Source: Bacillus sp. X1(2014)
GTDB taxonomy: Bacteria > Bacillota > Bacilli > Bacillales_B > DSM-18226
NCBI RefSeq assembly: GCF_007678255.1
Contig: NZ_VEED01000022.1
Location: 22,766-86,765, forward strand
Length of the DNA stretch: 64,000 nucleotides
Direction of reading: 5' to 3'
Part shown: positions 1-64,000 of the stretch, piece after piece
How positions within the stretch are numbered: position 1 is the stretch's first letter
Layout of the letters: every line of letters starts with the position of its first letter
The notes under the pieces: model-generated
What the model saw: only the letters and a program-made list of their open reading frames with translations
What the model was told of the DNA's origin: nothing
The model's database searches: none
Position numbers and translations under genes: made by a program

Positions 1-38
1 TTACCTATTGGTCATCTCACCATTGTGGGGGGAGTTCT

Positions 39-545
39 ATGAATGCATTATTAACCGTAATCCTAATAGGGATGGCGTTTTGGAAGGGTGATTGGCGGCA
101 TTGGCAAAAATACATCCTCACCATGTTTTACGTAAGCACCTGTAACTTGCTTTACAATCTCCTCTGCAAAGATCATATGCTTTGGAAACATAACCCGGAA
201 GTATTTCCAAAATCACATACGATGGTGGATGTAGTTTTTACCTTTATCAACCTCCCGGCAATCGTCTTGCTCTATCTAAGTCATTACCCCTATTCAAAAA
301 CAAAGAGTGGGCAAGCTCTCTATATTATGAAGTGGATCGTTGGTTCGCTGATTGTCGAATATCCTTTTTATAAAATGCATCTGCTGATTCTAAATAATGG
401 CTACGCGTATTGGATGGAGCCATTCTTTTATACCTTGATGTATGTGATGATACGCCTCCATTATTCAAGGCCGTTACTTACCTACCCTATCTCAGTTGTT
501 ATTATTGTGTTTATGCTTCGCTACTTCAACGTGTCACTAAAATAG
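39..545 (+). CDS. CBO0543-family small integral membrane protein (copy 1)
   Basis: This 168-residue protein has about four to five hydrophobic segments separated by short polar loops, so it should sit in the cytoplasmic membrane. The ATG follows a GGGGGGAG ribosome site. It has the length, the late WMEPFFYTLMYV-type aromatic segment and the hydropathy of two neighbours at 606 and 1097, which I recognise as the CBO0543-like family of spore-forming Firmicutes. No catalytic motif is visible and the family has no known function. Its relation to the other two copies is looser than theirs to each other. Confidence is good that it is a gene, moderate for the family name. Confidence 0.8.
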   Translation: MNALLTVILIGMAFWKGDWRHWQKYILTMFYVSTCNLLYNLLCKDHMLWKHNPEVFPKSHTMVDVVFTFINLPAIVLLYLSHYPYSKTKSGQALYIMKWIVGSLIVEYPFYKMHLLILNNGYAYWMEPFFYTLMYVMIRLHYSRPLLTYPISVVIIVFMLRYFNVSLK

Positions 546-605
546 TTGAGAGGTTCTACAACCTCTACTCATAAGCAGCAGCCAGTATAAGAGAGGTTCT
601 CATTG

Positions 606-1100
606 ATGTCAGTAGATTACATATTTATTTTGGCTATGTGGGTCAGTGGTGTAATGGCCTATATGTTCTTAACGCCGAAGAATCAGTACAGAAAATTACT
701 ATTTTCTCTCCTTACTTGTCAATCGCTTTTATGGCTAAATTCACTCATCCATGTCGAATTTAACCTGCTAGCCTTTCCGGTACGTGAATTTCCAAAAGCA
801 ACAGATCTGCTGATCACGACGGAGTATTTCTTTTACCCACTCCTTTGTGGGTTTTATATCGGATATGAGCCCAAACGTTCATATAAAATTCGACTGATCT
901 ATCTGTCCGTTTGGATTTCCTTCCTGACGGTTTATGATGTCATCCTTGTGAAGTATACAAATCTGATCGAATACGTCCACTATGCCTGGTATTTTACGTG
1001 GATCGATTTATTTTGTATCTTTGCAGTCACAAACTGGATTCATCAGTGGTTTTTTAAAAACAAGGAGAATTTTCGAGTGGAACAGGAGGCAGCTGAATGA
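606..1100 (+). CDS. CBO0543-family small integral membrane protein (copy 2)
   Basis: This 164-residue protein has several membrane segments. The ATG at 606 was preferred over the in-frame TTG at 603 because it lies better behind the GAGAGG site. Conserved features shared with the next gene are FLTPKN/FLIPKN near residue 25, FPVREF/YPVRLF near residue 62, YEFF/TEYFFYP in the middle, and the EYxxxxWYxTW stretch near residue 130. Its stop overlaps the start of the next gene (ATGA), so the pair is translationally coupled. The function of the family is unknown. A role in the spore or envelope is only a guess from its distribution. Confidence 0.85.
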   Translation: MSVDYIFILAMWVSGVMAYMFLTPKNQYRKLLFSLLTCQSLLWLNSLIHVEFNLLAFPVREFPKATDLLITTEYFFYPLLCGFYIGYEPKRSYKIRLIYLSVWISFLTVYDVILVKYTNLIEYVHYAWYFTWIDLFCIFAVTNWIHQWFFKNKENFRVEQEAAE

Positions 1101-1573
1101 AACTGGAGTGGTGGATTTTACTTGGCGTTTGGCTACTTACCATAGGACTGCTATTTCTCATTCCGAAAAATAAAATTCGTTTAGCGGTTACAGCCTTTTT
1201 ATTTGCGCAGGCGCTCACATGGATCTTAGGCCTATTAGTGGTTCAGTATGGGCTTATTTCCTATCCTGTTAGGCTCTTTGCAGACGCCAACCGTGCAAGC
1301 TTCACGTATGAATTTTTTGTATACCCAGCTGTTGCTGCCATCTTTAATGTGTTTTATCCACACTCCTACAAAAAGGTCCTAAAGTTTCTTTACTATAGTG
1401 CCTATTGCACGGCACTGACCGTACCAGAGGTAGTGATTGAAAAATATACTGATTTAGTAGAGTATCACGGCTGGACATGGTATTGGACTTGGAGTTCGCT
1501 GTTTTTAACCTTTATGATAACACGTGGGTTTTGTCTGTGGTTTTTTAGGGGGATTTTAAAGGGAATGGATTAG
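1097..1573 (+). CDS. CBO0543-family small integral membrane protein (copy 3)
   Basis: This 158-residue multi-pass membrane protein is paralogous to the gene before it. Both have a hydrophobic N-terminus ending in FLIPKNK, a YPVRLF motif, a YEFFVYP motif and the C-terminal EYHGWTWYWTW segment. The start overlaps the upstream stop by four bases and has AGGAGG at a normal distance. It is the last of three tandem family members. A hairpin at 1646-1679 probably ends the transcript. No enzymatic residues are evident. Confidence 0.85.
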   Translation: MKLEWWILLGVWLLTIGLLFLIPKNKIRLAVTAFLFAQALTWILGLLVVQYGLISYPVRLFADANRASFTYEFFVYPAVAAIFNVFYPHSYKKVLKFLYYSAYCTALTVPEVVIEKYTDLVEYHGWTWYWTWSSLFLTFMITRGFCLWFFRGILKGMD

Positions 1574-1645
1574 GTATGCCGCAATTTAGGGGAGCTTTAC
1601 AAAAAATTAACATTAGCACTCAAACAGGTTCGGGAGATACAAACC

Positions 1646-1679
1646 AGAGGCTAACTTGAGAAATCTGAGGTTAGCCTCT
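1646..1679 (+). terminator. Hairpin downstream of the CBO0543-like trio
   Basis: AGAGGCTAAC (1646-1655) pairs perfectly with GTTAGCCTCT (1670-1679) across a 14-base loop. The following bases are AT-rich but lack a clean T run, so this is a probable rather than certain intrinsic terminator separating the trio from the exopolysaccharide operon. Confidence 0.5.
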
Positions 1680-1850
1680 ATCTATAATACTAGGTATTTT
1701 TGACCATAGTTTTACCTCCATATGAAAGTTATTAGAATATTTTGTGTTGTAATTCCTACCAATTATCTATTACCTCTTCAAATTAATGTAAAAAAGGTGT
1801 TTAATAGATAAAGTAATAATTAGTTAGACAACAAAACAAAATAACTGACA

Positions 1851-1920
1851 AATTATGATATGATAGTCAATGTTTTGTAATAAATGTGATATAATAGAAA
1901 ATGTTTTGTAACAAACTTTT
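1851..1920 (+). promoter_or_regulatory. Promoter/operator region of the exopolysaccharide operon with tandem repeat
   Basis: Two near-identical direct repeats of about 28 bases lie 31 bases apart just before the ribosome site of the first eps gene. They run from about 1858 and about 1889, each of the form GATAtgATAGnnAATGTTTTGTAAyAAA. Each copy carries a -10-like TATGAT or TATAAT hexamer (the second at 1890-1895) and an imperfect dyad TTTGTAACAAA. The rest of 1574-1931 is AT-rich and gene-free. The duplication suggests a tandem promoter or two operator sites for one regulator. The regulator is unknown. Confidence 0.45.
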
Positions 1921-1931
1921 AGGAGGACGAA

Positions 1932-2681
1932 ATGGAAGAGACTATTAGTTTAAAAGAGCTGCTCGAGACATTGAAAAAACGATTAGTATTAATCGTATCG
2001 ATAACTGTAATTGCTGCCATCATTAGTGGAGTGGTTAGTTATTATTTCTTAACCCCGATTTACCAGGCTTCTACACAAATTCTTGTGAACCAAAAGAAAA
2101 ATGAACAATCCTTATATCAAACGAATGAAGTTCAAACCAACCTTCAATTAATTAATACCTATAACGTAATCATCACAAGCCCAGCAATCTTAGACATCGT
2201 TACAAAAGAACTGGATTTAGACATGACAGCTTCTCAATTAAAAGAGAAGATTACCGTTGGAAGCGAAAAGGATTCCCAAGTAGTAAACTTGTCTGTTCAG
2301 GATCCAGATGCGACTGTAGCTGCACAAATTGCCAATAAAACGGCAGAAGTCTTTAAAAGACAGATTAAAAGTATCATGAGTGTCGATAATGTGAGCATTC
2401 TGGCAAAAGCAGATGTTTCAGAAAATCCATCACCAATTAAACCAAGACCATTATTAAACGTGGCTATCGCACTTGTTGTTGGTTTAATGGCCGGTGTCGG
2501 ACTTGCTTTCTTACTTGAGTACTTTAATAGCACAATTAAAAACGAGCAAGATATAGATAAGATTTTAGGTCTTCCAATCCTAGGTGTCATAGCAACGATT
2601 GATGATCAAAAGATGGAAGAGGCAGTCGCACGTCGTGCTGGTAGAAAATCAACAGGAAGAGGTGAGGACATTGGCGCTTAA
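1932..2681 (+). CDS. Wzz/YveK-type polysaccharide chain-length regulator (tyrosine kinase modulator)
   Basis: This 249-residue protein has membrane segments at about residues 19-40 and 173-197, with an extracytoplasmic loop between them, the classic polysaccharide co-polymerase layout. The proline-rich lead into TM2 (NPSPIKPRP) and the following FNSTIKNEQDIDKILGLPILGVI are family hallmarks. It activates the CpsD-type kinase encoded next and together with it sets chain length and export of the polymer. AGGAGG lies at the right distance from ATG. It ends within the ribosome site region of the kinase gene, so the two are coupled. Confidence 0.93.
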   Translation: MEETISLKELLETLKKRLVLIVSITVIAAIISGVVSYYFLTPIYQASTQILVNQKKNEQSLYQTNEVQTNLQLINTYNVIITSPAILDIVTKELDLDMTASQLKEKITVGSEKDSQVVNLSVQDPDATVAAQIANKTAEVFKRQIKSIMSVDNVSILAKADVSENPSPIKPRPLLNVAIALVVGLMAGVGLAFLLEYFNSTIKNEQDIDKILGLPILGVIATIDDQKMEEAVARRAGRKSTGRGEDIGA

Positions 2682-3372
2682 AAAGAAGAAATTGAACAGT
2701 AAAGACGCGAGCCGTAAGCTTGTCACAGCAATCGATCCGAAGTCACCGATTTCTGAGCAATACCGGACGATTCGAACCAATATCCAATACTCTTCTGTAG
2801 ATGAAGAACTGAAGGCCATCATGGTCACTTCTTCAGGTCCTTCGGAAGGGAAGTCGACGACAGCAGCGAACCTTGCTGTTACCTTTGCACAACTTGGTAA
2901 AAAGGTATTATTAGTCGACGCTGACTTACGTAAACCAACGGTTCACCATACGTTTGGGATGAATAACTTATTTGGATTTACGACGGTATTAACAAAGCAA
3001 AGAGAACTTGAAAAAACAGTTCTTGAAACACAGGAGAAGGACTTATTCATCTTAACGAGCGGCCCGATTCCACCAAATCCTGCTGAACTATTAAGCTCGA
3101 AATCAATGGAACAATTCATTGAAGATGCGAAGTCACAGTTCGAATATATTATCTTTGATACCCCGCCATTATTAGCTGTAGCTGACCCGCAAATCCTTGC
3201 GAATCAGGTCGATGGTTCAATTTTGGTTGTATTTAGCGAGAAAACAGAAATCGATCAAGCGAAAAAAGGTAAGGAATTACTGGAAAATGCCCAAAGTAAA
3301 TTACTAGGTGTCGTCTTGAATCATAAAGAAGTACAAAATGGAGATTATTATTATTATTATGGATCTAGGTGA
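2671..3372 (+). CDS. CpsD/CapB-family tyrosine-protein kinase (BY-kinase)
   Basis: This 233-residue cytoplasmic kinase autophosphorylates tyrosines and controls polysaccharide assembly. Visible motifs are Walker A SGPSEGKST near residue 57, Walker A' VDADLRKP near residue 82, and Walker B IIFDTPP near residue 160. The C-terminus is a tyrosine cluster (GDYYYYYGSR) that is the autophosphorylation site. I placed the start at TTG 2671, preceded by GGAAGAGGTGAGG. A longer in-frame reading from 2599 lies mostly inside the previous gene. It overlaps that gene by 11 bases and is followed by its cognate phosphatase. Confidence 0.93.
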   Translation: MALKKKKLNSKDASRKLVTAIDPKSPISEQYRTIRTNIQYSSVDEELKAIMVTSSGPSEGKSTTAANLAVTFAQLGKKVLLVDADLRKPTVHHTFGMNNLFGFTTVLTKQRELEKTVLETQEKDLFILTSGPIPPNPAELLSSKSMEQFIEDAKSQFEYIIFDTPPLLAVADPQILANQVDGSILVVFSEKTEIDQAKKGKELLENAQSKLLGVVLNHKEVQNGDYYYYYGSR

Positions 3373-3460
3373 CAAGTTTCGACAAATTCCATCCCTGATA
3401 CGTGTTACTATGATAATTGTCGTTGAAAAATAACAGTTTATTGGAAAGTGTGTGTGACCA

Positions 3461-4225
3461 ATGGTTGATTTGCATAGTCATATATTACCGGGCGTAGATG
3501 ATGGGGCAAGAAATTTGTCGGATAGTGTTAATATGGCTAAAATGGCTGTCGAACAAGGAATTCATACGATTGTCGCCACACCGCATCATTTGAACAATCG
3601 TTACGAAAACCCCAAACAAACCATTATTGATAGAGTTAGAGAATTGAACAAGGCTTTACTAGAAGAAAAGATAGATTTAAAGGTTCTGCCAGGTCAAGAA
3701 ACACGGATCTATGGTGAAATGGTTGAGGGATATGAGCTAGGTGAAATTCTACCAATCGATCATACACAATATGTATTGGTTGAATTTTCGTCTGGCCATG
3801 TTCCGAGATACACGGAGAAGTTGTTTTATGATTTGCAGACAAAAGGACTCATTCCGGTGATTGTTCATCCGGAACGTAATCAAGAAATTATAGAGCGGCC
3901 AGAAATCCTATTCCGACTTGTGGAAAAGGGAGCATTAACACAAGTTACTGCTGCTAGTATCTGCGGGGACTTTGGAAAAAAGATTAAAATTTTTTCCCTC
4001 CAATTAATCGATGCAAACCTTACTCACTTCATTGCATCGGATGCTCATAATACAAGCAATCGTAAGTTTAAAATGCGAGAAGCATTCGACATTGTTCAAG
4101 CAAAATACGGGACTGAGATGGTTTATTTATTCCAAGAGAATGCTGAACTGGTGATTGAGGGCAGTCATATCTATAAAGAAGTTCCTGAACGAATTAGAAA
4201 GAAGAAGTTCTTTAATATATTTTAA
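3461..4225 (+). CDS. CpsB/YwqE-type tyrosine-protein phosphatase (PHP domain)
   Basis: This 254-residue metal-dependent phosphatase removes phosphate from the kinase encoded upstream. PHP-family metal ligands are visible in order: DLHSHILPGVDDG at the N-terminus, VATPHH near residue 40, GQE near residue 80, VHPERN near residue 135 and SDAHN near residue 195. The length fits YwqE/CapC. The start ATG follows GGAAAGTG. It completes the chain-length control module. A structured leader and terminator begin directly after it. Confidence 0.93.
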   Translation: MVDLHSHILPGVDDGARNLSDSVNMAKMAVEQGIHTIVATPHHLNNRYENPKQTIIDRVRELNKALLEEKIDLKVLPGQETRIYGEMVEGYELGEILPIDHTQYVLVEFSSGHVPRYTEKLFYDLQTKGLIPVIVHPERNQEIIERPEILFRLVEKGALTQVTAASICGDFGKKIKIFSLQLIDANLTHFIASDAHNTSNRKFKMREAFDIVQAKYGTEMVYLFQENAELVIEGSHIYKEVPERIRKKKFFNIF

Positions 4226-4239
4226 CCAACTAAGCCAAT

Positions 4240-4413
4240 GAGAGTTTGCGGATTACTAACTTACCACTTTATCAGGCTAAATCGCCTGATCGGCGACGCC
4301 TCCTGTCCGATATCGATGGGGGCACTCGATTGTGCTGTGGGTTCCTTCGAGGGACCTTAGACGCCTGTCGTCAAGAGCATGATGTGAGGCCGGGTTAGAT
4401 GCCCGATTATTAA
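4240..4413 (+). ncRNA. Structured RNA in the eps operon, candidate EAR (eps-associated RNA)
   Basis: This gene-free stretch inside the operon is rich in local stems. TCAGGC...GCCTGA starts near 4274, ATCGA...TCGAT near 4312, GGTTCC/GGGACC closes a TTCGA loop near 4342, and CGGG...CCCG lies near 4391. It is followed at once by a very strong terminator (4421-4484) that would otherwise cut off all downstream eps genes. EAR elements of Bacillales lie in just this setting and promote processive antitermination. The identification rests on position and folding; I did not align it to the known family. Confidence 0.5.
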
Positions 4414-4420
4414 TAAAACA

Positions 4421-4484
4421 ATAAATATCTAATGAAAGAATAAGTGTGAAAGCACTTGCAATTCCATTAGATATTTATTTTTTT
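4421..4484 (+). terminator. Strong intrinsic terminator inside the eps operon
   Basis: A 14-bp perfect stem, ATAAATATCTAATG (4421-4434) with CATTAGATATTTAT (4465-4478), encloses a second small hairpin (AAGTG...CACTT) and is followed by a run of T to 4484. It lies between the phosphatase gene and galU. Full expression of the downstream genes needs read-through or a separate promoter, which fits an antitermination RNA just upstream. Confidence 0.85.
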
Positions 4485-4552
4485 GCCCCTATGCTTTAGC
4501 AAAGGAAAGAGTTCATTAGATAAACAAAAGAATAATAGTGGAGGAATTAACA

Positions 4553-5446
4553 GTGAAAAGAGTAAGAAAAGCCATTATTCCAGCTGCAGGGCTGGGGACG
4601 AGATTTTTGCCAGCAACAAAGGCAATGCCAAAAGAAATGCTTCCAATCGTTGATAAGCCTACCATTCAGTACATAGTGGAAGAGGCTGTGGCATCTGGGA
4701 TTGAAGATATTATCATTGTAACTGGTAAAGGAAAACGAGCAATCGAAGACCATTTCGACAATGCGGTGGAGTTGGAACAGAATTTAATCGAGAAAGAAAA
4801 GTATGATATCTTGGAACGAGTTCAGTATGCTACAAATCTAGCGGATATCCATTATATTCGCCAAAAGGAGCCAAAGGGTCTTGGACATGCTGTCTGGTCT
4901 GCACGAAACTTTATTGGTAATGAACCTTTCGCGGTCCTTTTAGGAGATGACATTGTTCAAAGCGAGACTCCTTGCCTAAGACAGTTAATTAATCAATACG
5001 AAGAAACGTTTTCTTCTGTAATTGGAGTGCAGCAAGTAGCTGATAATGAAACAAACCGTTATGGAATTATTGACCCGTCAAAAAAGGATGGAAGACGTTA
5101 TCAAGTTAATAACTTTGTTGAAAAACCACAACTTGGTACAGCTCCATCAAATTTAGCAATCATGGGCCGCTATATCCTAACCCCAGAGATCTTCATGTTC
5201 CTTGACCGTCAGGAAAAAGGTGCAGGTGGAGAGATTCAACTAACTGATGCAATACAACGCTTAAATGAAATCCAACGAGTATTTGCTTATGACTTTGAAG
5301 GCAAACGGTATGACGTCGGTGAAAAGTTCGGTTTTGTGAAGACAACGATTGAATTTGCTTTGCAGCATGATGACCTCCATGACGATATGCTAGATTACCT
5401 AAAAAATCTAGTTTCTTCATTAGAAAAAGAAAAAGTAATGTTATAG
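4553..5446 (+). CDS. galU: UTP-glucose-1-phosphate uridylyltransferase
   Basis: This 297-residue enzyme makes UDP-glucose from UTP and glucose-1-phosphate, a precursor for the exopolysaccharide. The nucleotidyltransferase signature [20 protein letters not shown] lies at the N-terminus. [14 protein letters not shown], the GLGHAVWSA motif and FVEKP follow. The GTG at 4553 was chosen because GGAGGA lies properly before it; an in-frame GTG at 4538 overlaps that site. It takes glucose-1-phosphate supplied by the phosphoglucomutase at 22755. Confidence 0.95.
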
Positions 5447-5466
5447 AGAGAAGGAAGGGGTCACGG

Positions 5467-6138
5467 TTGTCTAATCTGGCAAATCAAGAAGTATCTTATT
5501 TAGAAAACCAGAAATTTCATGTTAATGACGGAAAAACATATTTATTAACAAAAAGATTAATAGATATTGTTGGTTCTTCATTTGGAATTATTCTTTTAGG
5601 TTTCCTTTTTATTATTATTGCTATATTAATTAAAATCGAAGATCCAAAGGGAGCAATTCTGTTTTCACAGAAAAGAGTTGGACTGAATGGAAAAGAATTT
5701 AAAATGTATAAATTCCGTTCGATGATATCCAATGCTGAGGAAAAGTTACAAGAGCTATTAAAGCATAATGAAGTATCTGGCGCCATGTTTAAAATGAAGG
5801 ATGACCCGAGGATTACAAAGATTGGAAAATTTATAAGAAAAACGAGTATTGATGAATTGCCCCAACTATTTAATGTCTTAAAAGGAGATATGAGTTTGGT
5901 TGGTCCCCGTCCGCCACTTCCAAGAGAAGTAGCTGTATATTCAGAGTATGACATGCTGCGATTATTGGTCACACCAGGCTGTACTGGCCTCTGGCAAGTG
6001 AGTGGGAGAAACAGTGTGGGTTTTGAAGAAATGGTGGAATTGGATCTTCAATATATCCGAGAACGTTCCTTCCTATATGATATAAAAATCATTTTAAAGA
6101 CGGTCCTAGTATTATTTGGGTCGAAAGATGCGTTTTAG
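5467..6138 (+). CDS. Undecaprenyl-phosphate sugar-1-phosphate transferase (priming enzyme)
   Basis: This 223-residue member of the bacterial sugar transferase family (WbaP/EpsL type) transfers the first sugar phosphate to undecaprenyl phosphate at the inner membrane face. One membrane segment lies at about residues 30-55. The catalytic part has KRVGLNGKEFKMYKFRSM, then the DELPQLFNVLKGDMSLVGPRP block near residue 135 and GLWQVSGRN near residue 175. The start is TTG with GGAAGGGG before it. It marks the end of the conserved front half of the locus. Confidence 0.93.
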   Translation: MSNLANQEVSYLENQKFHVNDGKTYLLTKRLIDIVGSSFGIILLGFLFIIIAILIKIEDPKGAILFSQKRVGLNGKEFKMYKFRSMISNAEEKLQELLKHNEVSGAMFKMKDDPRITKIGKFIRKTSIDELPQLFNVLKGDMSLVGPRPPLPREVAVYSEYDMLRLLVTPGCTGLWQVSGRNSVGFEEMVELDLQYIRERSFLYDIKIILKTVLVLFGSKDAF

Positions 6139-6456
6139 AAAACAGGAACAACAATCATGATGAAATAATATCAAAAATAAATGTAGCTAGTTACCACGGT
6201 CACTTAGGTTACGTCGACTACCCGGAATTGGATAAATATAGCTACCTATTTAGGGTGCAGACAATCAAGAAGTTTGGACCTTCGAAATAAAACAGCGGTG
6301 TTAGTTTGTCCTTTTAATAGCAGACTTGGATAGGACAAACTGATTAAGGATGGTTTTGTGCCGATTTCGATTTGGTGGGATGCTTTGAGCAGATACTTGG
6401 AAAAAATTGCGTATTAATACACAGCTAATATGTGTTTAATGAGGAGAATAAAAGAG
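6139..6456 (+). other. Non-coding spacer before the glycosyltransferase cassette
   Basis: No convincing gene was found here. The strand holds an 8-bp inverted repeat GTTTGTCC/GGACAAAC (about 6308-6344) with no T tail. A short open frame near 6156-6289 lacks a start and could be coding debris. The spacer marks the junction between the conserved front genes and the variable cassette. A regulatory RNA is possible but not demonstrated. Confidence 0.4.
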
Positions 6457-7629
6457 ATGCAACATGTATTTATTGTTGGCTCCAAAGGAATACCGGGCGC
6501 TTATGGCGGATACGAGACCTTTGTTGATAAGCTGACAGAATATCATCAAAATAATATAAATATTAAATATCATGTCGCTTGCAAAAGCACTGAGTTTAGT
6601 GAATCTGAGTATCACAACGCCAGATGTTTCAACATTAAAGTGCCCAATATCGGGCCTGCACAGGCGATATACTACGATGTTGTGGCTTTAAAGCAGTGTT
6701 GTGATTATATTAAGAAAAATAAAATTTCTCATCCCATTGTATATGTACTTGCATGCCGTATTGGCCCATTTGCGGCCTATTTTCAGAAGGAGCTTCATAA
6801 ATTAGGCGGCGTATTATATGTCAATCCAGATGGACATGAATGGAAACGTGCAAAGTGGAGCGCGCCAGTTAGGAAATATTGGAAGTTGTCCGAAAAGCTT
6901 ATGGTGGAGCATGCTGACCTACTTATTTGCGATAGTAAGAACATTGAAAAGTATATCCAGGAGGATTACAAACAGTATCATCCTAAGACTACATTTATTG
7001 CCTACGGTTCTGATACTAAGCATTCTGTATTGGGGGACGACGGTCTTAAATATACTGGTTGGTTACAGGAGAAAGGTCTAACTTCGAAAGGCTTTTATTT
7101 GGTAGTTGGTCGCTTTGTGCCGGAAAATAATTTCGAGACAATGATCAGAGAATTCATGCGGTCAAAATCCAAGAAAGATTTTGCTATTATAACCACTGCT
7201 AATGATGCATTTCTTGAAGAGTTGGAGAAAAAGCTACATTTCAAAAACGATAAGCGTATTAAGTTTGTTGGCACTGTGTATGATCAGGAATTACTTAAGA
7301 AAATTCGTGAGAACGCATATGGGTATTTGCACGGCCATGAGGTCGGAGGCACAAATCCAAGTCTTTTGGAATCTCTCAGTAGCACAGATTTGAACTTGTT
7401 GCTCGATGTTGGTTTCAATAAAGAAGTCGGAGAGGGTGCAGCTCTTTACTGGAGTAAGAAGGATGGTAAGCTGGCAGAACTGATTAATATGGCTGATCAG
7501 ATGAGTGAAGAAAAGATTAGAGAGTTAGGGTCTAAGGCTAAAAAAAGAATTGCAGAAGCTTATAGCTGGAGGCATATCGTGGATTTGTACGAGGAAGTAT
7601 TTCTCAATCCGAATGAGGTGAAACAATGA
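6457..7629 (+). CDS. DUF1972-type glycosyltransferase (rhamnosyltransferase-like)
   Basis: This 390-residue protein has the N-terminal DUF1972 signature HVFIVGSKGIPGAYGGYETF, followed by a GT-B glycosyltransferase fold with the ending HEVGGTNPSLLES near residue 300. Members such as pneumococcal Cps2T/WchF add rhamnose as the second sugar, which would fit the rml genes in the locus; the substrate here is inferred. The start ATG at 6457 follows GAGGAG and gives the family's usual N-terminus. An upstream in-frame ATG at 6430 is less likely. It overlaps the next gene by four bases. Confidence 0.85.
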   Translation: MQHVFIVGSKGIPGAYGGYETFVDKLTEYHQNNINIKYHVACKSTEFSESEYHNARCFNIKVPNIGPAQAIYYDVVALKQCCDYIKKNKISHPIVYVLACRIGPFAAYFQKELHKLGGVLYVNPDGHEWKRAKWSAPVRKYWKLSEKLMVEHADLLICDSKNIEKYIQEDYKQYHPKTTFIAYGSDTKHSVLGDDGLKYTGWLQEKGLTSKGFYLVVGRFVPENNFETMIREFMRSKSKKDFAIITTANDAFLEELEKKLHFKNDKRIKFVGTVYDQELLKKIRENAYGYLHGHEVGGTNPSLLESLSSTDLNLLLDVGFNKEVGEGAALYWSKKDGKLAELINMADQMSEEKIRELGSKAKKRIAEAYSWRHIVDLYEEVFLNPNEVKQ

Positions 7630-8858
7630 AAATCTTAATGGTCAACAAGTTTTACTATATTAAAGGCGGAAGTGAAACGTATTATTTTGCACTGAAGCGG
7701 ATGCTTGAAGAGCATGGTCATACAGTTATAGACTTCTCCATGAAGGATGAGAAGAACTTCGAATCGCCTTATAGCGAGTATTTTGTTGACCATGTGAATT
7801 ATAATGCAAGTGGTGGAGCGTTTACTAAAGCCCGGGATGCGGTAAATATCATCTATTCTTTTGAGGCGAAAAGAAAGTTTGAGAAGCTAATTAAGGCAGA
7901 ACGTCCAGATTTGATTCATCTTCATATATTTCAGCATCAAATATCTCCTTCAATCCTGGATGTAATTAAAAAATATCATATCCCAACTGTTTATACAGCG
8001 CACGATTTAAAAATGGTCTGTCTGAATTACAAAATGATGCACCATGGTGAAATCTGCGAAGCTTGCAAAGATGGACATTTCTATCATTGCGCTGTAAATC
8101 GTTGTGTAAAGGAATCAACGTTAAAAAGCTATATTAATGTTGCGGAAGGATATTTACACAAATGGCGTAAAAGTTATGATGCAGTTGGTGCAATTATTAC
8201 TCCTAGTGCTTTCTACAAAAGAAAGTTTGAGGAATTCGGAGTATCATCGGACAGAATTATTCATATTCCAAATTTTTTGGATAGTGAAGCACCAATTGTT
8301 AATCAATCAGCAGATGCAAAGCAGTATTATTTATATTTTGGTCGTTTGTCTGAAGAAAAGGGTATCCTTACACTAATTAATGCTGTAAAAGGAATGCCTA
8401 TGCAGTTGTATGTTGTTGGTACGGGGCCACTGGAAAAAAATTTGGCTATATATGTAACTCAGAACGAGCTGACAAATGTAAAGCTATTGGGCTTTAAGAA
8501 CGGTCAGGAATTAACTGATATTGTGGGAAATGCCAAGGCCGTTGTCTTACCCTCTGAGTGGTATGAAAACGGTCCTTATTCTGCAATTGAAGCACTCCAG
8601 CTCGGAAGACCGATCATTGGAGCTAACATTGGTGGTATTCCGGAGTTGGTTAAGGGCAATGGGTATCTGTTTGAAAGCGGAAATGTTTTATCGTTACGTG
8701 AAGCTCTTGGAAAGATTGAGCAGCTAGATTGTCCAGCATATAAGCAGTTGGAACAAGCATCTTTGCGTTTATTCCAGCAAAGTTACACGAAGGATATTCA
8801 TTATGAAATGCTTAAGAAAGTATATCAAAAAGTTGGAGTAACTTTAACAGAAGGATGA
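7626..8858 (+). CDS. Family 4 glycosyltransferase
   Basis: This 410-residue cytoplasmic GT-B enzyme shows MVNKFYYIKGGSETYYF as the acceptor-domain start, YTAHDLKMVC near residue 120 and FGRLSEEKGILTLI near residue 240. The donor-binding stretch PSEWYENGPYSAIEALQLG lies near residue 310. A cysteine cluster around residue 145 (CEACKDGHFYHCAVNRC) is also seen in related capsule enzymes and may bind metal. The start overlaps the previous stop (ATGA). It should extend the lipid-linked repeat unit; donor and linkage cannot be told. Confidence 0.88.
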   Translation: MKILMVNKFYYIKGGSETYYFALKRMLEEHGHTVIDFSMKDEKNFESPYSEYFVDHVNYNASGGAFTKARDAVNIIYSFEAKRKFEKLIKAERPDLIHLHIFQHQISPSILDVIKKYHIPTVYTAHDLKMVCLNYKMMHHGEICEACKDGHFYHCAVNRCVKESTLKSYINVAEGYLHKWRKSYDAVGAIITPSAFYKRKFEEFGVSSDRIIHIPNFLDSEAPIVNQSADAKQYYLYFGRLSEEKGILTLINAVKGMPMQLYVVGTGPLEKNLAIYVTQNELTNVKLLGFKNGQELTDIVGNAKAVVLPSEWYENGPYSAIEALQLGRPIIGANIGGIPELVKGNGYLFESGNVLSLREALGKIEQLDCPAYKQLEQASLRLFQQSYTKDIHYEMLKKVYQKVGVTLTEG

Positions 8859-8870
8859 TAGGGATCTAGT

Positions 8871-8972
8871 GTGAACAGAACAATGTTAATGTTTGTACTA
8901 AAGTTGACGAGTTTGTTTGGCATGAGCAGACAAAAGGTTGATGTTGTTAGAACAGCAGGGCTAGTTAAATAA
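8871..8972 (+). pseudogene. Possible gene remnant (33 codons)
   Basis: A GTG-initiated reading of 33 codons (beginning VNRTMLMFVLKLTS) fills part of the 219-base gap between two glycosyltransferase genes. It has no good ribosome site and I recognise no family. It may be the scar of a gene lost during cassette shuffling, or chance. Confidence 0.2.
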
Positions 8973-9077
8973 TTTGGTAGAGGGGTTATTGGCATCCGGT
9001 TCTTATCCCTTCTTTTCCTCAATTTTTACTAAGCAATAGAATAGAGAAAATATTTCTTAGTTTAGGAGGTGTTTGCA

Positions 9078-10112
9078 ATGTCTGATGAGCTGATTACAGT
9101 AGTACTTCCAATATACAATGTTGAGAAGTATTTAGATCGATGCATCAAAAGTGTTGTTGGTCAAAGTTATAGAAATTTGGAAATTATACTAGTAGATGAT
9201 GGTTCACCCGATCAGTGTCCACAGAAATGCGAAGAATGGGCAGAAAAAGATAATAGAATTAAGGTTATTCATAAGCAAAATGCTGGTCTTGGTATGGCGA
9301 GAAACACAGGCATAGAGAATGCACATGGGGAGTATATTTGCTTTTTTGATAGTGACGATTATATTGCACTAGATACAATAGAGAAGGCTTATTCTTTGGC
9401 ACGCAAAGAAGAAGCTGATATGGTTTGCTTTGGATACACCAGTGTTAAAACAGATGGTTCGATTGCAAGAACATGCGTACCTAGTCTGCGAAAGTACGTG
9501 TTCAGTAATTTTGAAGTACAGAATGAATTTCTACCAGAGTTAATTTCGGAAAGCCCGGAAACCGGTGTGGCATCTAAACTGAACATGAGTGCATGGTCAT
9601 GTCTGTACTCAACCAAGCTTATCAATAAACTACAATGGCGATTTGTTTCGGAACGTGAGGTCATTTCAGAAGATATATACTCCCTTCTTTTCCTGTACAA
9701 ACATGTCCAAAAGGTGGCAGTTCTACCAGAGGCACTATATTATTATTGTGAAAATGGAGCTTCGTTAACACGTACTTATCGTAAGGATAGATACGCAAGA
9801 ATCAGACACTTTTACCAGATGTGTCTGAAAGCGAATGATGAGTTACATTATCCAGAACGTGTGTCTAGACGGCTAGTGTATCCATATCTCGGCAATACAA
9901 TCGCTGCAATGAAACAGATTTCAGTCGCTGACTGTAGTCTGCATGAAAGAATTATAAACATTAGTAGTATTGTCGATGATGAGGTGCTGCAAAACGCAAT
10001 GATCCAGCTTAAAAAAAATCGTTGTAGCATGCTCAGAAAGCTACTGTTTTTTGCTATAAGAAAACAATTTCATTATATGGTTTTTCTGCTGTTGAGGATG
10101 AAAAGCCGGTGA
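9078..10112 (+). CDS. Family 2 glycosyltransferase
   Basis: This 344-residue GT-A enzyme has VVLPIYNVEKYLDRCIKSV at the start, LVDDGSPDQCP near residue 37 and the metal-binding FFDSDDY near residue 95. SEDIYSLLFLYKH near residue 200 contains the usual ED pair. The C-terminus carries a basic, hydrophobic tail that may touch the membrane. The start is ATG 9078 behind TTTAGGAGG; an in-frame GTG at 9069 overlaps that site. It adds one sugar to the repeat unit. Confidence 0.9.
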   Translation: MSDELITVVLPIYNVEKYLDRCIKSVVGQSYRNLEIILVDDGSPDQCPQKCEEWAEKDNRIKVIHKQNAGLGMARNTGIENAHGEYICFFDSDDYIALDTIEKAYSLARKEEADMVCFGYTSVKTDGSIARTCVPSLRKYVFSNFEVQNEFLPELISESPETGVASKLNMSAWSCLYSTKLINKLQWRFVSEREVISEDIYSLLFLYKHVQKVAVLPEALYYYCENGASLTRTYRKDRYARIRHFYQMCLKANDELHYPERVSRRLVYPYLGNTIAAMKQISVADCSLHERIINISSIVDDEVLQNAMIQLKKNRCSMLRKLLFFAIRKQFHYMVFLLLRMKSR

Positions 10113-10160
10113 TGGGGTGGACAGAAGTCGTTTATTGTCAAAAGAAGGAGAAATAACCGT

Positions 10161-10715
10161 ATGATTAAGACACTGAAAGACTTACACGAATATTTGCAGT
10201 ATGAGAAAATGCTGTACCCAAATTCGTTTGTAGATATTCTGACGAATGATCAGAGAACATACAACTGGCGGTACATTAAGTATTTAAGAATATGTGAATA
10301 TTTTTATAATAACCGCCACAGATCAATTTTTGATAAAATATTGTATTTATTGTATCGTAGGAAAAAAAATGTTCTTGGCAGCAGAATTGGTGTTGAAATC
10401 TGGGAAAATTCTTTTGCAAAGGGACTTGTGATTCACCATAATGGCAGTATTGTTGTTAACCGTGAATGTCGCATTGGTGAAAATTGTGAATTGCACGGAG
10501 ACAATTGCCTTGGTAATGCAGGGGTGGGGCCGTTATGCCCTACGTTAGGAAATAACGTAAAAATCGGTGTGGGCGCAAAAATTATTGGTAAGGTTACAAT
10601 TGCAAATGGTATCAAAATTGGCGCTAATGCAGTAGTAAATAAGTCTTTCCTTGAGCCGAACATTACTATTGTTGGTATCCCTGCTCGTAAGGTTGAAAAG
10701 GGGATGGAAAAATGA
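10161..10715 (+). CDS. Hexapeptide-repeat acyltransferase (serine acetyltransferase-like)
   Basis: This 184-residue left-handed beta-helix acyltransferase carries an imperfect hexapeptide series (I-G-x-x-x-x) from residue 75 on, with GLVIHHNGSIVVN and the catalytic-type histidine. The last part GIPARKVEKG is a typical end. Such proteins in polysaccharide clusters O-acetylate a sugar using acetyl-CoA. The ribosome site AAGGAGAAA precedes ATG. It overlaps the following gene by four bases. Confidence 0.85.
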   Translation: MIKTLKDLHEYLQYEKMLYPNSFVDILTNDQRTYNWRYIKYLRICEYFYNNRHRSIFDKILYLLYRRKKNVLGSRIGVEIWENSFAKGLVIHHNGSIVVNRECRIGENCELHGDNCLGNAGVGPLCPTLGNNVKIGVGAKIIGKVTIANGIKIGANAVVNKSFLEPNITIVGIPARKVEKGMEK

Positions 10716-11704
10716 AATACCTGATTGTTGATGATGAGCATGCCCTGTACAGGCAGATGTTTGCTGATTTGTTTTCAGCAGCTACGCAAGGATTTGAAAT
10801 TGAAGAAGTTCCAAGAATGCAGATTCCATCAGTGCTATTACCACTTTATAATATCCATTTTTGTGACCGAATTAATCGGCATTTTTTTCTACCGTTTAAG
10901 TCAATTTGGAATCCCTTTTATCGGTTACATCAATATAATTTTAGTCCTCAAGAGGAATACTGCGTAATTTTACTCAACGGCTCTCTTCGTTATCATTTTA
11001 GTAATAAATATTTGAGAGAGTTTAAGCAATGCAATCCGAATGTAAAACTTGCTATGATACTATATGATAGTTTTAGTAATCCGAGTGCACAGCGATCCAT
11101 TGAAATGATACCTCTGTTTGATGTGGTTTTCTCTTTTGATGAAGATGACTGCCGCAGACACGGTTTTGAGCGAATTTATTCGACATTTTCAAAGCCTGAA
11201 TCTGTTCGAAAGTGCAAAGACGATTATAGTTCTGCCTTTTTCGTTGGCTATGGACAAGGACGACTTGATATTTTGCAAAAGACCTTTTCTAAGATTTCAT
11301 CGGCTATTGATGGTTGTAGATTTATGATTGCAGGAGTTAAGGAAGCAGAACAAGTTGCAATACCTGGGGTGATTTATAATACCACAATCCCTTATGAGCA
11401 GGAACTACAATTTGCATATAATACAGAATGCATTGTAGAAGTTGTGCGGGAAGGCCAGACGGGGGTTTCATTACGAACATGCGAGGCGATAGCATTTAAC
11501 AAGAAGCTACTTACCAATAATAAGAAATTGCTTGATATGCCTTTTTATGATGAGAGATATATGCGCGTGTTTAGCGATCCTGAAGAAATTGACCTTTCTT
11601 TTGTGAAAGAAAAGGCACTTGTGCAGTATGAACATAGTGACTATTTTAGCCCTATTAACATAATTAGACAGATAAGCTGGATTTTCGGAGACATAGCGAG
11701 GTGA
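10712..11704 (+). CDS. Probable glycosyltransferase of the EPS cassette
   Basis: This 330-residue soluble protein lacks a signal peptide. Its C-terminal third (VEVVREGQTGVSLRTCEAI near residue 245, then LLTNNKKLL and YDERYMRVF) looks like the donor-site region of GT-B enzymes of the CgeB/lipopolysaccharide type. The N-terminus does not match a family I can name. It is coupled by ATGA overlap to the acyltransferase and followed by the polymerase gene, so a role in repeat-unit synthesis is inferred. The sugar is unknown. Confidence 0.6.
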   Translation: MKYLIVDDEHALYRQMFADLFSAATQGFEIEEVPRMQIPSVLLPLYNIHFCDRINRHFFLPFKSIWNPFYRLHQYNFSPQEEYCVILLNGSLRYHFSNKYLREFKQCNPNVKLAMILYDSFSNPSAQRSIEMIPLFDVVFSFDEDDCRRHGFERIYSTFSKPESVRKCKDDYSSAFFVGYGQGRLDILQKTFSKISSAIDGCRFMIAGVKEAEQVAIPGVIYNTTIPYEQELQFAYNTECIVEVVREGQTGVSLRTCEAIAFNKKLLTNNKKLLDMPFYDERYMRVFSDPEEIDLSFVKEKALVQYEHSDYFSPINIIRQISWIFGDIAR

Positions 11705-11711
11705 ATAATGC

Positions 11712-12962
11712 ATGGAAATACGGGTTGGTCCAGTACATTTTGTTTGGCTTATTTTAGGAATAGTATCATTTGGAGGCTTGGTAAACTCAGGACTTCATCT
11801 TTCCAATGCCTTATTTTATGTCGCAGATGCTTTGAATATTTTGTTATTCATATTTGCTATAAGAAAATTACCGATTATTAACAGAGTACAGGGCATGAAA
11901 ATGTTAAAAGTGATTTTCTGGTTGTTCTTATTGGCTACTATAATAGGAATTATCGGAAATGGTGTGTCTCTCTTGTTGACTGTATGGGGCATGAGAAATA
12001 TATACCGTTATATCTTGTTCTTTATTTCGTGCGTTGTTTTATTGTCATCGAAAAATATTGAAAGATTTTTTGATGTACTACCTAAAATCTTTTGGATTAA
12101 TTTTATTATTACGCTTATGCAATTTACTGTATTTGGAATTAGAGGCGATAATTTAGGAGGCATTTTTGGAATTGCACAGGGGGTCAACGGTGCGACAACG
12201 ATTTTTATTAACATTGTTATTGCCTATGTGGTTTCACAATATCTTAATAAAAACTGGACACTGAGGCATACCACACTGTATCTTTTTGCATATTTTGCTA
12301 TTGCAGCTTTATCGGAGACAAAGGGTAATTATATATTTTTCCTGATTATTATTATGTTTGCATTAATCATTGCCAGAAAAAGTTTGAGAACATTTTCATT
12401 CGGTATTGCAGCAATAATTGCTATATTCGTTGGACTAAATATTCTAGATAGGTACTTCCCAGGTAGTGTTGATTTCTTAGTGGATTTCGACAAGGCTAAT
12501 GATTATATGAATGCAGGATATCTTGGTACAGTGACATTTACGCGAAATGCTTTATTGGAAGTTGCAAATCAGTATTTCTTTAAGGACAATGCTTGGCTAT
12601 ATTTATTTGGCTATGGAATAGGAGCTGTTGAAACCTCGCAATTTTTCACTAGTCCCTTTTATGAATCCTTTGGTTATATGAACTATAGGCAGTATGGCGT
12701 AGCGATGGTTGTCTTGCAGAATGGCTATATTGGATTGGGTTTGTACTTTGCATTTTTTCTTACTACTTTTGTAGTGGCTATAAAGAAGAGTAGATCCGAT
12801 GATAGAAAATTTAACGCGTATATGGTTATGGCAGCATGTGTTGCACTGTTTAGTATTATTGACAGTTTCTATGCTACTTTATTTGTGGATATAGCATATT
12901 GGGTATATTTTATTATGGCTATCCCTTTCATTTTTCTCAAAGAAAGGGTTCGGCGGCTTTGA
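11712..12962 (+). CDS. Wzy-type polysaccharide polymerase (O-antigen ligase-like)
   Basis: This 416-residue protein has about ten to eleven hydrophobic segments and a long extracytoplasmic loop around residues 255-340 that carries arginines and aromatics. That is the pattern of Wzy polymerases, which join flipped repeat units outside the membrane. The short stretch SETKGNYIFFLI near residue 200 resembles the O-antigen ligase domain. It is the only such protein in the locus, which supports the role. The sequence is highly diverged, as is normal for Wzy. Confidence 0.8.
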   Translation: MEIRVGPVHFVWLILGIVSFGGLVNSGLHLSNALFYVADALNILLFIFAIRKLPIINRVQGMKMLKVIFWLFLLATIIGIIGNGVSLLLTVWGMRNIYRYILFFISCVVLLSSKNIERFFDVLPKIFWINFIITLMQFTVFGIRGDNLGGIFGIAQGVNGATTIFINIVIAYVVSQYLNKNWTLRHTTLYLFAYFAIAALSETKGNYIFFLIIIMFALIIARKSLRTFSFGIAAIIAIFVGLNILDRYFPGSVDFLVDFDKANDYMNAGYLGTVTFTRNALLEVANQYFFKDNAWLYLFGYGIGAVETSQFFTSPFYESFGYMNYRQYGVAMVVLQNGYIGLGLYFAFFLTTFVVAIKKSRSDDRKFNAYMVMAACVALFSIIDSFYATLFVDIAYWVYFIMAIPFIFLKERVRRL

Positions 12963-13213
12963 AGAGAGGAAATACAGTATTTAATAGATACTAAGATGAT
13001 GAATTGCATAAGTCATGGTAAGTGTAATGACTTTAGGAGGTAACGAGAGCGAAAGTTACCAGTATTTACAAAAAAACATTGTTTCATAATTTTGATGATT
13101 TCATGCAGTATATAGAGCGATGCTATTATGAGTGTTGTTTTGGTGGATATAAAAGTGGTGAAGGATAATTATGACAATTTTTATTGTCACAAAGGTTGAA
13201 AGGAAGAAAAAAT

Positions 13214-13975
13214 TTGATACCTAAAATAATTCATTATTGTTGGTTTGGTGGAGCAGAATTACCTGAAAAAGATAAAGAGTGTATTGAAAGTTGGAAAAAG
13301 TTTTGTCCCGACTATAAAATTGTTCGCTGGGACGAAACAAATTATGATTTAACTAAAAATAAATATATGCATGAAGCGTATACAAATAAAAAATGGGGGT
13401 TTGTTCCTGATTACGCAAGATTTGACATTGTTTATACTCATGGTGGAATCTATCTTGATACTGATGTAGAAATTGTAAGAAATCTCGATTTTTTGTTAGA
13501 CAATGATGGCTATTTAGGTTTTGAAGAAGGTAGTTTTGTAAATGGTGGTATCGGATTCGGTGCAGAACAGGGTAATGTAGTTATGAAAGGTTTGCGTGAC
13601 ATGTATGATTCGATTGAATTCTTAAAACCGAATGGAAGTATCAATGCGCTGCCTAGTCCATATTATATTACTGAGTTTCTTGAAAAAATTGGGCTTGTGA
13701 GAAATAATGAAAAACAATTGGTAAATGGTATAACAGTTTATCCTACAGACTATTTTTCACCTAAGGAATTTTCAACAGGAAAGCTAGTTATAACAGACAA
13801 TACATGTACTATTCATCACTATAATGCTTCTTGGTTTAATGATAAGGAAAAACGTCAGTTAACAAGAACTAGAAAAATTAATAAAATGTTTGGCAAAAAA
13901 TTAGGGGGAGTGTTTAATCTTATCCTTAATAAAGCTGGGCGTGTTTGGGAAAAAGTTTGTAGGGGGATAAAATGA
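13214..13975 (+). CDS. DXD-type sugar transferase (Gly_transf_sug/OCH1-like)
   Basis: This 253-residue protein has the family start IPKIIHYCWFGG and the DYARFDIVYTHGGIYLDTDV block near residue 75 containing the metal and sugar-nucleotide DxD. HHYNASW occurs near residue 205. I put the start at TTG 13214, behind AAAGGAAG, giving the usual N-terminus; an in-frame TTG at 13184 has no ribosome site. The 251-base gap before it contains an open stretch at about 13060-13168 that may be remnant coding DNA. It overlaps the following gene by four bases. Confidence 0.85.
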   Translation: MIPKIIHYCWFGGAELPEKDKECIESWKKFCPDYKIVRWDETNYDLTKNKYMHEAYTNKKWGFVPDYARFDIVYTHGGIYLDTDVEIVRNLDFLLDNDGYLGFEEGSFVNGGIGFGAEQGNVVMKGLRDMYDSIEFLKPNGSINALPSPYYITEFLEKIGLVRNNEKQLVNGITVYPTDYFSPKEFSTGKLVITDNTCTIHHYNASWFNDKEKRQLTRTRKINKMFGKKLGGVFNLILNKAGRVWEKVCRGIK

Positions 13976-15015
13976 TTAATATGCTCGATAAAATTAGAAG
14001 TAGGTATCCAATTCAATATATTAATGTGTGGATCTATAATAAACTTACTGGAAATAAAAATCATAGTGACACTATCACGATTTATGATACTAGTATGGAC
14101 AGTGATAACTTAGGTGATCAGATAATCAATTTCTATTGTAATAATATATTTGAGGACATGAGTTTGAATGTCGAGAAGCGTATTCCTACACATAGAAAAC
14201 CAACCAAGCCTGAAAGAAGACTTCTTTTACCATCGTCTTTAAAGATTATTACTGGAACTAATATTCTTTCTTCTGAAATGAATTTATTAGGGCTGTGGCA
14301 ACGTTCACTTAATCCATCTCATTTGGCACACCTATGTTTGATGGGAACTGGATGGAATGCATATTCTGAGAAAGAAAATAGATTTACGAAATTGTTTTAT
14401 AAAACGTACTTGGACAACCAGGTTTTTCATTCGGTTAGAGATTCTTATACAGAAAATAAATTGCGTTCAATGGGAATTGAAAATGTAATTAATACCGCAT
14501 GCCCAACAATGTGGCGCCTAACGGAATCTTTTTGTCAAAGTATACCAAAAACAAAAGCTGATTTTGTTGTGACTACTATTACTGATTACCATCAAAATAA
14601 AGAATTTGATTGGTACATGCTAGACACGCTCATAAAATTGTATAAAAAGGTCTATGTATGGATTCAAGGGCGAAATGATTTAGAATACTTACGCACTTAT
14701 CCTCAGTTTGATAAATTAGAGTGTATCAATAACACGTTAATAAGTTACAATGAAATTTTGAAAAAGGATTCCATTGATTTTGTGGGAACAAGGTTACATG
14801 CTGGAATACATGCTCTCAATCATAGAAAACGCAGTATTATTATCTCAATAGATAATCGGGCCAAAGAGGTGGCTAAAGATACTAATTTGCCTGTTTTGGA
14901 ACGAACGGAAGTAAAAGAGAAGCTAGAGTCATATATATTACAGGAATGGGAAACACAGATTAGAATACCAGAGGATAATATTAGTATATGGAAACAACAA
15001 TTTGAGGGAAAATAA
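13972..15015 (+). CDS. Polysaccharide pyruvyl transferase family protein
   Basis: This 347-residue enzyme of the CsaB/WcaK type would add pyruvate ketals to a sugar of the polymer using phosphoenolpyruvate. Seen are DSDNLGDQIINFYC near residue 42, GTGWNAYSEKEN near residue 125, SVRDSYTENKLRSMGI near residue 150 and the late FVGTRLHAGIHALNHR near residue 265, a family hallmark. It is joined to both neighbours by start/stop overlaps. Confidence 0.85.
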   Translation: MINMLDKIRSRYPIQYINVWIYNKLTGNKNHSDTITIYDTSMDSDNLGDQIINFYCNNIFEDMSLNVEKRIPTHRKPTKPERRLLLPSSLKIITGTNILSSEMNLLGLWQRSLNPSHLAHLCLMGTGWNAYSEKENRFTKLFYKTYLDNQVFHSVRDSYTENKLRSMGIENVINTACPTMWRLTESFCQSIPKTKADFVVTTITDYHQNKEFDWYMLDTLIKLYKKVYVWIQGRNDLEYLRTYPQFDKLECINNTLISYNEILKKDSIDFVGTRLHAGIHALNHRKRSIIISIDNRAKEVAKDTNLPVLERTEVKEKLESYILQEWETQIRIPEDNISIWKQQFEGK

Positions 15016-16532
15016 TGAACAGCAGAACATCTAAATCGATGAGAAATATAACTTTTGGTGTGTTGAACCAGGTTATCATCATGATACTTGGTTTTGTATC
15101 TAGAGTAATATTTCTTAAATTTCTAAATGAAAACTATCTAGGTGTTAACAGTCTATTTACAGAAATTCTATCGATACTCTCATTGGCAGATTTAGGTATG
15201 AGCACCGTTATGGTATATAGCTTCTTTGAACCACTTGCTAAACATGACGAGAATAAAATAAGATCACTGTTAACATTTTATAAAAAAATCTATAATGTTA
15301 TAGCTGCTGTAGTAGCGGGTATTGGTATTGCATTGTTACCCTTTTTACATTTAATTGTTAATTTAGAAAGTGATATTAAATTTTTATATGGATATTATTT
15401 ATTATTCTTGTTAAAGACGGTTCTTTCTTATCTCTTTGTATATAAAGTATCAATTTTAAATGCAGACCAAAATAATTATATAGTTTCACGCATCGCAAGT
15501 AGCGTAAAAATAGGAACAACAATTGCACAAATCATAGTTTTATATATAACTAAAAGTTATTTATTGTATCTTATTCTAGATGTTGCATCTACATGGGTTA
15601 ATAATGTATGGTGTGCAAAGAAGGCGGATAAACTATATCCGTTCATAAAAGTCAAGTCTGATTTATCAGAAAAGGAAAAAAAGAGTATAGTTGATAATAT
15701 CAAATCCGGATTTTTATATAAATTTTCTTCGGTTTTGTTAAATAGTACGGATAATACGATTATTTCCATGTTGTTAGGAACTGTTGTAGTCGGATATTTT
15801 TCGAATTACGGACTGGTCATTAGTAGGTTGTCAGTTTTTATCAACACAATTTTTGCTTCATTAAATGGAAGTATAGGAAATCTTATAGCTACCGAGCAAC
15901 AAGACAAAAGATATGAAATATTTTCTATATTACAGGTATTCAGCTTCTTTTTAAGTAGTGTTTCCGGAATTTGTGTGTACATGATGATGAATGATTTTGT
16001 ATTTCTTTGGATTGGAGAAAAATATATTTTAAATAAAGATGTTTTGATTGCTTGTATGCTGAATTTTTATTTGAGTGTTGTTCTCCAGCCGTTGTGGTCT
16101 TATAGAGATGCTACCGGATTATATAGAAAAACGAAGTATGTAATGTTGTGTACAGCAATAATAAATATTGTATTATCAATTTTATTAGGAAGCTATATTG
16201 GTTTGTCTGGAGTTATATTTGCATCAGTTATTTCAAGGTTAATAACTTATTTTTGGTATGAACCAATATTATTATTTAAGAATTATTTTGGTATAAGTTC
16301 GGCTCGATACTTCTTTAAACATGCGTACAACATTATTTTGGTTATGTGCATATTATTGTTTGAGAGTCTGAATGTTGGGAAAATAGCTAGTAATAATTGG
16401 GGACAGTTCTTCCTAAAAGCTGCAGCAATACTATTTGTCACAGTAGTAATCTTTTTGTTAGCTAATTGCTGGCAAAAAGATTTTAAAAGGACTGTGAGTT
16501 TTGTGATTAAGAAAGTGAGATGTTCAAAATGA
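15015..16532 (+). CDS. Wzx-type oligosaccharide flippase
   Basis: This 505-residue protein has about 12 to 14 hydrophobic segments, starting SMRNITFGVLNQVIIMILGF and followed by SRVIFLKFLNENYLGVN, the classical start of the MATE-like polysaccharide flippases. It moves the lipid-linked repeat unit across the membrane for the Wzy polymerase at 11712. The start codon shares a base with the previous stop (TAATG). Length and topology are normal for Wzx. Confidence 0.92.
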   Translation: MNSRTSKSMRNITFGVLNQVIIMILGFVSRVIFLKFLNENYLGVNSLFTEILSILSLADLGMSTVMVYSFFEPLAKHDENKIRSLLTFYKKIYNVIAAVVAGIGIALLPFLHLIVNLESDIKFLYGYYLLFLLKTVLSYLFVYKVSILNADQNNYIVSRIASSVKIGTTIAQIIVLYITKSYLLYLILDVASTWVNNVWCAKKADKLYPFIKVKSDLSEKEKKSIVDNIKSGFLYKFSSVLLNSTDNTIISMLLGTVVVGYFSNYGLVISRLSVFINTIFASLNGSIGNLIATEQQDKRYEIFSILQVFSFFLSSVSGICVYMMMNDFVFLWIGEKYILNKDVLIACMLNFYLSVVLQPLWSYRDATGLYRKTKYVMLCTAIINIVLSILLGSYIGLSGVIFASVISRLITYFWYEPILLFKNYFGISSARYFFKHAYNIILVMCILLFESLNVGKIASNNWGQFFLKAAAILFVTVVIFLLANCWQKDFKRTVSFVIKKVRCSK

Positions 16533-17188
16533 AAGTTAGTATTTTGATGTTAACGCATAATGCCCCTAGATTTGTTAAAGAAAGTATCGAAACGGTTAAA
16601 GAGAAAACAAGAGGTATAGAATATGAGTTGATCGTTGTTGATAATGCCTCTAGAATAACCACAAAGCTATTGTTACGTTATTTGAAAGCTAAGGGGTTAA
16701 TTGATGTACTTTATTTAAATAAAGAAAATTCCTTATTTGCCAAGGGAAATAATATTGCAAGCTCATATTGTTCTTCAGATAGCAACTTAATCTTGTTGCT
16801 GAATAGCGATATTAGAATTAATTCAGACGATTGGTTGCAAAAGCTTGCTGAATTGCATCCTAGCAAAGGTGGAATTGCTTCTTATGGTGTTGTTGAGGAT
16901 GAGCCATACCGAGCAGACGGTTATTGTATGTTGATTGATCGTGAATTGTATGATAAATATAAACTTGATGAGGAGTTTGCTTGGTTCTGGAGCGTTACGA
17001 AATTGCAGAGTCTAGTTCTTAAAGAAGGAAAATCTATTAATGCTGTTCGAAATCACGAAGAATATATCCATCATTATGGCGGAAAATCAGGAAAAGGGTT
17101 TAAAAACGCAGCAGGCATGGGAATTAATATATCTGATGTTAAGGCGTGGTTCACAAAAGGAACTATTGATATAATTGATAAGCTTTAA
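16529..17188 (+). CDS. Family 2 glycosyltransferase (short)
   Basis: This 219-residue GT-A protein has VSILMLTHNAPRFVKESIET at the start, LIVVDNAS near residue 37, LYLNKENSLFAKGNN near residue 66 and LLLNSDIRI near residue 90 holding the metal-binding acid. It is shorter than the family usual of about 280 or more. The start ATG 16529 overlaps the flippase stop (ATGA) and has GAAAGTGAG about 9 bases upstream; ATG 16520 is too close to that site. It is the last gene of the variable cassette. Confidence 0.85.
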   Translation: MKVSILMLTHNAPRFVKESIETVKEKTRGIEYELIVVDNASRITTKLLLRYLKAKGLIDVLYLNKENSLFAKGNNIASSYCSSDSNLILLLNSDIRINSDDWLQKLAELHPSKGGIASYGVVEDEPYRADGYCMLIDRELYDKYKLDEEFAWFWSVTKLQSLVLKEGKSINAVRNHEEYIHHYGGKSGKGFKNAAGMGINISDVKAWFTKGTIDIIDKL

Positions 17189-18227
17189 TTAGCTTTATGT
17201 ATAAGAGGTTTAGAATATATTTAGAATTTAAGTGGGCTATATTGAGAAGTTAAGATTCAAGACACATTGTGTATAATTGTTTTATTAGTCACAGGTCTTG
17301 CAATTGTCATTACGGTGTTTTGGTTTAAAGCTGGTAATTCGGGGGTTAGACACCTACTCAGGCTGAAGTTTAATGCATTTGAAAAGAAGGGTGTAACCGT
17401 CAAGTAAATTGACAGTCTTAATAAAATATCGTTTAACACTTTTCTACAAACAAAATTCAATAGTTTGGTTCGAAAAATTCTTTTCAGTAATTCATCTTGA
17501 TACTGATCTGTTCACCTCTTAAATACCATAGGGGACGGTTCTAGTGGCTTTTCTAAATTATTTAAAGAGTAAAACTAATATGATATAGCCGTAAATTGAA
17601 AAGCTACGCATGCGTAGCTTTTCGTATTTATTAATTAAAATATCTAAGATTTTAAAAAGGAAGAGCGTAGCAGATGCAATACGTAGTAAGCTCTCTATCG
17701 TGTTAGGTGTAGATACCAGCTTGGTATAGACAATAAATCGATCTAGAGCATTCCTAATAATAGTTTCGTGGTTAAATAATGTACTAAGGATAGCTTTCCT
17801 TCCTATAATAGTTTGGAAAGAGATTTAAAGAAACATTTTCAATATTCAATACAATAAAAATTTGTTAAGAAGATAGTTTTTTAAACACTAAGAATCCGGT
17901 ACGGAATGTATAAAGACCCCGTAACGGATATTCTATATACGGAGCTCAAGGTTTGCATGCTAAAGATTTTACAATCCAAAATAATAAGTTTTTATTTTGG
18001 GAGACCAAGTACTTGAGGTTATAAGTTTGAATCGAGCTAACCTAAGCATTCTAGTATAATCTCAAAAGGAACTTTTTGTTCCCAGTTGACTTTACTGCAA
18101 TGCCAAATGATGCAGAATTAGGTGAACATGCTCTGGCGTAACAAGGGGTGGATAAACTAGTTGTTGATTACATTAGGTTCTTGTATAAATATAAGTAAAT
18201 TAGATTAAATTAGGAGGAATTTTATTA
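17189..18227 (+). other. 1-kb gene-poor junction with coding debris
   Basis: No intact gene was found. Several short stretches read like protein but lack starts or are cut by stops. These include 17267-17407 (46 codons with a hydrophobic start and FWFKAGNSG), about 17650-17735 and about 18075-18140 (VDFTAMPNDAELGEHALA). I recognise none of them. The debris between the cassette and the rml genes looks like a recombination junction where older cassette genes decayed. Confidence 0.5.
17598..17623 (+). terminator. Perfect 26-base palindrome, probable terminator
   Basis: GAAAAGCTACGCA at 17598-17610 is followed directly by its exact reverse complement to 17623, then by TTCGTATTT-like AT-rich DNA. 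It lies 410 bases after the last cassette gene and could end that transcript in either direction. Confidence 0.5.
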
Positions 18228-19106
18228 ATGAAAGGTATAATTTTAGCTGGTGGAAGCGGGACACGTCTCTATCCATTAACGATGGTCACAAGCAAACAAC
18301 TATTACCTATTTATGATAAACCAATGATTTTTTACCCGCTATCAACTTTAATGCTAGCAGGGATTCGTGAAATATTGATTATTTCAACTCCTGAGGATAC
18401 ACCTCGTTTTGAGGCATTACTCGGAAATGGTTCACAATTTGGTATATCTCTTCAGTATAAAATTCAGGAGAGTCCAGATGGGCTGGCTCAGGCTTTTATT
18501 ATTGGAGAAGAGTTTATTGGTAATGACTCGGTTGCTATGATTTTAGGAGATAATATCTATTATGGATCGGGTATGAGAAAAATTCTTCAAAGAGCAGCTC
18601 AAAAAGAAAGCGGGGCAACTGTTTTTGGCTACCATGTCCAAGATCCAGAGAGATTTGGCGTGGTCGAATTTGATGAGACTGGAAAGGTGCTAAGTGTAGA
18701 AGAAAAGCCCGAGTTTCCAAAGTCAAACTACGCGATTACAGGCTTGTACTTTTATGATAATCGGATAGTAGAAATTGCAAAGAATGTAAAACCTTCTGAT
18801 CGTGGGGAATTAGAAATTACATCTGTTAATGAAGTATATTTGAAAATGGATGAACTTGACGTAGAACTTCTTGGACGTGGCTTTACATGGCTAGATACAG
18901 GTACCCATCAAAGTTTAGTAGAAGCAACCAATTTTGTTAAGACGATTGAAGAACATCAAGGGATTAAAATTGCTGCTCTTGAAGAAATTGCTTATATTAA
19001 TGGATGGATTGGAAAAGAAACTTTACTTGATTCGGGAGAAAAGTTTTCAAAGACAGGATACGGTCAATATTTGCTAAAGGTAGCAAATGGCAGTATAAAG
19101 TATTAA
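18228..19106 (+). CDS. rfbA: Glucose-1-phosphate thymidylyltransferase
   Basis: This 292-residue enzyme makes dTDP-glucose from dTTP and glucose-1-phosphate, the first step to dTDP-L-rhamnose. [18 protein letters not shown] is at the N-terminus, [18 protein letters not shown] follows and LGDNIYYG lies near residue 110. VEEKP, and the [14 protein letters not shown] block near residue 223, are also present. The length is standard. TTAGGAGGA precedes the ATG. It is first of four adjacent rml genes, arranged A-C-D-B. Confidence 0.96.
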
Positions 19107-19121
19107 AAATGGGGTGTAGTT

Positions 19122-19685
19122 GTGAAAATAGTTGAAAGCTCTTTACCAGGTGTGCTAATCATTGAACCAAAGGTCTTTGGTGATCACCGAGGCTGGTTTA
19201 CGGAAACTTATAATGAAACGATTTTTAAAGAAGCTGGAATTCATATTAATTTTGTTCAAGATAATCAATCATTCTCTGCAGCCAAAGGGACGTTGAGAGG
19301 ATTGCATTATCAGTTAAATCCTAAGGCACAGACGAAACTGGTAAGATGTACAAGAGGATCTATATTCGATGTGGCTGTTGATATTCGTAAAGGGAGCCCA
19401 ACGTTTGGAAAATGGTTTGGATTGAAATTAACAGCTGAGAATAAGAAACAACTACTCATTCCAAAAGGTTTTGCCCACGGGTTTATGACCTTAACGGATG
19501 ATGTGGAAGTTCAGTACAAAGTGGACGAGTTATATGCCCCTGATTGTGATCGAGGCATTATTTGGAATGATCCAGCCATTGGCATTGAATGGCCAATAGA
19601 GATATCCCCAGTTTTATCGACAAAGGATGAAAAAGCACCTCTCTTTGCGGATGCTGAAAACAACTTTAGTTACGGAGAGTTATAA
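19122..19685 (+). CDS. rfbC: dTDP-4-dehydrorhamnose 3,5-epimerase
   Basis: This 187-residue cupin enzyme performs the third step to dTDP-L-rhamnose, epimerising C3 and C5. DHRGWFTETYN near residue 21, the catalytic-histidine block GTLRGLHYQ near residue 58, and VDIRKGSPTFGKW and PKGFAHGF near residue 118 are all typical. The start is GTG behind a GGGGTGTAG stretch. The stop shares a base with the rmlD start. Confidence 0.96.
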   Translation: MKIVESSLPGVLIIEPKVFGDHRGWFTETYNETIFKEAGIHINFVQDNQSFSAAKGTLRGLHYQLNPKAQTKLVRCTRGSIFDVAVDIRKGSPTFGKWFGLKLTAENKKQLLIPKGFAHGFMTLTDDVEVQYKVDELYAPDCDRGIIWNDPAIGIEWPIEISPVLSTKDEKAPLFADAENNFSYGEL

Positions 19686-20539
19686 TGAAGATTTTAGTAA
19701 CAGGATATACAGGTCAATTAGGATATGATGTGGTTAATGAAGGGTTAAATCGTGGATTAAACATGATTGGAATTGGCCAAAAGGATTTAAACATTACGGA
19801 TGAATATGCCGTAAATCAATACGTGAGAGAGCTAAAACCGGATGCTATTATTCATTGTGCAGCGTATACGGCTGTGGATAAAGCGGAGGATGACCAGGAG
19901 AATTGCTGGCATGTTAATGTGAATGGGACGAGATTTCTAGCAACTGCAGCCAAAGAAGTAAACGCCAAGTTCATGTTTATCAGTACGGATTATGTATTTG
20001 ATGGATTGGGAGAGGCTCATTTCGTCGAAACAGATATCCCTAACCCAGTTGGGTATTACGGAAAAACGAAATATGAAGCAGAAAAAGTAGTCCAATCACT
20101 ATTATCAGACTGGTTCATAGTCCGAATCTCATGGGTTTTCGGATTGAATGGAAATAACTTCGTTAAAACGATGCTAAGGTTAGCTGAGTCTCGTAACGAG
20201 CTAAACGTAGTTGGTGACCAAGTGGGATCACCTACCAATACGTTTGATTTAGCCAAATTATTGATGGATATGATTCAAACTGATAAATTCGGGTCGTATC
20301 ATGCCACAAATGAAGGCTTTTGTAGCTGGGCGGAATTTGCTAAGGAAATCTTCCACTTATCAAATAGGGTAGTAAAGGTTCATGCCATTGCAACGGAGGA
20401 ATACCCAACAAGAGCCGTGAGACCGAAGAACTCAAGGATGTCAAAGCAGAAATTAGTGGACAATGGTTTTACTCCATTACCAACTTGGCAGGATTCTTTA
20501 GAACGATACTTACAAGCATTACAACATGAGGTGAAATAA
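19685..20539 (+). CDS. rfbD: dTDP-4-dehydrorhamnose reductase
   Basis: This 284-residue short-chain reductase makes the last step to dTDP-L-rhamnose with NAD(P)H. The cofactor site GYTGQLGYDV lies at the N-terminus, PDAIIHCAAYTAVDKAEDD near residue 55, and ISTDYVFDG near residue 100. The catalytic YYGKTKYEAE follows near residue 125 and RISWVFG near residue 145. The start overlaps the rmlC stop and the stop overlaps the rmlB start by one base each. Confidence 0.96.
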   Translation: MKILVTGYTGQLGYDVVNEGLNRGLNMIGIGQKDLNITDEYAVNQYVRELKPDAIIHCAAYTAVDKAEDDQENCWHVNVNGTRFLATAAKEVNAKFMFISTDYVFDGLGEAHFVETDIPNPVGYYGKTKYEAEKVVQSLLSDWFIVRISWVFGLNGNNFVKTMLRLAESRNELNVVGDQVGSPTNTFDLAKLLMDMIQTDKFGSYHATNEGFCSWAEFAKEIFHLSNRVVKVHAIATEEYPTRAVRPKNSRMSKQKLVDNGFTPLPTWQDSLERYLQALQHEVK

Positions 20540-21573
20540 TGAATAGGAAAAAGATTCTAGTAACAGGCGGAGCAGGTTTCATTGGAGGGAACTTTGTTCA
20601 ATATATGGTGAATAAGTATCCTAATTATGATATTTATAATTTAGATTTATTAACCTATGCCGGCGATTTAACCAAGCATCGTGAAATTGAAAACAAGTCT
20701 AATTATTATTTTGTTAAGACAGATATCGCTGACCGTGAGGCAATGTTGGCACTTTTTGAAAAAGAGAAATTTGATTATGTAGCTCATTTTGCTGCAGAAA
20801 GTCATGTCGATCGCTCAATTACGGAGCCTGGGATCTTTGTGAAAACCAATGTATTGGGAACTCAAGTTTTACTCGATGCATCAAAGCAAATTGGGGTGAC
20901 TAAATTCGTTCATGTCTCAACAGATGAAGTATATGGTGAGTTAGATTTTGATCCGACAACTTTCTTTACAGAAGAAACCCCATTACAACCAAACAGTCCT
21001 TATAGTGCAAGTAAAGCATCCTCTGACTTTTTAGTTAGAGCATATCATGAAACATTTGGCTTACCTGTTAATATTACTCGCTGCTCTAATAACTATGGAC
21101 CATTTCATTTTCCGGAAAAGTTAATTCCTTTAACGATTTCCCGAGTATTAAATGAGGAAAAGGTACCGGTTTACGGTGATGGAAAAAATATTCGTGATTG
21201 GCTTCATGTTCTTGATCATTGTGCAGCGATTGACCTAGTTTTGCATGAAGGTGTAAATGGTGAGGTTTATAATGTAGGCGGGCATAATGAGCGCACAAAC
21301 TTAGAAGTTGTTAAAACCATTATTAGTACTTTAGGCAAGTCCGAAGACCTTATAGAATTCGTTGCAGATCGTTTAGGTCATGATAAGCGTTATGCTATCG
21401 ATCCAACTAAATTGGAGAAGTTAGGTTGGAAACCAACTTATACATTTGAAACTGGTATTGCTCATACTATTAATTGGTACCTGAACAACAAATGGTGGTG
21501 GGAGCAAATCATTAGTGGGGAATATCAAAGTTACTTTAATATGCAATATGCAACTAAACTTAATTTGAAATAA
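20539..21573 (+). CDS. rfbB: dTDP-glucose 4,6-dehydratase
   Basis: This 344-residue extended short-chain dehydrogenase converts dTDP-glucose to dTDP-4-keto-6-deoxyglucose, the second step of rhamnose supply. TGGAGFIGGNFVQYMV carries the NAD site, HFAAESHVDRSI lies near residue 82, HVSTDEVYGEL near residue 125, and the catalytic [20 protein letters not shown] near residue 155. The length is normal. It ends the rml operon. A decayed second copy lies at 27177. Confidence 0.96.
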   Translation: MNRKKILVTGGAGFIGGNFVQYMVNKYPNYDIYNLDLLTYAGDLTKHREIENKSNYYFVKTDIADREAMLALFEKEKFDYVAHFAAESHVDRSITEPGIFVKTNVLGTQVLLDASKQIGVTKFVHVSTDEVYGELDFDPTTFFTEETPLQPNSPYSASKASSDFLVRAYHETFGLPVNITRCSNNYGPFHFPEKLIPLTISRVLNEEKVPVYGDGKNIRDWLHVLDHCAAIDLVLHEGVNGEVYNVGGHNERTNLEVVKTIISTLGKSEDLIEFVADRLGHDKRYAIDPTKLEKLGWKPTYTFETGIAHTINWYLNNKWWWEQIISGEYQSYFNMQYATKLNLK

Positions 21574-21667
21574 AAAAATTTACAGAAATGAAATCAAAAG
21601 TATTCTATAGTTTTTAGGGAGAGGGCCAAGGTCCTTTCCCTTCTTTTTTATTGTCGATGTGAATCAT

Positions 21668-22625
21668 ATGAAGATCATTGCAAATTATATTTCTGAATAT
21701 GGGTAGGGCATCCTCTAGAAGTATTGCAGTTATATGGAAAATGCTAAAGGACCCAAAAATGCACATTTTTGTCTGTTATTCGTATACTATATATTTTATT
21801 AAGGAGTCCCTTTATTCTAATCGTGTATGTTATCGAACCATAAAGACAGATGTTGGTTACTTTTTGGAAAATAATTCGGTCAATTCTGATAACTTGCGAT
21901 TATTTGAGGAATATAAAAACTTCATTAATGATTGGGATTTCAAGGTTGAACAGGAGCAAGAGATTATGAAAATAAACCATATTGACTTAGTTATTTCAGA
22001 TATTTCGCCACTCCCATTTGAATCAGCTCAAGAACAGGTATTCCTTCTATGGGTTTTTCTAACTTTACTTGGTATACTGCCTATCATGATTTATGTGATG
22101 ACAGTGAATTTACACAATATCTAGAAGCCTATCAAAAGATGACTCATTCTATTCGTTGGCCAGGAGTAATGAAAATTTGAATGTACCTACAATTCTTTAT
22201 AGATTTTTTTCTAGAGAAGTTGATTTAATAGAGATTCAAAGAATTAGGTTAGTGAACCTAAATGAAGATAAGAAGATTATCTTTTTAGGTCTAGGGATGA
22301 AAATAGACCTAGGGAATAGTAGCTTCGTATTTGGGACAGCCCAGATTGTGTATCCTCCAATTTTGAGGTAGATCCTTCAAATGTGTTCCAATACCAAGTG
22401 ATATTTGGAATCTCAAAATAAATTGCTGCATCAGACCTAGTGATTTCCAAAGCATGATGGGGAATGATTGGGGAGGCAATGGATGCTAAAGTACCTCTAT
22501 TAATCCTGAATCGAGCATCCATGAAAGAGGATCAAAATACGTTATCCGCTTCATTATTATTAGAAGAGCTACTATCTCTCAATTCTCTATTCACACTACC
22601 AATAATTGACTTGTCAACTTTATAG
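21668..22625 (+). pseudogene. Decayed glycosyltransferase gene (arabinokinase N-terminal/GT28-like)
   Basis: Reading across frames recovers a protein-like path: an ISEYGxGH...SSRSIAVIW start, a YRTIKTDVGYFLENNS stretch with DLVISDISPLPFE (frame 21678-22040), GIPSMGFSNFTWYTAYHD in another frame, then LVISKA.WGMIGEAMDAKVPL near 22437-22490. This follows the order of a GT-B glycosyltransferase (donor-site ISKxGxGxxxEAL). At least four frameshifts and several stops break it, starting with a TAG at codon 13. It lies between rmlB and pgm, so it was probably a member of the polysaccharide locus. Confidence 0.7.
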
Positions 22626-22754
22626 GTTTTAAAATCATCACACTCGATTTTATGACAAAGATGATGTTAATTTAGGTAATTGATCGTAGCAAATGACATC
22701 CTGAAAATATGGAAATAATCCTAGTTATACATCTTAGATAAGGGGGAAGGTACT

Positions 22755-24491
22755 TTGACTTGGTTAGATAATGCAGAAAAATGGATTAATTTTAATAAAC
22801 TAGATCATGATTTAAAAGAAAAGTTACTAGAAATGGATATCATTAAGAAAATATTAGAGGATAGTTTTTATAAACATTTAGAATTTGGTACAGGCGGTAT
22901 GCGGGGAGAGCTTGGACCTGGTATTAATCGCTTAAATACTTACACAATCCGTAGGGCGGCCGAAGGGCTTGCACAGTATATTGTGGAACAAGGGGAAGCA
23001 GTGAAACAACGTGGTGTTGTTATTGCCTATGATTCCCGCCATAAATCTCCTGAGTTTGCGTTAGAAGTAGCTAAAACCGTTGGAAAGCATGGTATCAAAG
23101 CGTATGTATTTGACGAACTTCGTCCTACACCTGTCCTTTCTTTTGCGGTTAGGTATTTGAACGCCTTTTCAGGTGTAGTAATCACAGCAAGTCATAATCC
23201 GCCAGAGTACAATGGCTTTAAAGTCTACGGCGAGGATGGCGGTCAGCTTCCACCAGAAGCAGCCGATACGATTATTCGTTATGTGAATACAGTAGAAAAT
23301 GAGTTAATGGTCGAAGTGGCAGACGAGCAGGAACTTCTAACAAGCGGATTATTAACCTACATAGGTAAAGCGATAGATCATGCTTATACAGAACAATTAA
23401 AAACACTTCAATTGAACCCAGAAATGGTTGCAAGCGTGGCAAAAGACATACGAGTAGTTTATTCTCCATTACACGGTACCGGGAATAAGCCAGTTCGTGC
23501 TGGACTAAAGGCATTTGGCTTTGAGAATGTGACTGTGGTTAAGGAACAAGAGCTGCCAGATGCAAACTTCTCTACCGTTAAGTCACCAAATCCCGAGGAG
23601 CATGCGGCTTTTGAATTAGCCATTGGGTATGGAGAAAAAATCAATGCCGATATTCTCATGGCTACGGATCCAGATGCTGACCGTTTAGGTGTGGCAGTCA
23701 AAAATGGCGAAGGAGAGTACGTAGTATTGACCGGCAACCAATTGGGTGCCTTAATGCTGGAGTATTTGTTATCACAAAAGCAAGCAAAAGGAGCGCTGCC
23801 TGAAAGTGGTGTTGTCATCAAAACCATCGTTACTTCCGAAATTGGCCGAGCGATTGCTGAGCATTACGGGATTCAAGCAATGGATACCCTCACTGGATTT
23901 AAATTCATTGGTGAAAAGATTAATGAGTTTGAGCAGACAGGCGCTTCTACCTTCTTATTTGGGTATGAAGAAAGCTATGGGTATTTGATTGGCGACTTTG
24001 TCCGTGACAAGGATGCTGTCCAATCAGCTATCTTTGCGGCTGAAGTGGCTGCTTATTACAAATCCAAAGGCATGACCATGTATGAAGGGCTTCTGGCTAT
24101 TTTTGAAAAGTACGGTTTCTATCAAGAATCACTACAATCGATTACCTTAAAAGGAAAAGATGGAGCAGAACAAATTGCTGGATTAATGGATACCTTTAGG
24201 AATGAGCCATTAAGTGAAGTGGCTGGAATTGAGGTTGCAGCTATTGAGGATTACTCCACTTCTGTAAGGTACGCAAATGAAACTGAAAGCAAGATTGATT
24301 TGCCACCATCCAATGTTCTTAAGTATCATTTAGCGGACGGTTCTTGGTTATGTTTACGTCCATCAGGAACAGAACCAAAGGCGAAGTTTTACTTTGGAGT
24401 AAAAGGCACTTCTATGGGAGACAGTGAGGAGAAGTTATCTGCGCTCCAAAATGCTGTCATGGATAAAGTGAATACTATTTTAGCAGAGTAA
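22755..24491 (+). CDS. pgcA: Phosphoglucomutase (alpha-D-phosphohexomutase)
   Basis: This 578-residue cytoplasmic enzyme interconverts glucose-6-phosphate and glucose-1-phosphate, feeding GalU and RmlA. The active-site serine loop [15 protein letters not shown] lies near residue 142, metal loop DPDADRLG near residue 300, sugar loop [18 protein letters not shown] near residue 405, and phosphate loop [15 protein letters not shown] near residue 535. TTG is the start, behind AAGGGGGAAGG. The length matches PgcA of Bacillus. Confidence 0.95.
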
Positions 24492-24563
24492 ATGATAAAT
24501 CCTCCTTGCTTAAAATCGTGGGCATGAGGGATTATTTGTTTTACTAAAGGGAAGGTGGAACAG

Positions 24564-25013
24564 ATGAATAGCAGAAAAGGGTGGCTATTAGCAGTGATTC
24601 TTTGGATGGCATTAATCTTTTTCTTCACACAGCTTCCATATTTTACTGGGGAAAAAACATCCAAAGCAATTCAACATGTAGTAGTGAAGGAACATAATAC
24701 TATTCACACACCAAGTGCGGACCATGAAGAGATTAATGTGTTGAACCTGGTCGTAAGGAAAGCAACACATGTTACGGTATTCGGGATACTTGCTCTATTA
24801 TTGTTTAAATCTCTTGAAATCTATCGATATTCTTATATTCTTTCATGGGTGCTAACCTTTCTTTATGCGGTTACAGATGAATATCATCAATCGTTTATGT
24901 CAGGAAGAGTTTCATCTTTTAGGGATGTCTTGTTTGATTCCCTTGGGGCATTACTTGGGTTAACATTAATGTTTTTTATCAATAGAAAGAGAAAACTGAT
25001 TCGTACAACTTAG
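24564..25013 (+). CDS. VanZ-family membrane protein
   Basis: This 149-residue protein has four hydrophobic segments. The VanZ core RKATHVTVFGILALLL is near residue 70, and TDEYHQSFMSGRVSSFRDVL, with the conserved DExHQ and GR pairs, is near residue 105. The start was set at ATG 24564 behind GGAAGGTGG; the in-frame GTG at 24555 lies within that site. VanZ-like proteins are linked to glycopeptide tolerance and envelope functions but are poorly understood. It sits between sugar-phosphate enzymes, probably in one transcript. Confidence 0.9.
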   Translation: MNSRKGWLLAVILWMALIFFFTQLPYFTGEKTSKAIQHVVVKEHNTIHTPSADHEEINVLNLVVRKATHVTVFGILALLLFKSLEIYRYSYILSWVLTFLYAVTDEYHQSFMSGRVSSFRDVLFDSLGALLGLTLMFFINRKRKLIRTT

Positions 25014-25052
25014 ATTTTCGATTTTTTACGTATACTACTGGAGGTCTTGATT

Positions 25053-25997
25053 TTGCAACCGTTGTTTTTAAAACCTGTTTTTAAAGAGAGAATTTGGGGA
25101 GGTACCACGCTGCAAACGGAATTTGGATATGATATTCCAACAGAGAATACAGGGGAATGTTGGTCGATCTCTGCTCATCCGAATGGTCCTTCCGTTATTG
25201 AAAATGGTCCCTATGCAGGGCTAACCTTGGACAATCTTTGGAAAGAGCAACCAGAGCTTTTCGGCCACCCGAAAGAGAAGGTTTTTCCTCTTTTAACAAA
25301 AATACTGGATGCGAACATGGATCTATCGGTTCAAGTGCATCCAGATGATTCTTATGCTATGGTACATGAAAATGGCGAACTGGGAAAAACAGAATGCTGG
25401 TATATCATTGATTGCAAAGAAGATGCGGACATGATCTTTGGCCATAATGCTGCATCAAAGGAAGAATTAATCAAGCAAATCAATGAGGGTGAATGGAACA
25501 ATTTATTGCGCCGAGTGAAGATTAAGCCAGGTGACTTTTTCTATGTACCAAGTGGAACGATTCATGCATTATGTGAAGGCACCTTAGTATTGGAAACCCA
25601 GCAAAGCTCTGACACCACCTACCGTGTGTACGATTATGACCGCAGGGATGCAGACGGGAATTTGCGGGACCTTCATTTAGAAAGGGCGATCGAAGTCACC
25701 ACTGTTCCGCATCATGATTTAGTAAGTGAGTCTAAAGTGGAAGAGAAGGGGAATGTAAGAATTACAACCTTTTTGGAATCGGAGTTTTTCTCCGTTAATA
25801 AGTGGGATGTTCAAGGGAAAGCTTCTTTTTCTATGAATGATCAATATTTGCTTCTTAGTGTGATTAATGGAGAAGGCGCATTAATTCATCATGAGGAGCA
25901 ATATGAGTTGAAGAAGGGGACTCATCTGATTCTTCCTGTTGGTTTTGGAGAATTTGAAGTAGATGGGGAATGTGAGATCATCGTTTCTCATACCTAA
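25053..25997 (+). CDS. manA: Mannose-6-phosphate isomerase, class I
   Basis: This 314-residue zinc cupin enzyme interconverts fructose-6-phosphate and mannose-6-phosphate. Zinc ligands are visible in SVQVHPDDSYA near residue 94, GKTECWYI near residue 112 and PSGTIHALCEG near residue 168. The start TTG 25053 lies eight bases after CTGGAGG; TTG 25047 is too close. It closes the polysaccharide precursor group and is followed by a hairpin at 26014. Confidence 0.95.
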   Translation: MQPLFLKPVFKERIWGGTTLQTEFGYDIPTENTGECWSISAHPNGPSVIENGPYAGLTLDNLWKEQPELFGHPKEKVFPLLTKILDANMDLSVQVHPDDSYAMVHENGELGKTECWYIIDCKEDADMIFGHNAASKEELIKQINEGEWNNLLRRVKIKPGDFFYVPSGTIHALCEGTLVLETQQSSDTTYRVYDYDRRDADGNLRDLHLERAIEVTTVPHHDLVSESKVEEKGNVRITTFLESEFFSVNKWDVQGKASFSMNDQYLLLSVINGEGALIHHEEQYELKKGTHLILPVGFGEFEVDGECEIIVSHT

Positions 25998-26013
25998 TAT
26001 GAAACCTAAATCT

Positions 26014-26057
26014 TCCCGACTTATGTTAAATATTCATAGATCTATCGTAAGTCGGGA
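26014..26057 (+). terminator. Probable terminator after manA
   Basis: TCCCGACTTA (26014-26023) pairs exactly with TAAGTCGGGA (26048-26057) across a 24-base loop. The tail is only weakly T-rich (TTT), so the efficiency is uncertain. It separates the + strand EPS locus from minus-strand small genes. Confidence 0.55.
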
Positions 26058-26127
26058 TTTGAAATCTAGTGATAAAATTTATCTGGCGTAGTCTGTTGTT
26101 CTTTTTATCCTATTTATATTTACCATA

Positions 26128-26241
26128 CTAATGAATCATTTGAATAACTAATTTAATCCAACCGAAAAACGCAAACCATAATGGAACACTTAAAGACGTC
26201 CCCCACAATAATCCTAATAAAAGATTCCCTTGCTTGTCCAT
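26128..26241 (-). CDS. 37-residue single-pass membrane peptide (twin 1)
   Basis: A short gene read on the minus strand has ATG at 26241 behind AATAGGAGTGG and encodes 37 residues: a polar start (MDKQGN) then a hydrophobic stretch LLLGLLWGTSLSVPLWFAFF and a short tail. It shares the pattern LWGxxLSxPLW and exact length with the gene at 26486, so the two are paralogs. I know no function. A cre-like box lies 65 bases upstream at 26306. The conserved motif in two copies makes chance unlikely. Confidence 0.65.
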   Translation of the reverse strand: MDKQGNLLLGLLWGTSLSVPLWFAFFGWIKLVIQMIH

Positions 26242-26305
26242 GAAATCCACTCCTATTGTTAGTTGTAGATAAATCTGGTGATGCACGGTTCAATTTTTTA
26301 TTATA

Positions 26306-26319
26306 TGTAAACGCTTTCA
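26306..26319 (-). promoter_or_regulatory. Candidate cre (CcpA) box
   Basis: TGTAAACGCTTTCA fits the catabolite-responsive element consensus at every fixed position. It lies upstream of the 37-residue gene starting at 26241, close to where its promoter should be. This would imply carbon-catabolite control, but no reporter or binding evidence exists here. Confidence 0.4.
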
Positions 26320-26485
26320 GTTTTTCTTTTCTATATAATACCCAAATAAGGAAGGAGAATAAAGTAGAAATATGCAAATAATAGACTAAATATTTCGACA
26401 AATTCATTTGATAGACTTTCCCATAGGGAAGAAAAAATCTATTAATCAAATTAGTATATATCATAAATAAGGGACTGCTGTTCCT

Positions 26486-26599
26486 TTAGTGAAAAATTTT
26501 ACGTAGTATAAAATAGACGATTGCCCATAAAGGGATTGATAAAAGGATCCCCCAAAGGCAGCCCTTACCAAAATTTCGCCCATCTTCTTTTTCTGCCAT
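26486..26599 (-). CDS. 37-residue single-pass membrane peptide (twin 2)
   Basis: Minus-strand ATG at 26599 lies behind a TTGGAGTG ribosome site. The product has a charged start (MAEKEDGRNFGKG), a membrane span with CLWGILLSIPLWAIVYFIL and a basic tail (RKIFH). It matches its neighbour at 26128 in length and in the LWGxLLSxPLW core. The 244 bases between the twins are open in one minus frame but show no ribosome site, so I do not call a gene there. Function unknown. Confidence 0.65.
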   Translation of the reverse strand: MAEKEDGRNFGKGCLWGILLSIPLWAIVYFILRKIFH

Positions 26600-26821
26600 G
26601 TTATCACTCCAATTCGAAACTGGTTGCTTACCACTATTTAACCATGTGTGGGTGAACGGTTATATCTAAATCGTTCGATGAATAGCAACAAATTATTCTT
26701 AGTCATGTCGAACAGGATCATGAATGCGAAGGCTGGGTTTTTGCCACATTATTAACATATAAATAGGTTATTAGGGCTATTTATTACTAGTAACAATTAG
26801 TATACTATCAATATAAGCACA

Positions 26822-26925
26822 TAGTTCGTACGAAAGGGCAAACCCATTGAAAGATGGAGGCGCAAAACTATAGGGGCTAAGGTTTTCACAACTATGCCAG
26901 CCAGCTACCGAATATGATCGCCTTA
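26822..26925 (+). promoter_or_regulatory. Class I cyclic-di-GMP riboswitch (GEMM-I)
   Basis: The conserved core is present in order: AAGGGCAAACCCATTGAAAG (26833-26852), GGAGGCGCAAAACTATAGGG, GGCTAAGG, then GCCAGCCAGCTACCGAA (26896-26912). This gives the GAAA tetraloop hairpin, the GCGCAAA segment, and the closing receptor stem ending in ACCGAA. It precedes the 36-residue gene at 26961. No obvious terminator lies between, so control of translation through the GGGAGG site is the likely mode; whether binding turns the gene on or off cannot be told. Confidence 0.88.
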
Positions 26926-26960
26926 CTACGGATTATGAATATACTCTGGGAGGTTATACT

Positions 26961-27071
26961 ATGGTTATCTTTATTGCAGGCTTATTTGTTGGATCTTTCT
27001 CTATGCTTACAGTAATGAGTCTTATGGTTGCAGCTAAACGGGGAGATCAACTCCTTGAATCACAACAATAA
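26961..27071 (+). CDS. 36-residue membrane peptide under a c-di-GMP riboswitch (DUF3789-like)
   Basis: ATG 26961 follows CTGGGAGG at good spacing. The product starts with a membrane span (VIFIAGLFVGSFSMLTVMSL) and ends with a short charged tail (AAKRGDQLLESQQ). The form IAGLFVGSFxxxxxMxLMxAAKRGD resembles the short DUF3789-type proteins of Firmicutes. It is the only gene before the terminator at 27089, so it is the riboswitch target. Its role is unknown; a link to the sessile or matrix programme is inferred from the ligand. Confidence 0.75.
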   Translation: MVIFIAGLFVGSFSMLTVMSLMVAAKRGDQLLESQQ

Positions 27072-27088
27072 ATTGAAAGCGTTTACCG

Positions 27089-27117
27089 AACAACCTCGAA
27101 TTTGAGGTTGTTTTTTA
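27089..27117 (+). terminator. Intrinsic terminator after the riboswitch-controlled peptide gene
   Basis: AACAACCTC (27089-27097) pairs with GAGGTTGTT (27104-27112), loop GAATTT, followed by a T run to about 27116. It ends the c-di-GMP-controlled transcript. Confidence 0.85.
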
Positions 27118-27176
27118 TTTTTCAAAATTAGTTTATAAATTATATATAATAAAACAACACGAAAGGGGAGAACGGG

Positions 27177-28198
27177 GTGAAAAGGGAAAAAGTACTGATT
27201 ACTGGTGGTGCGGGATTCATTGGTGGGAATTTCGTTCATTATATGATGAGTAAATACCCTCTATACGATATTTATAATCTTGATTTACTGACCTATGTGG
27301 GTGATTTAACTAAGCACCGTGATTTTGAAGCGAGGCCAAACTATCATTTTATTAAGGCTGATATCACGGATCGTGAGGGGATCATTTAGCTGCTTGAACA
27401 GGAGAAGTTTGATTATGTTGTTCATTTTGCAGCGGAAAGTCACGTCGATCGATCGATTACTGATCCAAGTATCTTTGTTCGAACCAATGTTTTAGGGACA
27501 CAGGTATTACTAGATGCTGCTAAACAGGTGGGTGTTAAGAAATTTGTTAATGTTTCAACCGATGAAGTCTATCGTGAATTGGATTTTGACCCGACTATTT
27601 TCTTACTGAAGAATCGCCATTACAAGCAAATAGTCCCTATAGTGCAAGTAAGGCATCTTCAGACCTTCTCGTAAGGGCCTATCATGCAACATACGGACTT
27701 CCGATAAATATCACGCGATGCTCTAATAACTATGGTCCGTTTCAATTCCCTGAGAAGCTGATCCCATTGACCATTTCTCTACCTAAATGATGAAAAGGTT
27801 CCGGTATATGGTGACGGCAAGAATGTACGTGATTGGCTGCATGTCCTGGACCACTCTTCGGCTATCTTGTCATGCATAAAGGTGTTATGGGAGATGTCTA
27901 TAATATTGGCGGACATAACGAGCGGAGTAATTTAGAAGTGGTAAAAACGATCATTCGTACTTTAGGTAAGTCAAATGATTTAATTGAATTTGTAACAGAC
28001 CGCTTGGGCCATGATAAACGGTATGCTATCGATTCTGCGAAGATAGAGAAGTTAGGGTGGAGACCTGAATATATTTTTGAAGATGGGATTGCTCGGACTA
28101 TTGAATGGTATTTAGATAACAATCGGTGGTGGGAACAGATAATGTTGCTGAATTACCGAACATTCACCCAGATAACGGAAATATCAAAAGAGAACTGA
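27177..28198 (+). pseudogene. Broken second dTDP-glucose 4,6-dehydratase gene
   Basis: The start (TGGAGFIGGNFVHYMM) and the end (NLEVVKTIIRTLGKSNDLIE, WYLDNNRWWEQI) follow RmlB of this window closely. A TAG stop replaces a codon at 27387 and small deletions shift the frame near 27598, 27780 and 27852. HFAAESHVDRSI, NVSTDEVY and the catalytic YSASKAS region are all still legible across frames. The identity to the intact gene at 20539 is well below that of a recent duplication, so it is an old paralog or an import. GTG start with GAAAGGGGAG. Confidence 0.9.
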
Positions 28199-28255
28199 AA
28201 ACAGTTCTCCTGTGATTTGAACTTTATAGCTGTGTGTAATTTCTTAAACAGTATT

Positions 28256-29233
28256 TTAAAAATGAGTGGATATTAAATCTTTGATTTTATCCTTATCAAT
28301 TACCAGTTGATAGTTATTAGCCTTTAAAATGTCATCATACATTCTTTTTCCAACACCTGGAATCTGGTGATATTCCAATTGTGTATTCGGTTCGAAGTCT
28401 TTTGCTGCAAGTCCAAGACTTAACATATCGGAAGTTGACATATTGCTTGCTATTACAAAATCAGGAATGGATTTTACGAGTGAAGGCAGATTATTGATAT
28501 TACTTGGACTAAGAGCTTTCTTAGCAATTCCTTTTAGAGCTTCTTCTTGGAGTTTTTGACGACCATACTCTCCGTTTTTTAGAGAATAGCGTTCGTGGAC
28601 AACCTCTGCGACCATTTTTCCATTTAAAGCATGTGTACCAGTACTTATTACTTTATTTTTATTTTCACTATACCAAGGATGGGTTAATTTAACATCAAAT
28701 GGGACATTCATATCAATACCTCCAACGGCATCAACCATCGCTTGAAAGCCGCCATAATTGGTTTCTACGTAATAATTGATAGGAACACCGGTTAATTCTC
28801 CAACTGCTTTGACAGCAGCCTCTACCCCTTTTTTGGCCCCTTTTGTTGCCTGCATAATATATTGGACACTCGTAATCTTTGTGTATCCATAGCCTTCTAA
28901 ATGGACACGGGTATCACGTGGAATGCTTATTGCATCATATTCATGCTTGGTTAAATCAACATGAACAAGCATCATTGAATCAGAATGCCCTATATTTTGA
29001 CCTTTTCTTTCATCGGAACCAATTAATAACAAGTTAAATACAGGTTCTTTTATATCTACACTCTTATTTACTTGCTTTTCATTATTCCCAGAACTTACAA
29101 CAGGAACTGATGTAAAATGATTATCTGGCTGTAATTGATAATATTCGTATCCTAGGCCCGCAATAGCGAGTAAAATGATGCCCAAAAAGCTAGTACCTAG
29201 GATTTTCCATTTGTTTTTACCCTTTTTTTTCAT
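28256..29233 (-). CDS. LytR-CpsA-Psr (LCP) family cell-wall polymer ligase
   Basis: This 325-residue type II membrane protein has a basic N-terminus and membrane span at about residues 10-30. An extracytoplasmic LCP domain follows, with LLIGSDERKGQNIGHSDSMM near residue 70, ISIPRDTRVHLEGYGYTKI near residue 97 and the late YSLKNGEYGRQKLQEE near residue 215. LCP enzymes transfer undecaprenyl-linked glycopolymers (teichoic acid or capsule) to peptidoglycan. Its place near the EPS locus suggests anchoring of that polymer, though it is on the other strand. GGAGGAAAT precedes ATG. Confidence 0.93.
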   Translation of the reverse strand: MKKKGKNKWKILGTSFLGIILLAIAGLGYEYYQLQPDNHFTSVPVVSSGNNEKQVNKSVDIKEPVFNLLLIGSDERKGQNIGHSDSMMLVHVDLTKHEYDAISIPRDTRVHLEGYGYTKITSVQYIMQATKGAKKGVEAAVKAVGELTGVPINYYVETNYGGFQAMVDAVGGIDMNVPFDVKLTHPWYSENKNKVISTGTHALNGKMVAEVVHERYSLKNGEYGRQKLQEEALKGIAKKALSPSNINNLPSLVKSIPDFVIASNMSTSDMLSLGLAAKDFEPNTQLEYHQIPGVGKRMYDDILKANNYQLVIDKDKIKDLISTHF

Positions 29234-29412
29234 ATTTCCTCCGATGTTGGTAGAGTGTTCCCTCTAAATTAACTAGGTTAATAGTCATGAAAATATTTTA
29301 CTGTTTTTGGATATTGGATTCAATATAAATTATTGGAAGAGACACGTTTGTATTTGTCAATATTAATTTGAGTCAGATCGATCACTTCAAAATTGAGCCA
29401 CTTCATTCTGAG

Positions 29413-29755
29413 TTATTTCCATATTTTGCGGAGAATAGGGAGCTTAGGGTATCTTGCTCGAGGGGCAATATACCCTAAGCTCCTCGCGCACCAGTCCACT
29501 ATCGCCATCGTCCCGTTGTTCCTACTTTGTCTAAATCGATATGATTCTCCGTTAAGGAGGAGGATATGAGCCCTGTTGGTTAGTCGATCTAGAAGAGATG
29601 CGATCATCTTTTCATCTCCCAATATAGAGGTCCATTCTGTAAATTCTAGATTCGTAGTTATCATGACGCTAGCACATTCGTATCGACTGGAAAGAGTTGG
29701 AATAGTATTGCAATGAATAGAACGATCGATACCATTTTTTGAGCCATCAGATCAT
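29413..29755 (-). pseudogene. IS21-family istB helper ATPase, C-terminal remnant
   Basis: On the minus strand the reading SSRYECASVMITTNLEFTEW, followed by GDEKMIASLLDRLTNRAHIL and LNGESYRFR, matches the end of IstB. That protein is the AAA+ helper of IS21 transposases (compare its ITTN, DR-hydrophobic and GESYR motifs). The Walker motifs and IstA are missing. A longer partner open frame at 29661-29894 is in a different frame and shows no clear homology. This is the scar of an IS21-type element. Confidence 0.75.
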
Positions 29756-29904
29756 GAAATGAGTTATTCGAGACAGGGAAAAGGCCACTACTTCTTGAAA
29801 TGGTGGCCTCGGACTCCCTACTTTTATATCTCATTAAGTTCTCTACGGTTACCACACTGGCGGTTATGATGGCTGTTTTGCAAAGGAACCCCAACTCTAA
29901 TTAT

Positions 29905-30153
29905 TCATCTTTTCTTCTTAGTTTTGATTAACCAACGGTTCTCAGGATGTTGTTCAATTACCTTTAACATTTCAGAACCTGTCATATCCAATCCGAATGC
30001 AAGAGCAACAAAAGTATCTAAGCTCGGTTTTTTCTGATTTCTTTCTAGTAGACTAATATAGGACGGATGTCGATCGCAGCGGTCGGCCAACACCTCTTGA
30101 GAAAGATTCTGTGCATTTCTTAATTTCTTTAGTACAATTCCGAAGTTTTCCAA
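29905..30153 (-). CDS. XRE-family helix-turn-helix regulator
   Basis: This 82-residue protein is almost entirely a Cro/C1-type DNA-binding domain. KKLRNAQNLSQEVLADRCDR forms helices 1-2, HPSYISLLERNQKKPSL helices 3-4, and FVALAFGLDM helix 5. The start is TTG behind AAGGGAG. It lies 45 bases downstream of comK on the same strand and may share its transcript. The target is unknown; it might act on itself or on comK. Confidence 0.85.
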   Translation of the reverse strand: MENFGIVLKKLRNAQNLSQEVLADRCDRHPSYISLLERNQKKPSLDTFVALAFGLDMTGSEMLKVIEQHPENRWLIKTKKKR

Positions 30154-30197
30154 AGAGTTACTCCCTTTCTACCAATCACTTGAATAGATTGTATTTT

Positions 30198-30770
30198 TTA
30201 TTTTTGGTTATCCTCTAAGTTACTAAAATTATATTTTCCTGTTTTCTCTTTGGTTAACTGATGCCCTTTTGGGGATTCAAGATAGAAAAGAATAGGTCCA
30301 GGCTGGTTTCCTCTTTTCATAGATAACTGCATTAATTTATTGGCTTTGTGAATTTTATTATTAAAAGAAGTTAATCTTGAATCAACGATAATGGAGTGAC
30401 CGTTACTTAATTCGACCTCTGTCTGATATCTTCCCATCGCTCTTGTATTTACAATATGGTCGGGGTTGAACCAAATACAATCAGCATTATTTGGTGACTT
30501 GTTTGGAAACAGGCAAATACCTTGGTAAGGATTGACGATGATTGGACATCTCGACCGCTCACCAAGAATAAGTTTGGCACTTCCAATGGCCCCTTTTAGG
30601 TCAAACCCAATGTACGTTAAGGCGTCATCTAATAGTTGTATGGGTGAGCGACCCACCAGAAAAGACACACCTCCTGCCATAACTCGTGCACACAGCTTGC
30701 CATAACCATCATATTCTCCTGTCAGTAAGATCATTTTCTTTTCAATAAAATAGTTCTTTTGAATAAAAAT
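30198..30770 (-). CDS. comK: Competence transcription factor ComK, apparent AUU start
   Basis: The protein follows ComK along its length: CPIIVNPYQGICLFPNKSP near residue 75 and CIWFNPDHIV near residue 97, then VELSNGHSIIVDSRLTSFNN near residue 118 and ILFYL near the end. ComK activates DNA-uptake genes. The first conventional start is ATG 30734 (178 residues), with only GAAAAG before it. In-frame ATT at 30770 lies six bases after a strong GGAGAGG site and gives 190 residues, close to the 192 of B. subtilis ComK. It supplies the missing N-terminal strand too. I favour ATT, as in infC; a frame error is the alternative. Confidence 0.75.
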   Translation of the reverse strand: MFIQKNYFIEKKMILLTGEYDGYGKLCARVMAGGVSFLVGRSPIQLLDDALTYIGFDLKGAIGSAKLILGERSRCPIIVNPYQGICLFPNKSPNNADCIWFNPDHIVNTRAMGRYQTEVELSNGHSIIVDSRLTSFNNKIHKANKLMQLSMKRGNQPGPILFYLESPKGHQLTKEKTGKYNFSNLEDNQK

Positions 30771-31126
30771 AGTCTTCCTCTCCTTTAAAATCTAATGGAT
30801 TTGAAAAAGGCTTACCTACTACTATAACTGTCATGTACTGCCCGTAGGAAAGGAAGACTGTGCTCTCGCCTATATGTATGGAATATCCCTTACTACCTTG
30901 GCAGCGTGTGGGTAAAATGCTCACTTAGCATGTAAGATTCTTTTCCTAATTTGCTCTATTGAGATTCATTGCTGTGGTAGAAATTATATTTGTCTCTCGT
31001 ATTAATTAAATAATAATTAGGTATTTATTACTGCGTACTATAGTATGTAAATTCTACAAAATTTGACTATTTTCGTGACAATTACGTGACAGAGTGGACT
31101 ATAACGATCATGGGGCTGACCTAATT
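30771..31126 (-). other. comK upstream region
   Basis: This stretch holds the comK leader. A 60-codon GTG-started minus-strand frame at 30742-30924 ends eight bases before the comK ATG but has no ribosome site and no family resemblance. The rest is AT-rich, including ATTAATTAAATAATAATTA near 31000, and is probably promoter DNA. No other gene is visible. Confidence 0.4.
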
Positions 31127-31975
31127 TTAATAACAATAAGAATCGTCGCTGAGGCTCACTCCCAAACCTAAACTAAACTCAATTTCCGCATCACATAAAT
31201 CATACTTATCCATGAGTATTTCATGAAAAAGTACGCAAAACTTATTCTCTGCGATTCCATAAAAATAGGCGAATGGATTTTTGACATTTCTTTTGAACTT
31301 TAACCTTCTTATGAGCTGCTTAAAGGATTGGATGGCAATATCTTGGATGTGATGGAAATCAAATTCCCAACTGTAGCTGGCTGCAGCTAGATTCACCGTC
31401 CTCCAATACTCTTCGATGGTCTTTGCTTCAGGAAAAAAGCATTTTACCAGCTGGACAAATGGTTGTGGAACTCGGTCGCTCACAAAAGTATGATCTAATT
31501 CGGGCGATTCTTCTTTACGTTCTTTTATCTTTTGATCTTTTTCAGTTTTTAAAAGATTATTAGTTTCTTTAGGGTAGTCCAGGATTTCCTCTTTAGGTGG
31601 TTCATTTGCAGGATAACGATTGATGATATACAAGTTACTAGATTGCGAACCGTTCTTTCTTTCTGTTTCATAAACGGTTAGAATTCCTAATTCTTTTGCT
31701 TTTAGAATCATCCGTTTAAAAGTAGAGCGCGAGATTCCATTAAGGTCGTATTCTTCGTGAATCGCTTTTAAGATGGTACCAATTTTGGCATTGCATACGC
31801 CAAGTATTTTTGCAGAAAAACGAACCAGCCGCTTAAACCCAACTAATTCTCCTTTAGAAAAATCATGCTTGTAGTCTGTTAACCACTTCTCGATATGTGT
31901 ATTCAATTCCTTCAGCGAACTAAATTGTGAATACTGCTCGAATCCTTCAATATAGCCTGATTTTAAACCCGCCAT
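31127..31975 (-). CDS. Helix-turn-helix cytosolic protein, plasmid/phage replication-like
   Basis: This 282-residue protein is soluble. Residues about 50-120 look like a winged-helix region (SAKILGVCNAKIGTILKAIH, SRSTFKRMILKAKELGIL with typical TVYE turn). A lysine/glutamate-rich linker follows near 135-160, then an alpha-helical C-terminal part with NPFAYFYGI near residue 245. This pattern resembles replication-type or regulatory proteins of plasmids and phages, but I cannot name the family. ATG 31975 follows GAGGGTG; an in-frame start at 32020 is weaker. An inverted repeat lies about 100 bases upstream. Confidence 0.65.
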   Translation of the reverse strand: MAGLKSGYIEGFEQYSQFSSLKELNTHIEKWLTDYKHDFSKGELVGFKRLVRFSAKILGVCNAKIGTILKAIHEEYDLNGISRSTFKRMILKAKELGILTVYETERKNGSQSSNLYIINRYPANEPPKEEILDYPKETNNLLKTEKDQKIKERKEESPELDHTFVSDRVPQPFVQLVKCFFPEAKTIEEYWRTVNLAAASYSWEFDFHHIQDIAIQSFKQLIRRLKFKRNVKNPFAYFYGIAENKFCVLFHEILMDKYDLCDAEIEFSLGLGVSLSDDSYCY

Positions 31976-32075
31976 TTTGTAACACCCTCTACCGCTTAGT
32001 TTGTGCTTTTCAATCGTCAAGTTAACAATTCCAGCACCTTCACGATAGCGGTTTTTACAGTACGAATCGAACGAC

Positions 32076-32142
32076 CAAAATTCACTTTTGGAGCCGTTTT
32101 TGTAATAAAACGTGTCATTTTGGGGGTCAAAAGTGAATTTTG
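32076..32142. repeat. 15-bp perfect inverted repeat upstream of the replication-like gene
   Basis: CAAAATTCACTTTTG (32076-32090) and its exact reverse complement CAAAAGTGAATTTTG (32128-32142) lie 37 bases apart, each followed by a GaGCCG/GaGGCCG-TTTTTG stretch. It could be a hairpin, an operator pair, or part of an old origin beside the gene ending at 31975. No protein-coding sense was found in 31976-32279. Confidence 0.6.
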
Positions 32143-32279
32143 AGGCCGATTTTTGCCATTTTAGCTATTTTTCATATCAATTTGTAGACCGAGGGGATGG
32201 CTGGCCCGGTTCTTATGGTCCAGGGGCTAACTTGACTAAAAACAGGAGAACTGCCCCTCTGAGGAGTGATTTTTGAAGG

Positions 32280-32610
32280 CGTCCCTCGACAATCCTTTTG
32301 GCCATTTAGAGTGAGAAAACTATGTGTGGAGCGTGCGGGGGCATATTTTAACCAAACGTTTGTGTAGTTTCGAAAAGGCGGGGTTTTAGCAGAATAATGG
32401 AAGTTTGGAAGAAACTAATCTTTTTTTGTAGAAAAGAGGGTTATTTCCTGCGGAATTTTCGAGCGTATCTCGACAATCTTCTTGTCTCCTTTGGTGGTAA
32501 TTGCTTCTGATTCAGTACTTGCATCCCATTCAACCAAGCGTTTGATTAGTATGGCATAAATAGAATTTAGTCGAATGTACCCTATTGCAGCTGTAGGAGT
32601 AGGTCGAATG
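32280..32610. repeat. Dispersed intergenic repeat, copy A
   Basis: This copy shares with three others a fixed order of motifs. CCCTCGACA upstream is followed by a CCAAACGTTTGTGTAGTTTCG palindromic start at 32352, AGAATAATGnAAGTTT, GGTTATTTCCTGCG, and TCGACA-TCTTC. CAGTACTT, a second AAGCGTTTGATTAGTAT, and ATTTAGTCGAA follow. It is the most diverged copy, and a minus-strand open frame (32415-32630) across it is not conserved in the others. It lies just before the CoiA-like gene. Confidence 0.75.
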
Positions 32611-32749
32611 TTACGAATTAGTTGTTTCATATAATATAAGATTGAATTATACTAAAAATATAATTTACATATTTTGGTCAGTGTTCCTTTACATTCTAAC
32701 TACTGAATGGAAGAGATAAATCAATTTATAAGTACAAAGGGGGAGAAAA

Positions 32750-34369
32750 ATGAATATTGCATTATTAAATGATTACAAGATAGACATTGAGAGTTTAAGT
32801 TTAGAATTAGAAGAAAAGGGCTATGAACGAAAAGAAGTGAAAGAAAAGTTAAATGAACGCTTTCGGAGGTTCTCACAAAAAGGAGATTTTCGGTGTTTTT
32901 GTTGTAATGAGCGTGTGGAGATGGTATTAACCCTTGATAAAACTTTCCATTTTAGACATTTTGACAAGAAGCAATGTTCATTTAGTGAAAACCACAAAAC
33001 ATACACACGGCAAAAGGAGAATTTAGAAGATGTTCCTACACATCGAGCAGGTAAAGCAATATTAAAAACTTACCTAGAAGGAGCGTGTAAAACTAATAAA
33101 ATACGATTGACTGACGGATATCATTGTAAGAGTACGCTTTCTTTTGTTCCTGACTTTATTTTAGAGTTTACCAATGGCCAAAAATGGGCGATTGATTATT
33201 TAACAGGGTTAAAAAATGATATAAAATATGCAAATAGCTTAATTAAACGTAAAAATACATATATTCAGCATCATTTCACCCCAATTTTTTTAATAGACAG
33301 TTATTGGTTAGCATATGAGTCTGAAATAAATCATGTATCCTTAGTAGACGGAGAATTATTGTGTGTGGGTCAATCAAAACAAGATCATTTATGGACGAGT
33401 TTTATTAAAGGATTGGACCAAAATCTGCAAAATACTCTACTCAATAATCGTCCTTATAGTTTTCAAGTAAAAAGTATGGTTTATGTTTCCCCTCATGAAC
33501 GTGAAGTAAATATCATCCGATTTTTACAAGAAACTCACAACCCCAAGAAGACAAGGACAGTATATAAGCCAATAAAAATCCCATTAGAACAAGCATTGAT
33601 GATCAACCAGGAGCAATCTAATTTCACATATACAGAAAAGAATGAAAATGAGTATAAAGAAGAACTTAAAAGGCAACTTACAAGAATATATCAAGAACAA
33701 GTAGAACTAAGAAAGCAACAAGAATTGGAAAATACTAAAAAAGCAGAAGAGGAAAGTAAACTAAGAGAATTTGCCAAGGCTCGTGAAGCTCAGAAACAAA
33801 AGGAAATTCAAACAACAAGGGGATATTTTGAAACAAAGGGTGTTTCTTTTTCAGGTCGTAGTCAGCAGCAAATGGATACTGACTTAAAGAGAGATATGGA
33901 TTATTTGCAAAAGAAAAATTCAGCAAGGGAACCATACTGGTTAAAACAAGTGGTAAACCATATGTCAGAATTCTATGGTGTTGAGAGTGAAGTTCAAGAA
34001 CATGCACAGACAATAGTAAAAGATACAGCATCCCAAAACGTAGTCTCTAGTCCTTCTAATGGAGCCTTAAATATCCCAGAAACTGTGATTGGGGTAACTT
34101 CCAAACTTCCAGGCTGGAAGGTAGAGGAAATATTAAATCATTATGTAAATGGAGAAGCATATTTTACAGGTAACTCTAGAAAGTGGAAAGAAATTGTTTT
34201 AAATATCTATTGGGAAATTTATACAAATAAAATATCAGTACCTCAGATACTGCAAAAAATTAAAGATAATGGAATTAAATTTGACCAACCCGAAAAAATA
34301 ATGGCCTTTCCATTAAATGAATATATACAGTATATAGGTAAGAAAATAAAAAAGGATGTACGCATTTAA
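32750..34369 (+). CDS. CoiA-like nuclease-domain protein with coiled-coil extension
   Basis: This 539-residue protein has a zinc-finger-like FRCFCCNERV near residue 46, FHFRHFDKKQC near residue 68, THRAGKAILKTYL near residue 100, then FVPDFILEF and WAIDYLTGLK near residues 131-150. This is the order found in competence protein CoiA, whose core is PD-(D/E)XK nuclease-like. Residues about 300-365 form a charged coiled coil, and the last 170 residues are of unknown type. CoiA proper is shorter (about 330-390). It could serve DNA processing or defence; the nuclease-like neighbour at 34474 favours the latter. GGGGGAG precedes ATG. Confidence 0.7.
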   Translation: MNIALLNDYKIDIESLSLELEEKGYERKEVKEKLNERFRRFSQKGDFRCFCCNERVEMVLTLDKTFHFRHFDKKQCSFSENHKTYTRQKENLEDVPTHRAGKAILKTYLEGACKTNKIRLTDGYHCKSTLSFVPDFILEFTNGQKWAIDYLTGLKNDIKYANSLIKRKNTYIQHHFTPIFLIDSYWLAYESEINHVSLVDGELLCVGQSKQDHLWTSFIKGLDQNLQNTLLNNRPYSFQVKSMVYVSPHEREVNIIRFLQETHNPKKTRTVYKPIKIPLEQALMINQEQSNFTYTEKNENEYKEELKRQLTRIYQEQVELRKQQELENTKKAEEESKLREFAKAREAQKQKEIQTTRGYFETKGVSFSGRSQQQMDTDLKRDMDYLQKKNSAREPYWLKQVVNHMSEFYGVESEVQEHAQTIVKDTASQNVVSSPSNGALNIPETVIGVTSKLPGWKVEEILNHYVNGEAYFTGNSRKWKEIVLNIYWEIYTNKISVPQILQKIKDNGIKFDQPEKIMAFPLNEYIQYIGKKIKKDVRI

Positions 34370-34473
34370 GCAATTAATGTTTTAAAGCTATGACGGCAGT
34401 GAGTGTTAAAAACATAGGTGTTAGGTACAGAAAAGAAAGATTATAAATATAAATTGATGGTGAGGATATTTAA

Positions 34474-35265
34474 ATGTATAAAAAGTTGGCTCGTCCCGCT
34501 AATTGGCAGGACTTCGAAAGATTAATTTGTGCACTTTACGAAAAGATTTATGGTATGGTAACTAGTAATCTATATGGACGACATGGGCAAGCCCAGGATG
34601 GGGTTGACACCTATTTTAGAGAGATACCTACCTTAGGAAAGCAGAATGTAGCCATTCAATGTAAAAGATATGAAATTGGTCAGTTAACAACCGATATTAT
34701 TGATAAGGAACATGACAAGGTGAAGAACTTTCCTAATAAAGTTGACACATACATAATTATTACAACTGATAGTACGGATACAGCTTTGCAAAACTATGCC
34801 AGTACTAAGAAGGAACCAAAATGTGAATTAGTATTTTGGGAAACAATTGAAAGTAAGATTCAGATGTATGAAGATATTTTACAAGGCTATTATAAAGAGT
34901 TTGTTATTTATAGAGACCCAACAAAAGAAGGGAATACCGCTAGTCAATATTTTGTTTTGGAATTCTCTGGTTCTAGACTTGAATTTCTTATTAGTCGGAT
35001 CCCTACCTATGAAGGGAAATTTAGTGATACAGGCTTCTTACTTAACTTACAAACTAAAAAGGCAGCGTATTATCCTGTTAGGAATAAACGTGATTTATTA
35101 TTTGTTTTTGATACCACTTATGATGCGTTTGCTGTTTTTCATTTTTTAGAGCAATTTAATGGTTTCAGTTTTTTGGCAAATAAGTCTATCGGTCATGCAG
35201 TATTTTTAAACCAACAACAAATTCAAGATGAAGTTATTGATTATGAAAAAAGAGTGGGAATTTGA
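34474..35265 (+). CDS. PD-(D/E)XK restriction endonuclease-like protein
   Basis: This 263-residue protein has an N-terminal half resembling Mrr/DUF4297-type nuclease domains. NWQDFERLICALYEKIYG holds the helix-A acid, GRHGQAQDGVD near residue 43 gives the active-site Asp, VAIQCKRYEIGQL near residue 59 gives the Q-x-K, and YIIITTDSTDTALQNYA near residue 95 is the following strand. The C-terminal 130 residues are unrecognised. Such heads are fused to sensors in anti-phage proteins. It follows the CoiA-like gene by 104 bases in the same direction and is bounded by repeat copy B. Confidence 0.75.
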   Translation: MYKKLARPANWQDFERLICALYEKIYGMVTSNLYGRHGQAQDGVDTYFREIPTLGKQNVAIQCKRYEIGQLTTDIIDKEHDKVKNFPNKVDTYIIITTDSTDTALQNYASTKKEPKCELVFWETIESKIQMYEDILQGYYKEFVIYRDPTKEGNTASQYFVLEFSGSRLEFLISRIPTYEGKFSDTGFLLNLQTKKAAYYPVRNKRDLLFVFDTTYDAFAVFHFLEQFNGFSFLANKSIGHAVFLNQQQIQDEVIDYEKRVGI

Positions 35266-35339
35266 TAGGCAATACTCTTAAATGTATAATCGGATGATAT
35301 TTCGAAAGCATGATCATTTATTAATAATGAAATAAAGAG

Positions 35340-35850
35340 CATACTCTAGGAATGATGAGAGCTTAAGTAACTTTTAATTAAACGCTTGTGAGTTTCGAAA
35401 ATGTGGGGGAATAACAGAATAATGTAAGTTTATGAGTAACCCATTTAATTTTGTTGAATGATGGGTTATTTCCTGCGAAATTAATAAATGCTATTCGACA
35501 TTCTTCATGTCTACTTTGCTGCGGGAATTCATATACATCAGTACTTACAGAAGTTTTAACCAAACGTTTGAATAGTATAGCCTATATGATATTTAGTCGA
35601 AAGAGTGTCGGTTGGTGACGATAGTGGCAGAAACGACGTTTTTCTCCTATTTTTCGTGCATGTTTCAACAATTTATTTTTGCATAGTGGAGGACATAGCT
35701 TGATCTATCAATGGCCACAGTGAAACTAATCAATCGTTTGATTAGAAGAGAAACTTGTGGAAGGTGGTCGATGGTTGTCACTGAAATCCCGTGCCTAGTC
35801 ACCGTCCGAAGTAGGAAATGTAAAGATGCATGAGCAAACTTAGAAACCGT
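35340..35850. repeat. Dispersed intergenic repeat, copy B (long form)
   Basis: The order is CTAGGAATGATG, TAATTAAACGCTTGTGAGTTTCG, AGAATAATGTAAGTTT, a hairpin AACCCAT...ATGGGTT, TATTTCCTGCGAAATTAA, CATACATCAGTACTT, TAACCAAACGTTTGAATAGTAT, TTTAGTCGAAAGAGTGTCGG. It then runs on through TTTCTCCTATTTTTC and a third palindrome TCAATCGTTTGATTAGAAG into TGGTCGATGGTTGTCACTGA. The same layout occurs in copy C, and its tail recurs at 47559. It sits directly after the nuclease-like gene. Confidence 0.85.
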
Positions 35851-36056
35851 GCATGTCACGCCCAGATAGTTCACTAATCCCAATGCTTGTCACTGCCCGG
35901 CATTTGACCAAGATAGTTAGCCTTGTTTATTAGTAGAATTTGAAAAGTACCATCGTTGCTATTATTTCAAGCTTAAGTTCCATGAAAATGATCCAATTGG
36001 CGATCTCGGGGTCAGATCCCAGTTCGGCCTATAATTAACTATTATCGATCCGTTTT

Positions 36057-36081
36057 AACCGTCTTCTTGGCGGTTTTTTTT
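36057..36081 (+). terminator. Intrinsic terminator without an assigned gene
   Basis: AACCGTC (36057-36063) pairs with GGCGGTT (36069-36075), followed by eight T. No gene lies upstream on this strand back to 35265, so it either belongs to an unrecognised small RNA starting after repeat B or blocks read-through. The gap 35266-36409 otherwise holds repeat B, a GGGGTCAGATCCC-like bit near 36009, and two weak overlapping frames near 36124-36357 that I do not accept. Confidence 0.65.
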
Positions 36082-36409
36082 GTGTGAACTTTACATCCGT
36101 TCAGATTGAAAAGCTTCTCTCTATCATTCTGATGTTAAGATCGGTTTAAGATGACACAAAGAGATACCCTCGTTGACCCGAGTAATACCATAGATTACTT
36201 CATAAAATACTTCAAAGATTACTACAGAGAAAAAAATATATGTCGTATTCCACTTCCGAACTCCCCAAAAATATTTTTTAATACCCTGTCCTTTTTTCAT
36301 TTTCATTTCTATATAAGAGGTAGAAGGAACGTAAGCCAATCGGTTGGCTAAAATCATCTTAAGAACGAATCAAGGTTCCTTTACATAAAGGTTTAAAGGA
36401 GAGGTTCAG

Positions 36410-37123
36410 ATGAGTAGGTTGTTGATTAAGGAAAGTCCAGTCATGATTATCCCCAGTTTGGCGGTGAAGATTGGTTTGAATGAGGCTGTGGTGCTGCAGC
36501 AAATTCATTATTGGCTCGGAATTAGTAAGCATAAGATTGAGGGGAGAACCTGGGTGTATAACACGTATGAGGAGTGGCGGAAGCAGCTTCCATTTTGGTC
36601 GGTTAGTACCATTAAACGGACGATTCTTTCATTAGAAACGAAGGGATTACTTCTATCTGCTAATTTTAATCAGATGAAAATGGACAAGACGAAATGGTAC
36701 AGCATTGACTATGATAAACTGCAAGAGCTTGAAGATAGTGCCATTCAAGGTCCAGTAAGTGTAGAGGAACTAGCAACGGAGGAAGAGGCGGAGTATACGA
36801 AGGAAATGGATGTCAGTCCAACCGTGAAAGAGGTCATTCCGTATGCTGAAATTATCCAATATTTAAATGAGAAGGCGGGAAAGAACTTTAGACCAGGCTC
36901 GATTAAAACAAAGGAATTGATTCATGCCAGATATGGAGAGGGTTTTACGCTTGAGGATTTTAAAAGGGTCATTGATTTAAAGTCAGTAGAATGGCAGTCT
37001 GATCTTCAGTGGAATAAATTTCTTCGTCCGGAGACGCTATTTGGGACAAAGTTTGAATCCTATCTCAATCAGCAAGAAGAGAAGAAGAAAATGTCTGAGG
37101 AGGATTTTAACTTTGACGAGTAA
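36410..37123 (+). CDS. Phage-type replication protein (conserved phage C-terminal domain)
   Basis: This 237-residue protein has a winged-helix start: SLAVKIGLNEAVVLQQIHYW near residue 15, then WVYNTYEEWRKQLPFWSVST near residue 48 and LETKGLL. An acidic linker leads to the C-terminal domain YLNEKAGKNFRPGSIKTKEL and IDLKSVEW, ending in FLRPETLFGTKFESYLNQ. This C-terminal domain is typical of phage replication organisers of the DnaD/gp-type. AAAGGAGAGG precedes ATG. It is coupled to the helicase-loader-like gene that follows, and both are probably prophage remnants. Confidence 0.88.
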   Translation: MSRLLIKESPVMIIPSLAVKIGLNEAVVLQQIHYWLGISKHKIEGRTWVYNTYEEWRKQLPFWSVSTIKRTILSLETKGLLLSANFNQMKMDKTKWYSIDYDKLQELEDSAIQGPVSVEELATEEEAEYTKEMDVSPTVKEVIPYAEIIQYLNEKAGKNFRPGSIKTKELIHARYGEGFTLEDFKRVIDLKSVEWQSDLQWNKFLRPETLFGTKFESYLNQQEEKKKMSEEDFNFDE

Positions 37124-37379
37124 AAAAGAGGTTTACACACTTATGAAATTAATCGAGGTCTATTTCGAACAGTTTAAGATCACCCAAGAAAAATTAGATG
37201 GTTGGCATAAGGTGTTAAGTAAATATTCGTATGAAAAACTACACGGAAATCTAATGGAGTTTGTCATTCAATCACCGCATCCTCCAAAGATTAGCGATTT
37301 GGTTCAGAATCCATCGAGAGGAGGACGCGATATCCCACAGGGATATAATTTTGATATAACTGCTGGGGAAGATTGGTAA
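37113..37379 (+). CDS. Replicative helicase loader/inhibitor (G39P-like)
   Basis: This 88-residue protein begins SKKEVYTLMKLIEVYFEQFK and continues WHKVLSKYSYEKLHGNLMEF, ending with SPHPPKISDLV, the pattern of phage SPP1 gp39P, which delivers and restrains the DnaB-type helicase. The start is TTG 37113 behind GAGGAGG, overlapping the upstream stop by 11 bases. No helicase gene follows, so the replication module is cut. Confidence 0.82.
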   Translation: MTSKKEVYTLMKLIEVYFEQFKITQEKLDGWHKVLSKYSYEKLHGNLMEFVIQSPHPPKISDLVQNPSRGGRDIPQGYNFDITAGEDW

Positions 37380-37472
37380 TGACGATCAGACTTTATGAAA
37401 ATCCAATGCAATAGGTGAATGAATCAAGGAGAACCGTACCACAAGTACATGAGATTTTTTGAGAATAATTAT

Positions 37473-37583
37473 TTATAATTGGGTGCTTACAATGAAACGG
37501 TCTGCAGCCTCTCTAGTAGATTCCTTCCCAGTTAAATAGGCTAAAAATGCCTCTAGTTTTAAATCAAATGAATATTTGGCCAT
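37473..37583 (-). pseudogene. IS3-family transposase OrfA, N-terminal remnant
   Basis: A minus-strand ATG at 37583 opens a 36-codon frame MAKYSFDLKLEAFLAYLTG then KESTREAADRFIVS. This is the start of the helix-turn-helix OrfA of IS3 elements, cut after the first helices. The perfect hairpin at 37591-37632 lies just upstream, as in intact IS3 left ends. Confidence 0.75.
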
Positions 37584-37590
37584 AGAAAAA

Positions 37591-37632
37591 CTGCACCCCA
37601 ATTGTTAGTTGTGTCTAACAATTGGGGTGCAG
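37591..37632. terminator. Perfect 18-bp hairpin at the IS3 remnant end
   Basis: CTGCACCCCAATTGTTAG (37591-37608) pairs perfectly with CTAACAATTGGGGTGCAG (37615-37632), loop TTGTGT. It lies immediately outside the transposase start, where IS3 elements carry a stem that blocks read-through transcription. It may also mark the element's end. The rest of 37380-37728 holds no gene. Confidence 0.7.
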
Positions 37633-37728
37633 CTCATAATTGTGGTCTACCAAAATTGTCTTATTAAACTGTTTCTTTAATTAAAATACTTACAATCCAT
37701 CAAATAGATATATGCTTCCTATACATAA

Positions 37729-38373
37729 TTATTCAACCATTTTACCATGAATCATCATTGTTTTATAATCAATTGTTCCAGTAAATTGATTAGTCACTAC
37801 TCCGCCAAAAGCATTAGTCCCACGAAATTTTACTATAAAGCGAATTCCTTTCTCGAATCCTAAATCTGAGTATCTTGTTTCAACATGTTTGAATGAATCT
37901 GGGTCATTCATATTCTCCTTAATCATGTCATTTACTTCACGAATAGATCCATCCCAAGGAGAAAATAAACTCTCTATCCATTCTTGGTATTTTTTATGGG
38001 CCTTTTTAATTGCTGCTTCTTTTTTCTTAGTAGCTTCTTGTTGTTTTTTAATTGCATCTGCTTTAGCTTTTTCTTTAGCTTCTGCTTCAGCCCTAGCTTT
38101 TTCTTTAGCAATTTGTTCGGGTGTTTTCACGGACTTTTTTACTTCAGCTTCTTTCTTTTTCTCCGATTCTGTTTTTTGTACTTGTTTAGCTTCGGTTTTC
38201 TTTGGAGCCTTGTCATCTTTAGGAGTTAAGGCAATAAATAATACGAAGCATAATAATCCAAATATAAAATTCCTTTTTGCTTTTTTGTTTCTCTTAAACA
38301 ATGAGAAAATAAATAATCCTGAAAATACTAGCCACCCCAAAAAGAATATAACAAACACAATTAAATCCCCCAT
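37729..38373 (-). CDS. Membrane-anchored protein with charged coiled-coil linker
   Basis: This 214-residue protein has two hydrophobic segments in the first 50 residues (IVFVIFFLGWLVFSGLFIFS and FIFGLLCFVLFIAL). A long Lys/Glu/Ala coiled coil occupies about residues 55-135. A C-terminal domain of about 75 residues follows: LFSPWDGSIREVNDMIKENM, MNDPDSFKHVETRY, FRGTNAFGGVVTNQFTG. The C-terminal part resembles a domain found at the end of lipoproteins and membrane proteins in many bacteria. No function is known. The ribosome site is weak. Probably exposed on one face of the membrane. Confidence 0.75.
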   Translation of the reverse strand: MGDLIVFVIFFLGWLVFSGLFIFSLFKRNKKAKRNFIFGLLCFVLFIALTPKDDKAPKKTEAKQVQKTESEKKKEAEVKKSVKTPEQIAKEKARAEAEAKEKAKADAIKKQQEATKKKEAAIKKAHKKYQEWIESLFSPWDGSIREVNDMIKENMNDPDSFKHVETRYSDLGFEKGIRFIVKFRGTNAFGGVVTNQFTGTIDYKTMMIHGKMVE

Positions 38374-38523
38374 TATCTAGTTTTTTTATCTACTTGTATC
38401 TATACCTCGTACTTACATAAATTGAAAATTATTATTGATCTAGTTGTTATGCTAGGTAGATAATAAGTAGTGTGCTTTTTTGAATGTTAATAATTGCTTG
38501 ATAAACAAGAAGAACTGGAATAT

Positions 38524-39225
38524 TTAATATTTTTTGCCGAACGTTAGTATCACTTTGCTTTTGATTTCAATTCTGCTTCCTTTGTCTAATCGTACATTGT
38601 GTATAACAGGAGTACCATACTGATCTAATCCCATCATTTCAAGTACAAGTAAACTATCACTTGCATCATAAATAACTAAGCTTCCAAGACCACTTTTAGC
38701 ATTAATTGTGTATGTGCCTTCTGGTAAGTCCAAACCTACCGTATAAAAACCTGTTGTTAAATCAATTTGTTTGTCTTCGCCAATGGTCAATTTTTCAATG
38801 TTCGCTTTTAATTCGTTCACTTGCCTTTGTAGCTCTGACACTTTAGGATTTAACGTGTTCACTTGCCTTTGTAGCTCTGACACTTTAGGATTTAACGTGT
38901 TCACTTGGCTTTGTAAAACTGCCACTTTTGGTTTTAAAGTGTTGATTTGCGTTTGAAGTCCTTTAACTTGTTCATTCAATTTATTTTTAATTACTATTTT
39001 ATTAGAAGAAACGGAACTGTCGATATTTCCAGTTTTTAATGATTTAGCCTTTATGTAATAATCTTTTTTTATTTTATAGACACTCGAAGTAACCTTTTTG
39101 CCATCAATCGTAACTGAACTCTTTACTAAATAGGCTTTAACAAAAGAAGTTGCAGCATCAGCTACTCCTACTGAACCAAGAGTGATTGCACCGACTATTA
39201 ATATACTAATAAATTTCTTTTTCAT
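38524..39225 (-). CDS. Secreted coiled-coil protein
   Basis: This 233-residue protein has a signal peptide (MKKKFISILIVGAITLGSVG, cut after ADA). A beta-rich N-terminal part with VTIDGKKV resembles copper-amine-oxidase-like or stalk-type units. A coiled coil of three 14-residue repeats (KVSELQRQVNTLNP) and a beta-rich C-terminal domain (TGFYTVGLDLPEGTYTINAK) follow. The repeats correspond to exact 42-base DNA repeats at 38815-38898. The start at 39225 has GGGGGAAAAG. It should be exported to the cell surface; the role is unknown. Confidence 0.8.
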   Translation of the reverse strand: MKKKFISILIVGAITLGSVGVADAATSFVKAYLVKSSVTIDGKKVTSSVYKIKKDYYIKAKSLKTGNIDSSVSSNKIVIKNKLNEQVKGLQTQINTLKPKVAVLQSQVNTLNPKVSELQRQVNTLNPKVSELQRQVNELKANIEKLTIGEDKQIDLTTGFYTVGLDLPEGTYTINAKSGLGSLVIYDASDSLLVLEMMGLDQYGTPVIHNVRLDKGSRIEIKSKVILTFGKKY

Positions 39226-39378
39226 CTTTTCCCCCATAAAAATTAATTGATACTGCAAAAATTATCACTTCTGTTTTAAATAAATAATCCTATTGCTTAT
39301 TCGCCTTCATATTGTATAGCTGTGCCAATAGCTATACTGGAGATGTTCCACAAAAACAATTCAAAGGTAGCCTCTTCA

Positions 39379-39823
39379 TTAATGCTTACCTCCAGGCATA
39401 GGAACTACATAGTAAGTGGAACCAATCTCTTTAGCTACAGCATTTGCCTCTTCGACTTTTTCATTGTAGTTATCTATCTCACTTATGTACTTGTCGTATT
39501 CTTCATTGTATGTATCCAGTTGTTCATTGTAACTATCTACTGCTGAAGTATAATCTTCATAATAGTCCTCTGGTATCACATCTGGATATTCTGATTCATA
39601 ATCTTCTACTTCCTCTTTCAAACCTGTTACCTCATCCTCTATCTCGGATAATAAGGTCTTCATAGCCGCCGATACTAGCTTCAAGGTCTGATAGTTCCGT
39701 CTTTAGTTCCTCCAATTTAGCTTCTTCATCTTTGTTCGCAAGTTTTTGACCGCCAACTAATACGAGATTAATAACTCCATAGATTATTCCTATTGTAAAT
39801 ATGCTAAAAATAAAGCGTTTCAT
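39379..39823 (-). pseudogene. Frameshifted membrane-anchored coiled-coil protein
   Basis: Two minus frames make one protein. MKRFIFSIFTIGIIYGVINL (start 39823, behind AGGGGGAG) with the coiled coil LEELKTELSDLEASIGGYE runs into a frame ending at 39632. The downstream frame continues from about 39665 with LLSEIEDEVTGLKEEVEDY and ends YYVVPMPGGKH at 39379. A single-base shift near 39655-39665 separates them. It is either a real disruption or a sequence error. The intact form would be an N-terminally anchored acidic protein of about 145 residues. Confidence 0.7.
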
Positions 39824-40151
39824 AAATCTCCCCCTATACTTTTTTACTATAATCATACCTTCGCTATAGGTAAAAAGATATATAAAAATTAAAATTATAA
39901 ATGAAAGAAGAATTACAACCCTATTAACTTATTTCCCATAATTGGAATAATAGAAATGACTATTTATTTGTTAATGAAGTGATTAATCAAGCGCTTTAAA
40001 AATGGAAAAGGTGGGGGGGTTATAAAAAGGAGAATCAAAGATAAAAAGTTAAAAACAAACTTTATAACAATTAATTTCCAATAATAGAAAAATATTATAG
40101 AATTAAATTAGGCTTTAGGGCTCATTAGAGAAATTCAAAGGGGATAGAACC
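39824..40151. other. Divergent promoter region of the kinase operon
   Basis: This AT-rich gene-free stretch carries a G-run (GGTGGGGGGG near 40011). The first operon gene begins with AAAGGGG before ATG at 40152. I see no clear -35/-10 pair that can be assigned with confidence and no regulator gene nearby. Confidence 0.4.
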
Positions 40152-40883
40152 ATGACAAATGTAATGCCTGTATTAGAAGGAAATATCGCGAAGAGAACGT
40201 TACAATTTTTTTGGTTAGCAGACTACTCAGGTTCTATGAAGGGAGCTAAGATGCAGATCTTGAATCAAGCTATTCGCGATGTGCTTCCGGAGATTCGAGA
40301 CGCAGTCGCTTCACACCCGGAAGTACAAGTAATGATGCGTGCCATTAAATTTAGTGATTATGCGGAGTGGCATGTTGGACCGACTCCAGTGCCTATTGAA
40401 AATTTCACATGGAATGACTTACATGTACAAGGCCTAACAGCAACGGCGGAAGCGATTGACCTGCTATCGGAAGAATTGGACATTGAAAAAATGAATAGAA
40501 GAGGGTTGCCGCCAGTATGTATTCTCTTATCTGATGGGTTCTGTACAGATTCAGAAGAGGATTATAACAAGGCCATTCAAAAGCTTAATTCACTCCCATG
40601 GGGGAAAAGAGCAATCAGATTGGTTATTGCCATCGGGGAAGAGCATGAATATGACGAAAAGGAATTATTAAAGTTTGTGAGCCACAATGAAATAGGGGTT
40701 TTGAAAGCAAAAACACCGGAACAATTAATCCAGTACATCAAATGGGCAAGTGTGACTGCAACGGTGGGGGCATCTGTCGGAAAAAGTCATGTTGGCTCAG
40801 ACAATAGTCAGAAAAATGTGGTTCTTCCTGCACCGCCTCCTGCTGTTCAAACTACGCCAGATGATGACTTTGATGTTTTTTAA
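40152..40883 (+). CDS. TerY-like von Willebrand factor A domain protein
   Basis: This 243-residue cytosolic protein is nearly all VWA domain. The metal site (MIDAS) is complete: LADYSGSM near residue 22, GLTATAEAID near residue 97, and LLSDGFCTDSEEDY near residue 120. The tail is proline-rich and acidic (VLPAPPPAVQTTPDDDFDVF), a likely flexible contact. TerY proteins occur with PP2C phosphatases and kinases in the TerY-P triad, which is what follows here. It opens the operon with AAAGGGGATAG before ATG. Confidence 0.88.
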   Translation: MTNVMPVLEGNIAKRTLQFFWLADYSGSMKGAKMQILNQAIRDVLPEIRDAVASHPEVQVMMRAIKFSDYAEWHVGPTPVPIENFTWNDLHVQGLTATAEAIDLLSEELDIEKMNRRGLPPVCILLSDGFCTDSEEDYNKAIQKLNSLPWGKRAIRLVIAIGEEHEYDEKELLKFVSHNEIGVLKAKTPEQLIQYIKWASVTATVGASVGKSHVGSDNSQKNVVLPAPPPAVQTTPDDDFDVF

Positions 40884-40901
40884 TAGAGTGGGTGAGAAAC
40901 T

Positions 40902-42029
40902 ATGAACGATAGTAAGTACAAAGAAGGAATGAGTGAAAGCGGAAAGTCAAATTACGGATACTATAACATTACCTGTGTTCGGGGTGCGTCACACGTTAAA
41001 CATAATATCCCATGCCAGGATGCTTACGATTTTTTTAATGATGGTGGTAGTGACCACCCTTTTATTCTGGCGATTGCGGATGGTCATGGTGACAAGAGAT
41101 ATGACATGAGTCAATATGGTTCTGAATTAGCTTCAACAGTAGCAGTGGAACTAATAAGGGAATTTTATGAAGAACTTAAAGACTCTAATACTCTCTTATT
41201 TAGAACATTTAGAGATGATTTCCCAAAACAAGTAATAAGGGAATGGCGAAAGAAAGTCTTAAATCACGCAAATGATTATGGACTTGATACCAAAAACCGG
41301 TCAGAGGTTTACACAAGATATGGGACAACTTTACTAGTGGCTTTGGTAACCAAGGACGAAATACTGTTTGGACAATTAGGTGATGGTGATGTGGTATTAG
41401 TTGATGGTCAAGGAAACTGTACGATTCCTTTTCAACAAGAAGATGATTTGCTTGGAAGCGCCACGTATTCCTTATCATCAACCGAAGCCAATCGTTTTTG
41501 GAAAGCTGCACGGATGGATTTTCCTGCACAAACGCAATTCCTGGCACTGAGTACGGATGGATTATCCAACTGTTTTGAGGATGAAAGAAATTTTCACCAG
41601 TTTATGAGCAGTCTCTATTCGGCTTTGAAAGAGTCTGGCAACGTCTCCGAATATAACCGATTATCGGATATCCTGTTTGATTATTCGATGAGAGGGAGTG
41701 GTGATGATATAACCTTAGCTGCAATCGAGTTGCAAGGGTCAAGGGTAAATGAACCGCTTAACACTATTATAAATGATGTAGAGGACAAAGTTACGAACCA
41801 AGAATCTTTGAATGATCAAGATGATGAAAAAAAGAAAAAGGATTCTCTTTTAAAAAAGATCAACGAACAAATGGATTCTGCTGATCGATTGGGACATAAG
41901 CCATTATCAGAGGAGGAGAGCATAAATAAAGTAGCGGAAAGCAAGCAAGAGGAAACGCCTATCATCCATTTTGGCTCAAGACAAGATAAAGAAGGGATAA
42001 AAATCCTGTTTAACAAGAGAAGCAGATAA
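40902..42029 (+). CDS. PP2C-type Ser/Thr protein phosphatase
   Basis: This 375-residue protein carries a PP2C domain in residues about 20-275. HNIPCQDAYDFF and IADGHGDKRYD bind metal, YGTTLLVALV lies near residue 142, LGQLGDGDVVLVDGQG near residue 160, LSTDGLSNCFED near residue 210 and DDITLAAIEL near residue 267. A charged, disordered tail of about 100 residues with KKKKDSLLKKI follows. It would reverse phosphorylation by the kinase encoded next. It lies 18 bases after the VWA gene. Confidence 0.92.
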   Translation: MNDSKYKEGMSESGKSNYGYYNITCVRGASHVKHNIPCQDAYDFFNDGGSDHPFILAIADGHGDKRYDMSQYGSELASTVAVELIREFYEELKDSNTLLFRTFRDDFPKQVIREWRKKVLNHANDYGLDTKNRSEVYTRYGTTLLVALVTKDEILFGQLGDGDVVLVDGQGNCTIPFQQEDDLLGSATYSLSSTEANRFWKAARMDFPAQTQFLALSTDGLSNCFEDERNFHQFMSSLYSALKESGNVSEYNRLSDILFDYSMRGSGDDITLAAIELQGSRVNEPLNTIINDVEDKVTNQESLNDQDDEKKKKDSLLKKINEQMDSADRLGHKPLSEEESINKVAESKQEETPIIHFGSRQDKEGIKILFNKRSR

Positions 42030-42047
42030 AATCGGAGAGTGATTCAT

Positions 42048-43385
42048 ATGACGTTACAAATCGGTCAACAGGTGCTTACAGAAACAACAGGAGAGCTTTT
42101 AACCATTAAGAGGAAGCTGGGAGAAGGCGGGCAAGGAGCTGTTTACCTCGTTGAAGGCCATAGTAAAGGCACCAAAGCATTGAAGTGGTATAACCACGAA
42201 CAAGCAAATGAGGAACAGAAAAAGATGATACGAGATCTCGTGCAAACGGGCGCTCCAAGTGGAGAAGCAGGAAGGCGTTTTGTCTGGCCTATCGACACTG
42301 TCGTATCAGCTGGAACTTCTCAGTTTGGTTATTTGATGGATTTAATAGATACAAAGAGATTTGCCGAATTAGGGGAAGTATGGGCAAAGAGAAAACCCAC
42401 TCCTAACATGAAAGCTCTATGTAAAATCTCCTATGCTACGTCGGATTCATACAGAATGCTTCACTTGAGTGGGAGATGTTATCGAGATATATCATCCGGG
42501 AATATCATGTTCGATCCCCAAAATGGAGAAGTCTTAATCTGTGATAATGATAACATTGGAATTAACAATGAATCGGAAACACAAGTATGGGGGACTATGG
42601 AGTACATGGCTCCAGAGATTATTCGAGGCGAAGCAAGGCCATCTACAGACACTGATTTACATTCGCTAGCAGTTTTGTTATTTCAATTATGGATTTGGCA
42701 TCACCCGTTCCATGGCCAAATGGAATATAGTGTCCGTTCGTGGGATCTTACCGCCAAAAGGAAAATTTATGGTGAACAGCCTGTTTTTATTTTTGATCCT
42801 ACCAACAGAACGAATGAGCTTCCTAACGATCCAGATTATTTTACTGCAAAGAAAAGATGGGAAGTTTGCCCGGAACCCTTAAAGGAAAGGTTTATACAGG
42901 CTTTCACAGTAGGGTTACAAAACCCGAAACAGCGTGTAACAGAAAGCCAATGGCGGAAGCTGTTTTTACAGTTAGGTGACAGCATTGTTCAATGCGGGCA
43001 AGATTCAGCGGAAAACTTTTGGAGTGAATCGAAAAATGAAGTGCAATGTTGGCATTGTGGAAAGTCAGTAGGGGTGCCTCCTAGACTCTTGCTTAAAACA
43101 GCAGCTGGCCAGCAGTATGTTTTATTGAACAAAGGAACGGCTATTACTCGGCGCCACATTGACCCCACTGCTTCAGAGGAAGAATGGATGGAAGTGGTAG
43201 GGGAAATTGTACAAAATCCAAATAACCCATCAGTATGGGGGCTGCGAAACAAAACAACCGCCGCATGGAAGGGAATTAACAAAGCTGGGGCGGAAAAAGA
43301 CATTGAATCACAAAAAGCGGCGCCTCTACAAGATGGATTGAAAATTCAATTTCTTAGAAATGCGGAAGGAATAATTATTGGCTGA
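42048..43385 (+). CDS. Ser/Thr protein kinase with zinc-ribbon and FHA-like tail
   Basis: This 445-residue cytosolic kinase has the glycine loop LGEGGQGAVYLV near residue 25, the ATP-binding lysine in KALKWYN, catalytic YRDISSGNIMF near residue 145 (HRD replaced by YRD), ICDNDNIGI (DFG replaced by DND) and YMAPEIIRG near residue 185. After residue 330 a CWHCGK zinc-knuckle-like motif leads to a beta-rich part (LLNKGTAITRRHI, WGLRNKTTAAWKG, APLQDGLKIQF) that looks like a diverged FHA domain. Unlike PASTA kinases it has no membrane span. The start is ATG 42048, eight bases after GGAGAG. Confidence 0.88.
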   Translation: MTLQIGQQVLTETTGELLTIKRKLGEGGQGAVYLVEGHSKGTKALKWYNHEQANEEQKKMIRDLVQTGAPSGEAGRRFVWPIDTVVSAGTSQFGYLMDLIDTKRFAELGEVWAKRKPTPNMKALCKISYATSDSYRMLHLSGRCYRDISSGNIMFDPQNGEVLICDNDNIGINNESETQVWGTMEYMAPEIIRGEARPSTDTDLHSLAVLLFQLWIWHHPFHGQMEYSVRSWDLTAKRKIYGEQPVFIFDPTNRTNELPNDPDYFTAKKRWEVCPEPLKERFIQAFTVGLQNPKQRVTESQWRKLFLQLGDSIVQCGQDSAENFWSESKNEVQCWHCGKSVGVPPRLLLKTAAGQQYVLLNKGTAITRRHIDPTASEEEWMEVVGEIVQNPNNPSVWGLRNKTTAAWKGINKAGAEKDIESQKAAPLQDGLKIQFLRNAEGIIIG

Positions 43386-43402
43386 TTAGACGGAGGCTAG
43401 TT

Positions 43403-44647
43403 ATGACACAGTCCACCCAGGATGTATTAAAGAACATATTAAACATTTATGGCATTACCATTTGTTCCGAATCCAAAAGACTACAGGGCATCTTACAGGA
43501 TTGGGCCATTGAAAGTAAAGGGAAAATCAAAGCCTTAGTTTCAGTAGCAGAAGAAAACGTAGTCAATGAATTATTCAAGAATGCTGATCATCAGGTTGAC
43601 TATGCACTATATAGTCGTTTGGTCACTAGGGTCCATCAAAATACAGCTATTGAACAAAGTGTTGTTGAGTGGGCCATTGATTGTTGGATCCATGCGTTGG
43701 ACAAGAGTGTTCCACATAAGCCTATACACCAAGTGGGAAAAATCGGTGGTGGGTCCATACCAAAGAACCAATCAGTGAATCAGATGGTTGCTTTCCCAAC
43801 CAGCCCAATTAGCCAACCTTCACAAGCGGCCAATGGAATTCCTGTAAAACAAAGCTCAACACAACCGGTTGTGACGCAGAATAATCAAAATGGACTCAAT
43901 CAATCAACCGTCTCTCAACCGGTAAAAAGGAGTAAAGTGGCACCTGTGTTAGTAACCATTCTTATTGCAATTGGTGTTATTACCGGAGGATATAAGTTAT
44001 TCTCTTCGGAGGATGCCGTAGACTCGTCCAATGGACAGGAAATGGCAAGTGCAGATGAGAGTGTAAGTGTGGATGTGGAACCGGATAAGGAAGAGGGGAC
44101 AAATCAGGTTACGAAAGAAGTCACAGCGACAAATCCAGGTGAGTATATCTTCCCTGAAAGCAATACGAAAAGATTAACAGAAAGTGAAATAGCAAACTTG
44201 ACCTATGAACAACTTCGGTTAGCTAGAAACGAAATATATGCCCGTCATGGCTACTTATTTAAATCGGAGGATTTACAGACCTATTTTAACCAAAAAAGTT
44301 GGTATCATGAAGATGCTTCTTATGACGGAGTCACTTTGAGTGAGATAGAAAAATCCAATGTGGAATTAATCAAGAATCTGGAAAAAACCGGTTTTATCAT
44401 GCCTGGTAGTGATCAGCGGAGATTATCAGAAAGTGAACTAGCAAATTTGACGCTTGAAGAACTTCGATTAGCAAGAAACGAAATATATGCCCGTCATGGC
44501 TATATATTCAATTCGGAGAATTTGAATTCCTATTTTCAGCAAAAAAGTTGGTATCACGAAGATGCCTCTTATGATGGGATTACGTTAAGCGAGATTGAAA
44601 AATATAATGTGGAAATGATTCAGAACAGTGAGAGGTCAATACAGTGA
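43403..44647 (+). CDS. Membrane protein with two extracellular YARHG domains
   Basis: This 414-residue protein has a cytosolic N-terminal region of about 175 residues with a helical part and a Gln/Ser-rich linker. One membrane span (VAPVLVTILIAIGVITGGYK) follows, then an acidic linker and two tandem YARHG domains. Each domain reads LRLARNEIYARHGY, then QKSWYHEDASYDG, LSEIEK. The copies are about 80 percent alike. YARHG domains are outside-facing modules of unknown ligand. It could pass a wall signal to the kinase inside, or be its substrate. The start of the next gene overlaps its stop (GTGA). Confidence 0.88.
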   Translation: MTQSTQDVLKNILNIYGITICSESKRLQGILQDWAIESKGKIKALVSVAEENVVNELFKNADHQVDYALYSRLVTRVHQNTAIEQSVVEWAIDCWIHALDKSVPHKPIHQVGKIGGGSIPKNQSVNQMVAFPTSPISQPSQAANGIPVKQSSTQPVVTQNNQNGLNQSTVSQPVKRSKVAPVLVTILIAIGVITGGYKLFSSEDAVDSSNGQEMASADESVSVDVEPDKEEGTNQVTKEVTATNPGEYIFPESNTKRLTESEIANLTYEQLRLARNEIYARHGYLFKSEDLQTYFNQKSWYHEDASYDGVTLSEIEKSNVELIKNLEKTGFIMPGSDQRRLSESELANLTLEELRLARNEIYARHGYIFNSENLNSYFQQKSWYHEDASYDGITLSEIEKYNVEMIQNSERSIQ

Positions 44648-45612
44648 AGTCTAAAACAATTAATTTAGGAGTTATCTTGCTTTCTCTGATAATGGTAATT
44701 GCACTAGTTTTATATTTTAGCCATTCAGTGGGGAAGAAAAATTTGTTGAAAAGTAATAATAAACAGCAAGAGGATAGAGTAAGCACAGTTAAAAAAGAAG
44801 AGCAGGGAAAAAAGGATTCTACAGCCTCAGTGAATGTAGGAGGGGAAAATAGTGTCTCTCAAGAGAATGTGAAGGCATCGAATAAGGGAGTCCAGGAAAA
44901 TGCCGTTCCTGAGAGCTCTCGTGCCTCTTCAGTATCCACTAATTCTGAGAAAAAAGAAGAAGTTCAAAACGAATTTTTAGTGGTGATTGATCCGGGTCAT
45001 CAGGATCGAGCTAATACCGCTCCTGAGCCAGTCGGTCCTGGTGCTAAGGAAACGAAGATGAAGGTTACTGGTGGAACTTCAGGAGTTTCCACTGGAAAAC
45101 CAGAATATAAATTAACATTGGAAGCATCCCTCATTTTAGGTCAATTATTGGAAAGCAGAGGGGTAAAGGTTATTTTCACTAGAACTACTAACAACGTAAA
45201 TATCAGTAACAGAGAAAGAGCGGAGATTGCCAACCAAAATAACGCTGATTTATTTATACGTATCCATGCGGATGGAGCAACAAATAGAAATGTTCATGGT
45301 CTGTCTGTTCTCACTCCGGCGGAGAGCAGCCCGTACACGAAAGAAATCTTCAATGATAGTTTAAAAGCTTCCGAGTTTATCATTGATGAAACAAAGAAGA
45401 ATGCATCAGTTAAAGTAAACGGGATTTCTTACAGAGGTGACATGTCTGGTTTCAATTGGTCCAAAGTTCCTTGCACACTGGTGGAACTTGGATTTATGAC
45501 CAACCCAACGGAAGATAAGAACCTTTCTAATTCAGTTTATCTGAAGAACTTGCTTACCAATATGGCTGATGGTGTTATGCAATATGTTAGTTACAAAGAG
45601 AATGTAGAATGA
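44644..45612 (+). CDS. Exported N-acetylmuramoyl-L-alanine amidase (Amidase_3)
   Basis: This 322-residue protein has an N-terminal membrane anchor or signal (INLGVILLSLIMVIALVLYF) and a Ser/Glu/Lys-rich linker to about residue 110. The zinc amidase domain follows: VVIDPGHQD (first His), PEYKLTLEASLILG (Glu), IRIHADGATNRNVHGL (second His) and VELGFMTNPTED (catalytic Glu). It cuts the bond between MurNAc and the stem peptide. GTG start within the YARHG gene's end shows tight coupling, so wall cleavage is probably an output of this signalling operon. Confidence 0.92.
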   Translation: MKSKTINLGVILLSLIMVIALVLYFSHSVGKKNLLKSNNKQQEDRVSTVKKEEQGKKDSTASVNVGGENSVSQENVKASNKGVQENAVPESSRASSVSTNSEKKEEVQNEFLVVIDPGHQDRANTAPEPVGPGAKETKMKVTGGTSGVSTGKPEYKLTLEASLILGQLLESRGVKVIFTRTTNNVNISNRERAEIANQNNADLFIRIHADGATNRNVHGLSVLTPAESSPYTKEIFNDSLKASEFIIDETKKNASVKVNGISYRGDMSGFNWSKVPCTLVELGFMTNPTEDKNLSNSVYLKNLLTNMADGVMQYVSYKENVE

Positions 45613-45740
45613 TTCGATGCGTGTCACTCCTCGATATTTCTCAATTTCTTTTAAGTAGAGTAATCAGATTTTAATAAGCCAAAGAAATTCTCTATGACTG
45701 CGTTATCTATATAGTTTCCTTTAAGTAATAGCTTTGGATA
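45613..45740 (-). pseudogene. IS3-family transposase OrfB fragment
   Basis: On the minus strand the reading KGNYIDNAVIENFFGLLKSD, then a stop, then KKLRNIEE, matches the conserved stretch of IS3/IS150 OrfB integrase domains that holds the catalytic Glu (DNAxxEN-FF-LK-E). Nothing else of the element is present. It fills the gap between the amidase gene and the hairpin at 45758. Confidence 0.75.
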
Positions 45741-45757
45741 TTCTAAATACTTCAGGT

Positions 45758-45789
45758 GCAAAGGGATGGGCAATGACCCATCCCTTTGC
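45758..45789. terminator. Convergent terminator hairpin
   Basis: GCAAAGGGATGGG (45758-45770) pairs exactly with CCCATCCCTTTGC (45777-45789), loop CAATGA. It lies between two convergent genes. T-rich DNA (TGTCTTTTTT) follows about 15 bases downstream on the + side only. Confidence 0.6.
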
Positions 45790-45795
45790 TGATTC

Positions 45796-47097
45796 TTAAT
45801 TGTCTTTTTTATCGCCGGGGCTTACTGGCAACGCATAATCTGGAATAGCATCATACACTGCAGGATCTGCATTTTCAAGGGAGCCATCAGCTAAGCTGTT
45901 TAGAACCGCCATGACGGGCACTTTCGCGGTTTCTTTTAACATTCCATTTTGCTTTTGACCCAATGTCTGAGTTTGTCCTTTAATTTCAATCAACATGGTC
46001 GCTGTGCCATTTAGCTGTATAGCCCCTAAGCCAGAACCTGGATAGTTAACTTGAGGGTATTTCTGAATCGCTCCGAAAGAGGAATTTCCACGCTGTAAGG
46101 ATTCATAGGCTACCGCATTTACCTTTTTGCTCAAGGTTTCTACACTTTCATCGACTTTATATGTTCTTCCATTGAAAGGATCGACGTAAGGCTTTGTTGT
46201 AAATAAGGCTAACAGCTGAATCGAAACGGAACGCTTATCTTCTTCTGATAATTGGTTGAATCCACGATGGTGAAGGTCAATGGCGACATCTGGATCAAAT
46301 TCCTTTACCACTTTTGTCAGAGCGTGCGTTTCTGGTGAAAAGACTAATGATGCTTGGGCGCCGTTATTTGTACTAGTGCTATTTAAGATATTTGCCACTT
46401 TTTGTGGATCCTTTTTAATTTCTTCGTTTACATCAAAATCATAGTTGGGATGGAAGTCGCGGTTCAGGTCAAAACCAGGAATTCCGTAAACAACTTTTCC
46501 ATCATTATTTTGAGCCCGTTCGCTTCCTTCTGCATTATAATACCAAGGAGCTTTTGTATCAGCAGGAAGGCCTAATTCTGCCGGATTCCACGTTTGATGA
46601 GAGTATCGGGTTGGGAATGGCTTACCTTCATATTTATTAGCTGTTCCATCCGGATTGATCCGGGGTGCAAACCAAATGCTAACCTTATCCAGAATTTTAT
46701 CAGCTTCTTGTCCTCCAGCTGATAGCTTTTGAATTAATTCAACTGCCGCTTCCGTTCCAAGCGGTTCATTGCCATGTATTTGTGTATAGATTAGTACCCT
46801 TTTTTTGTTCGGGGCATTATCCCCAAGCTTCGCTACATATAGTGGATTGCCATCATTGGATGTCCCATATTGCTCGAGCTTCATTCTGCCCTTAGATGCT
46901 TGTTCCATTTGTTTTAATTTGGCTTCCAATTGTTCATTGGACATTAAGCTTTCAAAGGAAAGGTTCTGTTGGTCCGTTACCCATGGTCCGTTTGGGGTAG
47001 TAATTGGATCTGCAAAAGCAGATGATGAACCGTATGCAATAGAAGTTGCCAAAATTCCGCTAGTAAGTACCAATCCGAGTGTTTTTTTCTTTTTCAT
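45796..47097 (-). CDS. Secreted M14-family zinc carboxypeptidase
   Basis: This 433-residue protein has a clear signal peptide (KKKTLGLVLTSGILATSIAY, cleaved after SAFA). The M14 domain shows IHGNEPLGTEAAVELI with the first His and Glu ligands near residue 115, WFAPRINPDGT near residue 145, PGFDLNRDFHP with the substrate Arg, VAIDLHHRGF with the third zinc ligand near residue 280, and MLIEIKGQ with the catalytic Glu near residue 395. It trims C-terminal residues from extracellular peptides, perhaps wall peptides. The start 47097 has GGAGGGACAAAGG. Confidence 0.9.
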   Translation of the reverse strand: MKKKKTLGLVLTSGILATSIAYGSSSAFADPITTPNGPWVTDQQNLSFESLMSNEQLEAKLKQMEQASKGRMKLEQYGTSNDGNPLYVAKLGDNAPNKKRVLIYTQIHGNEPLGTEAAVELIQKLSAGGQEADKILDKVSIWFAPRINPDGTANKYEGKPFPTRYSHQTWNPAELGLPADTKAPWYYNAEGSERAQNNDGKVVYGIPGFDLNRDFHPNYDFDVNEEIKKDPQKVANILNSTSTNNGAQASLVFSPETHALTKVVKEFDPDVAIDLHHRGFNQLSEEDKRSVSIQLLALFTTKPYVDPFNGRTYKVDESVETLSKKVNAVAYESLQRGNSSFGAIQKYPQVNYPGSGLGAIQLNGTATMLIEIKGQTQTLGQKQNGMLKETAKVPVMAVLNSLADGSLENADPAVYDAIPDYALPVSPGDKKDN

Positions 47098-47303
47098 CCT
47101 TTGTCCCTCCAGGTGATAATAATTCCTCAATATAGTAGCATAACTTTAAATCACAAAATACAGTATATTCCAAAAATTTAAAAAACAGGAAAATTTATTC
47201 AATGAGATATAATTCAAAAATACTATATTTGAATTCTGTTATAGTCTATTAGAAGGAAGATAGGAGACTGTTCTGGTGATACTAATAACCTCAATTGTCC
47301 GTT

Positions 47304-47727
47304 ATGAATAAGAAAAAAACTGCTTTGTTGTGTGTGGATATGAGGTATAGGACGCAGCAAGAGGTCATGGTGTCTTTGATAAAACAAAAGCAGTATTTTC
47401 AAAGGCTAGAAGGGAAGGTAGTTCCAAATATTGCACGGATTCAAGCTGTATTCCGTGAACAAAAAATGGAAGTCATTCATACCAAAATGAGTCATTAAAC
47501 AGAGACTGCAGAGATCGGGGCCCGGAGCAAATACGGATTGGTATCCATGTCCCTTTGTGGAAGATGGTCGATGGTTGTTACTGAAATCCTGTGCCTAGTC
47601 ACCGCCGGAAGTAGGAAATTTAAAGATGCATGGGCCAATCCATTAGTACACCATGTATTATCATATCGAAATAAATTTTCTGATAAACGGGAGAAGAATA
47701 TTGTACAATTATCTAGATCACTTTTAT
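47304..47727 (+). pseudogene. Isochorismatase-family gene, broken and overrun by repeat DNA
   Basis: The N-terminal reading MNKKKTALLCVDMRYRT, LEGKVVPNIARIQAVFREQ, KMEVIHTKM matches cysteine hydrolases of the isochorismatase group (Asp in the VDM motif). It stops at 47498. In another frame LNRDCRDRGPEQIRIGIHVP continues for 20 residues. From about 47559 the DNA instead matches the tail of the dispersed repeat (CGATGGTTGT, CTGTGCCTAGTCACCG). So the gene was truncated by, or recombined with, a repeat copy. Confidence 0.7.
47559..47645. repeat. Partial copy of the dispersed repeat tail
   Basis: This stretch matches the segment at about 35749-35835 with few differences: GTGGAAGATGGTCGATGGTT, CTGAAATCCTGTGCCTAGTC, GAAGTAGGAAATTTAAAG, ATGCATG. 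The shared piece lies after the third palindrome of the long form. Confidence 0.75.
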
Positions 47728-47765
47728 AAATGATTAGAAATAGAGTAGAGAGGAAGCTCGGTTAC

Positions 47766-48689
47766 ATGATTCAAACTGTTATGGCAACCCTTTTTCAAGT
47801 GATTGTTCCACTTTCCATTCCTGTGGTCGCGGGGGCGCTCCTAGGGCATTTTAAGCAACTGGATACGAAACCACTTTTAACCCTTACATTATATTATTTA
47901 AGTCCTGCCATCATATTAGATACCTTACTGACAGCGAAAGTTTCCCATGATGATATTTTTAAAACGATTGCGTTTTCACTGCTTAATCTTGTCCTACTGT
48001 GGCTGCTTGCTAACGGCATTGGGAGACTCTTTAAATTTCCGGCGAGTGAAATTGCCGGTTTAACGCTGATATCTTCCTTTACTAACAGTGTCAATTATGG
48101 GCTTCCACTCGTGTTGCTTGCGTTCGGAAAACTAGGGCTGGATAAGGCGTCTGTGTATGTGATCATCCAAATGGTCATTGTTAATACAATAGGAGTTTAC
48201 TTTGCTGCACGCTCTCATTTTTCAATAAAAAATGCAATCAAATCCGTATTTTCTCTTCCGGCCATTTATGCTGCTTTGCTAGCCTTTGTGTTTCGTAGTT
48301 TAAGTCTTTCCTTGCCCGATGGAATTGCCAGAGGGGTTGCCATGATTGCGGAAGCTTACTCCCCGGTTGTCATGGCCATTTTAGGGGTCCAGATGGTAAG
48401 TGTGACAACCTCCAAGCATAAAGTGCAATCTCAACAAACATTTTGGACAGGGATGACTGTTCGCATGTTTGTTTCACCATTCATCGCGATGTTTTGCTTA
48501 TTCGTCCTACATATTAATGGTATCTTGCAATCGGTTCTCTTTGTTCTGGCATGTATGCCGGTTGCCGTCAACGCTGTCATTCTCGCGGAAAAATTTAATG
48601 CCTCCCCCAAAATCGTTTCAAAATGTATTCTCTGGACGACTCTGGCATCATTTTTCATTTTGCCGTTCCTTATCGTAGCTGTTAAGTAG
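47766..48689 (+). CDS. AEC-family transporter (auxin efflux carrier type)
   Basis: This 307-residue protein has about ten membrane segments in two halves, starting with VIVPLSIPVVAGALLGHF. TLISSFTNSVNYGLPLVLLAF near residue 100 and the late VLACMPVAVNAVILAEKFN with ASKCILWTTLASFF near residue 275 are typical of the family. It exports or imports small organic acids; the substrate is not predictable. ATG 47766 was preferred over 47730 because it gives the family's usual N-terminus and lies after GAGGAAG. Confidence 0.88.
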   Translation: MIQTVMATLFQVIVPLSIPVVAGALLGHFKQLDTKPLLTLTLYYLSPAIILDTLLTAKVSHDDIFKTIAFSLLNLVLLWLLANGIGRLFKFPASEIAGLTLISSFTNSVNYGLPLVLLAFGKLGLDKASVYVIIQMVIVNTIGVYFAARSHFSIKNAIKSVFSLPAIYAALLAFVFRSLSLSLPDGIARGVAMIAEAYSPVVMAILGVQMVSVTTSKHKVQSQQTFWTGMTVRMFVSPFIAMFCLFVLHINGILQSVLFVLACMPVAVNAVILAEKFNASPKIVSKCILWTTLASFFILPFLIVAVK

Positions 48690-48707
48690 ACAACTGGAGT
48701 AAATGGA

Positions 48708-48812
48708 ATGGGTAGAATACAATTATCTTTAGCACCAGGATGGTTTGCTGTAGGGATTGGGGGCGCAGTTGCAATCAGTCTTTCCGGTAGACCAATAAAT
48801 AATTATAAGTAG
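48708..48812 (+). CDS. 34-residue small membrane peptide
   Basis: ATG 48708 follows CTGGAG at 9 bases. The product reads GRIQLSLAPGWFAVGIGGAV then AISLSGRPINNYK, one hydrophobic helix with a polar tail. It is followed 14 bases later by a good terminator, which supports a real transcript ending here. No family is recognised. The remaining DNA to 49094 (promoter of the next gene) is AT-rich and empty. Confidence 0.45.
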   Translation: MGRIQLSLAPGWFAVGIGGAVAISLSGRPINNYK

Positions 48813-48825
48813 AATCGATCAACTG

Positions 48826-48850
48826 AACCGCCGTCGCATACGGTGGTTTT
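48826..48850 (+). terminator. Intrinsic terminator after the transporter and peptide genes
   Basis: AACCGCCGT (48826-48834) pairs with ACGGTGGTT (48840-48848), loop CGCAT, followed by TT and then T-rich DNA. Confidence 0.7.
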
Positions 48851-49094
48851 CTATTTGATCAATCTTTTATAGCTCCAAGCAAATATCAATCTATGATGGT
48901 CGTCATAGGAGGAAGGTCATAGTATATACCTAGTATTTTTCACCTTTATAGCAAAAATACACAGTCTTAATTTAGAATGTTTTCATACTATTTATCTATA
49001 AAACCCTTCTAATAACAGTGCTTATATACTATACTATTAATACAATATTTTACATTGTTGCAATATTGAGAAAATTATTTTTAGGGGGAAAACT

Positions 49095-50984
49095 ATGAAG
49101 AAATCACTCTTCGCTGTAATTTGTACGCTGGTCATGTTATCGGTCCCTTTATCTGCCTATGCACATCCAGGTAGAACGGACTCTAACGGGGGACATTATT
49201 GTTGGACAAACTGTGAAAAATGGGGGCTTTCCTACGGGGAATATCATTATCCCAATGGCAATAGTTCAAGTGTAAGCCCAAAGGAAAGTTCGAAGGTAAG
49301 TTCAAAAGTAACTACAAGCGCCAAAAAGAGCGGTTGGAAAAAAACGAATGGAAAACGATATTACTATGTTAAAGGTGTTAAACAAAAAGGTTGGAAGGTT
49401 ATTGATAATAAACGTTATTACTTTGACAAAAACGGTGTAATGAAGACTGGATGGCTTACATATAAAGGTTCTAAGTATTATTTAGACAAAAACGGTGTGA
49501 TGAAAAAGGGCTGGATCACAGTTAAAAGTAAAAAGTATTACCTTAATAAGTCAGGTGTGATGAAAAAAGGCTGGATCACAGTAAGTGGTAAAAAGTATTA
49601 CCTCGATAAGTCAGGCGTGATGAAAAAAGGCTGGATTACGGTAAGCGGTAAAAAATATTACCTTGATAGCTCAGGCGTGATGAAAAAAGGCTGGATTACA
49701 GTAAGCGGTAAAAAATATTACCTGGATAGCTCAGGTGTAATGAAAAAAGGCTGGATTACGGTAAGCGGTAAAAAATATTACCTTGATGGCTCAGGCGTGA
49801 TGAAAAAAGGCTGGATTACAATAAGCGGTAAAAAATATTACCTTGATGGCTCAGGCGTGATGAAAAAAGGCTGGATTACAATAAGCGGTAAAAAATATTA
49901 CCTGGATGGTTCAGGTGTGATGAAAACCGGCTGGGTTACAGTAAGCGGCAAAAAATATTACCTGGATGGCTCAGGTGTGATGAAAACCGGCTGGGTTACA
50001 GTAAGCGGCAAAAAATATTACCTGGATGGCTCAGGTGTGATGAAAACCGGCTGGGTTACAGTAAGCGGCAAAAAATATTACCTTGATAGCTCAGGTGTGA
50101 TGAAAACCGGTTGGGTATTAGTGAATGGAAAATGGTATTATCTAGACAGCATTGGTGTGAAGAAAACTGGTTGGTTAGATTTATCAGGGAAAAAGTACTA
50201 CCTCAATTCTGATGGGTCAAGGGTAACAGGCTGGAAGCAAATCAGTGTCAAATGGTATTATTTCAATAAAGCAGATGGGTCAATGGCAGTCAATACAACA
50301 GTGGATGGCTATAAATTAGGTGCAGATGGAGCGCGAATTCAAGTTCAATATGTTGCTTTAGGTGATTCCTTAGCGGCCGGTATGACTCCTTATGGAGTAG
50401 ATAGAATTCCGGTAGACGGAGTAGATTTAGATTGGGGATACCCAAATTATATTTCAGAGAAGTTTAAAAAGTCCTATCAGTTACTAGATTTTGATAACTT
50501 TGGCGTTTCTGGATATAAAACGGATGATGTCATAGCTGATTTCAATAAAGCAGACGTCCAAAAAGAAATAAAAGAAGCAACACATTTAACGATTGATATT
50601 GGTGCGAATGACCTGCTTCCAGTCGTTCAAGCTAATCCAGCTCAAGCACCAACAGAAATTGTTAAAGTTTCCGAAAAATTGAACACAATTTTAGGCACAA
50701 TCGATCAATTGAATCCAAATGTGAAGGTATATGTGATGGGATATTACAATCCATTCCCATATGTAACTGATGCGCAGCAAAAAGCGCAGTTAGAACAATT
50801 ATTACTCGCATTTAATGGACAGATTCAAGCTCGAGCTGTACAGAATGGTGATACATTTGTACCAACTGCACAAGTTATTAATGTAGCAAATTTTGCAGAC
50901 TACCTTCCAAATCCATTGAATATTCACTTGAGTCTCGCAGGTTATCAAGTAGTGTCTGAAGAATTTTGGAAAGTGATGAATTAA
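49095..50984 (+). CDS. Cell-wall-binding repeat protein with C-terminal SGNH esterase
   Basis: This 629-residue secreted protein has a signal peptide (MKKSLFAVICTLVMLSVPLS, cut near AYA) and a short YHYH-type domain (GGHYCWTNCEKWGL, EYHYPNG). About fifteen 20-residue choline-binding-like repeats (GWITVSGKKYYLDxSGVMKK) run from residue 77 to about 405. The C-terminal SGNH/GDSL hydrolase has VALGDSLAAG (nucleophile Ser), IDIGANDLLP near residue 500 and IHLSLAGYQ (His). The repeats should hold it on wall polymers while the hydrolase removes acyl groups. The central repeats match at DNA level in a 60-base period. GGGGGAAA precedes ATG. Confidence 0.92.
   Translation: MKKSLFAVICTLVMLSVPLSAYAHPGRTDSNGGHYCWTNCEKWGLSYGEYHYPNGNSSSVSPKESSKVSSKVTTSAKKSGWKKTNGKRYYYVKGVKQKGWKVIDNKRYYFDKNGVMKTGWLTYKGSKYYLDKNGVMKKGWITVKSKKYYLNKSGVMKKGWITVSGKKYYLDKSGVMKKGWITVSGKKYYLDSSGVMKKGWITVSGKKYYLDSSGVMKKGWITVSGKKYYLDGSGVMKKGWITISGKKYYLDGSGVMKKGWITISGKKYYLDGSGVMKTGWVTVSGKKYYLDGSGVMKTGWVTVSGKKYYLDGSGVMKTGWVTVSGKKYYLDSSGVMKTGWVLVNGKWYYLDSIGVKKTGWLDLSGKKYYLNSDGSRVTGWKQISVKWYYFNKADGSMAVNTTVDGYKLGADGARIQVQYVALGDSLAAGMTPYGVDRIPVDGVDLDWGYPNYISEKFKKSYQLLDFDNFGVSGYKTDDVIADFNKADVQKEIKEATHLTIDIGANDLLPVVQANPAQAPTEIVKVSEKLNTILGTIDQLNPNVKVYVMGYYNPFPYVTDAQQKAQLEQLLLAFNGQIQARAVQNGDTFVPTAQVINVANFADYLPNPLNIHLSLAGYQVVSEEFWKVMN
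49441..50160 (+). repeat. Twelve tandem 60-base coding repeats
   Basis: The DNA repeats every 60 bases, each unit beginning near TGATGAAAAAAGGCTGG and including GTAAAAAATATTACCT. Neighbouring units differ at few positions in the middle and diverge at both ends; units near 49921-50100 (AAAACCGGCTGGGT form) are almost identical. Such arrays change length by slippage, so the protein's stalk probably varies between strains. Confidence 0.9.
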
Positions 50985-51077
50985 AATTTAGTTAGTTCAT
51001 CTATCAATTAATAACTTAATAGAAAAACAATTTATTATATCTGGAGATATGTAGAAAGGTAATTGGATTAAATTAAG

Positions 51078-51107
51078 AGAGCTAACATTATGTTGGCTTT
51101 CTTTTTA
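51078..51107 (+). terminator. Terminator after the SGNH repeat protein
   Basis: AGCTAACAT (51080-51088) pairs with ATGTTGGCT (51090-51098), one G-T pair, followed by TTCTTTTTATTT. A second strong hairpin AGGCAGAGAGCA/TGCTCTCTGCCT at 51124-51149 lies just beyond and may serve the converging minus-strand gene. A GGGGTCAGACCCC mini-hairpin lies at 51187. Confidence 0.7.
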
Positions 51108-51225
51108 TTTGGTAAGTATAGAAAGGCAGAGAGCATTTGCTCTCTGCCTCACTGTCGTATTTTATCACTTTAAACTTTAGCAGAGTGGGGGTCAGACCCC
51201 TACTTAACTAAAGTACCATAGTGAC

Positions 51226-52014
51226 TTAGAAACATTGCAGTGTAAATTGAACTTTATCGAATTGCTTATTAACTAATGAGGTCTTATCTATACAGAAATA
51301 GATAATTCCTGAATCTCCCCAAAGCAATTCCATATCTTCTTCATCTGAATCGATCTGTAGGAGAAGAACAGCTTCTTCCGGGTTAAGATTAAATTCATCA
51401 AATACATCATTTTGAATACTGAGTGGATACCCTAACATGTAATGAGCCGGTTCGTAATTTCCATCATCATCACTTGGTTGAATAAGTTCATGCCTCATTT
51501 CAGAGTAGTTTTCTTCATCCTCTTCGCTAAACTCAATATCCTCTGGATACTCTGGGAGTGTCAGTCTGTTTACGAATGTAACTTTAAAAACAGGTAAAGG
51601 GGAGTAGTCTTCGGTCTCTTCCGGGTACTCTTTCCTTCTTAACTCTTTTTCGTCCCCATCAAAGTATAAAACTTTAAAACAACCTTCGTCCTCTTCAAAA
51701 CCCCATGGCTGTTCTATTACATCATAAAATATATAAAGAATTCCATTACTCGGAAGAATACCTTCCTTGTCGTATGGCTTTACTTCCTTTAAGTTAAATT
51801 GTCCTAAAAAAGAGTGATAACCATTTTTGTATTTAGGAAACTCCCAATCTTGCGGCAAATCCGGTAGACCACCAAGTTTAGAGGATCCTAACGGAATTTG
51901 TTCCGACTTCACTTTATTTTTAATGACTTTAATTGATTGTTTTGCGGATTTTAAAATATCCGATTTTTTGTGAAGTAATTCATATTCTTGCAACAGTGAA
52001 TCTAAATCTTGCAT
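51226..52014 (-). CDS. YwqG-family (DUF1963) protein
   Basis: This 262-residue soluble protein is acidic. SKLGGLPDLPQDWEFPKYKN near residue 44, then SFLGQFNLKEV, GILYIFYD near residue 90 and HYMLGYPLSIQND near residue 195 are the conserved blocks of DUF1963. The late DMELLWGDSGIIYFCI and the LLQID strand complete the fold. Members are widespread in Bacillus and seen near polymorphic-toxin immunity genes; the function is unsettled. AAGGAGG precedes ATG. The DUF4240 gene lies 19 bases upstream, so they form one transcript. Confidence 0.9.
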   Translation of the reverse strand: MQDLDSLLQEYELLHKKSDILKSAKQSIKVIKNKVKSEQIPLGSSKLGGLPDLPQDWEFPKYKNGYHSFLGQFNLKEVKPYDKEGILPSNGILYIFYDVIEQPWGFEEDEGCFKVLYFDGDEKELRRKEYPEETEDYSPLPVFKVTFVNRLTLPEYPEDIEFSEEDEENYSEMRHELIQPSDDDGNYEPAHYMLGYPLSIQNDVFDEFNLNPEEAVLLLQIDSDEEDMELLWGDSGIIYFCIDKTSLVNKQFDKVQFTLQCF

Positions 52015-52033
52015 TTTCTTTACCTCCTTTCTA

Positions 52034-52579
52034 TTAACCTAGTGGTTCTTCTCCAAATCTTTCCCATAGAACAGGAAATAGATTTTCTAGATCCTCTTCT
52101 TCCCAATCAAACTCTATGTCTGTTACATCTTGCAGCCCCTTCTTATCAAGCACTTCTAATAACTCATTATGTAGATCGTCATCCCATTCATTTTTACCCG
52201 TCTTTATAAGCGTATAGGCATCAAACCCAACCGAAAGCAATTCTTCATTTTGAGGGTAGCCTTCCTCATCAAGGTTTTCTTCATTAATGTATTCTGCTAA
52301 AAATTCAGGGTCTTTCATTACCTTGTTATATATTTCTTCGCCCTGTCCAATCAGCCATCCTCTAAAATAGTCAAAAGTATCGTCTGAACAGCCGCCCATC
52401 AGAACAAATGCTGCTCCCCATAAACGAGATTGATAACTAGCGTTCATTAATTCTAGAAATAAAAATTCAAAGTCTACTACTTCTTCTAACCCTTTTCGAG
52501 CTAATTCCTCTGTTAACCATTCCGATTGATCAAATTCTCTAGATTTTTCAATTAATCTCCAAAATTCCTTCTTTTCCAA
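52034..52579 (-). CDS. DUF4240-type protein
   Basis: This 181-residue acidic soluble protein begins KKEFWRLIEKSREFDQSEWL, the usual DUF4240 start (FW-lie-s-r). AYQSRLWGAAF-like NASYQSRLWGAAFVLMGGCS near residue 60 and FRGWLIGQGEEIYNKVMKDP near residue 85 are also typical. The start is TTG 52579 behind AAAAGGGTG; a longer frame from 52621 has no ribosome site. DUF4240 proteins often sit with SUKH/YwqG-type genes around toxin-immunity loci, which fits its partner. No toxin gene is visible here. Confidence 0.85.
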   Translation of the reverse strand: MEKKEFWRLIEKSREFDQSEWLTEELARKGLEEVVDFEFLFLELMNASYQSRLWGAAFVLMGGCSDDTFDYFRGWLIGQGEEIYNKVMKDPEFLAEYINEENLDEEGYPQNEELLSVGFDAYTLIKTGKNEWDDDLHNELLEVLDKKGLQDVTDIEFDWEEEDLENLFPVLWERFGEEPLG

Positions 52580-52719
52580 TATAATGCACCCTTTTCTTAA
52601 GTAATTCTGAGAGTTATTCAATTTAAACTAACAGAATTCCTTTAAAAATAAATATTTTTTTAAAAAAATTGTTGGTGCTGTATTTTTGGGGGATTCACGA
52701 CATTTTTCTCAGGTATTAA

Positions 52720-53167
52720 AAGTGAAGAATCTAGGAATGATGCGGGCTGAAATAACTTTTAATTAAACGTTTGTGTAGTTTCGAAAAAGTGGGGGATTAA
52801 TAGAATCATGTAAGTTTTTGAGAAAACCTTCAGATTTTGTTGAAAGATGGATTATTTCCTGCGAAATTAACAAATGTTCTTCGACACTCTTCTTAGCTAT
52901 TTTGCTACGGGGATTCATATACATCAGTACTTGCAGAAGTTTTAACCAAACGTTTGATTAGTATAGCCTTTATGGTATTTAGTCGAAAGAGTGTCGGCTG
53001 GTGACGATAACGGCAAAAACGACATCTTTCTCCTATTTTTCACGCATATTTCAACATTTTATTTTTGCGTAGTGGAGGACTAAGCTAGATCCACCAATGG
53101 ATGCAGTGAAACTAATCAAACGTTTGATTAGAAGGGAAACTTGTGGAAGATGGTCGATGGTTGTCAC
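52720..53167. repeat. Dispersed intergenic repeat, copy C (long form)
   Basis: This copy is very similar to B along its whole length: CTAGGAATGATG at 52731, TTAATTAAACGTTTGTGTAG, AGAATCATGTAAGTTT, GATTATTTCCTGCGAAATTA, CATATACATCAGTACTTGCA, and TTTTAACCAAACGTTTGATT with TTTAGTCGAAAGAGTGTCGG. TTTCTCCTATTTTTC, TAATCAAACGTTTGATTAGA and GATGGTCGATGGTTGTCACT complete it. It then runs into a GGGTCAGACCCC mini-hairpin. No gene is contained. Confidence 0.88.
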
Positions 53168-53200
53168 TAATGATTAGGGTCAGACCCCTCGATTGTGATT

Positions 53201-53653
53201 TTATTTGGAAAAACGGCGGAAATTCCCCCAATTCTCTTGGCTGGAAAATTGAGGGTAGGCGGACATAAAAGTAACGATTATGGAAGCATGATCTAGAATA
53301 GGGTATGCGTTGAATAAAAAACGATCGCCGTATCGAATCGCTGATAAGGCAAGAGGTAATTCACGCTTAAATACTTCCGTGCGTTTTGCTGCTACCTTTT
53401 GGTTAAGTTCTCCCTGATCTATATATAAATAAACACAATAGTTTAAGGAAGTTCCGTTTGTTTTCCATTCACCTAATACCTCATCCCTCAAAGGATTGAT
53501 CTTATCCCAAGCATACTGCTTTCCAATGGCTAAAAATAGCTCACCAGTTAAATCAGAGTGAGTTAGTGTGTAATATCTTGGAATAACAGGTTCCGTGGCC
53601 GTAACACCGTCTTTGTATTCAACAGATAGTTTTTCTGGATTGAAAGTGGTCAA
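53201..53653 (-). CDS. Staygreen-domain protein
   Basis: This 150-residue soluble protein starts FNPEKLSVEYKDGVTATEPV and continues PRYYTLTHSDLTGELFLAIG and NPLRDEVLGEW. FLFNAYPILDHASIIVTFMS comes near the end. This is the staygreen fold, known in plants as a Mg-dechelatase of chlorophyll; bacterial members have no chlorophyll and their substrate is unknown. The start is TTG 53653, with GGAGTTGATGG before it. It lies alone between repeat C and a spore-protein-like gene. Confidence 0.85.
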   Translation of the reverse strand: MTTFNPEKLSVEYKDGVTATEPVIPRYYTLTHSDLTGELFLAIGKQYAWDKINPLRDEVLGEWKTNGTSLNYCVYLYIDQGELNQKVAAKRTEVFKRELPLALSAIRYGDRFLFNAYPILDHASIIVTFMSAYPQFSSQENWGNFRRFSK

Positions 53654-53877
53654 GCCATCAACTCCAATCAGCTTTTTTTATCATTATGCTTATTCAGATT
53701 TAATCATTCGTTCTTTCTGATTAAAGGATGTTGGTATTAATTAAATAAATATAGCTAATCTCGCTAAACCGTTTCATATATATATATAGACGGTTTTTTA
53801 TTTTTTCGATGAATGAATAATTAATCTGCCTTTGGTATATCAATAAAGTTATGTTTAATGCAAAGGAGAGATATATA

Positions 53878-54075
53878 ATGAAAAAGGAAGAAAATTCGTC
53901 TGGTGTAAAAGGTGAACAACAAAAAGTAATAGCAGCTCAAAATCTAGCCAATCAATTTAATAAAGGTGATACAGAATTTTCATTAGATGAAAATGTACAA
54001 GAAGGTTTAGCAAAAAGTCAACAATACCAGGCAGAAAATCAGCAGCCCACGTACGAACCGAATAAAGCATTTTAA
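53878..54075 (+). CDS. Small Gln/Asn-rich protein, possibly gamma-type spore protein
   Basis: This 65-residue protein is hydrophilic and rich in Gln, Asn, Glu and Lys. The stretch NLANQFNKGDTEFSLDENVQ resembles the FGTEFASETNVQ repeat of gamma-type SASP (SspE), a germination amino-acid store. It has one such unit only and no full match, so the family is tentative. AAAGGAGAGA precedes ATG 53878. Two hairpins follow. Confidence 0.6.
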   Translation: MKKEENSSGVKGEQQKVIAAQNLANQFNKGDTEFSLDENVQEGLAKSQQYQAENQQPTYEPNKAF

Positions 54076-54156
54076 ATTTTATCTAAAGAAAGAATCTCGC
54101 AGATGGTAGGGATAACCCTCTCATCTATAGAGGGGATTTTACTATTAAGAAATTTG

Positions 54157-54205
54157 AGGTCAGTAGCCCACTGCGTTAAATCTGTGAGCTACTGACCTTT
54201 TTTTA
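54157..54205 (+). terminator. Strong terminator after the small Gln-rich gene
   Basis: AGGTCAGTAGC (54157-54167 region) pairs with GCTACTGACCT (54188-54198), followed by a run of T to 54204. A weaker hairpin CCCTCT/AGAGGG lies before it near 54111. Confidence 0.85.
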
Positions 54206-54269
54206 AAAGAAAAGGGTGGGAGGAACATAATTATAAAATTAACCAAAAGCTGTTGAAAAGAAGTCCTAG

Positions 54270-54600
54270 GCAGGGAAGACATCCCTCGACATACTTTTTG
54301 AGCATCTATAGGGATAATGCTAGGAATGGAGCTTGCTGAGAATGGTTTTAGTCAAACGTTTGGTTAGTTTCGAAAAAGAGGAGTTTTGATAGAATAATGG
54401 AAGTTTACGAGAAAACCATCTGATTTTGTGGAACATTTGGTTATTTCCTGCGAAATTAATGAACATTTATCGACAAGTTCCCTTCCAGCTTGGCGGTGGA
54501 AGATTAGTAAAGGACAGAACTTACACCTGTTTTAAACAAACGATTGATTAGTATAGCCTATACGGAATTTAGTCGATTGGGTGTCGTTTAGTCAAAAATT
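54270..54600. repeat. Dispersed intergenic repeat, copy D
   Basis: The sequence holds CATCCCTCGACATACTTTTT (as in copy A), GGTTTTAGTCAAACGTTTGG, TAGTTTCGAAAAAG, AGAATAATGGAAGTTTACGA, a short AACCA/TGGTT stem, GGTTATTTCCTGCGAAATTA. AAACAAACGATTGATTAGTA and ATTTAGTCGAttGGGTGTCG follow. Copies A and D share the upstream part that B and C lack. A 9-codon frame (MIIKFIRLR, 54737-54766) with a fair ribosome site follows in the same gap; its reality is unknown. Confidence 0.8.
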
Positions 54601-54874
54601 GTCTCAAATTCATTATCGATAAGTAAGTAATCCACAAAACCTCACAATAGCCTCTATATTAAGCTTTGCTGATTAATGTTATAATCAAATGTGGGCTAGA
54701 AACCCTTATTTACTTCTTAAAAGGGAGTGCAAAAACATGATTATTAAATTCATTCGTTTACGTTAGTTTGAGGTACAGTTCAATTATGCTCATTCATTTT
54801 TAATAAAGTGGGTAGGTTTATTTGGTTGTACCTTATTCGAATTTACCAAATTAGAATGAAATGAGGAGCTAATC

Positions 54875-55729
54875 ATGAGTGAAAGAATATTTAAAATTAA
54901 CGGAATTGATATATGTACAGAGAGCTTCGGTAATCCAGCCAATCCCGCAGTCTTATTGATTATGGGTGCCATGTGTTCGATGGTTTATTGGGATGATGAA
55001 TTTTGTCAGCAATTAGCAAATAAAGGACGTTTTGTAATTCGATATGATAACCGCGATGTCGGGCGTTCCACAACCTACGATCCAGGGACTTCCAACTATA
55101 CTGTGGTAGATATGGCTAATGACGCTGTGGGAGTCCTTGATGCCTACCAAATTGAACAAGTTCACTTGGTTGGAATGTCCTTAGGTGGTATGATTGCTCA
55201 GGTTATAGCCGTAAGTTATCCGCAACGAGTTCTAACGATGACTTTGATGTCATCGAGTTTATTTGGGTCAGATGAAAACAACAGAAATTTGCCCCCGATG
55301 GATGAGGAAGTCCTGGCTTACCATGCAAATGCAGGTACACTTGATTGGTCCGATGAAAAAACAGTTGCCAATTACTTAGTTGCTGGCTCAAAAATTCTCT
55401 GCGGCTCAAGCCATACATTTGATGAAAAGAGAGTGTTTCAGCAGGTTACCAAAGAAATCAACCGAGCTAACAATCTACTAAGCATGTTTAATCATTCCCT
55501 TCTTAAAGGTGATGACTTTTATGAAGATAAAATAAAGGAAATTAATGTCCCATCCTTAGTGATCCATGGGACAGAAGACACCATTCTGCCATTTGAACAT
55601 GCGCTTGCTCTAGTAGATGAAATTCCTAACAGCATGTTGGTTGCCCTCAAAGGGACAGGTCATGAAACTCATTCTGACGATTGGGAAACGATCATCAATG
55701 CTATTTCAAACCATACGTCAATTAATTAA
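54875..55729 (+). CDS. Alpha/beta-fold hydrolase
   Basis: This 284-residue cytosolic enzyme has VLLIMGAMCSMVYWDD (oxyanion strand) near residue 26 and IRYDNRDVGRST near residue 56. The nucleophile elbow VGMSLGGMIAQ lies near residue 98, HGTEDTILPFEHA (acid) near residue 230 and GTGHETHSD (His) near residue 258. The family covers esterases and related enzymes; the substrate is not predictable. ATGAGGAGC precedes ATG. A strong terminator follows. Confidence 0.92.
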   Translation: MSERIFKINGIDICTESFGNPANPAVLLIMGAMCSMVYWDDEFCQQLANKGRFVIRYDNRDVGRSTTYDPGTSNYTVVDMANDAVGVLDAYQIEQVHLVGMSLGGMIAQVIAVSYPQRVLTMTLMSSSLFGSDENNRNLPPMDEEVLAYHANAGTLDWSDEKTVANYLVAGSKILCGSSHTFDEKRVFQQVTKEINRANNLLSMFNHSLLKGDDFYEDKIKEINVPSLVIHGTEDTILPFEHALALVDEIPNSMLVALKGTGHETHSDDWETIINAISNHTSIN

Positions 55730-55746
55730 CATATAATGTAAAAAAT

Positions 55747-55793
55747 AGAAGGGTTACAAATTCGGTTATTCCGATTGTAACCCTTCTTATTTT
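55747..55793 (+). terminator. Terminator after the hydrolase gene
   Basis: AGAAGGGTTACAA (55747-55759) pairs with TTGTAACCCTTCT (55775-55787), followed by TATTTTG. Confidence 0.8.
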
Positions 55794-55824
55794 GAATAAC
55801 TAAGTTGGTAGGGAGATCAATAAT

Positions 55825-55908
55825 TTGATTAGATTAGACTCACTAATATTGTTAGCTATTCCTTGGATAATTTACAGAGTTGTAGTTTTAGCAGTTAAAT
55901 TATTTTAA
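55825..55908 (+). CDS. 27-residue hydrophobic peptide (candidate)
   Basis: TTG 55825 lies eight bases after AGGGAG. The 27 residues (IRLDSLILLAIPWIIYRVVV then LAVKLF) make one membrane helix with a basic patch. No family is recognised. Small hydrophobic peptides of this size occur as type I toxins or membrane modulators, but no antisense RNA was found. It may be a chance frame. Confidence 0.3.
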   Translation: MIRLDSLILLAIPWIIYRVVVLAVKLF

Positions 55909-55941
55909 AACGTAAATTAGTACATCTAGGGCCTCCGTTTT

Positions 55942-56220
55942 CTAAAGGATATTTTTAAGTTCTTCCTTAAACTTATTTGAGAAAACTCCCTTATTTACAC
56001 CATCTTTTAGTAGTTCTAACAGTTCCCTTTCGGTGAGGTCGAGTGGCCTCGGTTGAAAATGTCTTGACCCATTTTTCTCCTTATACCATGCAAACCTAAT
56101 TTCCTCACGCTTAAGTTCTTTAACAAAAATCTTCTCTACTGCTGAAATATCCACCCCTTCTTGAGTTGTGCCTTGAGCTAATAAATCACAGTATTTCGTC
56201 CTCTTTAATGGTTGACTCAT
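55942..56220 (-). CDS. Uncharacterised small soluble protein
   Basis: This 92-residue protein starts MSQPLKRTKYCDLLAQGTTQ and includes IRFAWYKEKNGSRHFQPRPL, then DLTERELLELLKDGVNKGVF. It is charged, lacks membrane segments and looks like a compact alpha/beta protein. The start 56220 follows GGGAGTGAGG. I do not recognise a family. The regulatory region of the next + strand gene lies behind it. Confidence 0.65.
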   Translation of the reverse strand: MSQPLKRTKYCDLLAQGTTQEGVDISAVEKIFVKELKREEIRFAWYKEKNGSRHFQPRPLDLTERELLELLKDGVNKGVFSNKFKEELKNIL

Positions 56221-56516
56221 AATCCTCACTCCCACCAGTTTCCAAATAACAAAATCAATACTACTCGACAGAGCCTAAATAATTGCATAGCTAAACTTAT
56301 TATTTTTTCTACTATTCTGCATGGGTCTTTAAGTTTCCTTCTTAAATAATAGGCTATTTTGACAATCATTGTTGTTGTTTAAAGGGGTAATCCCTAATCT
56401 TTAATAATATATTTTTTGTCGATAAATGAGTATAGAATCTTATATTCGTTACTGGACGTATGTAGTAGTATAGGGTATAACATGTGTTCATTATAACGAA
56501 AAAAGGAGGGGATTGT

Positions 56517-57914
56517 GTGCGTAATAAAGGGATTTTATCATTGATTGCAGCAGGGTTATTAGTTTCACCTCTATCTCCAGGTACTGTAAAGGCAGAAGGA
56601 AATGAGTATCAATTTTCAAAGAAATTAATTGAACGTCAGGTTGAAAAGCCACTCCAACAAGGTATCATCGATTCTCATGCATTTAATCAACTTCAAAAAG
56701 AGGTAAAAGGTTCTCCATCTTATTCGGCAAAAAGTTTTAATAAAATGGGTGCTGCGAGTAGTAGTATTTCCAGTAATGAAGATTATTTGTTTGAAACGGA
56801 GTACAACGATGAATTTGATTTTGCGGATGCTATTTCATATGAAAAACCAATGATTGGTCAATTACTTCCTTTGTATGATGTAGACATTCATAAAGTAGTT
56901 GTGCCTAGGGATGGAATTTTATTAGTAGCTGGCGGCACTAACTCAGATGCGATTGATTTAGGATTCGGTGCCATTCAGAAGGATTTTGTTGAGAATGATA
57001 AATTAGTATATTTAGGCTCGTACGTTGAGGACGGATTTGAATTTAAAGGATACCAAGCTAAAGGCGGTACATACTATGTAGGCGTTATAGACAATGATAA
57101 CGACCTATATGATGATAATACAGCAGATGATTTATACGCTATCGCTACTGTATTTATAGATAATGTTGCGCCATATAAGCCGAGTGTAAACAAGGTTGAT
57201 AATAATGATACTGTTATAACTGGAAAGGCAGAATCCGGATCTACCGTTACTGTTAAAAGTGGTAATACAGTATTAGCGACTGCCAATGCTGCATCTACTG
57301 GAGCTTTCTCAGCAAAGATTGCTGTTCAAAAAGCAGGCACAAAGCTAGCAATCACAGCGAAAGATAGCGCTGGAAATGTGAGTTCAAGTGTGACAGTGAC
57401 TGTTGCAGATGTTGTTGCACCAAGTAAGCCAGTTGTTAAAAAGGTTGATAATAACGACAAAGTAGTAACTGGAAAGGCAGAGGCTGGCTCTTTAGTTACT
57501 GTTAAAAATGGAAGCAAAGTGCTCGGAACGGCGAAAGCAGCATCTAATGGAGCTTTTTCTGTTAAAATAGCGGTTCAAAAAGCAGGTGCGAAATTAACAG
57601 CTACAGCTAAAGATGGTGCAGGAAATGTAAGTGCAAAAGCATCGGTAACTGTTGCAGATGTTATTGCGCCGAAAAAGCCAACTGTTTATAAAGTAGATGA
57701 TAACGACAAAAAGGTAACAGGGAAAGCGGAAGCGAACTCAAGAGTTACGGTGAAAGTAGGAAGTAAATCTATAGGTTCAGCAACTGCCGATTCCAAAGGA
57801 AAATTCTCAGTCAAGATTAAAGCCCAGAAAAAAGGAACTACACTTGCTGTAACTGCAAAGGATAAGGCGGGTAATAAAAGCAGTAAGAGAACCATTAAAG
57901 TTGTAAAACATTAA
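56517..57914 (+). CDS. Secreted protein with three bacterial Ig-like domains
   Basis: This 465-residue protein has a signal peptide (RNKGILSLIAAGLLVSPLSP, cut near VKA). An N-terminal region has FETEYNDEFDFADAI and IHKVVVPRDGILLVA of the pre-peptidase (PPC) type. Three Ig-like repeats of about 80 residues follow, each reading KVDNNDxxxTGKAExGS, GAFSxKIAVQKAG, ATAKDxAGNVS. They match the Big_6-type adhesion module. There is no LPxTG anchor. GTG 56517 was chosen, behind AAAGGAGGGGA; the in-frame 56484 start lacks a site. Probably a surface or matrix protein. Confidence 0.85.
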   Translation: MRNKGILSLIAAGLLVSPLSPGTVKAEGNEYQFSKKLIERQVEKPLQQGIIDSHAFNQLQKEVKGSPSYSAKSFNKMGAASSSISSNEDYLFETEYNDEFDFADAISYEKPMIGQLLPLYDVDIHKVVVPRDGILLVAGGTNSDAIDLGFGAIQKDFVENDKLVYLGSYVEDGFEFKGYQAKGGTYYVGVIDNDNDLYDDNTADDLYAIATVFIDNVAPYKPSVNKVDNNDTVITGKAESGSTVTVKSGNTVLATANAASTGAFSAKIAVQKAGTKLAITAKDSAGNVSSSVTVTVADVVAPSKPVVKKVDNNDKVVTGKAEAGSLVTVKNGSKVLGTAKAASNGAFSVKIAVQKAGAKLTATAKDGAGNVSAKASVTVADVIAPKKPTVYKVDDNDKKVTGKAEANSRVTVKVGSKSIGSATADSKGKFSVKIKAQKKGTTLAVTAKDKAGNKSSKRTIKVVKH

Positions 57915-57925
57915 AGCTAATCAAT

Positions 57926-57952
57926 GAGCCGAGGGTTAATTTCTCGGCTTTT
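57926..57952 (+). terminator. Terminator after the Ig-repeat gene
   Basis: AGCCGAG (57927-57933) pairs with CTCGGCT (57943-57949), then TTTTCGCGTTTT. A second hairpin AGCTCCCA/TGGGAGCT lies at 57987-58009. Confidence 0.75.
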
Positions 57953-58158
57953 CGCGTTTTAGCCTAGAAATAAAAGGCAAAATAACAGCTCCCAATATTG
58001 CTGGGAGCTTAATTCGCTTACATTTGGTTCCTTTTTAAAAAGAGTCATGTTTGAAGATATGGGTCTTTACTAAACAAATTAAAAAACCATTTTTAAAATG
58101 AAAAAGTCTAAATTCATAAAAATTGAGTATTATCATATTAAGATAAGGAGGCGATCTG

Positions 58159-59268
58159 GTGAAATCAATTGGAATCTTGGGTGTAGGTCAAGCAGGCGGT
58201 AATATTGCTGAGATAGCAACAACCTTGGGCTTTCAAACCGCCCTAATCAACACGAACCAACGTGATGGGATAGTAAACACGAGGGTGGAAAAGAAGTATT
58301 TTGTCCCTGGTTATAGTGGTGCTGGTCAAGATAGATCAATAGGATTAAGAGCTGTTAAAGAAAATTATCGAGAGCTGCTTGACTTTGTAAAGGGTTCCTT
58401 TAAGAACATAAGGCTGTTATTGGTGGCCTTCTCTACCGACGGTGGTACTGGATCAGGTATGAGCCCTTTATTAATTGAGATGTTATTAGACCATCTGCCT
58501 GGCGTCAACATTGGTGCGATTGCTATTTTACCTGAGCGAAACGTGTTAGCCGGAAATCGAATCAATGCTTCTCAATGTATTGAAGAGATTTCCAAAATCG
58601 AAACCATCTCTTCTGTATTCCTTGTAGACAATGATCAGATGCGTAAGATTAATCCACAATCCAGCAAACATCAGATCTATCTTTCTTCTAATCAACAAGT
58701 CATGGAAGCAATTAACAATGTACTGCGAGTCACGAATAAGAGTTCATTTTATGGTAACTTTGATGAGTCGGACCTAATGAATATTCTTTACACGAGAGGA
58801 GTAACGCTCATATGCTCTGCCACGGTCACAGACGCTAAAACAACGTCTGACGTATCTAGAGAAATTCACCAATCTTGGATTAACTCCATATTCTGTCCTG
58901 TTGAATCAGCGGGCGTTATTCGAGCGGGTTTAATCTATGAAGGACCAGAGAATTTGTCTAAGCTAATTAATGTACCATCTATCTTTGAAAGGGTTGGAGA
59001 ACCTTTACAATTATTCGAAGGGACGTATTTCTCAGAAACCGACGCTACTATAACAACCATTTTAGCGGGCTTTTCCTTCCCTACCCGACGCCTGCTATCA
59101 ATAGAGGATTCCCTGGAAAAGAACAAAGATCGTTTACAAAACCTGGTCAACAAGGAACTAAGTCAGAAGTATGAATCTAAAGTATCTTGGGCATCCGGCC
59201 TAAAAGCTAAAAGACCTGAAAAGCAGGGAGGATCAGTAGCGTCCAAGTTACCGAAGAACCTGAAATAA
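58159..59268 (+). CDS. Tubulin/FtsZ-superfamily GTPase (TubZ-like orphan)
   Basis: This 369-residue protein has ILGVGQAGGNIAE at the N-terminus (nucleotide loop T1), FSTDGGTGSGMSP near residue 93 (tubulin signature, T4) and GNFDESDL near residue 200. The last fits the N-x-D-x-x-D T7 loop that completes the neighbour's GTPase site, so filament-forming activity is likely. It is too diverged for FtsZ and shorter than TubZ (about 480), closest in style to plasmid and phage tubulins. No TubR-like gene or iteron set is adjacent. The tail is basic (GLKAKRPEKQGG). GTG start behind AAGGAGG. Confidence 0.8.
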   Translation: MKSIGILGVGQAGGNIAEIATTLGFQTALINTNQRDGIVNTRVEKKYFVPGYSGAGQDRSIGLRAVKENYRELLDFVKGSFKNIRLLLVAFSTDGGTGSGMSPLLIEMLLDHLPGVNIGAIAILPERNVLAGNRINASQCIEEISKIETISSVFLVDNDQMRKINPQSSKHQIYLSSNQQVMEAINNVLRVTNKSSFYGNFDESDLMNILYTRGVTLICSATVTDAKTTSDVSREIHQSWINSIFCPVESAGVIRAGLIYEGPENLSKLINVPSIFERVGEPLQLFEGTYFSETDATITTILAGFSFPTRRLLSIEDSLEKNKDRLQNLVNKELSQKYESKVSWASGLKAKRPEKQGGSVASKLPKNLK

Positions 59269-59398
59269 CGAATGTGCACATATTGGTAACGAAAATGGTC
59301 ATTTCATTGGCAAAATGAAAATCAGACTTGTATCAGGAACCGTAATTTTTTATGTTCTTTTTGAAATAAGCTATTTTCTTATTGACTAATCATGCAAA

Positions 59399-59424
59399 AA
59401 GACGAATCCGCGTGGATTCGTCTT
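59399..59424. terminator. Bidirectional terminator between convergent genes
   Basis: AAGACGAATCC (59399-59409) pairs with GGATTCGTCTT (59414-59424), loop GCGT, with T-rich CTTTTTAC on one side and A-run CAAAAAG on the other, suiting both strands. Confidence 0.85.
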
Positions 59425-59432
59425 CTTTTTAC

Positions 59433-62096
59433 TTATAAAAACGGGTAGATAGCATTTGCGTATGCAATTGCCCCTTTATTGTTAGGATGACCCATTGAAG
59501 CTCGTTTGCAGATTTCAAAGTCTATTCCCGTACAGCCAGCTTCTGTGCAAGAGACCAGCCGATCAGCAGCGATAAAATCTTGTGGGGACATATCTAAATT
59601 AATCCCGAATAAATAAGGATCATTGGTAAGCGCAGAGTGTTCAACACCAATATTTGGATCGGCAAAGAAAAAACGTTTTTCGCCAGTCAAGGCAGCATTT
59701 GTTTCATCAACAGCTTGTTGGAGAAACAATTTTGACTCGGTAGCAAGCTGCAGGCTTCTAGCATGGATGATCTGTAGGTGATGTTCAGTCAAAAATCCAG
59801 CAACAACACCGCCAGGCAGCCCCTCAGTTGCAATTCCTAAAGCGACAAGTAAAACTTCTACAGCGCTTAAATCACTGTGTTCAGAAACAGGGGGATAGTA
59901 TCCAGTTACAATTACCTTGGCATTTGGAAAGGTAGTTGCCACTTTAGTGAATAAAGTTTTACTATTTTTAAGAAAGTGAGTCCGATGAAGGGCACTCAAA
60001 TCATCATTAATAAAAGGATTCAGAACGGTTCGCATATTAACATCATTGATTCCTCCATCCATAATGATAAGATCTACCTCAGATTGTTCCCCGACAAATA
60101 GATCACACTGCTGTAGGATGGTCGGATAAGAAACAGGCACTTCTCCATCAACTGCTGGAGTGTTTGTATGATCATCTACTCCAATCGTTGCCCCAGAATG
60201 TGCAAGCACTTGGGTATAGTATCCGATATTTCCATTTCGGGCTTTGACGGCATTACCGACGAGGGAATAGTGCTTTTCATGTTCTGGTAAGCCTTGACCC
60301 CAAGATACTGAATCACCAATGACAAGCATATGAAAGGTATCCAATACTAAGTTGAGGGTGTTAGATGGCGTTCCATCTGATAAAATCACGCGCGCTACCG
60401 CATGCTCACCTGATGGGTTTTCTTCAATTGTAGATGGTCTAATCAATGTGAACTCTAGCTGGGTCGGGCTTAACAAAGTAACATCCGGCATATCTTGATC
60501 ATTGATCCGAACAATGGCATTTTCTGAAAATCCACTACCTATTAATGTTACCTTTTGCCCTGGCTTGACTCGCATATGTTCATTTTCTTTATTATCTTGC
60601 TGAGCAGAGTCGACCTTGGGCTTAATATACAAAGAGGCTTTATTGGATAATGTTCCATCCAACTGTTTTACCTGAAGTGTGTGCTGCCCCCCTCTTATAA
60701 AAGGAGCCGAAAATTGCAGGGAAGTATCACTGTAAACATTTGTTGGCACAGGTGAACCATCGATTAGCACTACATCCGATTTCGTAAAACGTTTGCCTGT
60801 TAAGGTTACGCTTTCCGCTACATAGGCATAGGCAGGAGTTGCTTCAAAAATTGCCGGTTCTAGAAGTTTTCTGCGAAAATCATCAGGATCGATGGAACGC
60901 ATACTGATTGGTTCCGGAAGTTTTCCACCATTGTACCCGCTGGCACCCTGGCCGGAGTAAGCACCATCAGGTCCTCTTGATCCAGCAGTTCTTGGTCCAG
61001 GTCCACAAACGGCTCCAAAGTTTGCTTTAAGAGAATCTCCAACAGGTCCTCCAGGGCCGCCTGAACCGGGATAACCAGGCTGACCTCCAGCTCCACCGCG
61101 GCCGCCATCCACGGTTATGTAAAAACCTTGAAGATATTGATTGATCACGTTCTGAGGGGCATAAAAGGAAAGCTTTCCACCGTATCCGCCATTGCCGCCA
61201 TCTCCGCCCGGACCTCCATTTCCTCCAGTTCCTCCGTTGCCGCCAGCACCTGCCCCTGACTTACAGAATCCTGACCAGTCTAATTGGGCAGGTTTTCCTT
61301 TTCCTCCTTGCCCGCCATTCCCGCCGTCCTGACCAGAACCACCGGTGATTCCATCCTGCCCCCTTAAATCAAAAGCAGGACGTCCAATCATATCAAGAAC
61401 CCATAATTCTAATTCAGGTGCACTATTTCCATCGGGGCCTCTGCCGCCTTTGACACCATGTATACCATTTGTCCCTGTAATGCCTACTAGTGTAGTCGAA
61501 GTTGCTGCTTGAGGTGGTGTTCCAGGTTTCCCAAGTTTAGCGGGACTGGATTTACTTGGCCTTTCCCATGTGAACGTAACATTCTGGCCAACTGTAATTT
61601 TTTCTGCAATTAAAATAAGATAACGCTGAGGTTGCTTTAGGACCACTGTTGTATTGTCCTGTAAATTAATTTCTGTTGCTACCCAATAAGCGGTATCTAC
61701 ATTAATCTGTGTGGTAATACCCGGTACGGAGGCAGCAGTTACTGTTTTAGATGGTAATGGGACTGCTTTCAAAATAGTGGCCTGGCCTCCAACAGGTTGA
61801 AGTACGGGTGTGGTTGCCGTGTTCGCTACTTTATACGCCGACTGGAAGTATGCCTGTGTGGTCGTTGCCGCTAAATTAGGATCAGGCTTTGTAAGCCCTG
61901 CTTGAGGTATTAAATTACCTGATAAATTAAGTGTTCCAAGGGATGATAGGGAAGTAATTCCCACGGATTCTAGAACTGCTTTGTGATACTGTAATCGGTC
62001 CTGGCTTAAAGTTGCGGCTGAAGTGATGGTGTTAGAACGAATTGAAAAGGATTGTAGAGCAACTGGGATAAATTGTGTTCCTAGAGTTGTAGACAT
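59433..62096 (-). CDS. Large glycine-rich protein with IPT-like domains and SGNH hydrolase
   Basis: This 887-residue protein shows no signal peptide. Residues about 1-190 are of unknown type. About 200-400 is glycine-rich with collagen-like stretches (GGNGGQGGKGKP, GGPGGDGGNGGYGGK). Two IPT/TIG-like beta units follow near 425-600 (VTLTGKRFTKSDVVLIDGSP, KVTLIGSGFSENAIVRIND). The C-terminal SGNH hydrolase has VIGDSVSWGQGLP (Ser), MDGGINDVN near residue 700, and HPNNKGAIAYA (Asp/His block). It may be an exported or spore-surface esterase. ATG 62096 follows CAGGAGGAA. Confidence 0.85.
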   Translation of the reverse strand: MSTTLGTQFIPVALQSFSIRSNTITSAATLSQDRLQYHKAVLESVGITSLSSLGTLNLSGNLIPQAGLTKPDPNLAATTTQAYFQSAYKVANTATTPVLQPVGGQATILKAVPLPSKTVTAASVPGITTQINVDTAYWVATEINLQDNTTVVLKQPQRYLILIAEKITVGQNVTFTWERPSKSSPAKLGKPGTPPQAATSTTLVGITGTNGIHGVKGGRGPDGNSAPELELWVLDMIGRPAFDLRGQDGITGGSGQDGGNGGQGGKGKPAQLDWSGFCKSGAGAGGNGGTGGNGGPGGDGGNGGYGGKLSFYAPQNVINQYLQGFYITVDGGRGGAGGQPGYPGSGGPGGPVGDSLKANFGAVCGPGPRTAGSRGPDGAYSGQGASGYNGGKLPEPISMRSIDPDDFRRKLLEPAIFEATPAYAYVAESVTLTGKRFTKSDVVLIDGSPVPTNVYSDTSLQFSAPFIRGGQHTLQVKQLDGTLSNKASLYIKPKVDSAQQDNKENEHMRVKPGQKVTLIGSGFSENAIVRINDQDMPDVTLLSPTQLEFTLIRPSTIEENPSGEHAVARVILSDGTPSNTLNLVLDTFHMLVIGDSVSWGQGLPEHEKHYSLVGNAVKARNGNIGYYTQVLAHSGATIGVDDHTNTPAVDGEVPVSYPTILQQCDLFVGEQSEVDLIIMDGGINDVNMRTVLNPFINDDLSALHRTHFLKNSKTLFTKVATTFPNAKVIVTGYYPPVSEHSDLSAVEVLLVALGIATEGLPGGVVAGFLTEHHLQIIHARSLQLATESKLFLQQAVDETNAALTGEKRFFFADPNIGVEHSALTNDPYLFGINLDMSPQDFIAADRLVSCTEAGCTGIDFEICKRASMGHPNNKGAIAYANAIYPFL

Positions 62097-62532
62097 GTGA
62101 TTCCTCCTGAGATAAACAATGTTTAGGCCTTTATCATCCAACAAACCAATGAATGATTAGTAATCAATATTTCTTTAACTATAGAGAGATTAAAAGTTGT
62201 GAAGGACTTGATAAAAACCCGATTAACAATATATTTGATAACTAATAAAACTAGACCAATATTTTAGTAAAGGTTTATTTAACATAAAGTATGATAAACC
62301 AATGAAGTCAAATGAAATAAGGAAGGAATTCATAGGGGTGAAAAATCGACGAGATTGGTGCGGAAATATGCTGTATATCAAGGCTAGGGAAAAGGAAGAG
62401 TTTAAGACCCGGCTATATAGCCGGATTTTTTGTTTTCCAAGAATGTGGATACTCTTTTCCATAAAGTATATGTGATAGAATATAGGTGGTTTGATACAAA
62501 ATAAGCTTGGGCTTTCTGCAGAAGGGAAAAGT
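62097..62532. other. Gap before the sensor kinase gene
   Basis: No gene was accepted. It holds the promoter of the minus-strand gene, a hairpin CCGGCTATATAGCCGG at 62409-62424 followed by ATTTTTTGTTTT (a + strand terminator with no gene before it), and the promoter of the kinase. Open frames in either strand lack ribosome sites. Confidence 0.5.
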
Positions 62533-63774
62533 ATGAAGAACAAAAATACTCAAATTAATCAAAGGTTATATTACAGCACGGTGGTAGTGGTGATTGCACT
62601 TATGCTACTTGGGCTGTTTGTAGGTAATCCACTTCTTCATCATCTTGGACCAGGCTATATTATGCATGGTGTTTTAGTTTTCCTTTGTTCTATTTGTTTA
62701 TTAATTTATCCTTTATATACGTCACATTTTCTTAGAATTATTATGATCGTCATAGCATCTACATACTTTTATACCATCTTCTTTTTATATCCGAATACCT
62801 CGTCTAACTTTATATTTTTATGCTTTATTCCGGCCATTTCAATCTTGTTTTTTGATACAAAACTTTTTCATCTTTCCTTACTATTTAATACTTTGTCAAT
62901 CATAAGTCTTTTTAGCTATATTGCCCTTGATGATAGAGGGGATCTTTATCCTTATATAAGTAAAGACTTAATCGGTAATATTATTAACTTTTTCGGAAGC
63001 CAAGCTACTCTTTATTTTATTTTTTACTTATCGCATGGACGGCTGGAGAAACAGAAGCTCTATTATGAGCAAATTAAACATTCAGAACGACTGAAAACAA
63101 CTGGGCAGCTCGCTGCTGCTGTGGCACATGAGATTAGAAATCCCTTAACAGTGGTTAAAGGCTTCTTACAGTTATACGAGAAAGATAATACATATATTGA
63201 ACATAGTAAGCGGCATTTCTCATTAATGATTAATGAATTAAACACGGCAGAACAGGTAATTTCTCAATATCTATCCATTGCCAAGCCCGACAAAGACACT
63301 GAAACTGAACTAGTAAACGTAAAGAGTATTCTTCAAAGTGTAACGGATCTACTTAACACATACGGTCTCCTACATGATAAAAAGCTTGTACTAAGGATGG
63401 TTGAGGATTGTTATATCGCTGCGAATACAATTGAATTTAAACAGCTATTAATTAATATCATTAAAAATGCCATTGAAGCATCAAAAGCCGGTGATGTGGT
63501 TATAGTTACCGCTGAGGGTAAAAGGGACTTGGTTGAAATTAAAGTAATTGATAGTGGACAAGGAATGTCAAAGGAAGAAATGGATTCTCTTGGTACACCA
63601 TTTTACTCGTTAAAAAGTAAAGGAACGGGCCTAGGGATGATGATTTGCTTTAACATTGCTACAAAGTATAAAGGAACCATCGACTTTGATAGCGTAAAAG
63701 GTAATGGAACAACGGTTACGATTCGGTTTCCAGCCACAAAATGCAGGGGTCAGTCCCCCACTGCTTTAACGTAG
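62533..63774 (+). CDS. Sensor histidine kinase (sporulation-kinase type)
   Basis: This 413-residue protein has about six hydrophobic segments in residues 12-175. The phosphoacceptor helix AAAVAHEIRNPLTVVKGFLQ lies near residue 200, the N-box LLINIIKNAIEAS near residue 310, and IDSGQGMSKEEMDSLGTPFY and GTGLGMMICFNIA near residues 345-370 bind ATP. This is the domain order of KinB-like kinases feeding Spo0F, and no response regulator is adjacent. ATG 62533 follows GAAGGG. The last residues (CRGQSPTALT) are encoded by an intergenic repeat hairpin. Confidence 0.88.
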   Translation: MKNKNTQINQRLYYSTVVVVIALMLLGLFVGNPLLHHLGPGYIMHGVLVFLCSICLLIYPLYTSHFLRIIMIVIASTYFYTIFFLYPNTSSNFIFLCFIPAISILFFDTKLFHLSLLFNTLSIISLFSYIALDDRGDLYPYISKDLIGNIINFFGSQATLYFIFYLSHGRLEKQKLYYEQIKHSERLKTTGQLAAAVAHEIRNPLTVVKGFLQLYEKDNTYIEHSKRHFSLMINELNTAEQVISQYLSIAKPDKDTETELVNVKSILQSVTDLLNTYGLLHDKKLVLRMVEDCYIAANTIEFKQLLINIIKNAIEASKAGDVVIVTAEGKRDLVEIKVIDSGQGMSKEEMDSLGTPFYSLKSKGTGLGMMICFNIATKYKGTIDFDSVKGNGTTVTIRFPATKCRGQSPTALT

Positions 63775-63790
63775 TGGGGGACTGACCCCT
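63745..63790. repeat. GGGGTCAGTCCCC-type hairpin repeat at the kinase 3' end
   Basis: AGGGGTCAGTCCCCCACT (63745-63762) pairs perfectly with AGTGGGGGACTGACCCCT (63773-63790) around GCTTTAACGT, and includes the kinase stop codon (63772-63774). Related short forms lie at 51187, 53176 and, weaker, 36009. It may act as the gene's terminator. Confidence 0.8.
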
Positions 63791-63795
63791 GATAA

Positions 63796-63871
63796 ATAGA
63801 CGGAGAAATTTCGCTTAATTAAAAATTATCCTTAAAAATACCTTTAATAGACGGAGATATTCCGCCTATTG
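63796..63871. repeat. Two short AATAGACGGAGA repeats
   Basis: AATAGACGGAGAAATTTCGC (from 63796) and TAATAGACGGAGATATTCCG (from 63845) are near copies; the second forms a small stem with the following CCTATT. No gene is seen from 63775 to the window end. Confidence 0.65.
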
Positions 63872-64000
63872 ACTTGAAAAGTGTCAAAATGAGGGGTTTT
63901 GCTTTGCATAGTCGGAAAACCTTGATTAAGTCCGTATAATTGTGTAAAAAGAAAAAGGGGTCAAATTAATTCCTTTTGTCAACAATGTTATCAGCGACGA

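Follow-up and report, generated by a model that had tools for sequence, protein, structure and literature searches.

The TerY-P triad comprises a VWA protein, a PP2C phosphatase and a Ser/Thr kinase (STK) with a zinc ribbon (Anantharaman et al. 2012, cited in PMC11090510). These triads are often, but not obligatorily, associated with Ter proteins or with DNA-processing or defence genes. The published hypothesis is that they act as a metal-sensing switch (PMC11090510). The same paper reports that TerY-P triads accompany CoCoNuTs, and that TerY-P-like modules in which an OB-fold replaces the zinc ribbon of the kinase are stand-alone antiphage systems. In E. coli, PphC, a related phosphatase, dephosphorylates the kinase YegI, according to the relevant part of PMC13232886. 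The literature that we searched gave no established stimulus for TerY-P triads or for E. coli YegI/PphC. Another described principle is that of the effector-associated-domain (EAD) conflict systems, in which a small, often helical adapter occurs on very different partner domains, often beside the core (Kaur et al. 2020, PMC7159879). The same authors note that actinobacterial GAP1-N2 systems can have kinase, PP2C and VWA genes in their vicinity.

A TerY-P-type triad in a five-gene operon

The window, a 64,000-nucleotide stretch of DNA from Bacillus sp. X1(2014), contains at positions 40152-45612 five tightly packed genes in the ORF list, encoding a VWA protein, a PP2C phosphatase, a Ser/Thr kinase, a YARHG protein and an Amidase_3 protein. 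The gaps are 18 nt between the VWA and PP2C genes, 9 nt between the PP2C and kinase genes (18 nt from the kinase ATG) and 17 nt between the kinase and YARHG genes, and the YARHG and amidase genes overlap by 4 nt. A divergent gene lies on the 5′ side and a convergent gene on the 3′ side, beyond a terminator-like hairpin (45758-45789, + strand) with 13 pairs, 8 of which are GC; taken together, sites resembling promoters or terminators were no more frequent than the shuffled expectation. The five-gene order recurs in two further genomes, with identical spacing in one (locus L001) and nearly identical spacing in the other (locus L002). Because of this recurrence, and because dN/dS across the five genes is 0.04-0.27, we conclude that the arrangement is not due to chance. 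An operon of this composition, with gaps of at most 18 nt and one overlap, had been described in the initial annotation, and the ORFs bear this out. About 5 kb upstream lies an Mrr_cat (restriction-endonuclease-like) gene (34474-35265).

The TerY-like VWA protein (40152-40883, + strand) has a complete MIDAS (DxSxS...T...D, with DYSGS, T and D present) and an acidic, Pro-rich tail. Its Pfam VWA match (E 8e-5) scores 23.4 bits, just below the cut-off of 23.8, and a homologous VWA protein is present at 67 of 80 kinase loci. The PP2C-type phosphatase (40902-42029, + strand) matches Pfam PP2C_2 over residues 27-250 (E 1e-38) and ends in a charged C-terminal tail. It contains the PP2C metal-site motifs.

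The Ser/Thr kinase (42048-43385, + strand; Pfam Pkinase, E 2e-20) is numbered here from the alternative GTG start at 42039, and its homologues begin at the ATG at 42048. HRD and DFG had been reported as altered, and they do read YRD and DND; the catalytic residues K49, D150, N155 and D169 are nevertheless kept, and are invariant across a 15-row kinase alignment, so the altered motifs do not imply a dead enzyme. From its sequence the kinase is atypical but probably active. Where a CxxC had been reported, it has a degenerate zinc ribbon (CxxD...CxxC; 42993-43058, + strand). In the same alignment the first knuckle is CxxD in the window and in four other Bacilli rows, which leaves three of the four Cys residues in this kinase, and CxxC in the ten non-Bacilli rows, which have all four. 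The beta-rich C-terminal domain that follows (43059-43382, + strand) is conserved in the family and was modelled within the whole protein at a pLDDT of about 90. The suggestion that this tail is FHA-like was not confirmed, as Pfam FHA matched none of 19 tails and a profile of the tail found no sequence match in the PDB.

The first three genes thus form a TerY-P-type triad, as the initial annotation had it: a VWA protein with MIDAS, PP2C_2 and a Ser/Thr kinase with a zinc-ribbon region are the same enzyme and scaffold types, encoded in adjacent genes. The locus differs from described TerY-P systems in that it is one zinc-ribbon Cys short, in its additional YARHG protein and amidase, and in that a scan of 10 flanking proteins found no Ter protein, an absence that had also been noted before. 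Kinase, PP2C and VWA-type genes also lie together in E. coli YegI-PphC-YegL, where the aligned parts share 24% identity with the window kinase (E 3e-11) and 26% with the PP2C protein (E 9e-7). The E. coli kinase differs in being itself membrane-bound, as stated in the part of PMC13232886 that deals with YegI.

A constant N-terminal domain with exchangeable ends

The fourth gene encodes a receptor-like protein (43403-44647, + strand) consisting of a helical N-terminal domain of about 100 residues, a linker, one membrane span and two YARHG domains. We call the N-terminal domain YN (43424-43702, + strand; residues about 8-100); its model has seven helices and a pLDDT of 94.4. It is recognised by no Pfam or NCBIfam model, and we did not find it described in print, although Anantharaman et al. 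2012 may have noticed it earlier. The predicted span (43937-43999, + strand) was positioned from the relatives at L001 and L002 and from the sequence. C-terminal to it, Pfam YARHG (PF13308, E 4e-51) matches two stretches, domain 1 (44141-44386, + strand) and domain 2 (44390-44632, + strand), which share 80% nucleotide identity over 231 nt. YARHG has been proposed to bind peptidoglycan, in the part of PMC3355149 that treats this domain. Its assignment to the outer part of a transmembrane link gains support from 3 of 120 YARHG-protein homologues among the matches listed, in which a single polypeptide contains both a kinase and YARHG. PASTA kinases (partly described in PMC3355149) likewise couple a Ser/Thr kinase to a wall-type ectodomain through a single membrane span. 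The window differs from both in having receptor and kinase as two proteins, with YN as the apparent bridge.

YN is present at 59 of the 80 kinase loci. The complete triad occurs at 66 loci, and 52 of these have a YN protein nearby; they come from many phyla and include both Bacteria and Archaea. In 33 of these 52 the nearest YN gene is within 100 nt of the kinase, on the opposite strand in four cases. YN is absent from the stored stretch in the remaining 14 complete triads, although in four of them that stretch extends less than 310 nt beyond the kinase. The C-terminal halves of YN proteins are mostly unrelated and include FGE-sulfatase, beta-helix, TPR, WD40, SH3, TcaA and YARHG. Among 335 pairs of loci with at least 50% kinase identity, BLASTP matched the YN halves in 315 and the C-terminal halves in only 61. 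The predicted span after YN is missing from about half of the YN proteins (35 of 77), so wall sensing is not their general job.

YN and the kinase co-occurred in the same genome in three of four groups by Fisher tests. The kinase and YN occurred in exactly the same genomes in Chloroflexota (4 of 251) and in Bacillota (2 of 299). A YN match at E 0.001 was missing from 2 of 24 kinase genomes. Among 194 Cyanobacteria, the kinase occurred in four genomes, YN in six and both in only one, which was previously known from the kinase scan; YN must therefore also serve other partners. These genomes, with their isolated YN genes, rule out strict co-occurrence everywhere. One weak match (G027), inside a 2343-residue ORF, is probably spurious. 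Carriage by plasmids or phages was not borne out: in phage records the kinase had no match at E 1e-20 and one YN query none at E 1e-4, and the kinase matched two plasmid records at E 1e-40 or better, one from Methylomonas and one from Prevotella, of which only the former was also matched by a YN query.

YN resembles EADs in being small, non-enzymatic, all-helical in its model and repeated on varied partners, but EADs have a copy fused to a core component, whereas at the 80 loci no match to VWA, PP2C or kinase was seen in any of the 77 YN ORFs; a PP2C label appears on 1 of 61 YN database matches (P0279). No Pfam EAD rose above noise in 33 YN domains (best, EAD4, E 0.11 in one). Identity with EAD1 (PF19955) found no support: EAD1 was not found in eight triad genomes, where the same search was also blank in control genomes, it was found in only 1 of 59 Cyanobacteria, and hhalign showed no relation (0.3%), with just two sequences in the EAD1 profile. 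No YN domain was found in the 6.5-kb stretch around E. coli YegI-PphC-YegL.

At the proteobacterial kinase locus L019, a diversity-generating retroelement has diversified two YN proteins, in their FGE-type sensor ends. The test covered 80 YN genes (77 plus three) other than the window's own YARHG gene, and L019 was the only convincing case. The remaining repeats were either internal or shared by paralogues, and a few of them had a high adenine fraction, but with only 1-15 differences. The YARHG genes of L001 and L002 had no adenine bias (0.31 and 0.26).

We take the conserved link to the triad to be the cytosolic N-terminal YN domain, and YARHG to be one end among many that can be exchanged. 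Given the constant YN, the swapped ends, the co-occurrence in genomes and the case of L019, the YARHG protein has the look of a receptor whose docking domain stays constant.

The amidase and the possible roles of the operon

The fifth gene (44644-45612, + strand) encodes an N-acetylmuramoyl-L-alanine amidase that is membrane-anchored or exported (Pfam Amidase_3, E 6e-38), with Rv3717 among its nearest solved relatives. DPGH, EYKL, IHADG and VELG align with a solved amidase and contain the putative functional His/Glu/His/Glu set. dN/dS of the amidase is 0.16-0.18. YARHG and Amidase_3 neighbours, searched with the window's own sequences, occur at only 2 of the 80 kinase loci, L001 and L002, and the stop/start overlap of the two genes is present in all three operons. 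Both genes stayed beside the triad in these relatives, so the case that the initial annotation had set as refuting it, their loss next to the triad in every relative, did not arise; the pairing is not general. In the Geobacillus operon (L003), YN is followed by a membrane span and TcaA_5th, and then by an overlapping (14 nt) GH3 gene whose product has an N-terminal hydrophobic segment; a different putative wall hydrolase thus fills the slot of the amidase. After the Cohnella operon (L005) the next gene encodes an AI-2E transporter.

A TerY-P-type switch fed by a modular transmembrane receptor that docks via YN, with the amidase as local effector, is a mechanism to which we give an even chance. 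Kinase, opposing PP2C phosphatase and VWA scaffold would make up the phosphorylation switch. YN would dock the receptor onto the triad inside the cell, binding the kinase or the VWA protein, and the two YARHG domains may touch peptidoglycan outside. The receptor would gate the amidase on the outer side of the membrane, or the two would simply be produced together. Either the balance of kinase and phosphatase would shift with the state of the wall, or the phospho-state inside the cell would be conveyed to the wall. Exchange of receptor plus hydrolase in Geobacillus runs parallel and favours this mechanism, and the restriction of the amidase neighbour to the window, L001 and L002 speaks against it. 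Further points against it are the small overlap of YN and kinase in Cyanobacteria, the 14 complete triads without YN, the YN proteins that lack a predicted span and the transporter gene after the Cohnella operon. Nor can a cytosolic kinase directly reach the outer domain of the amidase. The wall-sensing circuit of the initial annotation, in which YARHG reports to the kinase and the amidase is an output, is partly supported, namely for the triad, the outer YARHG and the retention of the last two genes; a general YARHG/amidase link is not supported, and the part of YN in joining the receptor to the triad had been missed.

Rather unlikely, in our estimate, is an anti-phage or anti-intruder switch, in which YN proteins would recognise, the triad would be the alarm and the amidase would lyse the infected cell. 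It would accord with the antiphage OB-fold modules and the CoCoNuT-associated triads in the passages of PMC11090510 cited above, with retroelement-diversified FGE-type ends on YN, which the relevant section of PMC10907252 places in putative conflict systems, with the Mrr_cat gene upstream and with the patchy distribution of the kinase (2 of 193 genomes of the family). PADLOC, however, was blank for the VWA, PP2C, YARHG and amidase proteins and showed similarity to the kinase domain alone (best E 2e-16), and no PADLOC family occurred among 10 nearby proteins. An anchored outer amidase would be an unusual suicide effector, and both Bacillaceae-type variants seen have a wall-type receptor end and a wall-type next gene. 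We think it improbable that the YARHG protein is the true fourth component and the amidase a lineage-specific passenger on the same transcript; YN proteins are widespread and the amidase neighbour is rare, as this would predict, but the overlap in all three operons, the dN/dS of the amidase and the hydrolase in the Geobacillus slot point the other way. Least probable is a metal or tellurite stress switch like classic TerY-P with Ter proteins, in spite of the resemblance of the triad and the metal-sensing hypothesis put forward in that part of PMC11090510, as none of the 10 proteins scanned on the flanks is a Ter protein and the zinc site of the window kinase is degenerate.

The data as a whole suggest that a known switch family listens through interchangeable receptors. 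We lean slightly towards a broader reading, in which YN, a docking domain as yet without a name, makes TerY-P triads hubs for swappable receptors across Bacteria and Archaea, with the sensor placed either outside or inside the cell and, in at least one lineage, hypermutated by a retroelement. The window would then be the version of this scheme for the cell wall, where a change of receptor (YARHG or TcaA-like) goes with a change of wall hydrolase (amidase or GH3). If this is true, the sensor ends on the constant docking domain would reveal, genome by genome, the signal of each triad, and the family would be a new case of antigen-receptor-like modular, sometimes hypermutated sensing in which the coupling is to protein phosphorylation instead of NTPases.

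Organization and conservation of the five-gene unit

Five genes on the + strand of the window (40152–45612) encode, in order, a VWA protein, a PP2C phosphatase, a Ser/Thr kinase, a protein carrying a pair of YARHG domains and an Amidase_3 protein (Pfam). The ORFs, the intergenic gaps of 18, 9 and 17 nt, the 4-nt overlap of the last pair and the domain matches bear out the tightly packed unit described in the initial annotation. A divergent neighbour lies upstream on the opposite strand, and the unit is followed by a terminator-like hairpin and then by a convergent carboxypeptidase gene. The proposed likeness to a TerY-P triad also held, as the VWA, PP2C and kinase genes are adjacent; the zinc-ribbon region of the kinase is degenerate. 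According to PMC11090510, TerY-P is defined by adjacent genes for VWA, PP2C and a kinase that carries a zinc ribbon, and its proposed role is that of a metal-sensing switch. The Escherichia coli YegI/PphC/YegL genes are grouped together like the triad genes in the window, and YegI and PphC show distant sequence similarity to the window kinase and PP2C, respectively. PphC dephosphorylates YegI, and no condition promoting expression of YegI/PphC is known according to the portion of PMC13232886 consulted.

We aligned the window kinase with 14 relatives, including proteins from Bacilli, a Desulfobacteraceae MAG, a planctomycete MAG, Beggiatoa-type bacteria and methanogens. K49, D150, N155 and D169, residues required for catalysis, were kept in the window kinase and invariant across the alignment. 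The altered motifs reported initially were present (YRD in place of HRD and DND in place of DFG). The zinc ribbon was incomplete, one Cys being gone in all five Bacilli rows. An FHA-like tail was not confirmed; the C-terminal domain is beta-rich, conserved and modelled at ~90 pLDDT (whole-kinase mean 76), and a search for a known fold identified none, although the FHA reading may be correct.

The complete five-gene order, suggested earlier as something to look for in other genomes, was also present in Bacillus sp. AFS006103 and Neobacillus drentensis, where the genes are spaced identically or almost so. Comparison with the window gave dN/dS values of 0.04–0.27 for the five genes, indicating purifying selection on all of them. 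Within gene 4, values were 0.13–0.15 for the N-terminal helical domain, which we call YN, 0.35–0.43 for the linker and membrane-span region and 0.21–0.22 for the YARHG part.

Other features of the window include Rfam matches to an epsC RNA (4291–4405; 105 bits) and a c-di-GMP-I riboswitch (26827–26912; 68.5 bits), as well as a cell-wall-binding repeat protein (49095–50984) whose gene has tandem repeats of 60 nt and which carries a GDSL-type esterase end. An accessory-looking stretch upstream of the unit (32750–37123) contains CoiA-like, Mrr_cat nuclease-like and phage-type (Phg_2220_C) genes. Repeats of ~84–300 nt that are 66–94% alike (32275–32584, 35391–35838, 47555–47638, 52686–53076 and 54275–54586) fall outside ORFs of at least 100 residues, and similar stretches occur at the Bacillus sp. 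AFS006103 locus (6407–6696 and 13766–14116).

Association of the YN domain with the triad

A kinase-profile scan of genome contigs yielded 254 relatives, of which the best 80 were used as loci. Iterated searches of their ORFs of at least 60 residues with residues 1–110 of the window YARHG protein identified a ~94-residue YN domain in 77 ORFs at 59 of these 80 loci. With stored stretches of up to 10 kb per side, a YN gene was found in 52 of the 66 loci holding a full triad. In 33 of these 52, no more than 100 nt separates the kinase gene from the nearest YN gene, which is on the opposite strand in 4 of the 33. No YN gene was found in the other 14 complete-triad loci, where the stored sequence stops no more than 310 nt from the kinase in 4 cases and reaches farther in 10. 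A genome-level search gave a YN match in 22 of 24 kinase-carrying genomes. YN begins within residues 1–30 in 67 of the 77 ORFs, and the predicted membrane spans C-terminal to it number one in 33 ORFs, several in 9 and none in 35. The YN model consists of seven helices (mean pLDDT 94.4) and has no close PDB match. These sequence comparisons suggest that the triad is probably tied to a receptor by the YN domain.

E-value cut-offs in the genome scans were 1e-60 or 1e-50 (kinase) and 1e-3 or 1e-4 (YN). The kinase was found in 2 of 193 genomes of the N. drentensis family (YN in 3, namely those two and one further genome with a weak match), in 4 of 251 Chloroflexota and in 2 of 299 Bacillota, YN occurring in the same 4 and the same 2 genomes. 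When the groups were pooled, YN was present in 9 of 12 kinase genomes versus 6 of 925 others (Fisher p 7e-16), and in 3 of 6 versus 6 of 925 (p 1e-5) when six genomes known from the kinase scan were removed, although the numbers are small and genomes from the same phylum do not count as independent. Cyanobacteria (kinase 4/194, YN 6/194), in which only one genome contained both, speak against YN being exclusive to the triad kinase. Three cyanobacterial triads were without YN, and the YN proteins with no triad gene in the fetched stretch comprised three FGE-type, one Hsp70-type and two others. At one locus (L101, 1391–3463) YN is fused to the start of Hsp70, with Hsp70-like sequence continuing in a separate ORF, reminiscent of E. 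coli, where the Hsp70 gene yegD adjoins yegI. Three genomes of the cyanobacterial phylum that gave no triad-kinase match (L102, 9464–11096; L103, 9877–11506; L105, 3336–4984) each have a YN-FGE gene and, directly downstream of it, a small and presumably DCC/DUF393-like gene that carries the motif LFDG(V/I)CNLCN.

A constant YN domain with exchangeable ends

Pfam analysis of 55 YN proteins (the window protein and 54 of the 77) showed diverse C-terminal ends. Among the 25 widest of 91 families, these were FGE-sulfatase (12), beta-helix (6), TPR (3), Lcl_C (3), SH3 (2) and YARHG (1); WD40, a weak leucine-rich repeat, TcaA and a solute-binding domain were also seen. YN itself has no model in Pfam or NCBIfam, since the widest family covers only 12 of the 55 proteins and matches the C-terminal half where the position is shown. 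When 33 isolated YN domains were compared with Pfam, only scattered weak matches were obtained (best E 0.004), with no family in more than two members. One YN domain searched against 5.8 billion proteins gave 61 matches, with RDD, Lcl_C, FGE, MCP-signal, GrpE, SWIB and other ends.

Among 335 locus pairs with kinases at least 50% identical, BLASTP matched the YN halves in 315 and the C-terminal halves in 61. Correlation with kinase distance (51 loci) was 0.95 for VWA, 0.90 for PP2C, 0.72 for YN and 0.51 for the C-terminal half. On a Methylomonas plasmid (L118, 8318–15747) the triad precedes five tandem YN genes whose YN copies are 91–98% identical and whose partner regions differ, two of them resembling Clp N-terminal domains. 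One Bacillota genome that is not among the 80 loci (L108, 4596–11530) has a triad surrounded by three YN genes, with an LRAT-family gene between.

The Geobacillus zalihae kinase and YN are 71% and 51% identical, respectively, to those of Bacillus sp. AFS006103. Its YN protein ends in a TcaA NTF2-like domain. The gene that follows overlaps the YN gene by 14 nt and codes for a GH3 glycosidase that has a hydrophobic segment at its N-terminus. The GH3 family includes cell-wall N-acetylglucosaminidases. Triad and inner YN are thus unchanged in type, while the receptor end and the partner hydrolase both differ. In Cohnella, a membrane span leads to an outer end that matches no Pfam family, and the gene after it encodes a transporter.

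In a proteobacterial MAG (L019, 3528–10727), two YN-FGE genes with variable ends (3528–5027 and 9006–10727) lie downstream of the kinase gene. Between them is a template repeat of 134 nt (7896–8029) that copies the 3′ ends of both, alongside a reverse-transcriptase ORF (5967–7073; RVT_1, YMDD). Template adenines, 21% of its bases, hold 11 of 17 and 14 of 19 differences (p 1e-4 and 1e-6). This adenine bias together with the reverse transcriptase is the hallmark of a diversity-generating retroelement that targets the sensor ends of YN proteins. L019 was the only convincing case of adenine-biased diversification among 80 YN genes tested.

Wall signalling or defence

Of these elements, the triad, YARHG and the adapter principle have been described before. 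The literature searched, with Anantharaman et al. 2012 lying outside that search, showed no mention of the YN domain or its link to TerY-P, of its interchangeable ends, of the retroelement case or of the pairing of wall receptor and hydrolase.

A defence function, in which YN proteins would be recognition modules and the amidase a lytic effector, has to be weighed against wall signalling. TerY-P triads accompany CoCoNuT restriction systems, and a form with an OB-fold kinase is reported as a stand-alone antiphage module (PMC11090510); similarly, the part of PMC10907252 consulted places diversity-generating retroelements in putative conflict systems. YARHG, in turn, has been proposed to bind peptidoglycan (PMC3355149, in part), and kinase and YARHG share one chain in 3 of 120 homologues listed for the window YARHG protein, which argues that the two work together. 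We consider defence unlikely, though well short of negligible.

Under the wall-signalling model, the more probable of the two, comparative evidence suggests that the triad would fix an intracellular phosphorylation level and that YN would couple the receptor to it. The YARHG ends may sense or grip peptidoglycan, and the amidase, beyond direct reach of a cytosolic kinase, would be gated on the outer face or produced in step.
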